NCBI RefSeq assembly: GCF_038502225.1
Contig: NC_091298.1
Location: 33,134,248-33,198,247 of the forward strand
Length of the DNA stretch: 64,000 bases
Direction: 5' to 3'
DNA from: Cherax quadricarinatus
Taxonomy: Eukaryota > Arthropoda > Malacostraca > Decapoda > Parastacidae
Shown: piece by piece, positions 1-64,000 of the stretch
How the letters are laid out: each line of letters begins with the position of its first letter
How positions within the stretch are numbered: position 1 is the first letter of the stretch
The notes under the pieces: model-generated
Seen by the model: the letters and a program-made list of their open reading frames with translations, nothing else
Told to the model about the DNA's origin: nothing
Databases searched by the model: none
Made by a program: the position numbers and the translations under genes

Positions 1-960
1 CTGAGGGGCCCAGCCCTCTCAGAAGAGGCAAGCATCTTGTTTACTGCTACAGCAAGTAATTGATCCCAGATGCAGTACCAGTATGCGACGTGGTCAAGCG
101 ACAGAGGCTCCGTGCAAGACTCCAGTGTTGCAAAGTGTATTTTAATAAAAGACAGTCCATAAACTATACCATGGGCGGGATTGAACCCGCGGTCAGAGAG
201 TCTCAAAACTCCAGACCGTCGCGTTAGCCACTAGACCAGCTGGTCTAGTGGCTAACGGGCGGGTACAATCCAGCCCGTGGTATGGTTTGTTTGCAATCTT
301 GTCATTACGATTTCGTGAGTCATGTAGACAGTCCATCTCTTACCTTAGCAGGACAATTAAGGAAAATCCTGCTCCCACTTTATTACCATGGTAAAGATAG
401 TGCACATTGTTGTCTAAGCTTAAGACAGCAAGATTTAAGTATTCTGCTTTGCTTCATGGAGGAAGTGGTAAGGAAGCAAAAGCACTAGGTCAGCTTTTCC
501 TTTAAGTGCTAGGGGTAGTAACGGTGTAGGAGGCTGTGGGATCTTCAGATTACTTTTGACTCTACTGAGAGTCACACTGACGCCAGGATAACCAATAAAG
601 AACACTTATCCGTGCGTTAGTGTGAACAAAGTGTCTCACAAAACACAATAAACACTTACAGAGAAGTGTGCTCAGCTTCTTTAGTGATAAGATTGTGAAC
701 AAAAAAGACAAATCTTGTGGAACATAGTGTATGTTAACTTAAAAGGACAACTCATCGCCTGCACAGCCGCCCCTGCAGATGAGGTCTAGAAGCTGTCGAA
801 ACCATCTCAACATGGGCTGTCAAGAAATATAATTTGTATGATTATAAATTACCCCTAGGGGGTGTTATGTCAGCATATTTCATACACTGGTGGCTGACGA
901 TGTACGTACTTGTTTGGACTCAATGGTCCGCATATCACCGGGGTTTATGATAAGTGACTA
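1..960 (+). repeat. LTR-like repeat, left arm of an inverted pair
   Basis: The stretches 1-165, 330-700 and 740-960 recur on the opposite strand at about 1520-1670, 1160-1520 and 1925-2130. They share blocks such as CAGGACAATTAAGGAAAATC and TGCTCCCACTTTATTACCAT. At 864 the sequence TGTTATGTCAGCATATTTCA follows ACCCCTAGGGGG. The same junction occurs on the minus strand near 2017, so this is a plausible LTR start preceded by a purine-rich tract. A SINE sits inside the arm at 169-335. I infer LTR or solo-LTR remnants; no reverse transcriptase can be tied to them, although a BEL/Pao body begins 1.4 kb downstream of the pair. Confidence 0.45.
169..335. mobile_element. tRNA-derived SINE, folded-back inverted pair
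   Basis: A minus-strand tRNA-like head (169-240) meets a plus-strand head (about 238-300) at the palindrome CCAGCTGG. The plus copy reads TGGTCTAGTGGCTAACG (A-box-like), a B-box-like stretch (GGTACAATCC) and the tail GGTATGGTTTGTTTGCAATC. The same family appears at 42413-42635, 59335-59602 and 63440-64000. The boxes resemble a Pol III internal promoter, but no good cloverleaf forms, so I call it a SINE rather than a tRNA gene. Confidence 0.55.
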
Positions 961-2130
961 ACTCACGATTTTATACTCGACTGCGCAGTCAATAGTAGTA
1001 CATCACGAGTTAGAACACTTACCTGGGTATATGTATCTGACCCGTAATTACACCCGGATATCCGTTGAGTTGATTGAAGAATAGTGTTCTTTGAAGAATG
1101 TTGCACTACACTCTGTTGGATCGCAACACTCGTTGTTACACTGTTCATCAATAATTGTTCACACAATATCACTAAGAAGTTGATCACACTTCTCTGTAAG
1201 TGTTTATCGTGTTTTGTGAGACACTTTGTCCACACTAACGCACAGATCAGTGTTCTTTGTTGGTTATCCTGGCGTCAGTGTCACTCGTAGTAGAGTCAAA
1301 GTTAATCTGGCGACGCCACACCACCCCAAGCCGCTGCTGCCCCTTGCACAAAGAAAAAGCTGACCTAGTACTTTTTGCTCCCTTGCCACTTCCTCGATGA
1401 AGCAAAGCAAAATGTTTAAATCTTGCTGTCTTAATCATAGACAACAATGTCCACTATCTTTACCATGGTAATAAAGTGGGAGCAGGATTTTCCTTAATTG
1501 TCCTGCTAAAGTAAGATATATACTGTCTCTTATAAAAATACACTTTGCAACACCGCTGCAAGGAGCAGTGGTCACTTGACTATGTCGCATAGCATCTGTG
1601 ATCAATTACTCACTCTAGCAGTAAACAAGACGCTCGCCCCTTCTGAGAGGGCTTGGCCCCTCAGGGCTGAAAGGGGCTGAAGGGGCTGAAAGGGCTGAAG
1701 GGGGCTGATATCCCCCTCCTGGAGAAAATTTCTCCACAGTGTACCAGTGTGCGTATTCCTAGACTATGGAAGACGTGGACATCCAAGGACACTTCAGCTT
1801 CTATCAAGTCACCGATATCTGTCGAAGGTGTGAAGAACGCCATAGCTCACACTACAAGAGCAAGGTGGGTTATAGATTTCTTGTAGTACGGGGGACTGCA
1901 CAGTTCTTGAGTCGCAAGGAGTTTGTAATCAACCTATAGTCGGCAGTGAGGTGCAGACTTTTGAGTCCACACAAGTACGGAAGTCAGTCATCAGTAAATG
2001 AAATATGCTGACATAACACCCCCTAGGGGTAATTTATTGTTTATATAATATAATCTTTTTCAGTCCATTAAGACGTGGAAGACAACAATTCAAGACCTCG
2101 TCTGCAGGGGCGGCTGTGTAGACGATTTGC
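961..2130 (-). repeat. LTR-like repeat, right arm of an inverted pair
   Basis: Read on the minus strand, the repeat starts after ACCCCTAGGGGG near 2017 with TGTTATGTCAGCATATTTCA. It runs through the block shared with the left arm (1160-1670). It also carries a pyrimidine/purine simple stretch, (GGGGCTGAAA)-like, at 1667-1710. A similar stretch next to GAGAAAATTT lies at 17563-17645, so a third divergent copy probably exists there. The span 961-1120 is shared sequence between the arms or their spacer. No coding capacity is recognised; the short ORF ending in PFSPFSPF is produced by the simple repeat. Confidence 0.42.
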
Positions 2131-2199
2131 TGTCTTTTATCAGCTAAGCATTCACTATATTTTAACTATACACTTAGCTGGTAAACCATTTCTCAACAA

Positions 2200-3020
2200 A
2201 TAGAATTGTTTAAGCGCAGCCTTTTAGCACTTCCAGCAAGTCTAGCATTTTCAAGACACGAGCACAAAGCAGGAGTGAATTGCTGCTTTTAAATTAGTCC
2301 AGAATGGCTTGTACAGTCTAGTCAGCTTTCTTGGTGTAGCCCCAGCTCATAGGGAAGACAGGTCATGTGCTGGTATCAGCGTTTAATTCTTCAATTGGCC
2401 CCCATCGACGGCCGCTCTTTGATATGCTCCTCCAAAGCTGCCTTCATCTATGTCTCTGCTTGTGATGCATCTGTCATACAGCAAAATAACGAATCTCTTG
2501 ACATCATACATGGTATCTACAGTTATATCATTTGATGCTGTGAATAGCTTCAATAATGTCTCAACTAATTCATACTGCACTGCCTAGACTGTGTAGCCAG
2601 TCATCTTACTATGTGTAGCAATAAAGAAATGAATCGTGTCCTGTCAGAGCGATAAATATTGAGAGAGTTTGTCTCTTCTCAGATCCTAGGCCAGCTTCTC
2701 TCTCATTAGCTTCTTGGTACTAAATATTTTCTAAAATCCAAATGCGTGCAAGAGTTCATTGTCAGCTTACATCCCCTGAGCCACTGACATAGTCAACACA
2801 GCAACATTGTCAACAGTCCGAATCAGCATCTAACGGTGGCAATAATAGGCAGCATATATATTACGGATATAACTGCTGAGCAAGGCCAGAGCTGTCAGTT
2901 ATCGACTGCTGAAGATTCTATCTCCATCAGTGTTGGTGAGCTGCTTTTCTTTTTCGGCCAACTGCTTGAGAAGTGCATAAGACAGGAATCCTTCCGTACC
3001 TCGATGTTAGATGCATAGAG
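2200..3020 (-). pseudogene. Decayed copy of a multi-copy uncharacterised arthropod ORF family
   Basis: On the minus strand the translation shows, in order with frame changes and stops: IRTVDNVAVLTMSVAQG (about 2790-2850), a piece with KRFVILLYDR (about 2490-2580), AALEEHIKE in another frame (about 2405-2435), and a C-terminal piece QFTPALCSCLENA (about 2230-2290). I recognise this order (RTVDTDVVVLA-like, FTILLYDR-like, then a Cys-rich tail) as a repetitive gene family of unknown function found in many arthropod genomes. That is from memory and not checked. At least two frameshifts and several stops show it is dead. It could derive from a transposon-carried gene. Confidence 0.4.
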
Positions 3021-3139
3021 AGAGAGACAGAGTTAATCCTAGATATGGCTCTCCAATGAGCTGAACTTGGTAAGAGCTCTTAGCTTGTAAATAGAGGTAG
3101 GATCTCTTAACCTGTCCCTGGAAGAACACTTGTGAAAAG

Positions 3140-3422
3140 AAATTTTCTGTTTTATTAACACACCGGCCTGGTTAACCATAAATGAAGAAATACTTTCATC
3201 ATTCACTCCATAACTGTCTTGCCAAATGCACGGCTACACTACAGTTATAACTCTGCAACTTATCAACACCCCTCTTTCAGAGTTCAGGCACTGTACTTCC
3301 TACCTGCACACGCTTACTGGATATCTAAGCCCCTAGTATACAAAACCTCCTTTATCCCCTCCCTCCAACCATTCCTAGGCAGATCCATACTCTTTCTTTC
3401 TTCAGGGTTAGACATGCAGTCT
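3140..3422 (-). repeat. Interspersed repeat shared with 62549-62990
   Basis: The segment contains ACACCGGCC, CTTTCATCATTCACTCCATA, ACTGTCTTGCCA, ACACCCCTCTTTCAGAGT and CAGGCACTGTACTTCC in the same order as 62549-62720. The orientation is set by the A/T-rich end of the better copy, which reads as the element's 3' end on the minus strand. It is non-coding and looks SINE- or MITE-like. It abuts the truncated gag and probably marks the left breakpoint of the BEL/Pao body. Confidence 0.5.
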
Positions 3423-3433
3423 TAATATCAAGC

Positions 3434-4222
3434 TTGAAGCCACCCAAACATTGTTTTTCAGACTTACAGTCATTTAGGATCACATTAGACAATAGTCTCA
3501 GATCGCTAGGTGCTAAATATGATTTTAGGCAATGTAATTGGTTTATCAATGGTATTGTACAGGATAAGCTGTCACCACAAACCACTGAACGATTAAATAT
3601 TATGTTCAATACACGCTATTTCACTTGTGAAGAAATTAGTAACGGTTTACAAACAATAGTTTCTTGCATGCAAGCAACGAGACAAGATGGAAAATCCACA
3701 AATCCTGTGGATATTAAACCTTCAGTTCAGTATAAAAATAGTATACCTACTCCCACTAAACCACAGAATGGGAAATGTCATGTAGGCATTTATCAAGCTG
3801 TGAATACAACAGACAGTAAACAGATTGTCACACATAAACGTACTCCAAAATGTGTACTTTGTGATGGAAGATATTGGGCACAGTACTGTAGTCAATACAC
3901 AGCAATGGAGGCACGTAAACAACGTACTCAACAGCTGAAACGGTGCATGAAGTGTTTAGATGAACACAAGGGAGGTAAATGCTCACTTAAGAAGTGGTTT
4001 AAATGCAAGGGTATGAATCATACAGCATTATGCCAAGCACTTATGCTGAACAACAGAAGACAAATGTTTAAAGCGACTACTCTCCCAATAGCTGAAGTTA
4101 AGTTATCCAATAAATTACACAAAACCAATGTGCTAACATTATTTGATCAAGGCTCACAAAGGTTTTTCATAAGAAGAACAGTGCTACCTAAACTGAATAA
4201 ACAACACTATGCCAAAATATAG
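3434..4222 (+). pseudogene. BEL/Pao gag C-terminus and protease start
   Basis: An open frame of 262 codons lacks the gag N-terminus. Residues 1-85 fit the alpha-helical gag region (LQSFRITLDNSLRSLGAKYD). Residues 140-195 carry paired Cys/His clusters (CVLCDGRYWAQYC, then CMKCLDEHKGGKC, then FKCKGMNHTALC), typical of BEL/Pao gag. Near residue 240 TLFDQGSQRFFIRR resembles the protease active-site strand, with DQG in place of the usual D-[ST]-G-type motif. The frame terminates at 4220. Further protease and linker sequence (VGLGNRKKTVEAVIDDLP, KVKLACPDIQMDTIIPIDLL) follows in the next 250 bases with one in-frame stop. Confidence 0.75.
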
Positions 4223-4680
4223 TTAGCTATAACTGTTTTTTTCCAAAGTTCTGGTAAACAGACGTATGACCTAGCCAGATTCACTGTTGGTCTAGGAAAC
4301 AGGAAAAAGACAGTAGAAGCTGTGATAGATGATTTGCCTAAGTCTGTGCAGATCCAGGGATTAAAATAAACAGTTGCAGCACTGAAAGCAGCTAAGGTCA
4401 AGTTAGCCTGTCCTGACATACAGATGGACACTATTATTCCAATTGATTTATTGATTATGACTGTTTTGTGCAAAATATAGTAAGTAAACATGATGTTCAC
4501 TTGCTGAAAACAACAGGCCACATGATATGTGGTCCCATTCCCTCTCAAAGTGGGAAAGAAGCTGATATTGATTCAGTGGAAAATGTACTAGTTACGAGAA
4601 TAACCGCTGGTCATGTACCACAGCAAAAATTAACATTACTAGAAGAAATGAATGAACCAGTCGATAAGTTCTAGGATTTA
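4223..4680 (+). pseudogene. BEL/Pao protease-RT linker, broken
   Basis: The translation continues the gag-pol reading with DLARFTVGLGNRKKTVEA, a stop at 4366, then KVKLACPDIQMDTIIPIDLL and, after a frame change near 4470, HLLKTTGHMICGPIPSQSG. The last phrase is a conserved BEL/Pao pre-RT motif (LLKTxGG..ICGPIP-like). It is non-functional because of stops and indels. Confidence 0.65.
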
Positions 4681-4743
4681 GATGCGATAGGTATTGATGT
4701 AAATAAACCAAGTTCACAAGAGTCTCAGATTTATAACCAATAT

Positions 4744-5127
4744 TTGGACACTGTCAAATATATAGATGGACAGCATTGGGTTAGGTTACCATGGAAATTA
4801 AATCCACCACATCTGCCTAGCAATTATCGCATGGCTTTCGGACAAATGAAAGCACAAATATATGAGCTCAGGAAGAATCCAGAGCTACTGACTGTCTATG
4901 ATAATATCATACACGAACAGTTAGACAAATTCATTGAGGAAGTAGTCGAAGACAAGTTGAAGACAGAAGCTCATTATCTCCCGCACCATGGAGTCAGAAA
5001 AGATTCTGAAACCACTCCACTACGTGTTGTATATAATTGCAGCGCACGTGCAAATAAAGATGTAGCAAGTCTTAATGATTGTCTGATGACCGGACCCTCA
5101 CTGAGAAACTTGGAGATGTTCTTATGA
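4744..5127 (+). pseudogene. BEL/Pao reverse transcriptase, fingers region
   Basis: A 127-codon open stretch contains YIDGQHWVRLPWK, a BEL/Pao motif upstream of RT, then HYLPHHGVRKDSETTPLRVV and YNCSARANKDVASLNDCLMT, matching the conserved RT entry (HH.V.......RVV.D.S.......LND.L..GP). It ends at a frameshift around 5120. The catalytic motif A region follows in another frame (YSADISKAVLRV, about 5150-5185) with a stop at about 5230. Confidence 0.75.
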
Positions 5128-5605
5128 AATATCGCACAAATTCATATGCCTACTCGGCTGATATTTCCAAAGCTGTCTTAAGAGTCGGAACACAAGAAAT
5201 AGAGATTATGCTCGATTCCTTTTGGCCTTAAAAGCCACATGATCCTCAAAGTCCTGTGAAAACTTATCGTTTCAAGTCAGTTTTGTTTGGTGCAACATCC
5301 TCTCCATTCTTGCTAGAAGCTACTCTAAATACACATTTGAAGAAATATGAAAGTCCCTTCAATGAAATCTTAAAAAAAATAGTTTCTATGTGGACAATCT
5401 TCAAGGTACTATGAATAAGGAGGAGGATTTGAAATCCTTATACAGAGAAGCTAACAAGGAAATGAAAAGAGCAAATATGCCTCTAAGGATGTGGAATACT
5501 AATTCAACTCAATTAAGGGAACATATCAAAGAAGATTTCCCTGAAACTGAAATTCCTGATTACAACAATATGCTGGGACTTAATTGGAACCCACAGGATA
5601 AATAA
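5128..5605 (+). pseudogene. BEL/Pao reverse transcriptase, palm with YVDN
   Basis: The stretch contains ADISKAVLRVGTQEIEI (motif A), a stop, [20 protein letters not shown] (motif B region), a frame change in an A-run near 5380, then [20 protein letters not shown] takes the place of the common YVDD catalytic box. Some BEL/Pao elements naturally carry YVDN, so this alone does not prove inactivity. Downstream MPLRMWNTNSTQLRE and NMLGLNWNPQDK are typical of the thumb. It ends at a stop at 5603-5605. Confidence 0.7.
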
Positions 5606-5944
5606 ATAATTTGCAGTACACTCACCAAACGTAGTTTACTGTCAGAGGTATCACAAAGTTTTGATGCTCTAGGACTCGTCTCACCAATTACCATAAAAGG
5701 TAAAATGCTTATGCAAGTTGCATGGAAGCTCAAAATAGGCTAGGATGAGAACTTGCCTCTAGAAATGAGTCAAGCATGGGATGAAATATCCAGGGAGTTT
5801 AAACAACTTCATCAAATTAAATTTCCCAGACATATAGGTCAGAAGGGAAACAAGCACACATTACATGTGTTCTGTGATGCGTCAACTAGAGGCTATGGCG
5901 CTGTAGCTTACATGAGTAATGCTGAAGTACATCAGAAAAATTAA
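5606..5944 (+). pseudogene. BEL/Pao RNase H, truncated
   Basis: After the stop the translation resumes with TKRSLLSEVSQSFDALGLVS and WKLKIG, then after another stop AWDEISREFKQL and LHVFCDASTRGYGAVAYMS. The FCDAS block carries the first RNase H acidic residue. The domain is cut at about 5940 by a different retroelement sequence, so the remaining RNase H and all of integrase are missing. Confidence 0.7.
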
Positions 5945-6190
5945 AGACATGGGAGAGAGCCTGGGCCTATCTTTAAACCCTTTCAAATGTGAAATAGTTT
6001 CTACCAGTCGACAGATGATTCAGAATATAAGTGCTGTTTTACCAGGAGCACGAGCCATTGTACTTGCCAAAATCACTCCTCAGTGCTCCTCTTGGGCCCA
6101 ATGCCATTGATTTGATCCTAGAAAAGAAAATATCAGATCTCAGGATGATAGAAGGCAGGATGAAAGGCATTGATACACATGATACAGATT
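5925..6190 (+). pseudogene. Fragment of unassigned YLDDGT-type reverse transcriptase
   Basis: The translation reads GESLGLSLNPFKCEIVSTS, ISAVLPGARAIVLAKIT and, after a one-base shift, PLGPNAIDLILEKKISDLRM. The larger minus-strand copy at 52037-54265 shows the equivalent LILSPSKCEIIT, VLPEASS and LLGAPL at 53000-53140. Both therefore belong to one RT family, and this scrap covers only the region just after the YLDD box. It is joined directly to BEL/Pao on the left and CR1 on the right. Confidence 0.6.
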
Positions 6191-6682
6191 GATACACAGT
6201 CAAGTTAAGTTTATGGATAGGGCCTTTCGTCTTAGGGACAGGAAGAGGAGGCACAGGGTATGTTTTCCTGGGGCTGGGATGGGGGATATTGTTAACCGTC
6301 TGGACGACATCATGAAAGGTAATGGGAGCAATCCTATTATCTGCATCAGTGCGGGAGGCAACGTTGTTGGCAGACGTAGGAGTGAGGACCTGATTAGCAG
6401 GTACAGGTCAGCAATAAAGATAATTAGGAAGAAGGGTGGGAACCCTTCATATGTGGTATTTTGTCAAGGAGAGGAATTGGAAACGAATGGCTGTCCAGGG
6501 CAATTGGTGTCAATTGCTGGCTCGACAAATACTGTAAGGAAAATGCGGTAGCATTCACTGACAACTGGGACCTCTTCTATGGTAGATTTGACATGTATGC
6601 CAGGGATGGGGTTCACTTATCTAGGTCTGGGGTGGGGGCACTGGCAACGGCAGTGGAGGGAGCTGTTAGGGCTTTAAACTAG
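6189..6682 (+). pseudogene. CR1 ORF1, SGNH/GDSL esterase-like domain (copy 1)
   Basis: Two overlapping frames (6189-6551 and 6461-6682) together cover most of the esterase-like domain seen intact at 25818-26743. Visible blocks are CFPGAGMGDIVNRLDDIM, ICISAGGNVVG and DMYARDGVHLSRSG. The Gly-Asn-Asp block of the family (GGND in the other copy) is GGNV here, so a conserved acidic residue is lost. The Asp-x-x-His block (DGVH) is kept. The N-terminal GDS block lies upstream of the truncation, and a frameshift lies near 6465. ORF1 proteins of this kind are thought to aid RNP formation in CR1/L2 LINEs. Confidence 0.7.
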
Positions 6683-6829
6683 GAATATATAGTGGTATGG
6701 GTTTTGGCGAGAATACAGTGAAGTCCCAGTGTAGTAATATTATGAGTTCTAGGGGAACTAGTAATAGGCAGAATGGGGTGAATATTGAAAAGCCAATGGC
6801 ACTAGGCGACAAGGACAGTAATAGGTTAT

Positions 6830-7660
6830 GTGAAAAAAACAGATACGAGCAGGAAGGGTAAAGAGAAAGGAGGGTCTTTAAAATTATATTATGCTAAAAG
6901 GCGTAGTGCTAGGAATAAGATGGATGAGTTGAGATTAGTTGCTAGTGCAGGTAACGTTGATTTATTTGCAATCACTGAGACATGGTTTAATTCCCAAAGT
7001 CGGGACATGCCTTCGGAATGTCACATTCAGGGTTTTAAATTGTTCCAAGTAGATAGAAATATCGGTAAGGGAGGTGGGGTGGCACTGTATGTCCGAGATC
7101 ACTTGAACTGTTGCATAAAAACGGGTATTAAGTCTGAGGCAACACAGAGTCTGTCTGGATAGAATTTTCAGAGGGGCATAAAAAATGATTCTAGGAGTGA
7201 TATACCGTCCCCCAAACTTAGATAGGGACCAAGGGAAATTACTGTGGGAAGAAATTGTTAAGGCCACAAGGCACGATAATGTAGTAATTCTAGGGGACTT
7301 TAACTTTAGTCACATTGATTGGAATTTCTTTACTGGTAATTTTGAATCAAATGACTTCTTAGAAGTAGTTCAGGAATGTTTTTGAACCAGTTTGTTCTGG
7401 CGAACAAAGAAACCCTTGTTAATAATTTAGAAATTAATGAGGAACTCGGCACAAGCGATTACAAATCAATTACCTTTAGCATAGAATGGAAGTATGATAG
7501 TAGGGACAACTCAGTAACAGTTCCATATTTTCGCTTAGCAGATTACAATGGGCTTAGGGAACACTTATCATCTGTTGACTGGGGTAACGAAGAGAGGTAT
7601 CAATATGATAGCTCTCACCATACATGCTGCTCAAAGAACGTTCATCCCTTATAAAGAAAT
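6830..7660 (+). pseudogene. CR1 ORF2 endonuclease domain (copy 1)
   Basis: Three frames in succession (6830-7162, 7185-7385, 7376-7654) give an APE-type endonuclease: SARNKMDELRLVASAG, FAITETWF (catalytic Glu), ECHIQGFKLFQVDR, GGGVALYVRD, VIYRPPN, ILGDFNFSHIDW (catalytic Asp/Asn) and the terminal SDYKSITF, where SDH is usual, so the catalytic His appears to be Tyr. Frame changes lie near 7150 and 7380. The domain nicks target DNA for target-primed reverse transcription; this copy is dead. Confidence 0.75.
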
Positions 7661-8073
7661 TTAGATCAAATAGAAATGACCCAAAATGGATGAATAATAG
7701 GCTGAAATATCTATTAGGACATAAGATGGGAATTTATAGGCGTATCAAAAGAGGTGAGAGTCATCTTATGAATCAGTATATTGACACTAAGAGGGACGTT
7801 AAAAAGGGGATAAGAAAAGCTAAACGGGACTATGAAATTAAAGTTGCTAGGGATTCAAAAACTAACCCAAAAAGTTTTTTCCAGGTCTATAGAACGAAAG
7901 TCAGAGATAAGATAGGTCCCCTTAAAAAAACTATGGGCATCTTACTGACAAAAAGAATGAAATGTGCTCGATTTTTAAATAATTATTTTCTCTCGGTTTT
8001 TGCACAGGAAGACACTAACAATATTCAAGTAGTTAATTTTTATAGTGGGCCTGAAGAAGATAAATTATTGTAG
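7624..8073 (+). pseudogene. CR1 ORF2 linker, cut by insertion (copy 1)
   Basis: The frame contains RSNRNDPKWMNNRLKYLLG, KKGIRKAKRDYEIKVARDSK and FLNNYFLSVFAQEDTNNIQ. These match the linker of the antisense copy at 24500-24850. The frame runs into the inserted hammerhead element at 8069 and stops at 8071-8073. Coding sequence resumes after the second copy of the target duplication at 8385. Confidence 0.75.
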
Positions 8074-8352
8074 ATGAATGGTTCACAGAACCGACACGTT
8101 GATTAATTAGACACATGTGCAACTCTTGGGTATCTTTATTAAGGAAACGTTTCGCCACACAGTGGCTTCATCAGTCCATACACAGGAGAAACTTGATGAA
8201 CAGGAGGAGAATGAGGTAATCAATCCCTCAACCTTGAGTCGATGTGATCAGTCCATCAATCTTGAATAGAATACGGCATATGAGCGGAGAAGCATATACC
8301 ATAGGCAGGAGAGGTGCAGCAGTTGTAGGTGGTGTCACATTCCAATAATTAT
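8069..8352 (-). mobile_element. Hammerhead-bearing non-autonomous element inserted in CR1
   Basis: A 284-bp insertion is flanked by identical 32-bp direct repeats (8037-8068 and 8353-8384, beginning TTTTTATAGTGGGCC). This is the target-site duplication: the CR1 reading is restored when it is removed. Read on the minus strand the element ends with the hammerhead motif, GTTGCACATGTGTCTAAT and the terminal segment GGTTC..GAACCATTCATCTA. It is the same family as 50060-50451 and 60004-61089 and is truncated at its other end. Such short elements have no coding capacity and probably move with Penelope-type machinery. Confidence 0.75.
8130..8181 (-). ncRNA. Hammerhead ribozyme-like motif, subfamily 1
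   Basis: On the minus strand the order is GUAU-GGA-CUGAUGA-GCCAC loop GUGGC-GAAACGUU-UCC-...-AUAC. The CUGAUGA and GAAA cores are intact, stem II is 5 bp, and stem I pairs GGA with UCC and GUAU with AUAC. The very short stem III is self-complementary (AACGUU), suiting a dimeric or tandem fold. The predicted cleavage is after GUU. Confidence 0.75.
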
Positions 8353-8384
8353 TTTTTATAGTGGGCCTGAAGAAGATAAATTAT

Positions 8385-9901
8385 GTAACATCACAGTCAC
8401 TAGTGAAATGGTTGTGAAGCAGATAGACTGAAGCAAAATAAGTCGCAGGGGCCTGATGAGCTTTTTTCAAGGGTTCTTAAGGAATGGAAAATGGAACTCT
8501 GTAAACCATTAACTAATATTTTTAATTTATCTCTTCAAACAGGTGTAGTGTCTGATATGTGGAAGATGGCTAATGTAATTCCTATTTTTAAATCAGGGGA
8601 CAAGTCGTTACCGTCAAACTACCGCCCAATAAGCCTGACCTCAATTGTAGGCAAATTACTAGAGTCAATTATAGCTGAGATTATAAGAAGCCATCTCGAT
8701 AAGCATAGCTTGATTAATGATACTCAGCATGGATTCACGAGAGGCCGTTCTTGTCTAACTAATTTATTAACTTTCTTCAGTAAAGCTTTTGAGGCTGTTG
8801 ATCACGATAAAGAATTTGATATTATTTACTTAGATTTTAGTAAGGCTTTTGATAGAGTTCCGCACCAAAGACTGTTAAAGAAAGTGGCAGCTCATGGCAT
8901 TGGGGGAAAAGTGCTCTCGTGAATTGAGTCATGGCTCACAGACAGGAAGCAGAGAGTGTCCATAAATGGGGTTAAATCCGAGTGGGGATCAGTAACAAGT
9001 GGCGTTCCACAGGGATCAGTCTTAGGCTCGTTGTTGTTTATAATATATATCTATGATCTTGATGAGGGAATTACTAGTGAAACGAGCAAATTCGCCGATG
9101 ACACAAAGATAGGTAGGATAATTGATTCAAACTTAGATATCAGGGAACTTCAGGAGGATTTAGATAAACTCAATACCTGGTCAGAAAGGTGGCAGATGCA
9201 GTTCAGTGTAGATAAATGCAAGGTTCTGAAGCTCGGGAGTGCCCATAACCCTAGCACTTATATGTTAAATAATGTAGAACTTAGCCATACAGATTGTGAA
9301 AAGGACTTGGGGGGTAATGGTGAGCAGTAACCTTAAACCAAGACAGCAGTGCCTAAGCGTGCGTAATAGGGCAAATAGATTATTGGGATTTATATCAAGA
9401 AGTGTAAACAACAGAAGTCCAGAGGTTATACTGCAGCTTTATACATCATTAGTAATGCCTCACCTAGATTATGCAGCCCAGTTCTGGTCTCCATATTATA
9501 GAATGGACATAAATTCGTTAGAAAACATTCAGCGTAGAATGACTAATTTAATATATAGCATTAGAAATCTTCCTTATGAAGAAAGATTGAAGACTCTTAA
9601 GTTACATTCACTTGTTAGACGAAGAATGAGGGGAGACATGATAGAAGTGTATAAGTGTAAGGTAGGTATTAATGAAGGGGATATTAATAAGGTCTTGAGG
9701 ATGTCTCTCCAAGAGAGAACCCGCAGTAATGGATTTAAATTAGACAAGTTTAGATTTAGAAAGGACATAGGAAAGTATTTTTTTGGAAATAGGGTAGTTG
9801 ATGAGTGGAACAGTCTACCTAGTTGGGCTATTGAGGCTAGGACTTTAGGTAGCTTCAAATTTAGTTTGGATAAATATATGAGTGGGAGGGGTTGGATTTG
9901 A
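8385..9901 (+). pseudogene. CR1 reverse transcriptase (copy 1)
   Basis: RT coding resumes after the insertion and continues in frames 8491-8922, 8956-9330 and 9296-9901. Motifs in order: NVIPIFKSGDKSLPSNYRP, RPISLTSIVGKLLE, GFTRGRSCLTNLL, IIYLDFSKAFDRVPH (motif A, Asp intact), GVPQGSVLGSLLF (motif B), FADDTKIG (motif C, intact), WQMQFSVDKCKVLKLG and the C-terminal HLDYAAQFWSPYY..RRMRGDMIEVYK. Inactivating changes are a TGA for Trp at 8920 and a +1 in a G-run near 9310. The C-terminus ends SGRGWI. Confidence 0.85.
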
Positions 9902-10065
9902 GTGGGACTTGCAAATGAGTGAATAGAGTTATCAGACCTTATTTCTTGGGTAGCATTGAAAATTGGGTTGGGCAAATGTTTTGTTAGTGGGATGGATTGT
10001 AAAGGACCTGCCTAGTATGGGCCAACAGGCCTGCTGCATTGTTCCTCCTTTATGTTCTTATGTAA
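9902..10065 (+). other. CR1 3' untranslated tail (copy 1)
   Basis: The tail contains GGACCTGCCTAGTATGGGCC and CCTGCTGCATTGTTCCTCC and ends in TTATGTTCTTATGT. Similar termini occur at 20140-20206 (plus), 22717 (minus) and 49714 (minus), so this is the conserved 3' end of the family. Confidence 0.75.
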
Positions 10066-10737
10066 ATGCTCTAAGTCGGGCCGAAACGTCGTAGTTAGCT
10101 CCCCTCTCCTATATGCTGGCTATTTATGTATTGTTCCAGTCACGGTATTGTGCCTTGTCCTTATTCTTCACATACTTCCTCGTCGCTTCCTGTGATCTTC
10201 CCTTCTTCCTTCCTAAGCCTTGTCCTTGACTGTTTTTCTCCTGACTTGGGTGTATAATAACTTCGAGTCAGATGTGGCTTTTGATGCCATTTCATTCTCG
10301 TATTGCTGCTGGGCTATCTCCTCGTCCACGTATATTGGTTTCTGGTTCTTTGGATGAACTCCATGTTTTCCTGAGTCCTTTGTTTTCTATACTTTTCCAT
10401 GTGGCTCGAGGTTTTTCCAGTCACTCTCCTCGTGGTTGAAATTCCCCATGACCAGGTAACTTTCCTCTCCTCATGTGGGTCCTTCTGGCCACCTCGGTTA
10501 GTGTGACCACCATCTCTCTGTTGTGCTCATCAACCTATTGTTCAAGTCTTCCGTTGTTCGGTGGCGGTTGTACGTCACTTTCATCATCAGTTTTGAACCC
10601 CTGTATGAAGTGTTCCTACTATGTATTCACCTGCTTCCCCTCTTCCCAGAGTGTGTGTATGTGTGTGAGCTTGCGTGAGCCTGTGTGGCAGTTCAGGTTG
10701 CTTGGGGGAAACAACGTCACAAAGGAAGGAAGGAAGG

Positions 10738-10740
<3 letters not shown>
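10066..10740 (-). pseudogene. Retroelement endonuclease scrap and repeat debris
   Basis: On the minus strand around 10400-10650 the translation reads HNREMVVTLTEVARRTHMRR and, one frame away, MGNFNHEESDWKNLE. This looks like the GDFN...W core of a LINE endonuclease with Asp replaced by Asn. The first 100 bases carry TCGGGCCGAAACGTCGTAG, part of another repeat. The rest is uninformative. The assignment rests on one motif. Confidence 0.35.
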
Positions 10741-10814
<74 letters not shown>

Positions 10815-10823
10815 AAGAGAGAG
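10741..10823 (+). repeat. (GA)n microsatellite
   Basis: About 70 bases of near-perfect GA dinucleotides are followed by a slightly impure end. The open frames on both strands here (REREREs and SLSLSLs) are artefacts. Confidence 0.97.
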
Positions 10824-11021
10824 CCTCATAAAATAACGTCACATTTGAGAATGTAAATACGTATTACTAATAAAAATTAGTTTATGAATGCATCAGCATT
10901 CTTATTTCAGTACTTTTTTTTTATAGAGGGAATTATTCCTGCAATAAACACGATTATGATGGGTCTCGCGAGGAGATTAACAATGTGTGAGAGCCGAACC
11001 GTGCATGTTGACCCTGTGAGG

Positions 11022-11150
11022 TCATGTGATGTCACGTGAGGTCATGTGAGGTCATGTGAGGTCATGTGAGGTCATGTGAGGTCATGTGAGGTCATGTGAG
11101 GTCAGGTGAGGCCTAGGTGAGGTCATGTGAGGTAATATGAGGTCATATTC
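11022..11150 (+). repeat. 10-bp tandem repeat GAGGTCATGT
   Basis: About eleven units of GAGGTCATGT occur, with variants such as GATGTCACGT at the edges. Each unit holds an AGGTCA hexamer, giving direct repeats spaced by four bases. It directly precedes the 22-bp minisatellite. Confidence 0.9.
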
Positions 11151-11174
11151 AAACTCACTATGCACTCTAGCAAA

Positions 11175-14113
11175 CACTCATCCATCACTACCATAACATG
11201 CATCCATCACTACCATAACGCACACCCATCACTACCACAACACTCGTCCATCACTACCATAACACTCATCCATCACTACCATAACACTCATCCATCACTA
11301 CCATAACACTCATCCATCACTACCATAACACTCATCCATCACTATCATAACGCTCATCCATGACTACCACAACACTCATCCATCGCTACCATAACACTCA
11401 TCCATCACTACCATAAAACTCATCCATCACTATATAACACTCACCTATCACTACCAAAACACACACCCATCACTACCACAGCATTCATCCATCACTACCA
11501 TAACACTCATCTATCACTACTATAACACTCATCCATCACTACTATAACACTCATCCATCACTACTATAACACTCATCCATCACTACAATAACAATCCATC
11601 ACTACCATAACACTTTCCATCACTACCATAACACTTTTCCATCACTACCATAACACTCACCTATCACTACCATAACACTCATTCATCACTACCACAACAA
11701 TCATCAATCACCACCATAACACACATCCATCACCATTACAATCATCCATCACTACCACAACACTCATCCATCACTACCATAACACTCATCCATCACTACC
11801 ATAACACTCATCCATCACTACAAATAACACTAATCCATCACTACCATAACACTCACCTATCACTACCATAACACTCATTCATCACTACCACAACAATCAT
11901 CAATCACCACCATAACACACATCCATCACCATTACAATCATCCATCACTACCACAACACTCATCCATCACTACCATAACACTCATCCATCACTACCATAA
12001 CACTCATCCATCACTACCATAACACTTTTCCATCACTACCATAACACTCACCTATTACTTCCATAACACTCACCTATCACTACCATAACACTCATCCATC
12101 ACTACCATAACACTCATCCATCACTAAAAATAACACTCACCCATCACTAACATAACACTCATCCATCACTAACACAACACTCATCCATCACTAACATAAC
12201 ACTCATCCATCACTAACATAACACTCATCCATCACTAACATAACACTCATCCATCACTAACACAACACTCATCCATCACTAACATAACACTCATCCATCA
12301 CTAACATAACACTCATCCATCACTAACATAACACTCATCCATCACTAACATAACACTCACCCATCACTAACATAACACTCACCCATCACTAACATAACAC
12401 TCATCCATCACTAACACAACACTCATCCATCACTAACATAACACTCATCCATCACTAACATAACACTCATCCATCACTAACATAACACTCATCCATCACT
12501 AACATAACACTCACCCATCACTAACATAACACTCACCCATCACTAACATAACACTCATCCATCACTAACACAACACTCATCCATCACTAACATAACACTC
12601 ATCCATCACTAACATAACACTCATCCATCACTAACATAACACTCATCCATAACTAACTTAACACTCATCCATAACTAACTTAACACTCATCCATCACTAA
12701 CATTACCCTCACCCATCACTATCATAATATTCATCCATCACTACCATAACATCGATCATCGATCACTACCATAACACTCACCTATAACTACCATAACACT
12801 CACTTATAACTACCATAACACTCACCCATCACTACCATAACACACATCCATCACTACCACAACACTCATCCATCACTAACATAACACTCATCCATCATTA
12901 ACATAACACTCATCCATTACTAACATAACATTCATCCATCACTAACATAATATTCATCCATCACTAACATAACACTCATCCATCACTAACATAACACTCA
13001 TACATCACTAACGTAACACTCATCCATCACTAACATAACATTCATCCATCACTAACATAACACTCATCCATCACTAACATAACACTCATCCATCACTATC
13101 ATAATATTCATCCATCACTACCATAACTCTCATTCATGACAACCATAACAATCATCCATCACTACCACAACAATCATCAATCACCACCATAACACACATC
13201 CATCACCACCATAACAATCATCCATCACTATCATAACACTCATCCATCACTACTATAACACTCATCCACCACTACCATAACACTCACCCATCACCACCAT
13301 AACACACATCCATCACCACATAACAATCATCCATCACTACCGTAACACTCATCCATCACTACCATAACACTCATCCATCACTACCATAACACTCGTCCAT
13401 CACTACCATAACACTCATCCATCACTACCACAACAATCATCAATCACCACCATAACACACATCCATCACCACCATAACAATCATCCATCACTACCATAAC
13501 ACTTATCCATCACTACCATAACACTCGTCCATCACTACCATAACACTCATCCATCACTACCATAACACTCATCCATCACTACCATAACACTCGTCCATCA
13601 CTACCATAACACTCATCCATCACTACCATAACACTCGTCCATCACTACCACAACACTCGTCCATCACTACCATAACACTCGTCCATCACTACCATAACAC
13701 TCGTCCATCACTACCATAACACTCATCCATCACTACCATAACACTCGTCCATCACTACCACAACACTCGTCCATCACTACCATAACACTCATCCATCACT
13801 ACCATAACACTCGTCCATCACTACCATAACACTCGTCCATCACTACCATAACACTCGTCCATCACTACCATAACACTCGTCCATCACTACCATAACACTC
13901 ATCCATCACTACCATAACACTCGTCCATCACTACCATAACACTCGTCCATCACTACCATAACACTCATCCATCACTACCATAACACTCGTCCATCACTAC
14001 CATAACACTCATCCATCACTACCATAACACTCGTCCATCACTACCATAACACTCATCCATCACTACCATAACACTCGTCCATCACTACCATAACACTCAT
14101 CCATCACTACCAT
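11175..14113 (+). repeat. 22-bp minisatellite array
   Basis: The unit is ACTCATCCATCACTACCATAAC, about 133 copies over 2.9 kb. Diagnostic variants cluster: CACTAACATAAC dominates 12125-12700, CTCGTCC dominates 13380-14090, and a 24-unit-scale block with CAATCATCAATCACCACC repeats at 11690, 11890, 13170 and 13430. This indicates local amplification. No gene is present. Confidence 0.95.
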
Positions 14114-14164
14114 ACAAGACGTACAGCAGCAAATTTGGGGACGGTAAAACAACAGAAGCATAAT

Positions 14165-16237
14165 GGTAGAACCATGAAGGATCACCCAGGTAGATCTGTC
14201 AAGGATCACCGATGTAGAGCCATGAAGGATCACCACCAGAACAATCAAGGATCATGCAGTTAAAACCACTAAGAATGACTCAGGTAGAACCATCAAGAAT
14301 CCCCCAGGTAGAACCATGATCACCCAGACAGAACAATCTTGGATCACTCAGGTAGAACGATCTTGGATCATCCAGTAAGAACCACGAATGATCACCCAGA
14401 TAAAACCATCATGAATCATCCAGGTAGAACCATGAAGGATCACCCAGGTCGAACAATCATGGATCACACAGGAAGAACCATCAAGGATCACCAAGGTAAA
14501 ACCATCTAGGATCATCCAGGTAGTACCATGAAAGATCACCCAGAGAGCACCATCATCAATCACCCAGGTAGAACCATCAAGGATCAGCCAGGAAGAACCA
14601 TGAAGGATCAACCAGGTAGGACAATCTTGAATCACCCAGGTAGAACGATATTGGATCACCCTTGAAAAACCATTATGGATTACCCAGGTAGAATCATCAA
14701 GGAACACCCAGGTAAAACCATCGTTGAACATCAAGGTAGAACCATAAAGGGTCACCTAGGTAGAACCATGAAGGATCACCCAGGTAGAAAATCATGTATC
14801 AGCGAGGTAAGACCATGAAAGATGGCCGACGAATAACGATTATGAATCACCCAGGTAGAACAATTTTGCATCGCCCAGGTAGAACCATCATGGATCACCT
14901 GTTTAGAACCATCATGGATCACCTGTTTAGAGCCATGAAGGATCATCCAGGTAAAACCATCAAAGATCATTCAGGCAGAACCATGAAGGATCACCCTGGT
15001 AGAATAATCATGGATCACCCTGTTAAAACCACGAAGAATAACCGAGGTAGATCCATCATGGATCGCCCAAGTAGAACCATCATGGATCATCTAAGAACCT
15101 TGAAGGATCACCCAGGTAGAACAATGAAGGATCACCCAGGAAGAACCATGGAGGATCTACTAGGTAGAACCATCAAGGATCACCCAGGTAAAACCTTCAA
15201 GGATCACCTAGGTAGAACCATGAAGCACTACGCAGGTAGAACCATGCAGGATCACCAAGGCAGAACCATCATTGATCACCCAGGTAAACCCATGAGGCAT
15301 CAACCAGGTAGAACCATGAATGATCACCCAGGTAGAACCAAGAATCACCCAGGTATTATCATGAATCACCCATCTAGGAGCATCATGGATCACGCAGGTA
15401 GAATCATCAAGGATCATACTGATAGAACCATCATGGATAACCCGGGTAGAATCATCAAAGATCACCCAGGTAGATTCATCAGAGATCACCCAGGTAGGAC
15501 CACCAAGGATCACTCATGATGAACCATCATGGATCACCCATTGAGAACCATCAAGGATCACCCAGGTAGAACCGTCAAGGATCACCCAAGTAGAACCATG
15601 AAGGATCACTCAGTTGAAACCATGATCACCAAGGTACCACTAAGGACTGCGCAGATAGAACGATCATGGATCTTCCAGGTAGAACCATGAAGGATCACCC
15701 AAGTAAAACCATGAAGGATCACCCTGGTAGAACCATGAAGGATCACCCAGATATAAGCATCATGGATTCAGCCAGGTAGAACCATGAAGGATCTCTCAGG
15801 TAGGAGTGTCATGGATCACCCAGGCAGGACTCTCAGTGATCACCCTAGTAGATGCACAAGGGATCACTGATGTTGAACAATCAAGGATCACTCAGGTAGA
15901 ACCATCAGGCATCACCCAGGTAAACCCATCAAGGATTACCCAGGTAGAACCATTAAGGATCACCTACGTACAGCTATGATGAATCACCCAGGTAGGACCA
16001 TCAGGGATCACCCAGGAAGAACCATTATGTACCACCCAGATAGAACCCGTATGGATCAGCTAGGTAGAACCATCAAAGATCACCCAGGTAGAACCATTAT
16101 GGATCACCCAGGCAGAACCACCACGGATCACCCGGGTAGAACCTTCATGGTTCAGCCAGGTAGAACCATCAAGGATCACTCAGGAAGAACCATCAAGGAT
16201 CACCCTGGTAGGACCAGCATGGATCACCCAGGTAGAT
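14165..16237 (+). repeat. 24-bp minisatellite array
   Basis: The unit is about GGATCACCCAGGTAGAACCA plus four more bases (TCAA, TGAA or TCAT), roughly 86 copies. Because 24 is divisible by three, frames persist through the array. The plus strand reads an 8-residue repeat (DHPGRTIK-like; longest frame 14794-15519, 241 codons) and the minus strand a WVILDGST-like repeat (14348-14755). Frames on both strands, absence of codon bias and frequent interruptions argue that these ORFs are a by-product of periodicity and not genes. Confidence 0.93.
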
Positions 16238-17375
16238 GAAGTTGATCACTGAAGTTCACATGAAAATCTTATGGTAATAAACTGAGGTCTAAATGCAATC
16301 CCTAAACTCTCATGTCATTTTTAGTAGTAGAGTTTTCGATGGTCGTCAGAAATCTGAGAAACAGATATTAGCTAATATTTCCTCCTTGAGTGTCAGTGAT
16401 AAACACTGTTTACTATGAGGCTTCTCAACCATAGTTGACTGACGTGTTTATTATGAGGTTTCTGCAACCACTGTTGATTAATATATTCTAGGGCGTCCTG
16501 AGGTGTTTACCTGAGTGTTGTAAGTATAACTTTTTTAAGAAAACAATAGTGATTGTTGGGAATTTCATCATTATATTCTTCTTTGATATATCAGGTTGCC
16601 CTGTAGCACCTAGGAATCATAAGAGAGTTGACCTCCATCACCTGGCCTCGTACAAGCGTTTACCTGGGACTTAGATAACGGTTGTCCACCAGCTCTTGTA
16701 ATTTATAAGAAGTCTAAATTTTAGCTCCTGTGTTTCTCAAGAGGTTTATCTTCCAGCTTTAGGGATTCTTAAGTTCATTTGATCTCCAGCTCATGAAACT
16801 GTCAGGAGAGTTGACCTCCAGCTCCTGGGTTAACCTTCTACCTTTTCCGTTTGCAAATATCTCTCTAAAATATATTTAATTAAAAAATAACTTGACAGTG
16901 CCTCAGTTCAACGGCTTTAAATATAACAATGTTTTTAGAGCAACGAATACCAGCTCCTGAGTTTGTTGAGACTATTGAGTAGTTGTTCCTAAGTCTCTCG
17001 ATAATACCATCAAAACACCTCATTCGAAGGTTCTAAAAATTGAAAGGTACAGCTTGGGCTGTTCTCCATCTCCTGAGTCACTTGAGGCCTCGGTAGACTA
17101 TCTTCATCTGATCGAATGATTTTTTCAGCAAACTGTGAGAGTGCAGTTCCAGTTCCTGGATATCTAGAGGGAGCTGTAAAGCAGTACTTTGAGTATCTCC
17201 AGTGAATTCAAGGTTATACAGTGCTTGATCGACTTTAATTACAGGTTGTAGATCTCATTAGTGTGTTACGCAATAGCTCCTAGGATTCTTGATCTACTAG
17301 CGATATCTCCTGGGCCATCTGTACTAAGTTAGAGCAAATGAACCTCTCCATAGAGTTTATCTGTTTCTGAATATA
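16238..17375. other. No gene recognised
   Basis: This is AT-rich sequence with loosely repeated phrases such as CCAGCTCCTG(A/G)G (16686, 16785, 16830, 16950, 17080), perhaps a very degenerate minisatellite. No supportable ORF, RNA or element was found. Confidence 0.5.
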
Positions 17376-17394
17376 ATGAATTTTGCATATAATA

Positions 17395-17562
17395 TAGACA
17401 TGTTGATGAGTAACACACCTGTGCAACAGTTATGTATCGTTATTGTTGAAACGTTTCGTCTTCGAGGTAGGCTTCTTCAGTCAAAAACAGAGGAGAATAG
17501 ATTTGAGAAAGCAGGAAGAGTGGCGAGGAAAAAATTATGTAATCAGTCCATCAACCTTGTGG
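17395..17562 (-). mobile_element. Hammerhead-element fragment with CUGAAGA core
   Basis: Read on the minus strand the fragment has TTGATGGACTGATTACATAA, a hammerhead-like motif at 17434-17484 and CTGTTGCACAGGTGTGTTAC. The core is CUGAAGA...GAAAC, and stem I pairs UUGA with UCAA. Stem II is imperfect (two substitutions). It is the same general family as the other elements, but a CUGAAGA subfamily. Confidence 0.6.
17434..17484 (-). ncRNA. Hammerhead ribozyme-like motif, CUGAAGA type
   Basis: On the minus strand UUGA-CUGAAGA-(stem II GCCUACC..)-GAAACGUU-UCAA. The core bases are intact and stem I has 4 bp, but stem II is weakened, so it is probably inactive now. Confidence 0.5.
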
Positions 17563-18310
17563 AGAAAATTTGTCCAAAAAGGGGATTTCAGCCCTCTCAG
17601 CCCCTTCAGCCCCCAGAGGGACTCAGCCTTCCAGAGGGGCTAACTTTTCTTGCTTCCGCATAAACAGTTTAACTGACTCCACATGCAGCGTGTACCAGTC
17701 AGAAGTCACGCCACCTCGTGTTGCACCAAGTGTTCGTGTAATAAGTAACAGTGAAATGAGGAAAATAATGCTCTTCACTTTAGAAAGCAAATTACAGGAA
17801 AACCCTACATCATTTTATTTACAATGTGGAACAATAATGAAATGTCGTCGATATTTAGATAACAGAAAATCTATCACTTGTAATGAAACTGTGACGATGT
17901 CAAGCAAGAAGGGAAATCGTTCTGAAATCAGCGATTTAGGGCCGCGCCCAGAGCGAAGTGCACAGATGAGCTCAGATTGGCTTCAGGAGAAGGGGAAGCG
18001 TGTGTTGCGCGAGCATTGCCCAAAACAAAGGAACAGTGTTTTGACTCTTGTACAATCTCAGAAATTCGCGGTAGAACTATCCTGTTGTGACATTACCACG
18101 AAACCCATGGACAGATCTTGAAGAACAGTGTAGTGTAACAGTTCGAGTGTTGCAAATTTCCCGACTGAGTGGATGACAGTCAGACATTCCTCATAAGACA
18201 CTTCTGCTTCTATCGATTCACCTATACCTGTCGTACATGATGCTGTCAACACTATAGCTGACTTCAATCAGCATTACGTTCAGTGAAATGCTGATATATA
18301 CGCTCCTTTG
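17563..18310 (-). repeat. Divergent LTR-like repeat related to 961-2130
   Basis: The sequence GTGGAGAAAATTTGTCCA followed by a C-rich stretch (17580-17645) parallels 1690-1735. On the minus strand TCGATAGAAGCAGAAGTGTC (18205-18230) parallels TTGATAGAAGCTGAAGTGTC (1795-1815). The left end, ATGCTGATATATACGC...TGGGTAACTTCTTAATCCCC, parallels the start near 2017. Open frames inside (for example 17570-18121) show no recognisable domain. Confidence 0.4.
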
Positions 18311-19030
18311 GGTAACTTCTTAATCCCCTTTGAATTCTCACAGCCCAGGGCTGGAGCATCCACGGCTCCTCGATGGAACGACCCGGTGGTGGCTGCGGGG
18401 ACGTTGAACCGTCACTTAAGCTAAGTATCTTTCAACAATGTCCTTTAACCCTTGGTTTATTATGCTCCAGAACCCCGACAAACCTTGGAGAAATACTTTT
18501 TATGGTGGTCAGTCTCTCAGCCTGCAGAAGATTTCATCTCCATAGTCTGAAACAATATCAAGCTGAAGGATGAGCATAGTCTCGTTCACTGCCGAAAGTG
18601 AGGCATGGAAGGTCGCGACGAGTTTGCAAGAGTCGGAGCTCACAAGCAGAAGCAATAAGACTAGAAGTGATGCTTATCGATTTTAAAGCAGTGCTGAGTT
18701 GCAATTTCAGGGCATCTTGCATGTCTTAAGGTACAGCACCTGGGCTTCTTTTGTATTTTGCCCTAAAATTTTTTTGACCCATGAGGGTTTTGAATCACAG
18801 CTCTTCAGCGTATCAAGTGTTTTGCACTACAGTTCCTGAACCTCTTGAGAGTCTTAACAGTTCCTGTTTCGGTGGGTTCAGAAGGGGTATGCCATTGCTT
18901 CTTTCAGTCGCACAGCATTTTCCAACATCTCATATTCCACTGTTCCTTCCTTCTTGTAAATATTATTTAATATAATTAAAGTTTATTTATATACGCCTCT
19001 CACCATTCATAAGGGAACTGGACTGAAACC
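18311..19030. other. No gene recognised
   Basis: This mixed-composition sequence has only short frames. Nothing supports a gene or a known repeat. Confidence 0.4.
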
Positions 19031-19034
19031 TAAA

Positions 19035-19192
19035 GACAGCACCCAACTGTCCAAGCTGTGGATCGTACGTTAGATTCTGTGACCAATAGTAACAGCCTGG
19101 TTGATGAGGCCCTGATCCACGTGGAGGTCTGGTCAAAGACTGGGCTGCGAGGGCGTTGACCCCTGGAACGACGTCCAGGTAGATTCCAAATA
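19035..19192 (-). repeat. Interspersed repeat fragment
   Basis: On the minus strand the fragment carries CCTGGACGTCGTTCCAGGGG, TCAACGCCCTCGCAGCCCAG, TTTGACCAGACCTCCACGTG and CAACCAGGCTGTTACTATTG. I recognise this order as a repeat common in decapod sequences; this is memory-based. It abuts the 12-bp repeat, which may be expanded from its GTCCAGGTAG end. Confidence 0.4.
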
Positions 19193-19278
19193 GGTAGACC
19201 TCCAAGTAGACCTCCAGGTAGACCTCCAGGTAGACCTCCAGGTAGACCTCCAGGTAGACCTCCAGGTAGGCAGAGCTC
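19177..19278 (+). repeat. 12-bp tandem repeat ACCTCCAGGTAG
   Basis: About seven units occur, with edge variants (ACGTCCAGGTAG, ACCTCCAAGTAG). The unit contains CTCCAGG and produces a GGLPGGLPGGL frame on the minus strand that has no other support as a gene. Confidence 0.9.
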
Positions 19279-20135
19279 CAAATAGACTCCAGTAGGGGTT
19301 TCTAACATTCCCGACATGTCCCCTTCACTCCTAAAAGGCGAACAATATGACTCATCTAACGCATTAAATAAAGGCTCAATAAAACATACAAACACAAACA
19401 ATGCATGAAAAGCACTTGGTCTATACTATTTTGAATGAAGAAGTGATACCGCACAATATTTACTTTACAAATTCTTGAAAGTTAGGTCCTAATCTTGTAT
19501 CAAAACAATTTATTGGAATTGGAGACAAGAAAGAGAGAAGATACAAAATACAGTGGAAATTTGTCCTTTGAGGGAAAACTAGCGAACATTGTGTCGACAA
19601 CCGGGGTCTATGACTCCATTTTTCTAGCAGCAGGTAAAAGTAATATTACCTAGAAGTTATAAAAAGAAAACTCAAGTATCACCTGTTTCAGGTACCAGAT
19701 TAGACAGGCTCTGATCATTTTATAGGTCTGAGTGCCACTAGAGGCAAAGGGTAGGTTGATCAAGCAGTCAGCAATATTGTCTGGCCTCTGATAGATCTGC
19801 GTCTAGAACCCTCGAAACATTGTTTGTCACTATTTGCTCAGAAGCCTCACAGCTGGACAACTTAATCACTTCTGCTTTATAAGTTAAATTCATGTCGCGA
19901 GAAGGTGAGGCTTGGAATACCCAGCCATCATTATGTAAATCTCTGCGACAACTGGAGTGCAACGTCGAGAAATCAATGAGGGTGAAGACAGTTGCCAGGA
20001 GCCCTGGAAACGAGGATCAAAGTGCCGCTCCTGAGTCATTACCAAAGTTGTATTGTGTTCTTTTCTTACTTGTGCTTCCTTCCTGAAGAAGTGGCTGTTC
20101 TAGAGGGAACAAGAGGGAAAGAAAAGTGACATGCA
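19279..20135. other. No gene recognised
   Basis: This is AT-rich sequence without a supportable ORF. The region 19880-20090 has 64-codon frames on both strands but no domain. Confidence 0.4.
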
Positions 20136-20206
20136 GAGGGATAGGGACCTGCCTTGTATGAACTAGTAGGCCTACTGCAGTGTTCCTCCATTCTTATGTC
20201 CTAAAG
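20136..20206 (+). mobile_element. CR1 3' terminus, strongly 5' truncated
   Basis: GGGACCTGCCTTGTATGAAC, TAGGCCTACTGCAGTGTTCC and TCCATTCTTATGTCC match the 3' end of the CR1 copies. Only about 70 bases remain, followed by (GATA)n(GA)n. Confidence 0.65.
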
Positions 20207-20207
20207 T

Positions 20208-20213
20208 AGATAG

Positions 20214-20280
<67 letters not shown>

Positions 20281-20281
20281 T
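20208..20281 (+). repeat. (GATA)n(GA)n microsatellite
   Basis: Six to seven GATA units pass into about 50 bases of GA, directly after a CR1 3' end. The array probably expanded from the LINE tail. Confidence 0.95.
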
Positions 20282-20289
20282 CAGCATGC

Positions 20290-21055
20290 AGACCGTTCAA
20301 CTTCCTAATAGACAATGTGGATACCCATCTGCTTCAGTATAAATGTCAATATATTATAAATGTTGGAGTCTTCAACCAGTATCTCATGGAAAGGGATTTT
20401 GGTGAACTTCTTGTAGTGTTCGACATTAAAAACTATGTTGACTCCCCTGCCCACATCTTTGGCTCCTCCTCTGACCCAGTAATGAGTGATATTTCAGAAG
20501 ACACAGTCTCTTTTGAACCTCTTATCTTTATTGGATCATCTGACCACAAGGCTGACTTTACAACACAATATTCCAACAGAACGAGATGAAGTATCATCAC
20601 GCATAACCTGGCAGTGGGACAGAAGGAGAGAGGAAACTGTCCTGCCCTTTACCCTGAAATTTCCCGCCTCTGATTAGAATGTTCTTCCCCAAGGTAATGT
20701 TGATTACCAAGAGAATACCTTCACTAAACATATCCTTAATCTCCAGTACATCTACATCCCTCATCGGTAGTATGTAACTAAATCTTGAGATCAACCTTGG
20801 TTTGCCCTTCGTTGCCGAGAGGCTGCTACTGCTAAGTGCAAGGTTTAATGCAGAGGCATTCAGCTATCTACAACAAGAATCTCTACACGCAAACTTGTCG
20901 GCAAATGGAGAAAGTTCAAAACTGGGCCATCTCTAGATGGGATGTTGGCACAAAGAGAAAACTGGCATTAGGAAGAGTGGGCTCCAAAACCAGATGGTCA
21001 TTGGTCAAGAACTGATATGGATATTCACCTGTTGAAATGATTCCACCTCTAGAAA
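20290..21055 (+). pseudogene. Non-LTR retrotransposon endonuclease/linker remnant
   Basis: Frame-shifted plus-strand translation reads KNYVDSPAHIFGSSSDPVMS, then IGSSDH (endonuclease C-terminal SDH), RITWQWDRRREET, a PHR-containing stretch, DQPWFALRCREAATAKCK and SRWDVGTKRKLALGRVGSKT. The order matches the end of a LINE endonuclease and its linker to RT (D.P.H..G...D, SSDH, QPWF..RCR.A..AK, K..W.LVK). It differs from the CR1 copies, so it is a third LINE family. No RT follows: hammerhead-element sequence starts at about 21078. Confidence 0.55.
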
Positions 21056-21242
21056 TATAAACACTTAATGTGATGTGCAAGAAAGATATACCATACCGAC
21101 AAGATGAAAGTTAAGACACATGTGCAACATCTGGTTATCTTTATTGTAGATGTTTCGCCATATTGATAAAGCCACTGGATGGCGATACGTCTACAATAAA
21201 GATAACCAGATGATGAACTTGTGTCTTAACTTTCAACTTAAT

Positions 21243-21295
21243 GTGATCCTTTATTGACAACGTTTCGCCCACGCAGTGGGCTTTATCAAGTCACA
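21243..21295 (-). ncRNA. Hammerhead ribozyme-like motif, UUGAUAA type
   Basis: On the minus strand UGUGA-C-UUGAUAA-GCCCAC loop GUGGGC-GAAACGUU-GUC-...-UCACA. Stem I (GAC/GUC plus UGUGA/UCACA) and the 6-bp stem II are perfect, but the core CUGANGA is UUGAUAA, so two conserved core bases are changed. Structure is preserved; activity is doubtful. Confidence 0.5.
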
Positions 21296-21389
21296 GACAG
21301 ATCTACCTGGGTGAAAGGTACTTGAGTGATATATAATTGGTTTTGAAAACCGACAAGTTGAAGAATTGAGACACTTATGCAACGTGTGG

Positions 21390-21442
21390 GAATCTTTATT
21401 GAAGAAACGTTTCGTCACACTGTGGCTTCATCAGTCCAATAC
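21390..21442 (-). ncRNA. Hammerhead ribozyme-like motif, subfamily 1
   Basis: CUGAUGA and GAAAC cores are intact on the minus strand. Stem II is GCCAC/GUGAC-like with one mismatch, stem I is GGA/UCU with a wobble, and the distal GUAU pairing is lost. Confidence 0.6.
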
Positions 21443-21652
21443 AAAGCCGGAAAGTATTAGGAGAGGAGGAGTTTAAGGTAATCAGTCCCTCAGCCTGGAA
21501 TCGATGTGTTCAGTCCATCACTCTTGTAGGAAGTACAGCATAGGGCCAGAGAGGTGGCTTATATACTGCAGTCAGGTGAGTCGAAGCAGGAGGCGGGATC
21601 ACAGTGGGACCATCCACTAGTGTAAGTAGGTCTTCTTACACTTTCCTGCTTT

Positions 21653-21705
21653 GTATTGGACTGATGAAGCCACTGTGTGGCGAAACGTTTCATCAGTAAA
21701 GATTA
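21653..21705 (+). ncRNA. Hammerhead ribozyme-like motif, subfamily 1
   Basis: GUAU-U-GGA-CUGAUGA-GCCAC..GUGGC-GAAACGUU-UCA. Core and stem II are intact; stem I keeps two of three inner pairs. Confidence 0.6.
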
Positions 21706-21992
21706 CCATATGTTGAAGCAAGATTCCAAAGGACATCTACATGACCTTCTTCACGGCTACTACAACTGCTACTACATCTTACCCATCCCTCTTGGTATGA
21801 CCTACTTCCACTGGGGAATCCTGCCTATCAGTGACTATGGCCTCGTCTGCTATACGTCCCAGTCCACTTAGCGTTAGTATATAAGCGCCAGTCTCCTTGC
21901 CTCTGCTCTTCACACCAACTCCAAGGCTGAAGGACTAATTACCTCATCTTTTGTATATAGTTCTACTGTCTTCAAATTATGTCCTAGAATCT

Positions 21993-22038
21993 GTATTGAT
22001 AAAGCCACTGGATGGCGAAAAGTCTACAATAAAGATAC
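21993..22038 (+). ncRNA. Degenerate hammerhead motif, subfamily 2
   Basis: GUAU-UGAUAA-AGCCACUGGAUGGC-GAAAAGUC-UACA-AUAAAG-AUAC. A short deletion removed the stem I bases before the core, and GAAAC is GAAAA. It is probably inactive. Confidence 0.45.
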
Positions 22039-22234
22039 TAAGATGTTGCATGTGTGCCTCAGTTTTCATCTTGTCGGTGTTGTATACCATTCTTGTACCA
22101 CAATGATGTTTATGTTGTAGCAGTGGTAAGATGGAATTTTAGATTAATGGAACTCGAAGAGGTCGTGTATATATCCTAGAGGTGAAATTTCATTTAAAAC
22201 TCTCTTACATCAGAAGTAAAACGGCAACAAGAGG

Positions 22235-22716
22235 CTGCAGTTATTCTCCAGGCGCATTCTGCTACAAATGTGGTCAATTTATTAAGACAAGAGCAAAGTT
22301 CTCTGTAACAGCATAAAAAAAATGTGTGAAGCTTACAAAGCATATTTTGGCATGCCAGTTGTGGACCAAGACAAGACCTGGGCGCCTCATGTTGCTTGTG
22401 AACATTGTAAGAAAATATTGGAAGGTAAGAAAGTCATTAGTTATGTGAAGGGTAAAATCTTGAATAGGAACATTTTTTTAAATGAAATGTAACAGAAACT
22501 AATTCTTTTGTTCTTTTACAGGATGGTATTGAGGAGAAAAAAAAGAGTCATGAAGTTTGCTGTTCCTAGAATAAGGCATGAACCCACTGATCACTCAACC
22601 AACTGCTGCTTCTGCCTGGTGGATCCTTCCTAACGCCAAACCGGGAAAAATGCACCTGCTATTTCTTATCCAGACCTTCCCTCTTCTATTGCATCAGTAC
22701 CACACAGTGCTGATAT
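22235..22716 (+). pseudogene. Multi-copy arthropod gene family remnant, 5' exons
   Basis: A first exon block encodes AFCYKCGQFIKTRAKFSVTA and, after an indel in an A-run near 22316, EAYKAYFGMPVVDQDKTWAP and HVACEHCKKILE with CxxC pairs. A clear GT-AG intron follows (22425-22521: GGAAG^GTAAGAAAG ... TTCTTTTACAG). The next exon reads GWY, then VMKFAVPRIRHEPTDHSTNC and CFCLVDPS, a stop (22632), and ISYPDLPSSIASVPHSADI. The Cys pattern suggests zinc binding. CR1 sequence begins at 22717, splitting this copy from its 3' part at 26824. I recall this family as an abundant uncharacterised arthropod gene; its function is unknown. Confidence 0.6.
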
Positions 22717-22886
22717 TAGAACATAAGAACGAAGGAACACTGCAGCAGCCCTACTGGCCCATGCGAGGCAGGTCCAAGTCTCCTACCGGCTTAAGCCAAT
22801 GCACCCAACCTAGTCAGGTCAGGTCACCTTGACTTAAGGGAGGAACACGGCAACCGTCCTGGTAGCACAAGCTAATCAGGTCCAAC

Positions 22887-24512
22887 TCACACCCACCCAC
22901 ACCCACTCATGTATTTATCCAACCTATTTTTAAAGCTGCACAACGTTCTGGCCTCTATAACTGTATTTGGGAGTTTGTTCCACTCATCCACAACTCTATT
23001 ACCAAACCAGTACTTTCCTATATCCTTCCTGAATCTGAATTTTTCCAACTTAAAACCATTGCTGCGAGTCCTGTCTAGGCTAGATATTTTCAGCACACTA
23101 TTTACATCCCCTTTATTTATTCCTGTCTTCCATTTATACACCTCAATCATATCCCCCCTAATTCTACGTCTTTCTAGAGAGTGAAGATTCAGGGCCCTTA
23201 GTCTATCCTCATAGGGAAGGTTTCTGATACATGGGATCAACTTTGTCATCCTCCTTTGTACATTTTCCAGAGCATTTATATCCCTTCTGTAATATGGTGA
23301 CCAAAACTGTCCAGCATAATCTAAATGAGGCCTAACCAAGGATGTATAGAGTTGAAGAACAACCTGAGGACTCCTATTATTTATGCTTCTTGATATAAAG
23401 CCAAGGATTCTATTAGCTTTATTGCGAACACTTATGCACTGTTGTCTTGGTTTCAGATTACTGCTAACCAGAACTCCTAAATCTTTTTCGCAATCCGTAA
23501 TATTAAGATCTACATTATTTAGTTTATATGTGGCATGGTTATTGTCCTGTTCAACATTTAGAACTTTGCATTTGTCTATATTAAACTGCATCTGCCACCT
23601 CTCCGACCACTGCATCAGTCTACTCAAATCTTCCTGGAGTGCTCTAATGTCCTCGTCAGAATGAATTCGACGGCCTATTTTGGTGTCATCGGCAAACTTG
23701 CTGATGTCGCTCTTTATGCCCTCATCTATGTCGTTTATGTATATTGTGAACAGCAGGGGGCCCAACACTGACCCCTGTGGAACACCGCTCGTGACGCTTC
23801 CCCACTCTGATTTCTCCCCATTTATGCAAACTCTCTGCTGCCTATTTGTCAACCATGCCTCTATCCAGGAAAAAATTTCTCCTCCTATTCCATGTGCCTT
23901 AATTTTCCTCAATAGTCTCTGATGTGGGACCCTGTCAAAAGCCTTACTGAAGTTCATGTACACGATATCATATTCATTACCATGAGCTACCTCCTCAAAT
24001 ACCTTAGTGAAAAAAGTTAACAAATTCGTAAGGCAGGAACGCCCCTTTGTAAAACCATGCTGAGATTCGTTGATTAATTTATGCTTTTCAAGGTGGCTAC
24101 GAACTGCCTCGGCAATTATTGATTCCATAAATTTTCCCGCTATGGAGGTTAGGCTTATTGGTCTATAGTTTGAAGCTAAGGACCTGTCACCTGCTTTGAA
24201 AATAGGTATCACATTTGCCATTTTCCACTTATCTGGCACCATGCCAGTTTGTAGTGATATGTTGAAAAGATTAGCCAAAGGTTTGCTAAGCTCCTCTTTA
24301 CATTCCTTTAGAACCCTTGCATACAGTTCATCAGAGCCTGGGGATTTGTTAGGTTTTAATTTATCTATTTGCCTAAGGACCATGTCACTTGTGACCCTAA
24401 TCGTGCACAGTTTATTATCGTCCTGTTCCACATAATTTATCATTTCTGGAATATCGCTGGTATCCTCCTGTGTAAAAACTGAGAGGAAGTATGTGTTAAA
24501 ACTTCTACACAT
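22887..24512 (-). CDS. CR1 reverse transcriptase, long open frame (copy 2)
   Basis: This 541-codon open frame is the longest in the window outside satellites. Motifs: FLSVFTQEDTSDI, KPNKSPGSDELYARVLKE, YRPISLTSIAGKFMES, GFTKGRSCLTNLL, motif A as VYMNFSKAFDRVPH, motif B GVPQGSVLGPLLF, motif C FADDTKIG, and a C-terminal SVRNKANRILGFISRSINNR, HLDYAGQFWSPYYRR and FGNRVVDEWNKLP. Copy 1 has LDFSKAFD in motif A, so the catalytic Asp is Asn here (GAT-type codon to AAC, near 23950) and this RT should be inactive despite the open frame. The first Met is internal; the true ORF starts in the upstream endonuclease. Confidence 0.85.
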   Translation of the reverse strand: MCRSFNTYFLSVFTQEDTSDIPEMINYVEQDDNKLCTIRVTSDMVLRQIDKLKPNKSPGSDELYARVLKECKEELSKPLANLFNISLQTGMVPDKWKMANVIPIFKAGDRSLASNYRPISLTSIAGKFMESIIAEAVRSHLEKHKLINESQHGFTKGRSCLTNLLTFFTKVFEEVAHGNEYDIVYMNFSKAFDRVPHQRLLRKIKAHGIGGEIFSWIEAWLTNRQQRVCINGEKSEWGSVTSGVPQGSVLGPLLFTIYINDIDEGIKSDISKFADDTKIGRRIHSDEDIRALQEDLSRLMQWSERWQMQFNIDKCKVLNVEQDNNHATYKLNNVDLNITDCEKDLGVLVSSNLKPRQQCISVRNKANRILGFISRSINNRSPQVVLQLYTSLVRPHLDYAGQFWSPYYRRDINALENVQRRMTKLIPCIRNLPYEDRLRALNLHSLERRRIRGDMIEVYKWKTGINKGDVNSVLKISSLDRTRSNGFKLEKFRFRKDIGKYWFGNRVVDEWNKLPNTVIEARTLCSFKNRLDKYMSGCGWV

Positions 24513-25803
24513 TTCCTTATCACTGTCAGTGAGCTGACCCGAGGAACTTTTGAGTGGGCCTATCTTGTCCCTGATCTTACTTCTGTATACCTGAAAGAAT
24601 CCTTTGGGGTTAGTCTTCGAATCTCTTGCAACTTTAACCTCTTAATCTCTTTTTGCTTTTCTAATTCCTTTTTTTATTTCTCTCTTTAACTGAATATATC
24701 GATTTCTTAATTGCCCCTCTCCTCTTTTGATTTGTCTATATATGCCTCTCTTTTGACCAATTAGATATTTTAATCTATTGTTCATCCATTTAGGATCATT
24801 TTTGTTTGATCTGATTTCCCTATTAGGAACATAATTTGATTGAGCAGCTAGAACTATGCCCTGGAAAGCGTCGTATCGGCATCCATCACCACCTACCTGA
24901 CCCTTAGTCAGGTCATTCCAGTTCAGCCCACCTAAGTAATTTTTCAGTCCTATGAAATCAGCCAAGCGGAAGTCAGGGACAGAGACTTGATTGCCATTAT
25001 TAGGGGAATTCCATGATATATTAAAACTGAGTGATTTGTGATCACTTTCCCCAAGCTCATCATTAACCTCAAGATTATTAATTAGTGTTTCCCTACTGGC
25101 AAGAACCAAGTCAAGGAGGTTATTTCCCCTAGTTGGCTCTGTCACAAACTGTTTTAAAAAAACAATCCTGGATCGTATCAAGAAAGTCACCTGACTCTAA
25201 ATTTCCTGTCAAATTGCTCCAGTCAATCTGTCTATAGTTGAAATCTCCTATTAGCACAACATTTTCGTTTGTAGATGCCTTACGAATTTCGTCCCATAGA
25301 AGTTTACTGAACTCCCTACCCTGTAAATTACACAGAAAATTAGTTTTTCTCGGCCCTCGAGAAGCTGTAACCAAACAGATTCAGTGGCTGACGCTTCTAA
25401 TTTTATATCTTGTCTAACACAACAATTTAAATTGTCTCTGACATACATCGCTACTCCACCACCTTTCCTGTTGACCCTGTCAGTGTGGAATAATTTATAG
25501 CCTTGTATGTGACATTCAGAGGGCATCTCTCTATCTTTCAGATTGAGCCAGGTCTCTGTTATAGCAATAATATCTGTTTCCTGCACTTGCAATTAATCTT
25601 AGCTCATCTATATTATTTCTTACACTCCTGCTATTAGTATAGTAAACCTTAAGGGAGCTAGTCCCTTGCTGCCCTCTGCTGTCCCCCTTTGTTTGCTGAC
25701 CTGATCTATTGTTTTTATTTATAACTTCATGCTGAATGCCTTTTATACATTTACTGTTTCGAACCCTAGTGTTGCAACCTGCTTGTTTCCCACACACACC
25801 CAT
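24513..25803 (-). pseudogene. CR1 ORF2 endonuclease and linker (copy 2)
   Basis: Frames 25803-25531, 25592-25251, 25374-25129 and 25190-24642 overlap and together give an APE-type endonuclease: VYYTNSRSVRNNIDELRLIA, IIAITETWLN (Glu), GGGVAMYVRDNLNC, VLIGDFNYRQIDW (Asp/Asn) and LGESDHKSLSF (SDH intact). The linker has RSNKNDPKWMNNRLKYLIG and KKGIRKAKRD. Four frame changes (near 25580, 25330, 25170 and 24640) prevent one continuous ORF. The sequence 24641-24513 joins to the RT frame after a further shift. Confidence 0.78.
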
Positions 25804-25817
25804 ACCTCTATCTTCTA

Positions 25818-26743
25818 TCAGTTTAAAATCATAGGCATTTCACCAATGGCCTTCTCAATCGAGTCTGCAAGTGCTACCACCCCAGCCCCAGAGAGATGTA
25901 CCCCATCCCTTGCATACATATCATGTTTGCCATAAAAGTTGTTCCAGTTGTCAATGAATGGGATTGCAAGTTCCTTGCAGTATCTGTCTAGCCAGCAATT
26001 TACACCAATTTCCCTAGACAACCATTCATTTCCTACTCCCCTTCTGGCAAGATGCTACATATGATTGGGATCCCTCCCTTAGACTTAATGAAATCTATAG
26101 CTGACCTGTACTTATCTATCAGCTCTTCTCTCCTACCCTTCCCAATATCATTTCCACCAGCACTGAGACAGATAATGGGCTTGTTCCCATTACCTGACAT
26201 GATATTATCCAGCCTGTTGACTATGTCCCCAACACCAGCTCCAGGGAAGCACACTCTATCTCTCATCTTCTTATTCCTATTACAAAAAGCACGGTCAATA
26301 TATCTTACCTGAGAGTCACCAACCACAAGAATGCGCTTACCTCCATTAGCAGGGCCAGTAGTACCCTTACCTTCACTGGCCACTGAAGTACATTCATCCT
26401 GAAGAACAGAGAAGCGGTTTCCTACCTTCAGATCTTCACTCTTAACTTTCCTTACTCTGATGCGCCTCCCATTACTGTGAACCACTCGCCACTTGTAGCA
26501 GGTGCTGGGCTGCACCTCACTGCTGGTAGCCGTTGCTACCTCCCCATCTACAGCCTCCTCACAGCGAGAGACAGACTGCACCTCACTGCTAGAAGCCTCA
26601 TTTCCCACAACTCCAACCACCTCAAACTCTCTCCCAGACCCATTGAGGTGGACCTTCAGCCTCCTAATCTCCTCCTGGAGAAGCAAGACCTCCTCCTTCA
26701 ACTCTCCAACCTCAATTTTTAAAACACTGCAGAAGCAAGCCAT
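25818..26743 (-). pseudogene. CR1 ORF1, SGNH/GDSL esterase-like protein (copy 2)
   Basis: The first frame (26743-26033, 236 codons) starts with a coiled-coil-like segment (VGELKEEVLLLQEEIRRLKV, residues 11-32). After a linker the esterase domain shows the GDSQVRYIDR block (residues about 143-152), FPGAGVGDIVNRL and SAGGNDIGKG. One frameshift near 26030 moves to 26021-25818, which holds the final NWNNFYGKHDMYARDGVHLS block with the Asp-x-x-His pair. All esterase blocks are therefore present across the two frames. This ORF1 architecture (coiled coil plus esterase) is known in CR1/L2-type LINEs, where it is thought to bind the RNA or remodel membranes. Confidence 0.75.
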
Positions 26744-26823
26744 GCTTTGTAACCGTCCACGCTAATCCCCAAAGCAGCTCAGGGTCTGTGACCTCACGTG
26801 ACGACTGACCACTGACCACTGGC

Positions 26824-28200
26824 GACTGACCACTGTACCTACACCTCCAGAAAGATGTCAACCGTCAGAAGAAGAAAACAGCAAATCAGAAAATGAAGAG
26901 CACAGTGAACAAGATTATGATCTCACAGATGCAGCTGTTGGGAGGAATCCTTACTACCCAAACCAAACAGACCTCAATGACCTTATCAGAGATCTTGGTT
27001 TGACAAAGTCAAATGCTGGGCTTTTGATTTCAAGGATCAAGGAGTGGGACTTTGTGAATGAAAGTGTGCAAGTGACAAGCCAAAGAAAACGTCACCAACA
27101 TTTCTCAAGTTTCTTCACTAATGAAGATAGGTTGTGTTACTGTAATGATGTATTAGGCCTGTTTGATGCAATTGCAATTGCATGCAATCCAGACGAGTGG
27201 AGACTCTTCGTTGACAGCTCCTTCAGAAGCCTAAAAGCTGTACTTCTGCACAATGGGAACAAGTATCTATCTCTTCCCTTGACTCATTCATTGCATCTTA
27301 AGGAGGACTACAACAGTGCCAAACATCTACTGAAAGCTTTGAACTACGATAAGTATGGCTGGGAGGTTATTGGAGACTTCAAAATGGTGGCATTTTCGAT
27401 GGGACTCCAAAGAGGATTTACCATGTTTCCCATTTATTTCTGTCACTGGATTAGTAGAGAGAGAGCAGCACATTACCAGAGGAAGCATTGGTCTCAAAGG
27501 ACTGAGTTCTCAGTAGGAAGACATAATATCAAACGAACTATTGGTGGGTCTTCAGAAGGTTCTGTTCCCTCCATTACACATCAAACTAGGGCTAATGAAA
27601 AAGTTTATTACAGCACTTGACAAAGAGTCTGCAGCCTTCAAGTATCTTCAAAACTTCTTTCCCAAGCTATCAGAGGCAAAGGTGAAGGTTGACATCTTCA
27701 CTGGAACACAAGTCAGGAAAAATCATGGAATGCTCAGAATTTCCAAAGAAGCTCACAGAGAAGGAAAAGGAAGCCTGGAAGAGTTTTGTTGTAGCACAGG
27801 GCTTTCTGGGCAACAACAAGGCTGACAATTATGTGGAACTTGTTGAGACCTTGATAAAAAAAACTATGGTCAAATGGGCTGTAAGATGTCCCTTAAGGTC
27901 CATTGATACTGATCTTAACAATTTCAAGGAGAATATGGGAGCATACTCAGAGGAGCAAGGGGAGCGCTTCCACCAAGATATAATGGACTTTGAACACAGA
28001 TATCAGGGATCTTATAATGAAAACATGATGGGAGACTATATTTGGGGGCTTAAACGGGAAAGTGATTGGTTGCATGTTCGCAAATCTAGAGAAACTGCTC
28101 ATTTTTAACTTTGTAAATATGTTACTTTGAGGGCAATTGCGTTGCCTAATAATGCTATGCACAGGAAGAAAACAGCTTCTAAAGGGCAGCAAACAGTAAT
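26824..28200 (+). pseudogene. Multi-copy arthropod gene family remnant, 3' part
   Basis: The frame resumes with VPTPPERCQPSEEENSKSEN, an acidic stretch, and PYYPNQTDLNDLIRDLGLTK. A long open block (27000-27540) includes CNDVLGLFDAIAIACNPDEW, RLFVDSSFRSLKAVLLHNGN, LTHSLHLKEDYNSAKHLLKA and GFTMFPIYFCHWISRERAAH. A one-base shift near 27540 leads to GLQKVLFPPLHIKLGLMKKF and a second near 27720 to TEKEKEAWKSFVVAQGFLGN, AYSEEQGERFHQDIMDFEHR and YQGSYNENMMGDYIWGLKRE. The conserved EEQGERFHQD and MMGDYIW phrases identify the same repetitive arthropod family as 22235-22716. The function is unknown; a DDE-like or domesticated-transposon origin is possible but not shown. Confidence 0.65.
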
Positions 28201-28740
28201 TAAACTCAACACCAACTATTACAACTGTTTCTCAAGAACATCACCTCATCTTAGATCAAAGATCATTAAGTGACAGAATGACTCGAGTTTGGCACATGTT
28301 TGTACAACATAAAAAGATCAATTAAATGAAGTCAGTTGACCAAATGAACTCGCTGGCCGACAATTAGCTCCCACTTCATGCTTTTCCTTATATGTAAGTT
28401 CCATAATAATAAAGAGAATTTCAAATGAGCTGACGTAGGCAACAGCTGTAAGCTTGTTTAAGAACTCTTAACCTAACAGCGTAAAAACCGTTGTGTTGAA
28501 GAACAAAAAAGAGAGGGGACACAGAAAACGGAAGAAAACCAGCTATATCACTTTATACAATGCTAGGTTACACTTCTTTGCAGTACCTGTTGCAGGTCCC
28601 TTCTATCTTGTCATTCATTTCGAGCGAAATTTTCAAGCAACTGATTTGCAGTGTTCAGTTTAATGGCAGCACACACGCCTATTCTCCCTCAGCACTCACA
28701 GTTATTGCTCATTTACATTTAAGTGTTAGCAGCTAGGTGG
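28201..28740. other. No gene recognised
   Basis: This is AT-rich flank between the gene remnant and the large satellite, with nothing supportable. It may include the 3' UTR of the remnant. Confidence 0.4.
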
Positions 28741-28742
28741 TT

Positions 28743-31700
28743 TATACACAGGTGTTACTGGCAGTCACTGCTATGCACAGGTGTTACTGACAGTCACTGC
28801 CATACACAGGTATTACTGACAGTCACTGCTATACACAGGTGATACTGACAGTCACTGCTATACACAGGTGTTACTGGCAGTCACTGCTATACACAGGTGT
28901 TACTGGCAGTCACTGCTATACACAGGTGTTACTGGCAGTCTCTGCTATAGACAGGTGTTACTGGCAGTCACTGCTATACACAGGTGTTACTGGCAGTCAC
29001 TGCTATACACAGGTGTTACTGACAGTCACTGCTATACACAGGTGTTACTGACAGGCACTGCTACACACAGTGCTTATGACAGTCACTGCTATACTCAGGT
29101 ATTACTGACAGTCACTGCTATACACAGGTGTTACTGACAGTCACTACAATACACAGATGTTACTGACAGTCACTACTATACACAGATGTTACTGACAGTC
29201 ACAGCTATACACAGGTGTTATTGACAGTCACTGCGATACACAGTGTTACTGACAGTCACTGCTATACAAAGGTGTTACTGACAGTCACTGCTATACACAG
29301 GTGTTACTGACAGTCACTGCTATACACAGGTGTTACTGACAGCCGCTGCTATACACAGTGTTACTGACAGTCACAGCTATACACAGTGTTACTGACAGTG
29401 ACTGCTATACACAGGTGTTACTGACGGTCACTGCTAGCACGGGTGTTACTGACAGTCACTGCTATACACAGGAGTTACTGACAGTCACTGCTATACACAG
29501 GTGTTACTGGCAGTCACTGCTATACACAGGCGTTACTGACAGTCACTGGTATACACAGTGTTACTGACAGTCACTGCTATACACAGTGTTACTGACAGTC
29601 ACTGCTATACACAGTGTTACTGACAGCCACTGCTATACACAGTTCACTGACAGTCACTGCTACACACAGTGTTATTGACAGTCACTGCTATACACAGGTG
29701 TTACTGACAGTCACTGCTATGCACAATGTTACTGACAGTCACTGCTATACACAGGTGTTACCGACAGTCACTGCTATTCACAGGTGTTACTGACAGTCAC
29801 TGCTATACACATAAGATACTGAGAGTCACTGCTATACACAGGTGTTACTGAGAGTCACTGCTATACACAGGTGCTACTGACAGTCACTGCTATACACAGG
29901 TGTTACTGACAGTCACTGCAATACACAGGTGTTACTGGCAGTCACTGCTATACACACGCGTTACTGACAGTCGCTGGTATATACAGTGTTACTGGCAGTC
30001 ACTGCTATCCACAGGTGTTACTGCCAGTCACTGCTATACACAGTGTTACAGACCGTCACTGCTATACACAGTGTTACTGACAGTCACTGCTATACACAGT
30101 GTTACTGACAGTCGCTGCTATACACAGTGTTACTGACAGTCACTGCTATACACAGTGTTACTGACAGCCACTGCTATACACAGTGTTACTAACAGTCACT
30201 GCTATACACAGTCTTACTGACAGCCACTGCTATACAAAGTGTTACTGACAGTCACTGCTATACACAGTGTTACTGACAGTCACTGCTATACACAGGTGTT
30301 ACTGACAGTCACTGCTATACACAGGTGTTACTGACAGTCACTGCTACACACAGGTGTTACCGACAGTCACTGCTATACACAATGTTACTGACAGACACTG
30401 CTATTCACAGGTGTTACTGACAGTCACTGCTATACACAGGTGATACTGACAGTCACTGCTATACACAGGTGTTACTGAGTCACTGCTATACACAGGTGCT
30501 ACTGACAGTCACTGCTATACACAGGTGATACTGACAGTCACTGCTATACACAGGTGTTACTGAGTCACTGCTATACACAGGTGCTACTGACAGTCACTGC
30601 TATACACAGGTGTTACTGACGGTCACTGCTATACACAGGTGTTACTGACGGTCACTGCTATACACATGTGTTACTGACAGTCACTGCTATACACAGGTGT
30701 TACTGACGGTCACTGCTATACACAGGTGCTACTGTCAGTCACTGCTATACACAGGTGCTGCTGACAGTCACTGCTATACAGAGGTGTTGCTGACAGTTAC
30801 TGCTATACACAGGTGTTACTGACAGTCACTGCTATACATAGGTGTTACTGACAATCACTGCCATACAGAGGTGTTACTGACAGTCAATGCTATACACAGG
30901 TGTTACTGAGAGTCACTGCTATGCACGGGTGTTACTGACAGTCATTGCTATGCACAGGTGTTACTGACAGTCACTGCTATACACAGGCGTTACTGACAGT
31001 CACTGCTATACAAATTTGTTACTGCCAGTCACTGCTATACACAGTGTTACTGACAGTCACTGCTATACACAGGTATTACTGACAGTCACTGTTATACACA
31101 GGTGTTACTGTCAGTCACTGCTATACACAGGTGTTACTGACAGTCACTGCTATAAAAAGGTGTTACTGACAGTCAGTGATATACACAGGTGTTACGGACA
31201 GTCACTGCACGGGTGTTACTGGCAGTCATTGCTATGCACAGGTGTTACTGACAGTCACTGCTATACACAGGTGTTACTGACAGTCACTGCTATACACATT
31301 TGTTACTGTCAGTCACTGCTATACACAGTGTTACTGACAGTCACTGGTTTACACAGGTATTACTGACAGTCACTGCTATACACAGGTGTTACTGACAATA
31401 ACTACTATACACTGGTGTTACTGACAATAACTACTATACACAGGTGTTACTGACAGTCACTGCTATACACAGGTGTTACTGACAATAACTACTATACACA
31501 GGTGTTACTGACAATAATTAATATACACAGGTGTTACTGACAGTCACTGCTATACATAGGAGTTACTGACAGTCACTGCTATACATAGGTGTTACTGACA
31601 GTCACTGCTATACAGATGTGTTACTGACAGTCGCTGCAATACACAGGTGTTACAGACAGTCACTGGTATACACAGTGTTAATGACAGTCACTGCTATACA

Positions 31701-34700
31701 CAGTGTTACTGACAGTCACTGCTATACACAGTGTTACTGACAGTCACTGCTATACACAGTGCTACTGACAGTCATTGCTATACTCAGCGTTACTGACAGT
31801 CACCGCTATACACAGTGTTAATGACAGTCACTACTATACACAGTGTTACTAACAGTCACTGCTATACACAGTGTTACTGACAGTCACTGCTATACACAGT
31901 GTTACTGACAGTCACTGCTATACTCAGCGTTACTGACAGTCACTGCTATACACAGGCGTTACTGACAGTCACTGCTGTACACAGGTGTTACTGTCAGTCA
32001 CTGCTATACACAGTGTTACTGACAGTCACTGCTATAGAGAGGTTACTGACAGTAACTGTTATACACAATGTTACTGACCGTCCCTGCTATACACAGGTGT
32101 TACAGACGGTCACTGCTATACACAGGTGTTACTGACAGCCACTGCTATACACAGGTGTTACTGACAGTCACTGCAATACACAGGTGCTACTGACAGTCAC
32201 TGCTATACACAATGTTACTGACAGTCACTGCTATACAGAGGTGTTACTGTCACTGCTATACACAGGTCTTACTGACAGTCACTGCTATACACAGGTGCTG
32301 CTGACAGTCACTGCTATACACAGGTGTTGCTAACAGTTACTGCTATACACAGGTGTTACTGACAGTCACTGCTATACATAGGTGTTACTGACGATCACTG
32401 CTGTACACAGGTGTTACTGACAGTCAATGCTATACACAGGTGTTACTGACAGTCACTGTTATGCACGGGTGTTACTGACAGTCACTGCCATGCACAGGTG
32501 TTACTGACAGTCACTGCTATACACAGGTGTTACTGACAGTCACTTCTATGCAGAGGTGTTACTGACAGACACTGCTATACACAGGTGTTACTGACAATAA
32601 CTACTATACGCTGGTGTTACTGACAATAACTACTATACACAGGTGTTGCTGACAGTCACTGCTATACACAGGTGTTACTGACAATAACTACTATAAACAG
32701 GTGTTACTGACAATAACTACTATACACAGGTGTTACTGACAGTCACTGCTATACACAGGTGTTACTGACAGTCACTGTTATGCACAGGTGTTACTGACAG
32801 TCGCTGCTATACAGAGGTGTTACTGACAGTCGCTGCAATACACAGGTGTTACTGACAGTCACTGCTATAAACAGTGTTACTGACAGTCACTGCTATACAC
32901 AGTGTTACTGACAGTCACTGCTATACACAGTGCTACTGACAGTCACTGCTATACTCAGCGTTACTGACAGTCACTGCTACACACAGTGTTACTGACAGTC
33001 ACTGCTATACTCAGCGTTGCTGACAGTCATTGCTATACACAGGCGTTACTGACAGTCACTGCTATACACAGTGTTACTGACAGTCACTGCTATACACAGG
33101 TTACTGACAGTAACTGTTACACACATTGTTACTGACCGTCCCTGCTATATACAGGTGTTACTGACGGTCACTGCTATACACAGGTGTTACTTACAGTTAC
33201 TGCTATACACAGGTGTTACTGGCAGCCACTGCTATACACAGGTGTTACTGACAGCCACTGCTATAGACAGGCGTTACTGGCAGTCACTGCTATACGCAGG
33301 CGTTACTGACAGTCACTGCTATACACAGTGTTACTGACAGTCACTGCTATACAGAATGTTACTGACAGTCACTGCTATACACAGGTGTTACTGACAATCA
33401 CTGCTATACACAGTGTTACTGACAGTCACTGCTACACACAGGTGTTACTGACAGTCACTGCTATACACAGGTGTTACTGACAGTCACTGCTATACAGAGG
33501 TGCTACTGAAAGTCACTGCTATGCACAAATGTTACTGACAGTCACTGCTATACACAAGTTTTACAGTTTCTGCTATGCACAGGTGTTACTGACAGTCACT
33601 GCTTTACACTGGTGTTACTGACAGTCACTGTTATACACAGGTGCGGCAAGTCACTGCTATGCACAAATGTTATTGACAGTTACTGCTATATACAAGTTTT
33701 ACAGACAGTCTCTGCTATGTACAGGTGTTACTGACTGTCACTACTATACACGGTGTTACTGACTGTCACTACTATACACCAGTGTTACTGACATTCACAG
33801 CTATACACAGGTGTTACTGACAGTCACTGCTATACACAGGTGTTACTGACAGTCACTGTTATACACAGGTGTTACTGACAGTCACTGCTATACACTGGCG
33901 TTACTGACAGTCACTTCTATACACAGGTGTTACTGGCAGTGATTACTATACACAGATGTTACTGACAGTCACTGCTATACACAGGTGTTACTGACAGTCA
34001 CTGCTATACACAGGTGTTACTGACAGTCACTGCTGTACACAGATGTTACTGACAGTCACTGCTATATACAGGTGCTACTGACAGTCACTGCTATACAAAG
34101 GTGTTACTGACAGTCACTGCAATACACAGGTGCCACTGACAGTTACTGCTATACGCAGGTGTTACTGTCACTGCTATACACAGGTGTTACTGACAGTCAC
34201 TGCTATACACAATGTTACTGACAGCCACTGCTATGCAGAGGCGTTACTGTCACTGCTATACACAGGTGTTACTGACAGTCACTGCTATACACAGGTGCTA
34301 CTGACAGTCACTGTTATACACATGTATTGCTGACAGTCACTGCTACATACAGGTGTTACTGACAGTCACTGCTATACACAGGTGTTACTGACAGTCACTG
34401 CTATACACAGGTGTTACTGGCAGTCACTGGTATGCACAGTGCTACGGACCGTCACTGCTATTCACAGTGTTACTAACATTCCCAGCTATACACACTGTTA
34501 CTGACAGTCACTGCTATATACAGGTGTTACTGACAGTCACTACTATACACAGTGTTACTGACAGTCACTGCTATACACAGTGTTACTAACATTCCCTGCT
34601 ATACACACTGTTACTGACAGTCACTGCAATACACAGGTGTTACTGACAGTCACTGCTATACACAGTGTTACTGACAGTCACTGCTATGCACACGTGTTAC

Positions 34701-37700
34701 TGACAGCCACTGCCATACACATGTGCTACTGACAGTCACTGCTATACACAAATGTTACTGACAGTCACTGCTATACACAAGTTTTACTGACAGTCTCTGC
34801 TATGCACAGGTGTTACTGACTGTCACTGCTATACACTGGTGTTACTGACAGTCACTACTATACAAGGTGTTACTGACAGTCACTGCTATACACAACTGTT
34901 ACTGACATTCACTGCTAAACACAGGTATTACTGACAGTCACTGCTATACACAGGTGTTACTGACAGTCACTGCTATACACAGGTGTTACTGACAGTCACT
35001 GCTATACACAGGCGTTACTAACAGTCACTGCTATACAAAGGTGTTACTGGCAGTCATTACTATACACAGACGTTACTGACAGTCACTGCTATACAAAGGT
35101 GTTATTGACAGTCACTGCTATTCACAGGTGTTACTGACAGTCACTGCTATACACAGGTGTTACTGATAGTCACTGCTATTCACATGTGTTACTGACAGTC
35201 AGTGCTATACACAGGTGTTACTGACAGTCACTGCTATACATAGGTGTTACTGACAGCCGCTGCTATACAGAGTGTTACTGACAGTCACTGCTATACACAG
35301 GTGTTACTGACAGTCACTGCTATACACAGGTGTTACTGACAGTCACTGCTATACACAGGTTACTGACAGTCACTGATATACACAGTGTTACTGACAGTCA
35401 CTGCTATACACAGGTGTTACTGACGGTCACTGCTTTACACGGGTTTTACTGACAGTCGCTGCTATACACAGGTGTTACTGTCATTCACTGCTATACACAG
35501 GTGTTACTGACAGTCACTGCTATACACAGGTGTTACTGACAGTCACTGCTATACACAGGTGTTACTGACAGTCACTGCTATACACAGGTGTTACTGACAG
35601 TCACTGCAATACACAGGTGCTACTGACAGTTACTGCTATACACAGGTGTTACTGACTGTCACTGCTATACACAGGTGTTACTGACAGTCACTGCTACACA
35701 CAATGTTACTGACAGTCACTGCTATGCAGAGGTGTTACTGTCACTGCTATACACAGGTGTTACTGACAGTCACTGCTATACACAGGTCCTACTGACAGTC
35801 ACTGCTATACACAGGTGTTGCTGACAGTCACTGCTATACACAGGTGTTACTGACAGTCACTGCTATACACAGGTGATATTGACAGTCACTGGTATACAGA
35901 GGTGTTTCTGGCAGTCACTGCTATACACAGGCGTTACTGACAGTCACTGGTATACACAGTGTTACGGACCGTCACTTCTATACACAGGTGTTACTGACGG
36001 TCACTGCTATACACAGGTGTTACTGACAGTCACTGCTATTCACAGGTGTTACTGACAGTCACTGCTATACACAGTGTTACTGACAGTCACTGCTATACAC
36101 AGGTGTTACTGACAGTCACTGCTATTCACAGGTGTTCCTGACAGTCAGTGCTATACACTGGTGTTACTGACAGTCAGTGCTATACACAGGTGTTACTGAC
36201 AGTCACTGCTATACATAGGAGTTACTGACAGCCGCTGCTATACAGAGTGTTACTGACAGTCACTGCCATACACAGGTGTTACTGACAGTCACTGCTATAC
36301 ACACGTTTTACTGACGGTCACTGCTATACACGGGTTTTACAGACAGTCGCTGCTATACACAGGTGTTACTGACAGTCACTGCTATACACAGGTTTTGCTG
36401 ACAGTCACTGCTATACACAGTGTTACTGACAGTCAGTGCTATACACAGTGTTACTGACAGTCAGTGCTATACACAGGTGTTACTGGCAGTCAGTGCTATA
36501 CACAGGTGTTACTGACAGTCACTGCTATACATAGGAGTTACTGACAGCCGCTGCTATACAGAGTGTTACTGACAGTCACTGCTATACACAGGTGTTACTG
36601 ACAGTCACTGCTATACACACGTGTTACTGACGGTCACTGCTATACACGGGTTTTACAGACAGTCTCTGCTATACACAGGTGTTACTGACAGTCACTGCTA
36701 TACACAACTGTTACTGACATTCACTGCTGAACACAGGTGTTACTGACAGTCACTGCTAAACACAGGTGTTACTGACAGTCACTGCTATACACAGGCGTTA
36801 CTAACAGTCGCTGCTATACACAGGTGTTACTGGCAGTCATTACTATACACAGATGTTACTGACAGTCACTGCTATACACAGGTGTTATTGACAGTCACTG
36901 CTATTCACAGGTGTTACTGACTGTCACTGCTATACACAGGTGTTACTGACAGTCACTGCTATTCACAGGTGTTACTGACAGTCAGTGCTATACACAGGTG
37001 TTACTGACAGTCACTGCTATACATAGGTGTTACTGACAGTCACTGCTATACACAGGTGTTACTGACAGTCACTGCTATACACAGGTGTTACTGACAGTCA
37101 CTGCTATACACAGGTTACTGACAGTCCCTGCTATACACAGTGTTACTGACAGTCACTGCTATACACAGGTGTTACTGACGGTCACTGCTTTACACGGGTT
37201 TTACTGACAGTCGCTGCTATACACAGGTGTTACTGTCAATCACTGCTATACACAGGTGTTACTGACAGTCACTGCTATACACAGGTGTTACTGAGAGTCA
37301 CTGCTATACACAGGTGTTACTGACAGTCACCGCTATACACAGGTGTTACTGACAGTCACTGCAATACACAGGTGCTACTGACAGTTACTGTTATACACAG
37401 GTGTTACTGACAGTCACTGATATACACAGGTGTTACTGACAGTCACTGCTATACACAATGTTACTGACAGTCACTGCTATGCAGAGGTGTTACTGTCACT
37501 GCTATACACAAGTGTTTCTGGCAGTCACTTCTATACACAGGTGCTACTGACAGTCACTGCTATACACAAGTGTTGCTGACAGTCACTGCTATACACAGGT
37601 GTTACTGACCGTCACTGCTATACACAGGTGTTACTGACAGTCACTGCTATACACAGGTGTTACTGACAGCCACTGCTATACACAGCTATTCACAGGTGTT

Positions 37701-40700
37701 ACTGACAGTCACTGCTATACACAGGTGTTACTGACAGTCACTGCTATACACAGTGTTACTGACAGTCACTGCTATACATAGGTGTTACTGACAGTCACTG
37801 CTATTCACAGGTGTTACTGACAGTCACTGCTATACACAGGTGTTACTGACAGTCAGTGCTATACACAGGTGTTACTGACAGTCACTGCTATACATAGGTG
37901 TTACTGACTGCCGCTGTTATACAATGTTACTGACAGTCACTGTTATACACAGGTGTTACTGACAGTCACTGCTATACACAGCTGTTACTGACAGTCACTG
38001 TTATACACAGGTTACTGACAGTCACTGCTATACACAGTGTTACTGACAGTCACTGCTATACACACGTGTTACTGACGGTCACTGCTATACACGGGTTTTA
38101 CAGACAGTCGCTGCTATACACAGGTGTTACTGACAGTCACTGCTATACACAGGTGTTACTGACAGTCACTGCTATACACCGGCGTTACTGACAGTCACTG
38201 GTATACACAGTGTTACTGACAGTCACTGCTATACACAGGTGTTACTGACAGTCACTGCTATACACAGTGTTACTGACAGTCACTGCTATACACAGTGTTA
38301 CTGACAGTCACTGCTATACACAGTGTTACTGACAGTCACTGCTATACACAGTGTTACTGACAGCAACTGCTATACTCAGTGTTAATGACAGTCACTGCTA
38401 TACACAGTGTTACTGACAGCCACTGCTATACACAGTGTTACTGACAGTCACTGCTATACACAGTGTTACTGACAGTCACTGCTATACACAGGTGTTACTG
38501 ACAGTCACTGCTATACAAAGGTGTTACTGACATTCACTGCTATACACAATGTTACTGACAGTCACTGCTTTTCACAGGTGTTACTGACAGTCACTGCTAT
38601 ACACAGATGTTACTGACAGTCACTGCTATACACAAGTGTTACTGACAGTCACTGCTATTCACACGTGTTACTGACAGTCAGTGCTATACACAGATGTTAC
38701 TGACAGTCAGTGCTATACACAGGTGTTACTGACAGTCACTGCTATACATAGGTGTTACTGACAGTCACTGCTATACATAGGTGTTACTGACAGCCGCTGC
38801 TATACAGAGTGTTACTGACAGTCACTGCTATACACAGGTGTTACTGACAGTCACTGCTATACACAGGTGTTACTGACAGTCACTGCTATACACAGGTTAC
38901 TGACAGCCACTGCTATACACAGTGTTACTGACAGTCACTGCTATACACATGTGTTACTGACAGTCACTGCTATACATAGGTGCTACTGACAGTCACTGCT
39001 ATACACAGGTGTTACTGACAGTCACTGCTATACACAGTGTTACTGACAGTCACTGCTATACAGAGTGTTACTGACAGTCACTGCTATACACAGGTGTTAC
39101 TGACAGTCACTGCTATACACAATGTTACTGACAGTCACTGCTATTCACAGGTGTTACTGACAGTCACTGCTATACAGAGGTGTTACTGACAGTCACTGCT
39201 ATAGACAGGTGTTACTGACAGTCACTGCTATACGCAGGTGTTACTGACAGTCACTGCTATAGACAGGTGTTACTGACAGTCACTGCTATACGCAGGTGTT
39301 ACTGACAGTCACTGCTATAGACAGGTGTTACTGACAGTCACTGCTATACGCAGGTGCTACTGACAGTCACTGCTATTCACAGGTGTTACTGACAGTCACT
39401 GCTATACACAGGTGTTACTGACAGTCACTGCTATACACAATGTTACTGACAGTCACTGCTATACACAGGTGTTACTGACAGTCACTGCTATAGACTGGTG
39501 TTACTGACAGTCACTGCTATACACAGGTGCTACTGACAGTCACTGCTGTACACAGGTGTTACAAGCAGTCACTGCTATACACAGGCGTTACTGACAGTCA
39601 CTGGTATACACAGTGTTACTGACAGTCACTGCTATACACAGGTGTTACTGACAGTCACTGCTATAGACAGTGTTACTGACCGTCACTGCTATACACAGTG
39701 TTACTGACAGCCACTGCTATACACAGTGTTACTGACAGTCAGTGCTATACACAGTGTTACTGACAGTCACTGCTATACACAGGTGTTACTGACGGTCACT
39801 GCTATACACAGGTGTTACTGACAGTCACTGCTATATACAGGTGTTACTGCCAGCCACTGCTATACACAGCTATTCACAGGTGTTATTGACAGTCACTGCT
39901 ATACACAGGTGTTACTGACAGTCACTGCTATACACAGTGTTACTGACAGTCACTGCTATACATAGGTGTTTCTGACAGTCACTGCTATTCACAGGTGTTA
40001 CTGACAGTCAGTGCTATACACAGGTGTTACTGACAGTCAGTGCTATACACAGGTGTTACTGACAGTCACTGCTATACATAGGTGTTACTGACAGCCGCTG
40101 CTATACAGAGTGTTACTGACAGTCAATGCCATACACAGGTGTTTCTGACAGTCACTGCTATACACAGCTGTTACTGACAATCACTGCTATACACAGGTTA
40201 CTGACAGTCACTGCTATACACAGTGTTACTGACAGTCACTGCCATACACACGTGTTACTGACGGTCACTGCTATACACGGGTTTTACAGACAGTCGCTGC
40301 TATACACAGGTGTTACTGACAGTCACTGCTATACACAGGTGTTACTGACAGTCACTGCTATACACAGGCGTTACTGACAGTCACTGGTATACACAGTGTT
40401 ACTGACAGTCACTGCTATACACAGGTGTTACTGACAGTCACTGCTATACACAGTGTTACTGACAGTCACTTCTATACACAGTGTTACTGACAGTCACTGC
40501 TTTACACAGTGTTACTGACTGTCACTGCTATACACAGTGTTACTGACAGCCACTGCTATACTCAGTGTTACTGACAGTCACTGCTATACACAGTGTTACT
40601 GACAGCCACTGCTATACACAGTGTTACTGACAGTCACTGCTATACACAGTGTTACTGACAGTCACTGCTATACACAGGTGTTACTTACAGTCACTGCTAT

Positions 40701-41817
40701 ACAAAGGTGTTACTGACAGTCACTGCTATACACAATGTTACTGACAGTCACTGCTTTTCATAGGTGTTACTGACAGTCACTGCTATACACAGATGTTACT
40801 GACAGTCACTGCTATACACAGGTGTTACTGACAGTCACTGCTATACACAGTGTTACTGACAGTCACTGCTATACACAAGTGTTACTGACAGTCACTGCTA
40901 TTCACACGTGTTACTGACAGTCAGTGCTATACACAGGTGTTACTGGCAGTCACTGCTATACATAGGTGTTACTGACAGTCACTGCTATACATAGGTGTTA
41001 CTGACAGCCGCTGCTATAGTGTTACTGACAGTCACTGCTATACACAGGTGTTACTGGCAGTCACTGCTATACACAGCCGTTACTGACAGTCACTGGTATA
41101 CACAGTGTTACTGACAGTCACTGCTATACACAGGTGTTACTGACAGTCACTGCTATACACAATGTTACTGACAGTCACTGCTATTCACAGGTGTTACTGA
41201 CAGTCACTGCTATACACAGATGTTACTGACAGTCACTGCTATACACAGGTGTTACTGACAGTCACTGTTATACACAGGTGTTACTGACAGTCGCTGCTAT
41301 ACATAGGTGTTACTGACAGTCACTGCTATACACAGGTGCTACTGACAGTCACTGCTATACACAGGTGTTACTGACAGTCACTGCTATACACAGGTGTTAC
41401 TGACAGTCACTGCAATACACAGGTGCTACTGACAGTGACTGGTATAAACAGGTGTTACTGACAGTCGCTGCTATACACAGGTGTTACTGACAGTCACTGC
41501 TATTCACAGTGTTACTGACATTCACTGCTATACTCAGGTGTTACTGACAGTCGCTGCTATACACAGGTGTTACTGACAGTCACTGCTATTCACAGTGTTA
41601 CTGACAGTCACTGCTATTCACAGTGTTACTGACAGTCACTGCTATTCACAGGTGTTACTGACAGTCGCTGCTATACACAGGTGTTACTGACAGTCACTGC
41701 CATTCACAGTGTTACTGACAGTCACTGCTATTCATAGTGTTACTGACAGTCACTGCTATACACAGGTGTTACTGACAGTCACTGCTATTCACAGTGTTAC
41801 TGACAGTCACTGCTATA
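28743..41817 (+). repeat. 13-kb minisatellite of a 29-bp unit
   Basis: The unit is CACAGGTGTTACTGACAGTC plus ACTGCTATA (29 bp), with a frequent 28-bp form lacking one G (CACAGTGTTACTG). About 450 copies occur. Each unit holds an E-box-like CAGGTG and the 9-bp palindrome TGACAGTCA. Three 29-bp units read as a 29-residue peptide period, explaining repeated LLTVTAIHRCYW frames, which are not genes. Shared rare variants show higher-order duplication. It ends at 41817 within CTGCTATATATCTTC. Confidence 0.97.
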
Positions 41818-42412
41818 TATCTTCACTGACAAAACTAGACATTTTTCAGATGCACTGCGAAACATCAAGACGTAATACGAAGCACTTATAGAAGACACAC
41901 ACATGGAAAAATGGAATCCAAATACCGAAAAAATATTTATATAACGACTGAGACTAAGAATATAATTAAAATGAGGAGAAATTTGAAATCAAAACCTGAC
42001 ATGATAAAAGTAAAAAATCAAAGTTAATTCGTAGTATCATATAATATTCTTTCTTTATTATTACTCGACAAGGAACGACAGGTTTCCAAATATCAAAACG
42101 TCTTTGTGTCATCAAAGATTCTCAAGTTGAAGCAGCTCAATAAATGCACCAAATTTTAAGAATTATCAGAGTGTAATACCATACTAAGAATGTTAAAAAT
42201 GTATACATTTACCACTACACCCGGGAAACATTAACACCAAGTCTAATAATAATTCTCAACTGATTATAAGTGTAATTAAAAGAATTGCTTATTCTTAAAG
42301 CAATCCTCATAACAATGTAAAATAGTAACACATTGCATTAACCTTAATTTTTATAGGATTCGACCTGTAAGCCAGCAGAAGGCCTCGATCACACGACTAA
42401 AATCTCTAGTGA
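41818..42412. other. No gene recognised
   Basis: AT-rich sequence follows the satellite. No ORF, RNA gene or repeat was recognised. Confidence 0.4.
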
Positions 42413-42640
42413 CTAACAAAATCGTAATGACACGATTGCAAACAAACCATACCACGGGTGGGGTTAGAACCCGAGATCACAGTCTCTCAAAACTCCAGAC
42501 CTTCGCGTTAGCCACTGGGCCAGCTACCTTCAATAAGATTCATCCAACTAGGTATATTTCTACACCATAGGAAGGTTAGCATAAGCATCATTGTGACCAC
42601 AAATGCAAGTTCTTACAGACTAATCTCCCTAGTGGCTGAT
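42413..42640 (-). mobile_element. tRNA-derived SINE copy
   Basis: On the minus strand, in 5'-3' element order: the segment with ACCTTCCTATGGTGTAGAAA, TACCTAGTTGGATGAATCTT, the A-box-like TGGCCCAGTGGCTAACGCG, the B-box-like GGTTCTAACCCC, and the tail GGTATGGTTTGTTTGCAATC followed by GTGTCATTACGATTTTGTTA. It aligns in order with 63440-63660. It is a single, non-inverted copy. Confidence 0.65.
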
Positions 42641-43734
42641 CATCATATGATTAAGACTTGAGTCAGGAAACGCTTATCCTGTTTCCTGATGAATCTTACC
42701 TATCCTAACTTACTAATAGAATACCTTATAACCGAATGATTACAGAGGAAATGTATAATAAGATCGTCATTGAAGAAATCGATGAAATTTTCCGACATAT
42801 ACGAGAGGTATGATATAATGAAGGGTTGTAACTAATACTGAAGCACAAAAGATAGTTATCCCGATGATTCAGTTAAGCAATACATTGAAAAAAATTTCTG
42901 GTGTGGTTGTTTAAAGTCTACCCAGTCGTATACGGACCAAGTGTTGTTTGTCCCCGACCGTACAGCGTCTAGTGCCTACAGTAAAAGAAGAACCAGTAAT
43001 CCTAATTGATTCATTGATTTCTTGCGATTATTATGCTTGACAGGATTGTCTAAGCATCGATGTGTGACGTTGTTCAGAGCACCGAGAGGATAAATGAAAT
43101 AAAGACTGTTTAAATGCATAGCTTCTGAACAGCATCAGCAAATTACACTTAATCTTGAATTATAAAACAAATGTTTATTAATTGTAAAACCTTGATTCCA
43201 TTGGTATTAAAGTAAGTGAAAGGCATCTACACAACATGACTCAGAAGCAACATCTTGATTCAGTTAATTTTTTACGAGACTAGAACTGAGTGGTAAATCC
43301 GTGGAAATTAAACAGACCTTTTTTCCTGCCTACAAATGAAGGAAAGTGTACTGAGCAACCAAGATACAACTAACATAATATTATAAATGAGAAATTGAAA
43401 TGTTCAGTAGTAGCACTCGCGCAGCTCTTCAACTGCTAGCTCCATAGCTTTTTGAGAGCTTGCGTACTGGAATTCGATCGATATTAGTAACTCCTCCTAT
43501 GTAAAGCAGAGGCCACGTGATTAAACACTTTCATTAAGTTTCAGATATTTAGATGTGATTTACTTTTGTGCTGCAGTTCCCAGGTAAGAATGTATGGGCA
43601 ACATATTCGATGATGAAAATTCCAGTGGTCTGGGTGAGAGTATGAATGCCTTACAAAGAATGAGCAGTGATGCCAACTGAATTATGCAACTGGACAACTT
43701 TTTCAAGAGAGAATGGTTGGGTCTGAGACGGACG
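42641..43734. other. No gene recognised
   Basis: AT-rich sequence with only short frames; nothing supportable. Confidence 0.4.
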
Positions 43735-44040
43735 TGACCTCTCAGTGATTACATTCTTTCTTCTACTACTCTACACCTCTCCTGCCGACAGCATACAAGT
43801 CCCCACACTGTCGCTGGCTCATCATATTGTTTCAGAATATGAAACCGAATGCTTCTCCAGGCTGAGGGACTGACAACCTCAAATCTACATCTTCAAGGGT
43901 GATGGACTGATTACATCGTCTTCATATGTCTACTGTTCCTGCCTACTTTCTGTACTAGACTGAAGCAGCCTACTCTGTAGGCGAAACGTTTTGGAAAAAG
44001 ATGCCTAAATGATACCTATATGTCTTATTTACCATGCTAT
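43735..44040 (+). mobile_element. Hammerhead-element copy, diverged
   Basis: The order CTACACCTCTCCTGCC, GAGGGACTGACAACCTC, GATGGACTGATTACATCG, then the motif at 43951-44014, matches the body of the 371-bp unit (CTGCACCTCTCCTGCC, GAGGGACTGATTACCTC). The core reads CUGAAGC...GAAACGUU with a perfect 5-bp stem II (GCCUAC/GUAGGC), but core base A9 is C and stem I is poor. Confidence 0.55.
43951..44014 (+). ncRNA. Degenerate hammerhead motif, CUGAAGA type
   Basis: CUGAAGC-AGCCUACUCUGUAGGC-GAAACGUU. Stem II is intact. The core base following CUGAAG is C where A is required, and stem I pairs poorly, so it is probably inactive. Confidence 0.45.
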
Positions 44041-44999
44041 TAGAAGGAAAAATAAATTCTTATCAGTTTAAACAAATGACAGTTAACGATTATCCTGGTC
44101 GGAAGGTAGAGGAGACTATAAACATTCTCATTAAGGACTGGAATACAGAAGACGAAACACTAAACATTAAAACCTATGAGAAAAACTTCACTGCATGATT
44201 AACAAAACAAATTTAATTTCATATTTCTCAAAAGCACTTACCCAATAAAATTAGTTACACCGAGCAACAGAATAGTTAAGATGCTAGTCTATTACTGGTA
44301 GAAGGAAACTATTTTATTACGATTTTTCAAAAACACAAGAAATAGCATATACAACACCATGAAAGACAGACACGCAGCTTCAAGTCAGTCACAGAGAAAC
44401 AGAGGTGAAATATATTTTCAGATATTTTAAGAAGCAGGGGATGGTGCCATGTTAACATAATGATATTTATGCTCACTGTATAAATTACGAATAACATAGG
44501 CAAAGGGTTTAATCAATAAATATATTCGTTTGTTCCATTCAGTGGAGATGGTAAGATTGGTCGTGGTTGTCTCAAAAACTCTGCCTTGGTCCTGTATTTC
44601 TCGTGGTGCGACAATGTGCGAAAAATCGGCTAGTCATGTGTTGTAAGTGTTCTAGAGCCTGCTGGCTTACTTGCGTTTCTTAGGCATGTCAGAAAGTTTC
44701 GGCCTTTATCGCATCCACTAAATGGCATCTTGTTCACTCCTGTGGTGCACGACGTATGGTGTCTAGGTTTCTGGAAGTCACTCTTTTGGTTTAGTGCTAC
44801 GGACTGCCTCATCCATGTTGACTACGTAGAAGTGGAGCGAGGTGGTGACAGTCTGCATTTTGGGGAGGACCACTTATTGACCTATGTTATGTGTTGTGCA
44901 TGTGAGAGACTCGCTCGTTACAAGGGATGATAACAATTGAATCATTGAATAAAGTAAAAGTATCCTCGGTTTATTTCTGTTCTATTGAAATATTAATTT
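44041..44999. other. No gene recognised
   Basis: AT-rich sequence; 60- and 66-codon frames overlap on opposite strands at 44630-44930 with no recognisable domain. Confidence 0.35.
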
Positions 45000-45260
45000 C
45001 ACATGCTGAGTATTGGGAGGAAGAAACCTGTGATAACATTGTGCTTGTTTTTAAGAAAATGTTGGTTTTTCTTTGCACAGTGTTGTAGAACATCCTTATC
45101 CCTGATGAACAGGAAATTCAGAAAAGGTATGATGCAGTGACTTCTTCTAGCGTCATCTGTATAAGGTTGAAATATCTAGAAACAGTGGCCAGCATATTAT
45201 CCAAATAATGAGTCAAGGAAAGATATCAGTTAATAAATTCTTCTCGAGGTGTTTCCGAAC
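45000..45260 (-). pseudogene. Possible Penelope-like RT C-terminal relic
   Basis: On the minus strand around 45000-45150 one frame reads CSTTLCKEKPTFS and another FLNFLFIRDKDV. These resemble the Penelope RT end (LPFLDV.., T..YRKPTF). Stops interrupt every frame and no catalytic box is visible. This is a weak call based on two short similarities. Confidence 0.25.
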
Positions 45261-46099
45261 ATTGTTCTAAGAGGGGATGCATAGCTATTCCTAATTTTTG
45301 TGCATAGACCAGTAGTCATGTCTTGCTAGAGAATTATTTTATTTATGATGAGCACACTGTTAAGCCTAGTAAGAAGGTCTCCCGAATGCTGCAAGTATAA
45401 GCTGCTTACTGTTCCCAACATTCTGCACATTCTGCTGGTTTGTAGTGTGCACTGCTCCTCCCGGAAGTGACCAGGCGTGAAGATATCTTCAGTTTAAGAA
45501 TCTTAGAGAGTTTACAGATATTTACAGGTTTGGCTTCAATAGGGAGGAGGTACAAGAATTTGCTTCCCTTTGTAATACACCTGAAAACCTTCTAAATTTC
45601 TCTGAGGAAAGGAACAGAGTCTCGGTGCAGTGTTGAAGGGGATGGTCTCTTAGGTGTCGCGATAGTTTATGAGATCTATTTTCGCCTGATAGTCTTCATT
45701 TTTAAGACTAAGCACTCCTCCTCCTCCATCTATGTCAGCAGTAATAGGTTAAGCACCCCCAGTAAAATAGTGCCACTTAAAAAGAATCTGACAAATCAGT
45801 CTAAGAATGAAAGCTACATCGGATGATCACGTGAACAATGTGACCTTGAAGAATCTGGAACAATCCACGGAAGGAAATGAAAGACCCAAAGGAACTATTT
45901 ACATAGCATCACTGATAGAAACATCTGTACAAATGATGGAATGGAAAATATTTACAAATTATGGGTTGTATACGCAAATGTGTTTATCAATAGTATTAGT
46001 TATACGAGTGGGCAGCCGATAATAAGCCCTCTTCTGAACACTGTGCCTCAACATTTATTTATGAAAGAACTAAAAATGAAGTGTTAATTATCTGATTAA
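45261..46099. other. No gene recognised
   Basis: AT-rich sequence with a 71-codon frame (45807-46022) lacking any known domain. Confidence 0.35.
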
Positions 46100-46122
46100 T
46101 TATACACATTTGCATCATCTGG

Positions 46123-46175
46123 GTATCTTTATCATGTAGACGTTTCGCCATCCAGTGTCTTTATCAGTACAATAC
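46123..46175 (-). ncRNA. Hammerhead ribozyme-like motif, subfamily 2
   Basis: GUAU-UGUA-CUGAUAA-(GACACUGGAUGGC)-GAAACGUC-UACA-UGAUAAAG-AUAC on the minus strand. The cleavage triplet is canonical GUC, and stem I pairs perfectly (UGUA/UACA, GUAU/AUAC). The core has CUGAUAA, not CUGAUGA, replacing the catalytic G, so cleavage is doubtful. Confidence 0.55.
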
Positions 46176-46313
46176 AAGGACATAATCTGAAGATCAGCAA
46201 TACATATAGTCAGTGAGATACGAGGTAATTAGTCACTGAGCTTAGTAGCATGTAGGCTGATGGAATGATTACCTAGTCTTTCACTGTCTTTACAGTGTTC
46301 AGATAATGTCCAT

Positions 46314-46375
46314 GTATTGTACTGATAAAGCCACTGGATGGTGGAACGTCTACAAAAGAAAGATATCTAGATGTT
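46314..46375 (+). ncRNA. Degenerate hammerhead motif, subfamily 2
   Basis: GUAU-UGUA-CUGAUAA-AGCCACUGGAUGGU-GGAACGUC-UACA. Stem I is intact, but the core GAAA is GGAA and the outer pairing is weakened. Confidence 0.45.
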
Positions 46376-46425
46376 GCACATGTATGTAATTCATCTTTTT
46401 TTTGGTATTATATACCACTGACGCA

Positions 46426-47560
46426 CATGTTAATTACCTATTAAGTTAATTAGTGTTCCAGTCGTCAAGGTAGATGACTTGAGCCAAAAAAAAAAAAAGA
46501 AAAAAAAATGAAAGTGATTATATGTATCCATGGAGAACCTCTGTCTACATCAAACTGTAAATTTGGGGCTGTATTTAATTAATTAGAAAGGAATGAATAT
46601 GAGTGTGTTTCACCAGTATTCATTAAAAAAACGCTTGTTTCGCTTCCTAATATACGAAAAAGTAAATAAATGTTAGAATATTTAGAAGTTATAAATTATT
46701 AAACGTTGTCATACAAAAAAATATGAAGAAACAGAACCGAAAATATGTACAGAAAGTTGGACCCACAATGCACTGGGTGTGGCAAGTAAGTGTAAAGCTC
46801 ACTATGTCTGATATTGATGGTTGAAAAACAATCATCGACCAAGGGATCTCCGGATATCAATTGAAATACGAACTTACGGATGGATTATAATTTTGGAGTC
46901 ATAGGAGGACGTAGGGCATATAGTCTCTAGTGACCTATCGCAAAGATGTGTGTGATTGATCAACAACGATTTGCTTTGGTAGAAGCCTCAAGTCAGGCAT
47001 CTAAAGTTGGTAATAGGTCTTGGTCGATCTAGATCGCTGCTGGGTAAGATAATTGCAATATTTAGGCTCTCATTCTGTCTCAAGGAATTTTTTCCCGATG
47101 TCTTAAATACACTTCAATTAGCGTTATTTAATATTCTAAGACATATTATTTATTAAGATAAATGGGGAAAAGGGAAGTTTTCCAGGATAATTGTGAGGGA
47201 AAAGTTCATTAGAAAAGATTGGTGATAGTTTAATTGGTTGAATACTTGATCTGAAAGGTGTGTGTCCTTACCTCTACCCGCCCCTTTTTCCACCTGGTGG
47301 GAGTTAACATGGGACCCTCCTGACGAATCAACATACTTGGCTTTCTGCTCCCATCAAGCCTGTAAGTATTGAGTTCCACTCTTGTTAATGTCATACTGAA
47401 TTGGGGTTTTAGTTGATTTAACCGGACCTGAATTAACGAACGTATTATAACAAAATTCTTTATGTTCTCACCATTTTTTTAAAGGTTTTCTGCCTATCAT
47501 GCGAGTGACTGCTTGTCCGGATTACAACTTTTCGTTATTCTTTTCTAGGCGAGACAAGGC
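46426..47560. other. No gene recognised; poly(A) tract at 46487-46508
   Basis: AT-rich sequence. The 22-base A-rich run at 46487-46508 could be the tail of an old retroposon, but no upstream retroposon body was recognised. Confidence 0.35.
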
Positions 47561-47639
47561 GGACAGAGGGATCTAGGCATAGATCCGAAACGTAATCCTC
47601 ATCCTTTAGGGAACTCTGCAGTTCTTGTACAGCTTTGGC

Positions 47640-47940
47640 TGATCAGTGGTTTTTCTTGAACGTCCTGCAGCCAAACTCTATTTCTTACGCCACCAACAGT
47701 TCACTGTGGTGAATATTGGCGTCTATCCTATATCGGGCGGAACTTCAGAAAAGTCACGTCCACCAATGACTACAGTGTCTTTACACCTTTGAGTATTCAT
47801 CAAACTCCCCGCAGCAAATCTCCATCTGTTACGCCGCCAGCTATTTACCTTGTTGAATATTGGGGTCCATACTGCCTTGGGCGGAACTTCACAATAGTCA
47901 CGTCCGCCAGTGACCACCGTGTTTCACCAGCAGCTTCTAG
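47640..47940 (+). repeat. 144-bp tandem duplication, diverged
   Basis: The blocks TTACGCCACCAACAGTTCAC...GGGCGGAACTTCAG and TTACGCCGCCAGCTATTTAC...GGGCGGAACTTCAC lie 144 bases apart with the order preserved (GTGAATATTGG, CGGAACTTCA, GTCACGTCCACCA). No coding function is seen. Confidence 0.6.
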
Positions 47941-48389
47941 TTCCAAACCCACAAGTGATACCTGAGCTACTTACCAATAACATCGGCACACTGGCAGACC
48001 ACCTGTTCTATATGTATATTAAATTTGTTTCACTATAGTTATTCATATATTTTATTTTTCATTATATGCTTCAGATAAGACTATTTAATGTTTTTTTCCA
48101 AAGGTTTTGCTTATTATTAACAGAATTGTTTCTTTTGTTATAATTTATTTTTCTAAGGTTTCTTTTCATGAGGAGAAATCGGCCCTTTCAAATACTTTTC
48201 AGGGTCTGAGAAGCCGTTACACTTTCACAGTAATTTAGTTTTCCCTGTAAATCAGTGTAACGAATCTTCAAAAGATACGTCACATCGTGAGGTGTCAACA
48301 TGTCGAATATTAATCAATTAGCTAAACGATTTTAGAACACCCACCTAATGTGTTTAGAAATGTATATTTTTTGTCCCTTCAACAAATTT

Positions 48390-48790
48390 ATGACAGTTAA
48401 AATACATAAAGCCTGAAGCAGTCACCGAGAAATCAAGAGTTGCAAAGCCTCCTGCAGTCACGAAGCTTCCAATAGCAATACAGTCTGAAGCAATCAAGAG
48501 GATCTTACGAGCAACAGAACCTCCAGCAGTAACACAAGGTTTAGTAGTCACTATGACTCCAGCTGTCATGAAAACTTGACCATCAGTGAAGACTCCAGCA
48601 GTCACGAAGAGCTGCAATCACATAGATTCCAACAGCCGCGATGACTCCAGCAGTCACGAAACTTCCAGCAGCAAAGAAGCCTGCAGCAGTAACAGTGAGT
48701 GCAGCAGTCAAGAAACCTTCAACAGTCATAAAGCCTCCAGCAAGCACTAGGCATGTACTAGCCAGCTAAGAAGTTTCTGGCAGTTACAAA
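48390..48790. repeat. Degenerate minisatellite (CCTCCAGCAGTCACGAAG-like)
   Basis: Phrases GCCTCCTGCAGTCACGAAGC, ACTCCAGCAGTCACGAAG, CTTCCAGCAGCAAAGAAGCC and CCTTCAACAGTCATAAAGCC recur at about 15-36 base spacing. The minus-strand frame with recurrent FVTAGG is a by-product. Confidence 0.55.
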
Positions 48791-49325
48791 TTTTCTGCAC
48801 TAACATTCGGCATTCTTCGTGCACTCACCTCACGATATCTGTAACAAAGAGCTTAACAAAAGATCCTAGGGGGAATCTTATCACATCAAATGCCTTATTC
48901 TCCCACCAGGATCGTTCGTAACAGCTACTCCAAATTTTCATCTCAGAATACATCCCGACTGCATATACCGTAAAGGAAAAAAAAACTATTTGGTAAGGGT
49001 GAAACAAAGATATTGATATTGTACACAGGAGCAGATGTGAGTGAAGGCGAGATGAGTACAGCTTCAACAACAGGCAATACTCATCTTAGGATATTGGAAA
49101 CTGTTTATCGACTATCGACGAGGATCATCGCTTTAGAGATATCAGTATCGGAGTCAGCGTTACATTTCCAATTTAGTTCGTCTTCGATGTTCATTGTTAA
49201 GATGATGCTTTCCTTCTGTCTGACCCCAGCGAAATGATCGCACAATACGCGAGACCAGACACAGCCCACATTCTTGAAAAATTAATGTGCTACATACGTT
49301 AAAATATTTTCAAAGAGAAAAATTA
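48791..49325. other. No gene recognised
   Basis: Unremarkable sequence with short frames on both strands and no domain. Confidence 0.35.

Positions 49326-49412
<87 letters not shown>
49326..49412 (+). repeat. (GT)n microsatellite at a LINE 3' end
   Basis: About 87 bases of GT. On the minus strand it is (AC)n directly following the 3' end of the LINE fragment at 49413-51056. Confidence 0.95.
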
Positions 49413-49415
<3 letters not shown>

Positions 49416-49713
49416 TACTCGTCTAATTGTACTCACCTATTTGCGGTTGCAGGGGATGAGTCACTGTTCCTGGCCCTGCCTCATCGATGGTCGCCAGTAG
49501 GTCCACTCTCTTCCTGTTCCATGAGCTTTATCGTGTCTCCTCTTAAAACAATGTATGAATCCTGCCTCCACTGTATCACTCTCCAAATTGTTCCACTTTT
49601 TGACAACTCTATGAGTAAAGAAATGCTTCCTAACATCCCTGTGACTCATCTGAGTTTTCAACTTCCAGTTGTGACTCCTTGTTGCTGTGTCCTATATGTG
49701 AAACATTTTGTCA

Positions 49714-49900
49714 TAAGAACATAAGAAAGAAGGAACACTGCAACAGGCCTATTAACCCATGCGGAGCAGGTCCATGTCCCCCCCCAGGATTAGACCAATG
49801 ACCCACCCAGTCTGGTCATCCCCACTCAAGGATGGAGCACTGTACCAGACCCAGCAGCACAAGCTAGTCAGGTCCAACTCACACCCACCCACACCCACTG
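49714..49900 (-). mobile_element. 5'-truncated CR1 3' end nested in LINE
   Basis: The sequence CATAAGAACATAAGAAAGAA, GGAACACTGCAACAGGCCTA and CAGGTCCAACTCACACCCAC matches the 3' region at 22717-22915. The host LINE phrase GAAACATTTTGT | CCTTATCCACCTTGTC is contiguous in the relative at 51428 (GAAACATTCTGTCCCTATCC), which proves insertion. Confidence 0.75.
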
Positions 49901-50059
49901 TCCTTATCCACCTTGTCAATTCCTCTCAGCATTCTGTATGTCGTTATTATGTCCCCCCTTTCCTGTCTGTCCAGTGTCGTCAGGTTGAGTTCCCTTAATC
50001 TCTCATCATTGGATATACCCCTCAACTTCGGGACTAGTCTTGCAGACTTTTTCACTTTT

Positions 50060-50451
50060 GCACATGTGTCTAATTTATCAACATGTCGGTTCTCTGAACC
50101 ATTCATCTACAAACCTGTTAGACACTGCAACTTCTTGGGATCTTAATACTTAGGAATTCTTCGCTTGCCTAATTCTTGGGCACGACCTACTTCCACATTG
50201 AACAAATGTAACACCACCTATGACTGCTACACCTCTCCTGCCATACGGTTTATAAGCTGCTTCTCCGCTCATATGCCGTATTCTATTCAAGATTGATGGA
50301 CTGAACACATCGACTCAAGGTTGAGGGACTGATTACCTCATTCTCCTCCTGTTCTTCAAGTTTCTCCTAAGTATGGACTGATGAAGCCACTGTGTGGCGA
50401 AACGTTTCCTCAATAAAGATACGCAAGAGTTGCACATGTGTCTAATTTATC
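50060..50451 (+). mobile_element. Complete hammerhead element nested in LINE
   Basis: The element starts with GCACATGTGTCTAATTTATC, continues with the unit start ATGTCGGTTCTCTGAACCAT (50083) and ends with a second GCACATGTGTCTAATTTATC at 50432-50451. It is therefore one unit plus the tail of a preceding unit, i.e. a 20-base terminal direct repeat. The flanking CACTTTT at 50053 and 50452 is a plausible 7-bp target duplication in the LINE. The body is colinear with the 371-bp units at 60318 and 60689. Confidence 0.75.
50371..50422 (+). ncRNA. Hammerhead ribozyme-like motif, subfamily 1
   Basis: GUAU-GGA-CUGAUGA-GCCAC UGU GUGGC-GAAACGUU-UCC-UCAAUAAAG-AUAC. All core bases and all stem I and II pairs are intact. 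Confidence 0.75.
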
Positions 50452-51058
50452 CACTTTTTCTAATTTCTTGACGTGCCTGACCAGGTGTGGGTGCCATACT
50501 AGTGCTGCATACTCCAGTATGGGCCTCACGTACACGGTGTACAGTGTATTTAATGACCTCTTACTCAGGTATCGAAGCGTTATGCTTAAGTTTGCAAGGT
50601 GCCCATTTGCTGCAGCAGTTATTTAGTTGATGTACCTCAGGAGATATGCTCGGTATTATACTCATCCCAAGATCCTATTCCTTGAGTGTGGTTTGTAGTC
50701 TTTGGCCCCCTAGCCTGTATTCCATCTGCTGTCTCCTTTGTCTTTCTCCAATCTTCATGACTTTTCACTTGGTGGGGTTAAACTCCAGGAGCCAATTGCT
50801 GGACAAGGCTTATAGCCTGTCCAGATCCTTTGTAGTACTATCTGATCCTCATCCGTTTGAATTCGTCACATTAACCTCACATTGTTTGCAAACAGGGACA
50901 CCTTTGAAGCTATCCTTCCGTTATGTCATTCATATATACCAGAAACAACAACGGTTCAAGAACTGACCTGCGTGGAATCTCGCTCGTTACAGGCACCCAC
51001 TCTGACGCCTCGTCACGCACCGTCACTTGTCGTTTCCTTCCTGTCAGGTATTCTCTGA

Positions 51059-51059
<1 letters not shown>

Positions 51060-51108
<49 letters not shown>
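51060..51108 (+). repeat. (GT)n microsatellite at a LINE 3' end
   Basis: About 48 bases of GT. On the minus strand it lies downstream of the LINE 3' end at 51150-51200, separated by about 45 bases of impure TG-rich sequence. Confidence 0.93.
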
Positions 51109-51110
<2 letters not shown>

Positions 51111-52036
51111 TTGGAGTGAATGTGATAATGTAAATGTGTTAGCGTGTATGTGTACTCATCTATTTGTACTTACCTGTTTGTGGTTGCACGGGTCGATTGA
51201 CAGCTCCTGGCCCAGTTTCTTCTGTGGTCGTTAATAGGTCCACTCTTTCCCTACTCCAAGAGCTTTATCGTACCTCATGTTTGGATCATGCCTCCGCTGC
51301 ATCACTCACCAGATTGTTCCACTTCCAGACAACTCTAAACTGAAGAAATACTTCCTAACATATCTAGGACTCATCTGCGTTTTCAATTTCCAGATTTGTC
51401 CCCTTGTTCGTGTGTTCCATCTCTGAAACATTCTGTCCCTATCCACTTTGTCAAATTTCCCTCAGCATTTTATACATCATTAACATGTCCCTCCTTGATT
51501 GCAGTTTTGTCAGGTTGTTTTCCCTTTACATCCCCGTGACTTATCCGAGTTTTCATCTTCCTGTTGTGAATCCTTGTTGCTGTGTTCAATCTCTAAAACA
51601 TTCTGTCCCTATCCACTTTGTCAATTCCTCTCAGTATTTTTATGTCGTTTAATGTCCCCCCCCCCTATCCCTCCTGTCCACCAGTGTCGTCAGGTTGATT
51701 TCCCTTTATCTCTCCTCGTAGGACATACCCATAGCTCTGGAACTAGTCTTTTTGCAAACTTTTGCACTTTCTTGAATTTCTTAGCGTGTTCGACCTGGTG
51801 TGCGTTCCATACTGGTAACGGTGTAGTGTTGTGAATGACTCCTTACTTAGATGTCGGAATGTATTTCTTAGTTTTGCAAGGCTCCTACATGCTGCAGTTA
51901 TTTGATATACACCTCAGGGGATGTGCTCTGTATGATGCTCACCCCAAGATCCTTTACTTTGTGTGAAGCTTGCAGCCTTTGGCCCCCGAGCCTGCGGTCT
52001 TTGACCTTCCCCAATCTTCCTGACTTTGCACTTGAA
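51109..52036 (-). mobile_element. Second LINE family (CR1-B-like), copy 1
   Basis: On the minus strand the copy begins near 52036 (CACTTGAAAAATA boundary) with FKCKVRKIGEGQRPQA in one frame, a post-YADD region. It ends at GTGCAACCACAAACAGGTAA and the TG-rich tail. The phrase AACATTCTGTCCCTATCCAC recurs at 51430 and 51599, so about 170 bases of the C-terminal region are duplicated in tandem. No catalytic box remains. Confidence 0.6.
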
Positions 52037-52545
52037 AAATATAAACGTATCGCCCTTTCTGCTTCAGAGTATGGCAAGTAGGTGTCGGCCAACGTAGAGG
52101 CACAGGTGTAGTCCCATGCAATCTGCTTACCATCCTTCCAGGGTAGTATGTTTACACTATTTTGACCCATTTGGTATCTGTCAGACCTCAGTACTTGAGG
52201 TTCCCGTTTTGCCGGGCAACGGGCTGTGGCGAGACTTCTCTTGATGACGTCGTTAACCTCCTCATGTCCGGCATACTTCCCTTCTGATGTATGACAGACG
52301 AGACCATGTAGTCTAAACTCATCAGCTGACGCGGTGCCGCAAATGCACCTATGTTCGGTGAGTATGAGGGAGGCTAGGCGAAGAACTATACCAATCTGAA
52401 TAGCCTGTGGGTCGATTCGAGTACCCAGGGAGAAACTGAGAGCAGCTGAAATTAAATCTTCTGAACGTGGTCCCTTCATCGCTAGGAAACGAGCTTTGTC
52501 CTTTCTAGATGCGTTGTTGAGCATTGTGCTGGAATTTTTTTCCAC
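51898..52545 (-). pseudogene. C-terminal extension of the YLDDGT RT (fused to LINE sequence)
   Basis: A 215-codon frame. Residues 1-165 hold the RT C-terminal extension (LRLASLILTEHRCICGTASA, HGLVCHTSEGKYAGHEEVND, SLATARCPAKREPQ and WDYTCASTLADTYLP); the pattern C-x-C...HGLVC with later RSD and WD resembles a restriction-endonuclease-like fold, which is inference. From about residue 170 the frame reads into the CR1-B fragment (RRLGGQRLQASHKVKDLGVS), so the ORF is a chance fusion across an insertion junction at about 52036. Confidence 0.55.
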
Positions 52546-54268
52546 AATTGGTTTGTTCCAGTGCGTGGCTGCTTAGATGAACTTTGGGTCGTGAGCTCCT
52601 ACAACACTTCTCAGGGATTCAGGGACAATCTTCTTTACATGTTCACTGGTAGCCAAACACGAAGACAGAAATGCACGTAAAGCTACGTGCGTTGCGTTGC
52701 GCACCCTTATGTGTACTAGTCGCACTTGAAGAGTTGCTTGATCCCATTGGTGATCTTCCAGTGATAGAGTCGAGGCCTTCCTAAAGATAGATCTCAGGAG
52801 TGCTTCACATTCACTGAATGTGAGGTTGTCAAATGAGGGTGCTCACCTCAAGAAGTTAGTCTTAGCAGAATTAGACACCTTGTGAGAAGATACAGTGCAT
52901 CATAGGCATCCAGATTACTTATTCATTTTTCGATCCTTTTCAGGTCATTCAATCCTTGAGGACTGTGCCGATGGCTTGATGAGCCAGCGGTGCTCCTAAT
53001 AGGATGCTCTTGGACGGGGTGGTACTTGAGGCTTCAGGAAGGACTGTTCGCACAGCTGCAATTATTTCCTTGTTTGTGATGATTTCACACTTGGAGGGAC
53101 TGAGAATGAGTCGTAAGGCCTTTTCCCTGTGACTTCACCAGTTGTAGGTCCTCTAGCAGGGAATCTTCCTTACCTGCCACAGTGCCATCATCCAGATACC
53201 AGATACTGAGTTCGCTGAGCAAGCTGGTAGTTCCCTTACCCCCATGCAGAAGATAAATGGAGTGAGAGGGGTCACCCTGCTGAACCCCCTCTGATAAGGG
53301 GATTTCATGCTCACCAAATAAAAGAATTGAAATTTTGCTGTAGCCGGCTGAAATGGAAAAAGACTGGGGAACTGCACTCTGACAGCTGGCAAGATTACAT
53401 CTCTTTTCATCATGTTAAAGGCATTCCTAAAGTCTAGTTTAACCAAGTCCATGTCTTCTGCTAAGTCCCTGATGTAAGCCCTTACTGTATGAGCTGCTGC
53501 TTCACTGCTCTGAGAGACCCCAAAGCCCAATTAATTTGGCTGGAGTGAACTGGCGGATTCTGTGCGAACATGTCTTACTGTAGCTTCGGCAACGAGACAG
53601 CGAAGAGTGTTACCAACAGCAATGGGTCTGATTCTCCCATCCTTCTTCAAAGCGCATAACGAGGCTCCCCAAAAAAGTTTAATTTCTTCAATAATTCGTC
53701 CCTCCTGGCAGTTGTTGGCGAAGGTTAACTCAGAAAGTAGAATTGATTCAGCTGTTCCAAGCACCAGATTTACCATCTCTTTGATGTGTTGTGCTACCTC
53801 CGGCAGATCCTGCTGGAAATAACACTATTGCTTTATAAACTTCTGATTCAGTCAAAATTAACTGTCCAGTGATGGGATCATTATCAGGGTTGTTAATAAT
53901 ACTGGTCTTCCTGGTTGGGAGCTTGTCTGTTAGTGCCTGAGCTCTGGCCTCATCTTTGGGAGCAACTGTGTCGTCACTTGTCATTCTAATTGCTTCCACT
54001 TTTTTGCCTTCAGTTTTTTGCTAACCTGTACACAGGTTTTCTCATTTTCACTGGAAGTTTCTTCGGTCTGCCTCGGTGATTTTTGCGATGATGGGGCAGA
54101 GGGATACAATTGTCTGTTCTTGGGTAGTTACGCACTGCTGTGATGACTAATGTGGTTAGCAATTTGCCGCATCTTGCAGGAACTGCTAGACAGACGTTGC
54201 CAAATAGGAGCAGGTTGCGCCAAGCCTTAATGGTGCCCAGGGCTTCTAAGTTGATGGAACCTCCATTT
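52037..54268 (-). mobile_element. Unassigned non-LTR-type retroelement with YLDDGT reverse transcriptase
   Basis: On the minus strand: an N-terminal segment LEALGTIKAWRNLLLFGN (about 54230), RIRPIAVGNTLRCLVAEA (53620), motif A DLVKLDFRNAFNMMKRDV (53440), motif B EGVQQGDP in one frame (53280), motif C WYLDDGTVAG (53190), SKCEIIT (53085), LPEASSTTPSKSILLGAPL (53020), and a C-terminal extension with CGTASADEFRLHGLVC, RSLATARCPAKREPQVLRSD and ILPWKDGKQIAWDYTCASTL (52100-52330). The Cys/His-plus-'W.....WD.T' tail resembles a nuclease-like extension. I know such RTs from marine invertebrates but cannot name the clade. Multiple frameshifts are present. Confidence 0.65.
53153..53999 (-). pseudogene. 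RT core of the YLDDGT element
   Basis: Frames 53999-53748, 53776-53531 and 53530-53153 are consecutive. They contain KLFWGASLCALKKDGRIRPI (fingers), motif A KLDFRNAFNMM with the catalytic Asp intact, and motif B as GVQQGDP in a neighbouring frame. Motif C WYLDDGTVAG also lies one frame off the annotated frame, which there reads GIWMMALWQV. At least three indels and a stop at 53531-53533 inactivate it. Confidence 0.6.
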
Positions 54269-54359
54269 TCCTGGTTTAGAATGCAATTTCAATAAAACAA
54301 TACAACTACTGAAAGGCAAAGATGAAATAATTAAAAAAATTACTTCCACTGATCCTTCT

Positions 54360-54827
54360 TTGCCCTATATGTATGGATTAATAAAAACGTCCAAACCAGA
54401 TAATCCAGTTAGACCAATTAATAGGTTCATAGGTTCAGTTTTTTATATGTTATCTAAATGGCTTGTTGATAATTTGAGCCCTATTTTTGGAAAAATTTCT
54501 AACTTTAATGTTAAAAATAACATAGACTTAGTGAATAAATTAAGCACCTTGATTGACTTAAATGACTTCAACATGGTTAGTTTTGATTTTTCTTCCTTGT
54601 TTACAAAAGTTCCAGTTGATGAATTATTAAGTTTCTTATCTGAAAAACATGTTAATTACGATTTAACATTGCCAGTTCCTACTATCATTAAACTTATTAA
54701 ACTTTGCACTGTTGATGCAAAATTTGTATTTAATGATGAATTTTACACTCAGAAGTTTGGTATGGCAATGGGAAATCCTCCTTCATCTGTTCTTAGTAAC
54801 TTATACATGAAATTTTTTGAAACATGA
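54360..54827 (+). pseudogene. Penelope-like reverse transcriptase, N-terminal and palm
   Basis: The 155-codon frame carries MPYMYGLIKTSKPDNPVRPI (the Penelope RT entry 'P..YG..K.HK...PLRPI'-like), motif A NMVSFDFSSLFTKVPVDELL with the catalytic Asp, and motif B KFGMAMGNPPSSVLSNLYMK (usual G..MG.PLSP..A...ME). The frame extends upstream in the same register to about 54290 (LLKGKDEIIKKITSTDPSLP). It stops right after motif B at 54825-54827. Confidence 0.8.
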
Positions 54828-55157
54828 CTGCTTAATACAATCCTTCCTAACAGAGCTAAATGATTTAGATATGTTGATATTTTGTGTCTTATGCCCAAGA
54901 ATGTAGATATAAACCATTTCCTTGTTAAATTAAATAGCTTAGCCCATTCTATAAACTTTACTGTTGAGTTCGAAGCAAATAACTCATTGCCTTTTCTAGA
55001 TGTTTTAATTATTAAGAGTAACAATGACTTTAAATTTAAAATTTACAGAAAACCTACAAATAACTGGTCCTATGTACACTGTTATTCTTCACATCAAGAT
55101 CGAGTTAAACTGTTGGTTTCCTCATCAATGTTTTTTCAGAGCTTCACGTATTTGTAG
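54828..55157 (+). pseudogene. Penelope-like RT, motif C and thumb
   Basis: After two stops the translation reads FRYVDILCLMPKNVDINHFL, where Penelope elements have RYVDD; the second Asp appears to be missing. Then LVKLNSLAHSINFTVEFEAN, SLPFLDVLIIKSN and FKFKIYRKPTNNWSYVHCYS (the YRKPT block) follow. It ends at a stop at 55155 after a frame change into the next segment. Confidence 0.75.
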
Positions 55158-55626
55158 CCAAGAGTTCATAGATGAAGAAATATCCAAAATTTATGAAATA
55201 ACTAATGTTCTAAAATATCCAAGAAACGTAATTGATAAATCTTTTAAAATTGCTAGAAATACTTTTTACAATCCAAAAAGGGACAACCAACCGTATTTAA
55301 TTAAAAATACATTGGTTCTCCCTTACCATGAAAACTTGGCTGATGTGCCTTCTCTTCTTAAGACCTTTAATATCAAAATTGTATTTAAAAATCATGATAC
55401 GGTAAAAAAAAAACTTTTAAGAATTCCGCCCAAAATGCTGACGGATGTGCATAAGATTCCCCGTAAATTTTGCGATAAAGTTTATTACGCTCAAACTGGT
55501 AAAGGTCTCGAACTAAGGTTGAAACAACATAAATATAGCATTAGAACTGGACAAGAAAGTTGTATCAAAGAAATCCATGGTCGACAGGAATATAATCTTA
55601 TCATGTTTCATAAAAAGCAGTTTTGA
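55024..55626 (+). pseudogene. Penelope-like C-terminus with GIY-YIG endonuclease
   Basis: In this frame the homologous part begins near 55120 (FRASRICSQEFIDEEISKIY). It continues through NVLKYPRNVIDKSFKIARN, LVLPYHENLADVPSLLKTFN and IVFKNHDTVKKKLLRIPPKM. The GIY-YIG core is IPRKFCDKVYYAQTGKGLEL, followed by RLKQHK (usual IPC..C...YIGQT...R...H). The Cys to Arg change and YYAQT for YIGQT suggest decay. The codons before 55120 are an out-of-frame shadow of the thumb. Confidence 0.78.
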
Positions 55627-55640
55627 AAATAATATATTTC

Positions 55641-55885
55641 CTTTGGTTTATATAAATTGGATTCATTTATATTTAATAAAATTTGGGAAGAATTTAATGA
55701 TACATTAGACAAGTAATAAATCTTAATTCATGGGTAGAGTATTAGGTGGGTTCCACAGAGTTGGGTGTCGTCACGCGTGTGTAAGGTGTTGCTTTGTTGT
55801 GGTCACGTGACGGTGAGGTGTAGTCTTGACCCTTTATATGCCTTTGATGTTTTGTTTATTATATCTATATCTATGTCTATATATC

Positions 55886-55888
<3 letters not shown>
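55641..55888. other. Penelope 3' flank, no gene recognised
   Basis: This includes GTCGTCACGCGTGTGTAAGG and a stretch ending CCTTTATATGCC before the TA repeat. It may be Penelope 3' untranslated sequence. No hammerhead was seen. Confidence 0.4.

Positions 55889-55961
<73 letters not shown>
55889..55961 (+). repeat. (TA)n microsatellite
   Basis: About 72 bases of TA, preceded by impure TATC/TATG units. Confidence 0.96.
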
Positions 55962-55963
<2 letters not shown>

Positions 55964-56205
55964 AGTGAACTGACCTTGGATATACGTAGCAGTATTTAGG
56001 TAAAAAGAATGATTTAATTTAAGTTAGGTTAGGTGAGTTTCTAAGTGAGTTTTTGTCAAAAAATAAAAAAATAAATAAAAATCTTTATATCATTGTCAAT
56101 GAAAAGATGGTCTTACTTTGTGCAAAAGACTTTTGGGAAAGTTTAATTTTTAATAGAGTTCGGCCTATTCGGCAAGTTCAGTACGATCTATATATCGGGC
56201 ACATA
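55962..56205. repeat. Degenerate MITE-like relic next to (TA)n
   Basis: The sequence adjoins (TA)n, carries AAGTTAGGTTAGGTGAGTTT and ends with GTTCGGCCTATTCGGCAAGT. In decapods a common (TA)n-flanked repeat ends with TATTCGGCA-type termini; this looks like a one-sided remnant. The call is memory-based and tentative. Confidence 0.35.
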
Positions 56206-57904
56206 ACCTCATGAAGTATGATTTATTTAACGGTTTCTATTATAATCAATTGCAACTACAACAGGTTGGCATCTGCTGCTAATATTAATTGCTAAAGTTA
56301 AGTCTTTAATTTCCCAAGTTTAGACCTAATAATGTGTATTTTAGACATAAAATTTGAAATGCAACTATTTGTTGCAGGAAACACTGCAACATATAATCAA
56401 CATTAGTACCCAACCTCCAAAACCTTAGTTTAGTAAAACTAATAACATCCAGATTGATCTAGCACACCTTGCTGGCTGACGTGATGGAAAGTTTTCGTAA
56501 ATAACCAAACTGACATTGACCAAGCGTCCTGTGAGGTCACAGCATCACAACACTGTAGCCACTGCATCCAAGCATTATTTAAATTATCGGCTGATGACCG
56601 CAGCATGCAGTGTCATCTGTTATTCGACGTTGATGGTAGCAACATATAGTGTCACCTTTGTATTGTGTTTAAATGGGATCAGCATGCAATGTCTGTCGTC
56701 GTGGCTAACAGATGCACGAGGCAACTGGAGACTCGTTATTTGTGTTACTTTTCTAATGGTGGTAAGAAGCAATATCAACATCCTCACTCGTGTGTAGAGG
56801 CTTATAGTGGAATCATGCAGCAACAACCTCGTTACCTGTGTTAAGAAGCTGACAGTGGCAGCATGCTAAAGTAGCACACAAAAATGAAAGTGTTGCTTGC
56901 AACTGCTCAACTCGGAAAGAGTTAAACAGTCAGTTTCCCTTAGTTTTCAAACTACTTTCGTTGGTAACCTCTACGTACTCTGCAGTTTCGTTATATTTGA
57001 TAAGGTGATAACCTTAAACTATTGACACGTTCTTGTAGATTGTGACATATTCTCCAAGATGGACCTAAAGAAAGTTGTGCATAATGTTCTAGAAAATCTT
57101 CACTAGGATTCCTGAGAGCAGATTTAAATGATCTTTAAAAGGAGCAGAGCCTTGATACTTCTTGAAATGCTCTTTATTAATGAATTCAGAGACTCCTTCC
57201 TTTTCCATGGATACAGTTTGATTACATCTAAACTCTAGTTATAGCTTTTCCTAGTAAGAAAAATTGAATTTCACATATACCTCTAAAAATATCCAGTTAT
57301 ATTCTTCTGTTAATTTTCCTTGTATGATGCTACCCATAAAATATTTTTTTATCATCTTGTCTGCTGAGTCAAACTCCACAGTTTGTTTTCTGGGTAAGGT
57401 CTTCTCACTGATTTTTCTTTTCTCATTGGTATGTATTTGTCAGTGTTCGGTTCAATTAGCTGCAGTCCTTTCACTCTCACTGCCTTTTCAAATCATCTGG
57501 CAGCTTTTCATGTCCTCTCTTATTGTTAATTGTCTGTCGTGAGTCATATCCAAGAAAAACAAAGTGTATAAAAACAGCCAGTTCTGCTGGAAGTTATGTA
57601 CTATGTAATTGAGGTCTTCAGGGAAGTCATATTTTCTTTAAAAATTTAAGTCTATCTGGATGTTATGTCGTGTATTATTTGTATAAGACATCCCAGGTCT
57701 GTTGGAAGTAAAGTACAGTGTAAGAAATTCCTGTCCTTCTGAAAATCTCATTTCGAAAAAAAATCAGTACTGTTAGATGTCATATTCTGAGTAATAAACA
57801 CCTGCTCTACTGTAATTCATTTCCTCACTATGAAACATCTGTCCTGTTGGACGTTGGGTATGAAATTCTCTTTCTACTCAAAATATTCAGGACCAAAAAA
57901 AAAG
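56206..57904. other. No gene recognised
   Basis: AT-rich sequence with 60-90-codon frames on both strands and no domain. Phrases like CTGTTGGA(A/T)G and TTCTGCTGGAAGT recur loosely at 57590-57860, perhaps an old tandem repeat. Confidence 0.35.
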
Positions 57905-57994
57905 ACACAAAGCGGAGGTAATAAGGAAAAGTCCACACAAAACGAAGGTAATAAGGAAACGGCCACATAAAGCGGAGATAATAAGGAAATGATG
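57905..57994 (+). repeat. 30-bp tandem repeat, three copies
   Basis: The unit is ACACAAAGCGGAGGTAATAA plus GGAAAAGTCC, repeated three times with 4-7 substitutions. It produces the PYYLRFVW-like minus-strand peptide repeat. Confidence 0.85.
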
Positions 57995-58912
57995 TAAAGA
58001 TCAAAGTGCAGAGCCTGATTCCAGTTAATAAATACAGAAATATAATATAAAGCTTCCATAACATTGGAAATCGTTGCTGTCCTTTTCCGTGATCTTGAAA
58101 ATGGTAACGTTTATTCATTGGTAATAAGGGTAACGGCGTCGGTACTAAGCATCAAAATGTTTGAACTCTGTCTTTAATGAGTAAAAAATAATCGCCAAAT
58201 GATCAACTAAGGTAATGTTTTTGTTTACTGGATGAAGAGATACATCAGCATTCATAAAAGCCGTTATACTAATTGCTCAGAGATACATAAACGGTTATAA
58301 GAGTCAGTTATTTAAATATGGATTATAGGTTCTTATTGTGTTCACAAAGTCAGTATTGTAGCCTTTCCCAAGCACGTTAATGGAGGTCGTAAAGTCTGCT
58401 GTTATGACCAGGGAGGGACAATGGCCACTATGAACTAACCACAGTAAAACCATCATGATTATTCAATATTTTGTGTCCTTTGAACATTATGTTGTAGCTT
58501 AATGGTAGAGAACTTGACTCATAAGTAAAGGAACTCTAGGTCGATTTCCATGTGAAGTACGACATATTAGCAAGTTTCATCAGCAAGTTCCTGTTCATCT
58601 AGCGGTAAATAAATATACGAGATTTGGCCAAGTGTTGTGGGTTACTACCTATGGGTTGGAAAGGTATTTAAGGGAGAGTTGGGCTTTGAGATAAGTTTAT
58701 TTAGAGTATTTCCTCTTTATCTGCAAATTTAACAGTGTACTAATGCAGACATTTATTACTGAAGGTTTAAAAGCCTTGCATTTCAGGTTCAAATAAGAAT
58801 TTGTTGATGAAACATAAAATAAAGAGTGATTTGACTATATGTATTGCAATAACCCTTTGAGAAAGCGCAAGCGAAATCAGTGTTAGAATATCCAGGATGG
58901 CATCTACGTGCT
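57995..58912. other. No gene recognised
   Basis: AT-rich sequence, nothing supportable. Confidence 0.35.
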
Positions 58913-58963
58913 ACTGTCCTACGTGCGCGTCAGTGGTATACACTGACGCGCACGTAGGACAGT
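58913..58963. repeat. Perfect 23-bp hairpin with 5-base loop
   Basis: The arms 58913-58935 and 58941-58963 are exact reverse complements (left arm starts ACTGTCCTACGTGCGCG) around the loop GTATA. The arms are GC-rich in AT-rich surroundings. It could be a palindromic MITE end, a structured RNA or a recent palindrome; no protein is associated. Confidence 0.9.
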
Positions 58964-59334
58964 AATCTACAGAATCCTTATCACACAGACTTGAGGTATG
59001 TTCTGGTGCCTTGCCATGCCATACAACACTGTGCAAACTACTGTCATTCACTGTTCAATCGGCCGCTGCAAAACTTGAGCCTCTGATTCTTGAAAGATTC
59101 GAAGAATTGCTCACGTTCAGCTTCAGAAAAATCGTTTTACGACCAACACAGATATTTATACACTGAAACGTCCTTTAAAATTACGACGCTATTGTCTCCT
59201 CTCCTTCACCTCACTGTCACCTGCAATCATGGGAGGACGCTGTCACATGCAGTCTCGAAAAATTAAGGTTCTAGCCATTTTTGAAGGTCAAGATTGGCTA
59301 AGAGTAATTCAAAACAGGAGGCTTTATGAATGAA
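58964..59334. other. No gene recognised
   Basis: No supportable feature in this stretch. Confidence 0.35.
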
Positions 59335-59602
59335 GAGTAAACCATAAAACAGGTGGGGTTTGAAGCTCTGGTGAATGAATCGTAAAACTCCAGGCCAGTG
59401 TGTTAGCCACTGGACCAGCTGTCTACAGTATATATATCCAACTAGGTACATTTCTGTACAGAATAGGGAGGTTAGCATGGGTTCCACTAGGGCCCATGCT
59501 AATGCATTGATTTTATGACTCACTCGCCATGGGTTCAAACCCCACCCGTCTCATGCTTTGTTTACAATCGTATTATTACGACTTATTGAGTCTTTAATGA
59601 AG
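59335..59602. mobile_element. Inverted pair of diverged tRNA-derived SINEs
   Basis: The left part is minus (AGCCACTGGACCAGCTG, CCAACTAGGTACATTTCTGT, GGAGGTTAGCATGG). From about 59488 the orientation flips, and the plus copy ends with the B-box-like GGGTTCAAACCCCACCCG and tail ATGCTTTGTTTACAATCGTA, then TTATTACGACTTATTGAGTC. It is older than the edge copy judging by mismatches. Confidence 0.55.
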
Positions 59603-59991
59603 AATATTTGTCATTTTTTCTTCTTGCTTTATGTTTATCCCACATACTGGCAAGACTAGCAATTAAGGCTATGAAATTTCTATAATGCGAGTTGTCTTGT
59701 AACACAAATCTATCACTGAATGAATCCCCAGAAGCGCACAAGTCCCTTACCTATATCTGCAAATACTGTAGAAAGTTCAGAGACTCGGTTCACTTATTGT
59801 CTAGGAGGTAAGAGGAATGACCAATCATGAAAAAGTAAATTATTATGTAAAATTTAATTTTTCATAAAAAAAAGAAAACAAAAGAGTCTAGATATAAAAA
59901 AGTCCCTCTACAACAACCATTGTAAGAGGGAAATTATGCAAAAACACGTTTATTTTAACTTGATTTCAAGGTAAAAGGCACTATTCACTAG
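59603..59991. other. No gene recognised
   Basis: AT-rich flank of the hammerhead-element insertion. A weak inverted pair of CCCTCTACAAC/GTAAGAGGG lies at 59905-59935. Confidence 0.35.
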
Positions 59992-60032
59992 ACGTTATAA
60001 ATTGATAAATTAGACACATGTGCAACTCTTGG

Positions 60033-60084
60033 GTATCTTTATTGAGGAAACGTTTCGCCACACAGTGGCTTCATCAGTCCATAC
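60033..60084 (-). ncRNA. Hammerhead ribozyme-like motif, subfamily 1 (inverted unit)
   Basis: It has the same 52-nt fold as 60605-60656, read on the minus strand. All core bases and pairs are intact. Confidence 0.75.
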
Positions 60085-60604
60085 AAAGGAGAATCTTGAA
60101 GAGCAGGAGGAGAATGAGGTAATCAGTCCCTCAACCTTGAGTCGATGTGGTCAGTCCATCAATCTTGAATAGAATACGGCATACGTGCTGAGAAGGAGCT
60201 TATAAACCGTTGGCAGGAGAGGTGCAGAAGTCATAGGTCGTGTAACATTTGTTCAATGTTGAAGTAGGTCGTGCCCAAGAATTAGGCAAGCGAAGAATTC
60301 CTAAGTATTAAGATCCCATGTCGGTTCTCTGAACCATTCATCTACAAACCAGTCAGACACTGCAACTTCTTGGGATCTTAATACTTAGGAATTCTTCGCT
60401 TGCCTAATTCTTGGGCACGACCTACTTCAACATTGAACAAATGTTACACGACCTATGACTTCTGCACCTCTCCTGCCAACGGTTTATAAGCTCCTTCTCA
60501 GCACGTATGCCGTATTCTATTCAAGATTGATGGACTGACCACATCGACTCAAGGTTGAGGGACTGATTACCTCATTCTCCTCCTGGTCTTCAAGATTCTC
60601 CTTT

Positions 60605-60656
60605 GTATGGACTGATGAAGCCACTGTGTGGCGAAACGTTTCCTCAATAAAGATAC
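60605..60656 (+). ncRNA. Hammerhead ribozyme-like motif, subfamily 1 (unit 1)
   Basis: GUAU (60605-60608), GGA (60609-60611), CUGAUGA (60612-60618), stem II GCCAC (60620-60624), loop UGU, GUGGC (60628-60632), GAAAC (60633-60637), GUU, predicted cleavage after 60640, UCC (60641-60643), AUAC (60653-60656). Stem III is self-complementary (AACGUU), so efficient cleavage would need a dimer or tandem transcript; two tandem units are present here. Confidence 0.8.
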
Positions 60657-60975
60657 CCAAGAGTTGCACATGTGTCTAATTTATCAACATGTCGGTTCTC
60701 TGAACCATTCATCTACAAACCTGTCAGACACTGCAACTTCTTGGGATCTTAATACTTAGGAATTCTTCGCTTGCCTAATTCTTGGGCACGACCTACTTCA
60801 ACATTGAACAAATGTTACACGACCTATGACTTCTGCACCTCTCCTGCCAACGGTTTATAAGCTCCTTCTCAGCACGTATGCCGTATTCTATTCAAGATTG
60901 ATGGACTGACCACATCGACTCAAGGTTGAGGGACTGATTACCTCATTCTCCTCCTGCTCTTCAAGATTCTCCTTT

Positions 60976-61027
60976 GTATGGACTGATGAAGCCACTGTGT
61001 GGCGAAACGTTTCCTCAATAAAGATAC
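60976..61027 (+). ncRNA. Hammerhead ribozyme-like motif, subfamily 1 (unit 2)
   Basis: An exact repeat of the unit 1 motif 371 bases downstream. Two cleavages would release a 371-nt monomer. Confidence 0.8.
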
Positions 61028-61091
61028 CCAAGAGTTGCACATGTGTCTAATTTATCAACATGTCGGTTCTCTGAACCATTCATCTACAAAC

Positions 61092-62283
61092 GTTATAAAT
61101 TAGTAAGAAAAAATTTACATCATTATAGGTTTGCCATAACTAAGGATATGTATGTCTTCTACAATTTTCAAAAAGTATCACGAAATTATGAGTTTTGACA
61201 TGGCAACAGATAACCTTAAGTCAAGAGTGAGAGTGAAGCACAATGCTATACAGAAACTCACGTCAGTGAAAACTGGATTATTAAAATATTAAAGAGGAAA
61301 ATCGTGGTGACAACTTTATTCCGTATAATCGTATCCAAATGAAGCCACATCACTAAGGACTGTTGGAGCAACAAGACATTATACAACATAAAACACAACT
61401 CCTCACTGTCTCAGAGGAGCTGCAAAACAAAGGCTTCATTACAATGGGAACGCTAGAAGAAGAAATATTTTTTTTCCATTTTGCTCCTCAGTTTGTATAC
61501 GAAATCTTTTGTTTCCTTTATACCATATATGTTGATGTACATCTCGTGGAAGGAAGAAGCCAGGAGATCGTTCTGAATGTTAGCTGGAACCCAGTGACCA
61601 TCATGGACGCAGGAATGTAAGTAAATGAGATCGTCGGATATATTTAGCTGAAACCTACGAGGTCTTCAGCTCATCCACGTCATTTCACACTAGTAATGAT
61701 AAGAAGCAATGGGATTGGTTAAAAAATATTCAGATAAACGTCGCCAGTCTCAAAAGTTCTGTCTATTTTTAAAAGACTATACCACAGAATGTATGATAAT
61801 AAAATAATGAAATTAAATAAATAATCGTACCACATATCCATTAAATGAATATGTGGTAGGATTATTTTGTCAACACCTGAAAAATCATTAAGTAGAAACT
61901 AAGAGTGGTCTTTATGAAGAACACAGGAATGAGCAAATACAGGAACACCATGATCTCAGGCTCGAGAATGATCACACAGAGTAGTTACATTGCGAGAGAA
62001 CATCCAAGAGATCATAAAACTGCGAAAAGAAGTCAGGTGAGTTCAGGTGTTTATGGGAATATGGGGAGGGGACAGGGTTACAAATTATTGATGTTTATTA
62101 TATTAATAGCGGAAAATTATTCTCAATTGCTTCGGTGAGGTGAAGTAGGGATCGTCCCAGAAAACTTTGGAGGGAGGAGGTAAAGGAGGTTTTGAGTAAA
62201 AGAGGCTTTGACTTCCAATAGGCTTGTGAGAGAGTGTTAGAGAGGAGTAAGTGGAGGCAAGTGGTTTTAATGACCAGAGGCGC
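61092..62283. other. No gene recognised
   Basis: AT-rich sequence. The 85-codon frame at 61363-61620 has no known domain. A small hairpin (arms TACCACATAT/ATATGTGGTA, 61828-61858) is present. Confidence 0.35.
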
Positions 62284-62400
62284 TGTTGAAATGTGCGCAA
62301 AGTAACGTTTACAAATGGATTCAGGGGAGCCGATTAGCCACCCTTGAGTCCGGAAGGGGAAAATGCAGAGCCTGCACTCTGAAAGAGAAGAGCAGACTTT
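62284..62400 (+). repeat. Interspersed repeat fragment, plus orientation
   Basis: AAAGTAACGTTTACAAATGG, TTCAGGGGAGCCG, CTTGAGTCCGGAAG and GAGCCTGCACTCTGAAAG are the reverse complement, in order, of 62690-62790. It forms an inverted pair with the next copy around a (TA)n/(CATA)n tract. Confidence 0.6.
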
Positions 62401-62429
62401 CTGGTTTGGAGGGTCATCTGAACATTATA

Positions 62430-62528
62430 TACATTATATATATATATATACATATATATATACATATATATATATACATATATATATACATATATATATA
62501 TACATATATATATATACATATATATATT
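62430..62528 (+). repeat. (TATATACA)n microsatellite
   Basis: Alternating TATATATA and CATA units over about 100 bases, followed by T-runs. The frames here are artefacts. Confidence 0.93.
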
Positions 62529-62548
62529 TTTTTTTTTTATTATTTTTT

Positions 62549-62990
62549 TTATTATCACACCGGCCGATTCCCACCAAGGCAGGGTGGCCCGAAAAAGAAA
62601 AACTTTCACCATCATTCACTCCATCACTGTCTTGCCAGAAGGGTGCTTTACACTACAGTTTTTAAACTGCAACATTAACACCCCTCCTTCAGAGTGCAGG
62701 CACTGTACTTCCCATCTCCAGGACTCAAGTCCGGCCTGCCGGTTTCCCTGAATCCCTTCATAAATGTTACTTTGCTCACACTCCAACAGCACGTCAAGTA
62801 TTAAAAAACCATTTGTCTCCATTCACTCCTATCAAACACGCTCACGCATGCCTGCTGGAAGTCCAAGCCCCTCCGTATCCCACCGAGGCAGGGTGACCCA
62901 AAAAGAAAAACAAAAGTTTCTCTTTTTAAAGTTAGTAATTTATCCAGGAGAAGGAGTTACTAGTCCCTTGCTCCCGGCATTTTAGTCGCT
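62549..62990 (-). repeat. Interspersed SINE/MITE-like repeat, better copy
   Basis: On the minus strand it runs to CACTCTGAAGGAGGGGTGTT, AAAGCACCCTTCTGGCAAGA, TTTTTCTTTTTCGGGCCACC, CTGCCTTGGTGGGAATCGGC and CGGTGTGATAATAAAAAAAA, i.e. an A-rich 3' end running into the TA tract. A degraded relative lies at 3140-3422. The minus-strand 68-codon frame is not a gene. Confidence 0.55.
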
Positions 62991-63316
62991 TCTTACAACA
63001 CGCATGGCTTACGGAGGAAGAATTCTGTTCAAATTCCCCATGGAGATAAGCGGAAATAAACAAGAACAAGAACTAGAAAGCAAATAAGAGAAAAGCCAAA
63101 AATGTGTGTATATATATGTTTGTACATGTACGTGTAGTGTGACCTAAGTGTAAGTAGAAGTAGCAAGACGTACATGAAATCTTGCATGTTTAAAAGACGG
63201 AAAAAAGACACCAGCAATCCTACCATCATGTAAAACAATTACAGGCTTTCGTTTTAAGCTCACTTGGCAGGACGGTAGTACCTCCCTGGGTGGTTGCTGT
63301 CTACCAATCTACTACC
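62991..63316. other. No gene recognised
   Basis: This stretch includes CATTTTAGTCGCTTCTTACA and ACACGCATGGCTTACGG, probably still part of the same repeat family, then AT-rich sequence. Confidence 0.35.
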
Positions 63317-63328
63317 TATATATATATG

Positions 63329-63400
<72 letters not shown>
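63317..63400 (+). repeat. (TA)n microsatellite
   Basis: About 80 bases of TA adjacent to the SINE structure. Confidence 0.95.
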
Positions 63401-63402
<2 letters not shown>

Positions 63403-63439
63403 TTAGACAAAATATCATCATATCAGTACCACTTAGCAC

Positions 63440-64000
63440 TACTTGACTCAAGAAATCGTAATGACACGATTGCAAACAAACCATACCCCCGGCCGGGATT
63501 GAACCCGCGGTCATAGGGTCTCAAAACTCCAGCCCGTCGCGTTAGCCACTAGACCAGCTAGCCACAATAAGATTCATCCAACTAGGTATATTTCTACACC
63601 ATAGGAAGGTTAGCACAGGCACCTCTGTGACCACAAATGCAACTTTTTACAGACGAATCTCCAGCTAGCGTGGCCGTGACGAACTCTAGCTCAAGTCCCT
63701 TCACTGCCGTCAACATGACGGGTTCAATCCCGGCCGGGGGTATGGTTTGTTTGCAATCGTGTCATTACGATTTCTTGAGTCATGTTGACGGCAGTGAAGG
63801 GACTTGAGCTAGAGTTCGTCACGGCCACGCTAGCTGGAGATTCGTCTGTAAAAACTTGCATTTGTGGTCACAGAGGTGCCTGTGCTAACCTTCCTATGGT
63901 GTAGAAATATACCTAGTTGGATGAATCTTATTGTGGCTAGCTGGTCTAGTGGCTAACGCGACGGGCTGGAGTTTTGAGACTCTATGACCGCGGGTTCAAT
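63440..64000. mobile_element. Inverted tRNA-derived SINE structure, 221-bp arms
   Basis: The left arm (63498-63718) and right arm (63780-64000) are reverse complements with about one mismatch. The spacer 63719-63779 is itself the SINE B-box-to-tail segment (GGTTCAATCCC at 63721-63731, TATGGTTTGTTTGCAATCG). The right copy has the A-box-like TGGTCTAGTGG at 63942-63952 and is cut by the window edge inside its B box. The tail segment also precedes the left arm in inverted form (63442-63497). The near-identity implies a very recent origin or ongoing conversion; an assembly artefact must be excluded. Confidence 0.75.

Follow-up and report, generated by a model that had tools for sequence, protein, structure and literature searches.

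A coding-free tandem array of hammerhead units in Cherax quadricarinatus, probably a non-autonomous Penelope-like element inserted by two-sided priming

How does a short DNA unit that encodes no protein come to stand in tandem, next to an inverted copy of itself and inside a duplicated target? The question is raised by a locus in the window, a 64,000-nucleotide stretch of Cherax quadricarinatus contig NC_091298.1 (Table 1). A sequence-only reading had described one inverted partial unit, two head-to-tail units of exactly 371 bp with intact hammerhead cores and the start of a third, all coding-free and bounded by a 12-bp target duplication. This layout was recovered, with a third-unit start of 31–33 nt whose last bases are common to the duplication, so that the element ends at about 61089–61091. 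The duplication bounds the element on both sides, and ACGTTATAAATT has no other occurrence on the + strand of the window. The hammerhead core (CTGATGA...GAAAC) is intact in both direct units, as claimed, and in the inverted arm; reading frames of at least 110 aa are absent from the element, in agreement with the coding-free description. The direct units (GC 43%) are exact in length and not in sequence, as they differ at unit positions 35 and 270. Read in reverse complement, the inverted arm (317 nt) matches positions 55–371 of unit 2 perfectly and those of unit 1 with one mismatch. Because no open reading frame (ORF) with reverse transcriptase (RT) and GIY-YIG endonuclease lies inside, the locus is a derivative of a Penelope-like element (PLE) and not an autonomous PLE. 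It is quite likely a non-autonomous PLE in which one pseudo-LTR is repeated in tandem, the RT-endonuclease gene is absent, and movement occurs via a cycle of two-sided priming. Judged by its sequence, this pseudo-LTR is made up of a putative TATA box, a 5' leader, a minimal type I hammerhead, a candidate RT-start hairpin and an apparent ORF-start remnant.

Table 1. Features of the element and its borders, in window positions.
Feature	Position	Strand	Remark
Left copy of target duplication, ACGTTATAAATT, 12 bp	59992..60003	.	exact repeat
Inverted (site-0) arm, unit 371 to 55	60002..60318	-	tail absent; outermost bases overlap duplication
Hammerhead core of inverted arm	60049..60079	-	
Direct unit 1, 371 bp	60317..60687	+	
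PLE ORF-start remnant, CACTGCAACTTCTTGGGATC vs CACTGCAGTAGAAATGGATC of the autonomous element	60358..60377	+	start codon lost
TATA-like box TTTATAAG; sister family has TATATAAG	60483..60490, also 60854-60861	+	putative promoter function
Hammerhead core of unit 1	60612..60640	+	
Direct unit 2, 371 bp	60688..61058	+	
Putative RT-start hairpin GGTTCTCTGAACC, unit positions 7-19	60694..60706, also 60323-60335	+	between both end sites; presumed role
Hammerhead core of unit 2	60983..61011	+	
PLE 'tail', formed by positions 1-33 of the incomplete unit 3	61059..61091	+	element stops at tail site
Right copy of target duplication	61090..61101	.	exact repeat

The hammerhead is of the minimal PLE type with a type I layout, and its helix III (GAAACGTTTC) has no room for a loop. 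By hammerhead numbering, we take cleavage to occur after unit position 324, that is, after 60640 in unit 1 and after 61011 in unit 2. Because helix III lacks the loop, a lone unit should be poorly active and adjacent units should work as a dimer, as would be expected from published work on minimal hammerheads (PMC7761336). No hammerhead was reported by Rfam at gathering scores anywhere in the window, nor up to E = 10 on 59900–61200, and a minimal variant may well slip past the Rfam models. The microRNA-like Rfam matches in 59900–61200 span the inverted repeat, fall under the curated cut-offs and were rejected. Single-sequence folding puts an alternative structure at -14.2 kcal/mol ahead of one with native-like helices I and II at -10.9 kcal/mol (z -1.0) and thus gives no proof of hammerhead activity. 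In 82 of 94 family units the core is the same as in the window, and its first 33 bases recur without change in a 378-bp sister family whose overall identity is 76%. Within the family the core has 0.0062 variants per base vs 0.0099 elsewhere, a difference that is weak as evidence on its own.

The 3.95-Gb genome does hold dispersed copies bordered by duplications, as the sequence-only reading had predicted. At least 172 matches to a 401-bp query define a dispersed coding-free family; scores cover 40 of 1141 candidates, which makes the counts lower bounds, and the query crosses the head-to-head junction, which enriches the sample for two-armed copies. From the 41 loci taken, L002 was dropped because it is contained in L041, and L015 and L019 were excluded from pairing as too complex. 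Head-to-head pairs with their 3' ends outward are found at 33 of the resulting 38 loci. The five not scored as pairs are L029, which resembles an interrupted pair, and L023, L026, L028 and L032, where a clear target duplication is absent. Among 70–80% matches, an edge often falls at unit position 205; this is probably due to alignment across a variable stretch. At L053, a candidate ORF behind the hammerhead was rejected, since its frame joins a family fragment, LINE-like RT sequence and PLE endonuclease sequence.

The outer ends of the pairs cluster at unit position 371, termed site 0, and at positions ~30–37, termed the tail site. Both outer ends lie at recognised sites in 22 of the 33 pairs, and all 22 of these clean pairs combine one site 0 with one tail, with site 0 on the left in 15 and on the right in seven; tail/tail ends occur in none of the 33. 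One further pair, L018 (~90% identical), was scored 0/0 by the script, yet a diverged tail is visible at its left end. The remaining ten have at least one outer end off both sites and are truncated, decayed or extended by chance. By exact match, target duplications are 12–15 bp long in 20 of the 22 clean pairs; L039 has 8 bp and L005 has 3 bp, or 13 bp if one mismatch is allowed. Among 462 cross-paired flanks of different copies no match exceeds 8 bp, and thus the 12-bp duplication of the window is not due to chance. Genome-wide, a pattern that joins the tail to a short unrelated word has 449 matches vs 0 for the reversed control, and among the matches listed the tail ends at unit positions 30–33 in 75 of 99 junctions typed. 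The pairing of the hairpin between the two sites is preserved with altered letters in three families, although the hairpins fold hardly better than shuffled sequences (17, 71 and 20 of 200 shuffles reach the same stability). Tandem arrangement and repeat-rich surroundings might suggest an ordinary satellite, produced by local tandem duplication and inversion, or an assembly artefact. Such an origin is scarcely credible, given that the same architecture recurs at many loci, each with its own flanks and duplication, and also in a second, protein-coding family.

The inverted arm could arise in two ways. In fold-back self-priming, which has been proposed for the Penelope of bdelloid rotifers (PMC3846280), the 3' end of a lone cDNA snaps back and copies itself, so that the second arm is a copy of the first and cannot exceed it in length. 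Some inner junctions do lie close together (e.g., 55/1 and 12/37), as a snap-back would leave them, and private variants are common to both arms at nine loci. The latter points to templates of one source, and a homogeneous single source would give the same result. However, in the clean pairs the two arms stop at defined sites that always differ from each other, and the longer arm is the tail arm in 11 of these 22 pairs and the site-0 arm in the other 11. Lengths can differ by several units, as in L009 (2928 vs 409), L016 (319 vs 3312) and L011 (360 vs 2203). Moreover, the arms of L004, L005, L007, L008, L017 and L038 differ at two or more polymorphisms known from other loci, so that the arms at these six loci were probably copied from different templates. 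The one-tail rule, the even split of arm lengths and the arms from different templates together favor two-sided target-primed reverse transcription, and fold-back appears quite improbable. The inner junctions overlap by 1–5 bp in 22 of 33 pairs and by 10 and 18 bp in two, and nine show no overlap or a gap. Identical inner junctions recur in separate insertions (12/37 in L004, L005 and L007; 55/1 in L001, L010 and L041), with the tail on the opposite arm relative to the junction in L007 and L010; this recurrence may reflect a preferred microhomology or an inherited junction.

The window contains other copies and repeats. A one-armed family copy at 8068–8341 (-), 91% identical, ends at the tail site and is flanked by a 32-nt direct repeat, far longer than the usual 13 bp, and a single-orientation copy at 50058–50454 (+), 95% identical, has an intact hammerhead core. 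Older hammerhead/PLE remnants (71–93% identical to the unit, in both orientations) lie at 21095–22098, 46093–46395 and 17397–17559. RVT_1 reverse transcriptase frames at 8407–8919 (+) and 22890–24641 (-) probably belong to LINEs. Simple arrays comprise a satellite of ~456 copies of a 29-bp unit at 28743–41817, a 22-bp unit at 11173–14114 and a 24-bp unit at 14165–16236. Elsewhere in the genome, L045, L054, L024 and L095 represent sister coding-free families that are ~75% identical. Units are spaced 362–378 bp apart in the first three of these, an ATG is kept at the old ORF start in L054 and L095, and the arrays of L045 and L054 adjoin PLE coding sequence.

An autonomous relative is present in the same genome. 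From the 14,992 first-look candidates of a search for GIY-YIG, 150 were taken on to scoring and every one of these passed the cut-off; the two long frames checked each carry RVT_1 and GIY-YIG. In L072, an element of this autonomous family, named PLE-A here, a TATA-like box is followed by a hammerhead-like stretch without a core, site 0, a hairpin and the ORF start. From the hammerhead to the ORF start, the 371-bp unit aligns with L072 over 158 nt (101 of 161 columns identical, score 124); shuffled sequences scored 41 ± 9 with a maximum of 66, and none of 1000 reached 124. PLE-A insertions stop at two homologous sites 31 nt apart, and the spacing is 31–32 nt across both families. A scan of 35 PLE-A loci turned up seven valid head-to-head pairs, all with one tail and one plain end and with duplications of 11–14 bp; an eighth pairing, with a 4-bp match only, was discarded as spurious. 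Ten further pairs, chosen because their GIY-YIG frames face apart and thus a subset of such pairs, again all had one tail and one plain end (duplications 9–16), which brings PLE-A to 17 of 17. This alignment with an RT/GIY-YIG PLE supports descent of the coding-free family from a PLE, as may be read from the sequences, and PLE proteins most likely move it. An exact pattern for an autonomous PLE with the window-type tail and ORF start had two matches, neither followed by a PLE reading frame, and exact patterns, including the matches listed of the 449 tail hits, found no closer autonomous helper. As no autonomous PLE with this tail plus ORF start was found, a helper PLE is unproven.

The comparison of the two families also bears on the role of the ribozyme. 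The CTGATGA core is missing at 52 of 52 PLE-A sites matched by its pattern (12 of the 52 displayed), and core mutants of an anole PLE still inserted in vitro (PMC11167929). Because PLE-A is abundant and has long frames without a core, the ribozyme seems dispensable for PLE insertion as such. Since the coding-free tandem family keeps the core and the autonomous family is without it, the pattern suggests that the ribozyme would serve life as a tandem repeat and not the insertion step.

The sequence-only reading had proposed a circle or concatemer as template. Measured from the expected cut, site 0 is 47 nt and the tail site ~79 nt further downstream, and a linear RNA cut at the hammerhead could give only a stub; thus, the template for full arms must have been an uncut multimer or a circle. 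Most arrays (L016, L022, L009) are homogeneous, which is compatible with multimer and circle alike. In L017, however, one arm combines units with different states at 11 polymorphisms common to other loci, which implies a mixed multimer or a template switch and excludes a single-unit circle there.

The same observations bear on whether the element is a metazoan non-LTR retrozyme, in which cut monomers would be ligated to 371-nt circles that serve as the sole templates for rolling-circle reverse transcription. Such retrozymes are described in PMC7229834 as coding-free hammerhead tandem repeats of 170–400 bp with low GC and flanking duplications, to which the 371-bp unit, 43% GC and 12-bp duplication correspond. 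Circular templates would also fit the right arm of L016, where nine units (the first and last partial) show zero differences, and L022, where variant 51C is present in every covering unit of both arms. Conversely, the loop of helix III is missing; the hammerheads of published retrozymes are, according to PMC7229834, of the canonical type I, which is characterised by a stable helix III and loop 1-2 contacts. The units within one arm of L017 are also not uniform. Furthermore, none of 33 pairs, a small and biased sample, has an inner end at unit positions 318–331, around the expected cut. The ribozyme difference is not absolute, given that amphibian retrozymes are also weak in helix III and active as dimers (PMC7229834). 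Overall, a retrozyme of this kind is unlikely. Of the two identities first offered, minimal Penelope or retrozyme, the former is supported; the latter, in the strict sense, is not supported, as helix III is without a loop and the ends and architecture match those of a PLE.

For the preferred reading, a non-autonomous PLE inserted by two-sided priming, the cycle can be outlined as follows. Tandem copies would be transcribed into multimers, in which adjacent hammerheads could pair as dimers and cut, and an uncut multimer or a circle would, from the positions of cut and ends, be the template. The GIY-YIG/RT protein of an autonomous PLE would cut both target strands ~13 bp apart, in keeping with the duplications. 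Both 3' ends would then act as primers within the RNA, with one reverse transcript begun at site 0 (371) and one at the tail site (~30–33), where the observed ends lie. Joining of the two cDNAs head-to-head, often via the 1–5 bp of microhomology seen at inner junctions, would create the inverted arm. The purified anole PLE, a predicted dimer, cuts and extends both strands and starts reverse transcription at two internal sites that bound the 'tail' (PMC11167929). We lean slightly towards a more general statement, namely that PLE integration is obligately two-sided and asymmetric: a protein dimer would use one hairpin-flanking RT start site per cut strand, every complete insertion would be head-to-head with one tail, and coding-free hammerhead repeats would exploit this reaction, linking PLEs to retrozymes.

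Exactly one arm of every clean pair bears the tail, in 22 of 22 pairs of the coding-free family and 17 of 17 of PLE-A. This rule is new, in that no prior statement of it, or of a coding-free PLE family of this form, was found in the literature surveyed. Among known systems, Terminons also have minimal PLE-type hammerheads (PMC7761336). They are giant and attached to telomeric repeats, and nothing similar was seen here. Plant LTR retrozymes, with a 4-bp duplication and a type III hammerhead, are unlike the present element, which has a 12-bp duplication and a type I layout. In LINE-1 twin priming, two priming events at one target make an inversion, whereas here each priming would start at its own fixed internal RNA site. 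The closest likeness is to Penelope/Poseidon PLEs, such as Anolis Poseidon and Adineta vaga Penelope. PMC11167929 and PMC3846280 describe an inverted pseudo-LTR, flanking duplications and, downstream of the ribozyme, two internal RT start sites that enclose a tail of 30–40 nt. Inverted head-to-head copies with a flanking duplication, and two end sites that bound such a tail downstream of the hammerhead, were likewise found here, and the hammerhead in the pseudo-LTR is shared with Anolis Poseidon (PMC11167929). Unlike in these PLEs, the ORF is absent and the tandem unit is the pseudo-LTR itself. The tail, moreover, is called 'optional' in these two papers. For the origin of PLE inverted copies and of the 'optional' tail, the one-tail rule makes a testable statement, two start sites with one per strand. 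Compared with the metazoan retrozymes of PMC7229834, the family differs in its minimal hammerhead, its apparent direct descent from a PLE and its inverted head-to-head arms. The authors of that work name PLEs a strong candidate helper for retrozymes, and the Cherax family lends evidence at the sequence level to the published conjecture that coding-free hammerhead repeats are moved by the machinery of PLEs.
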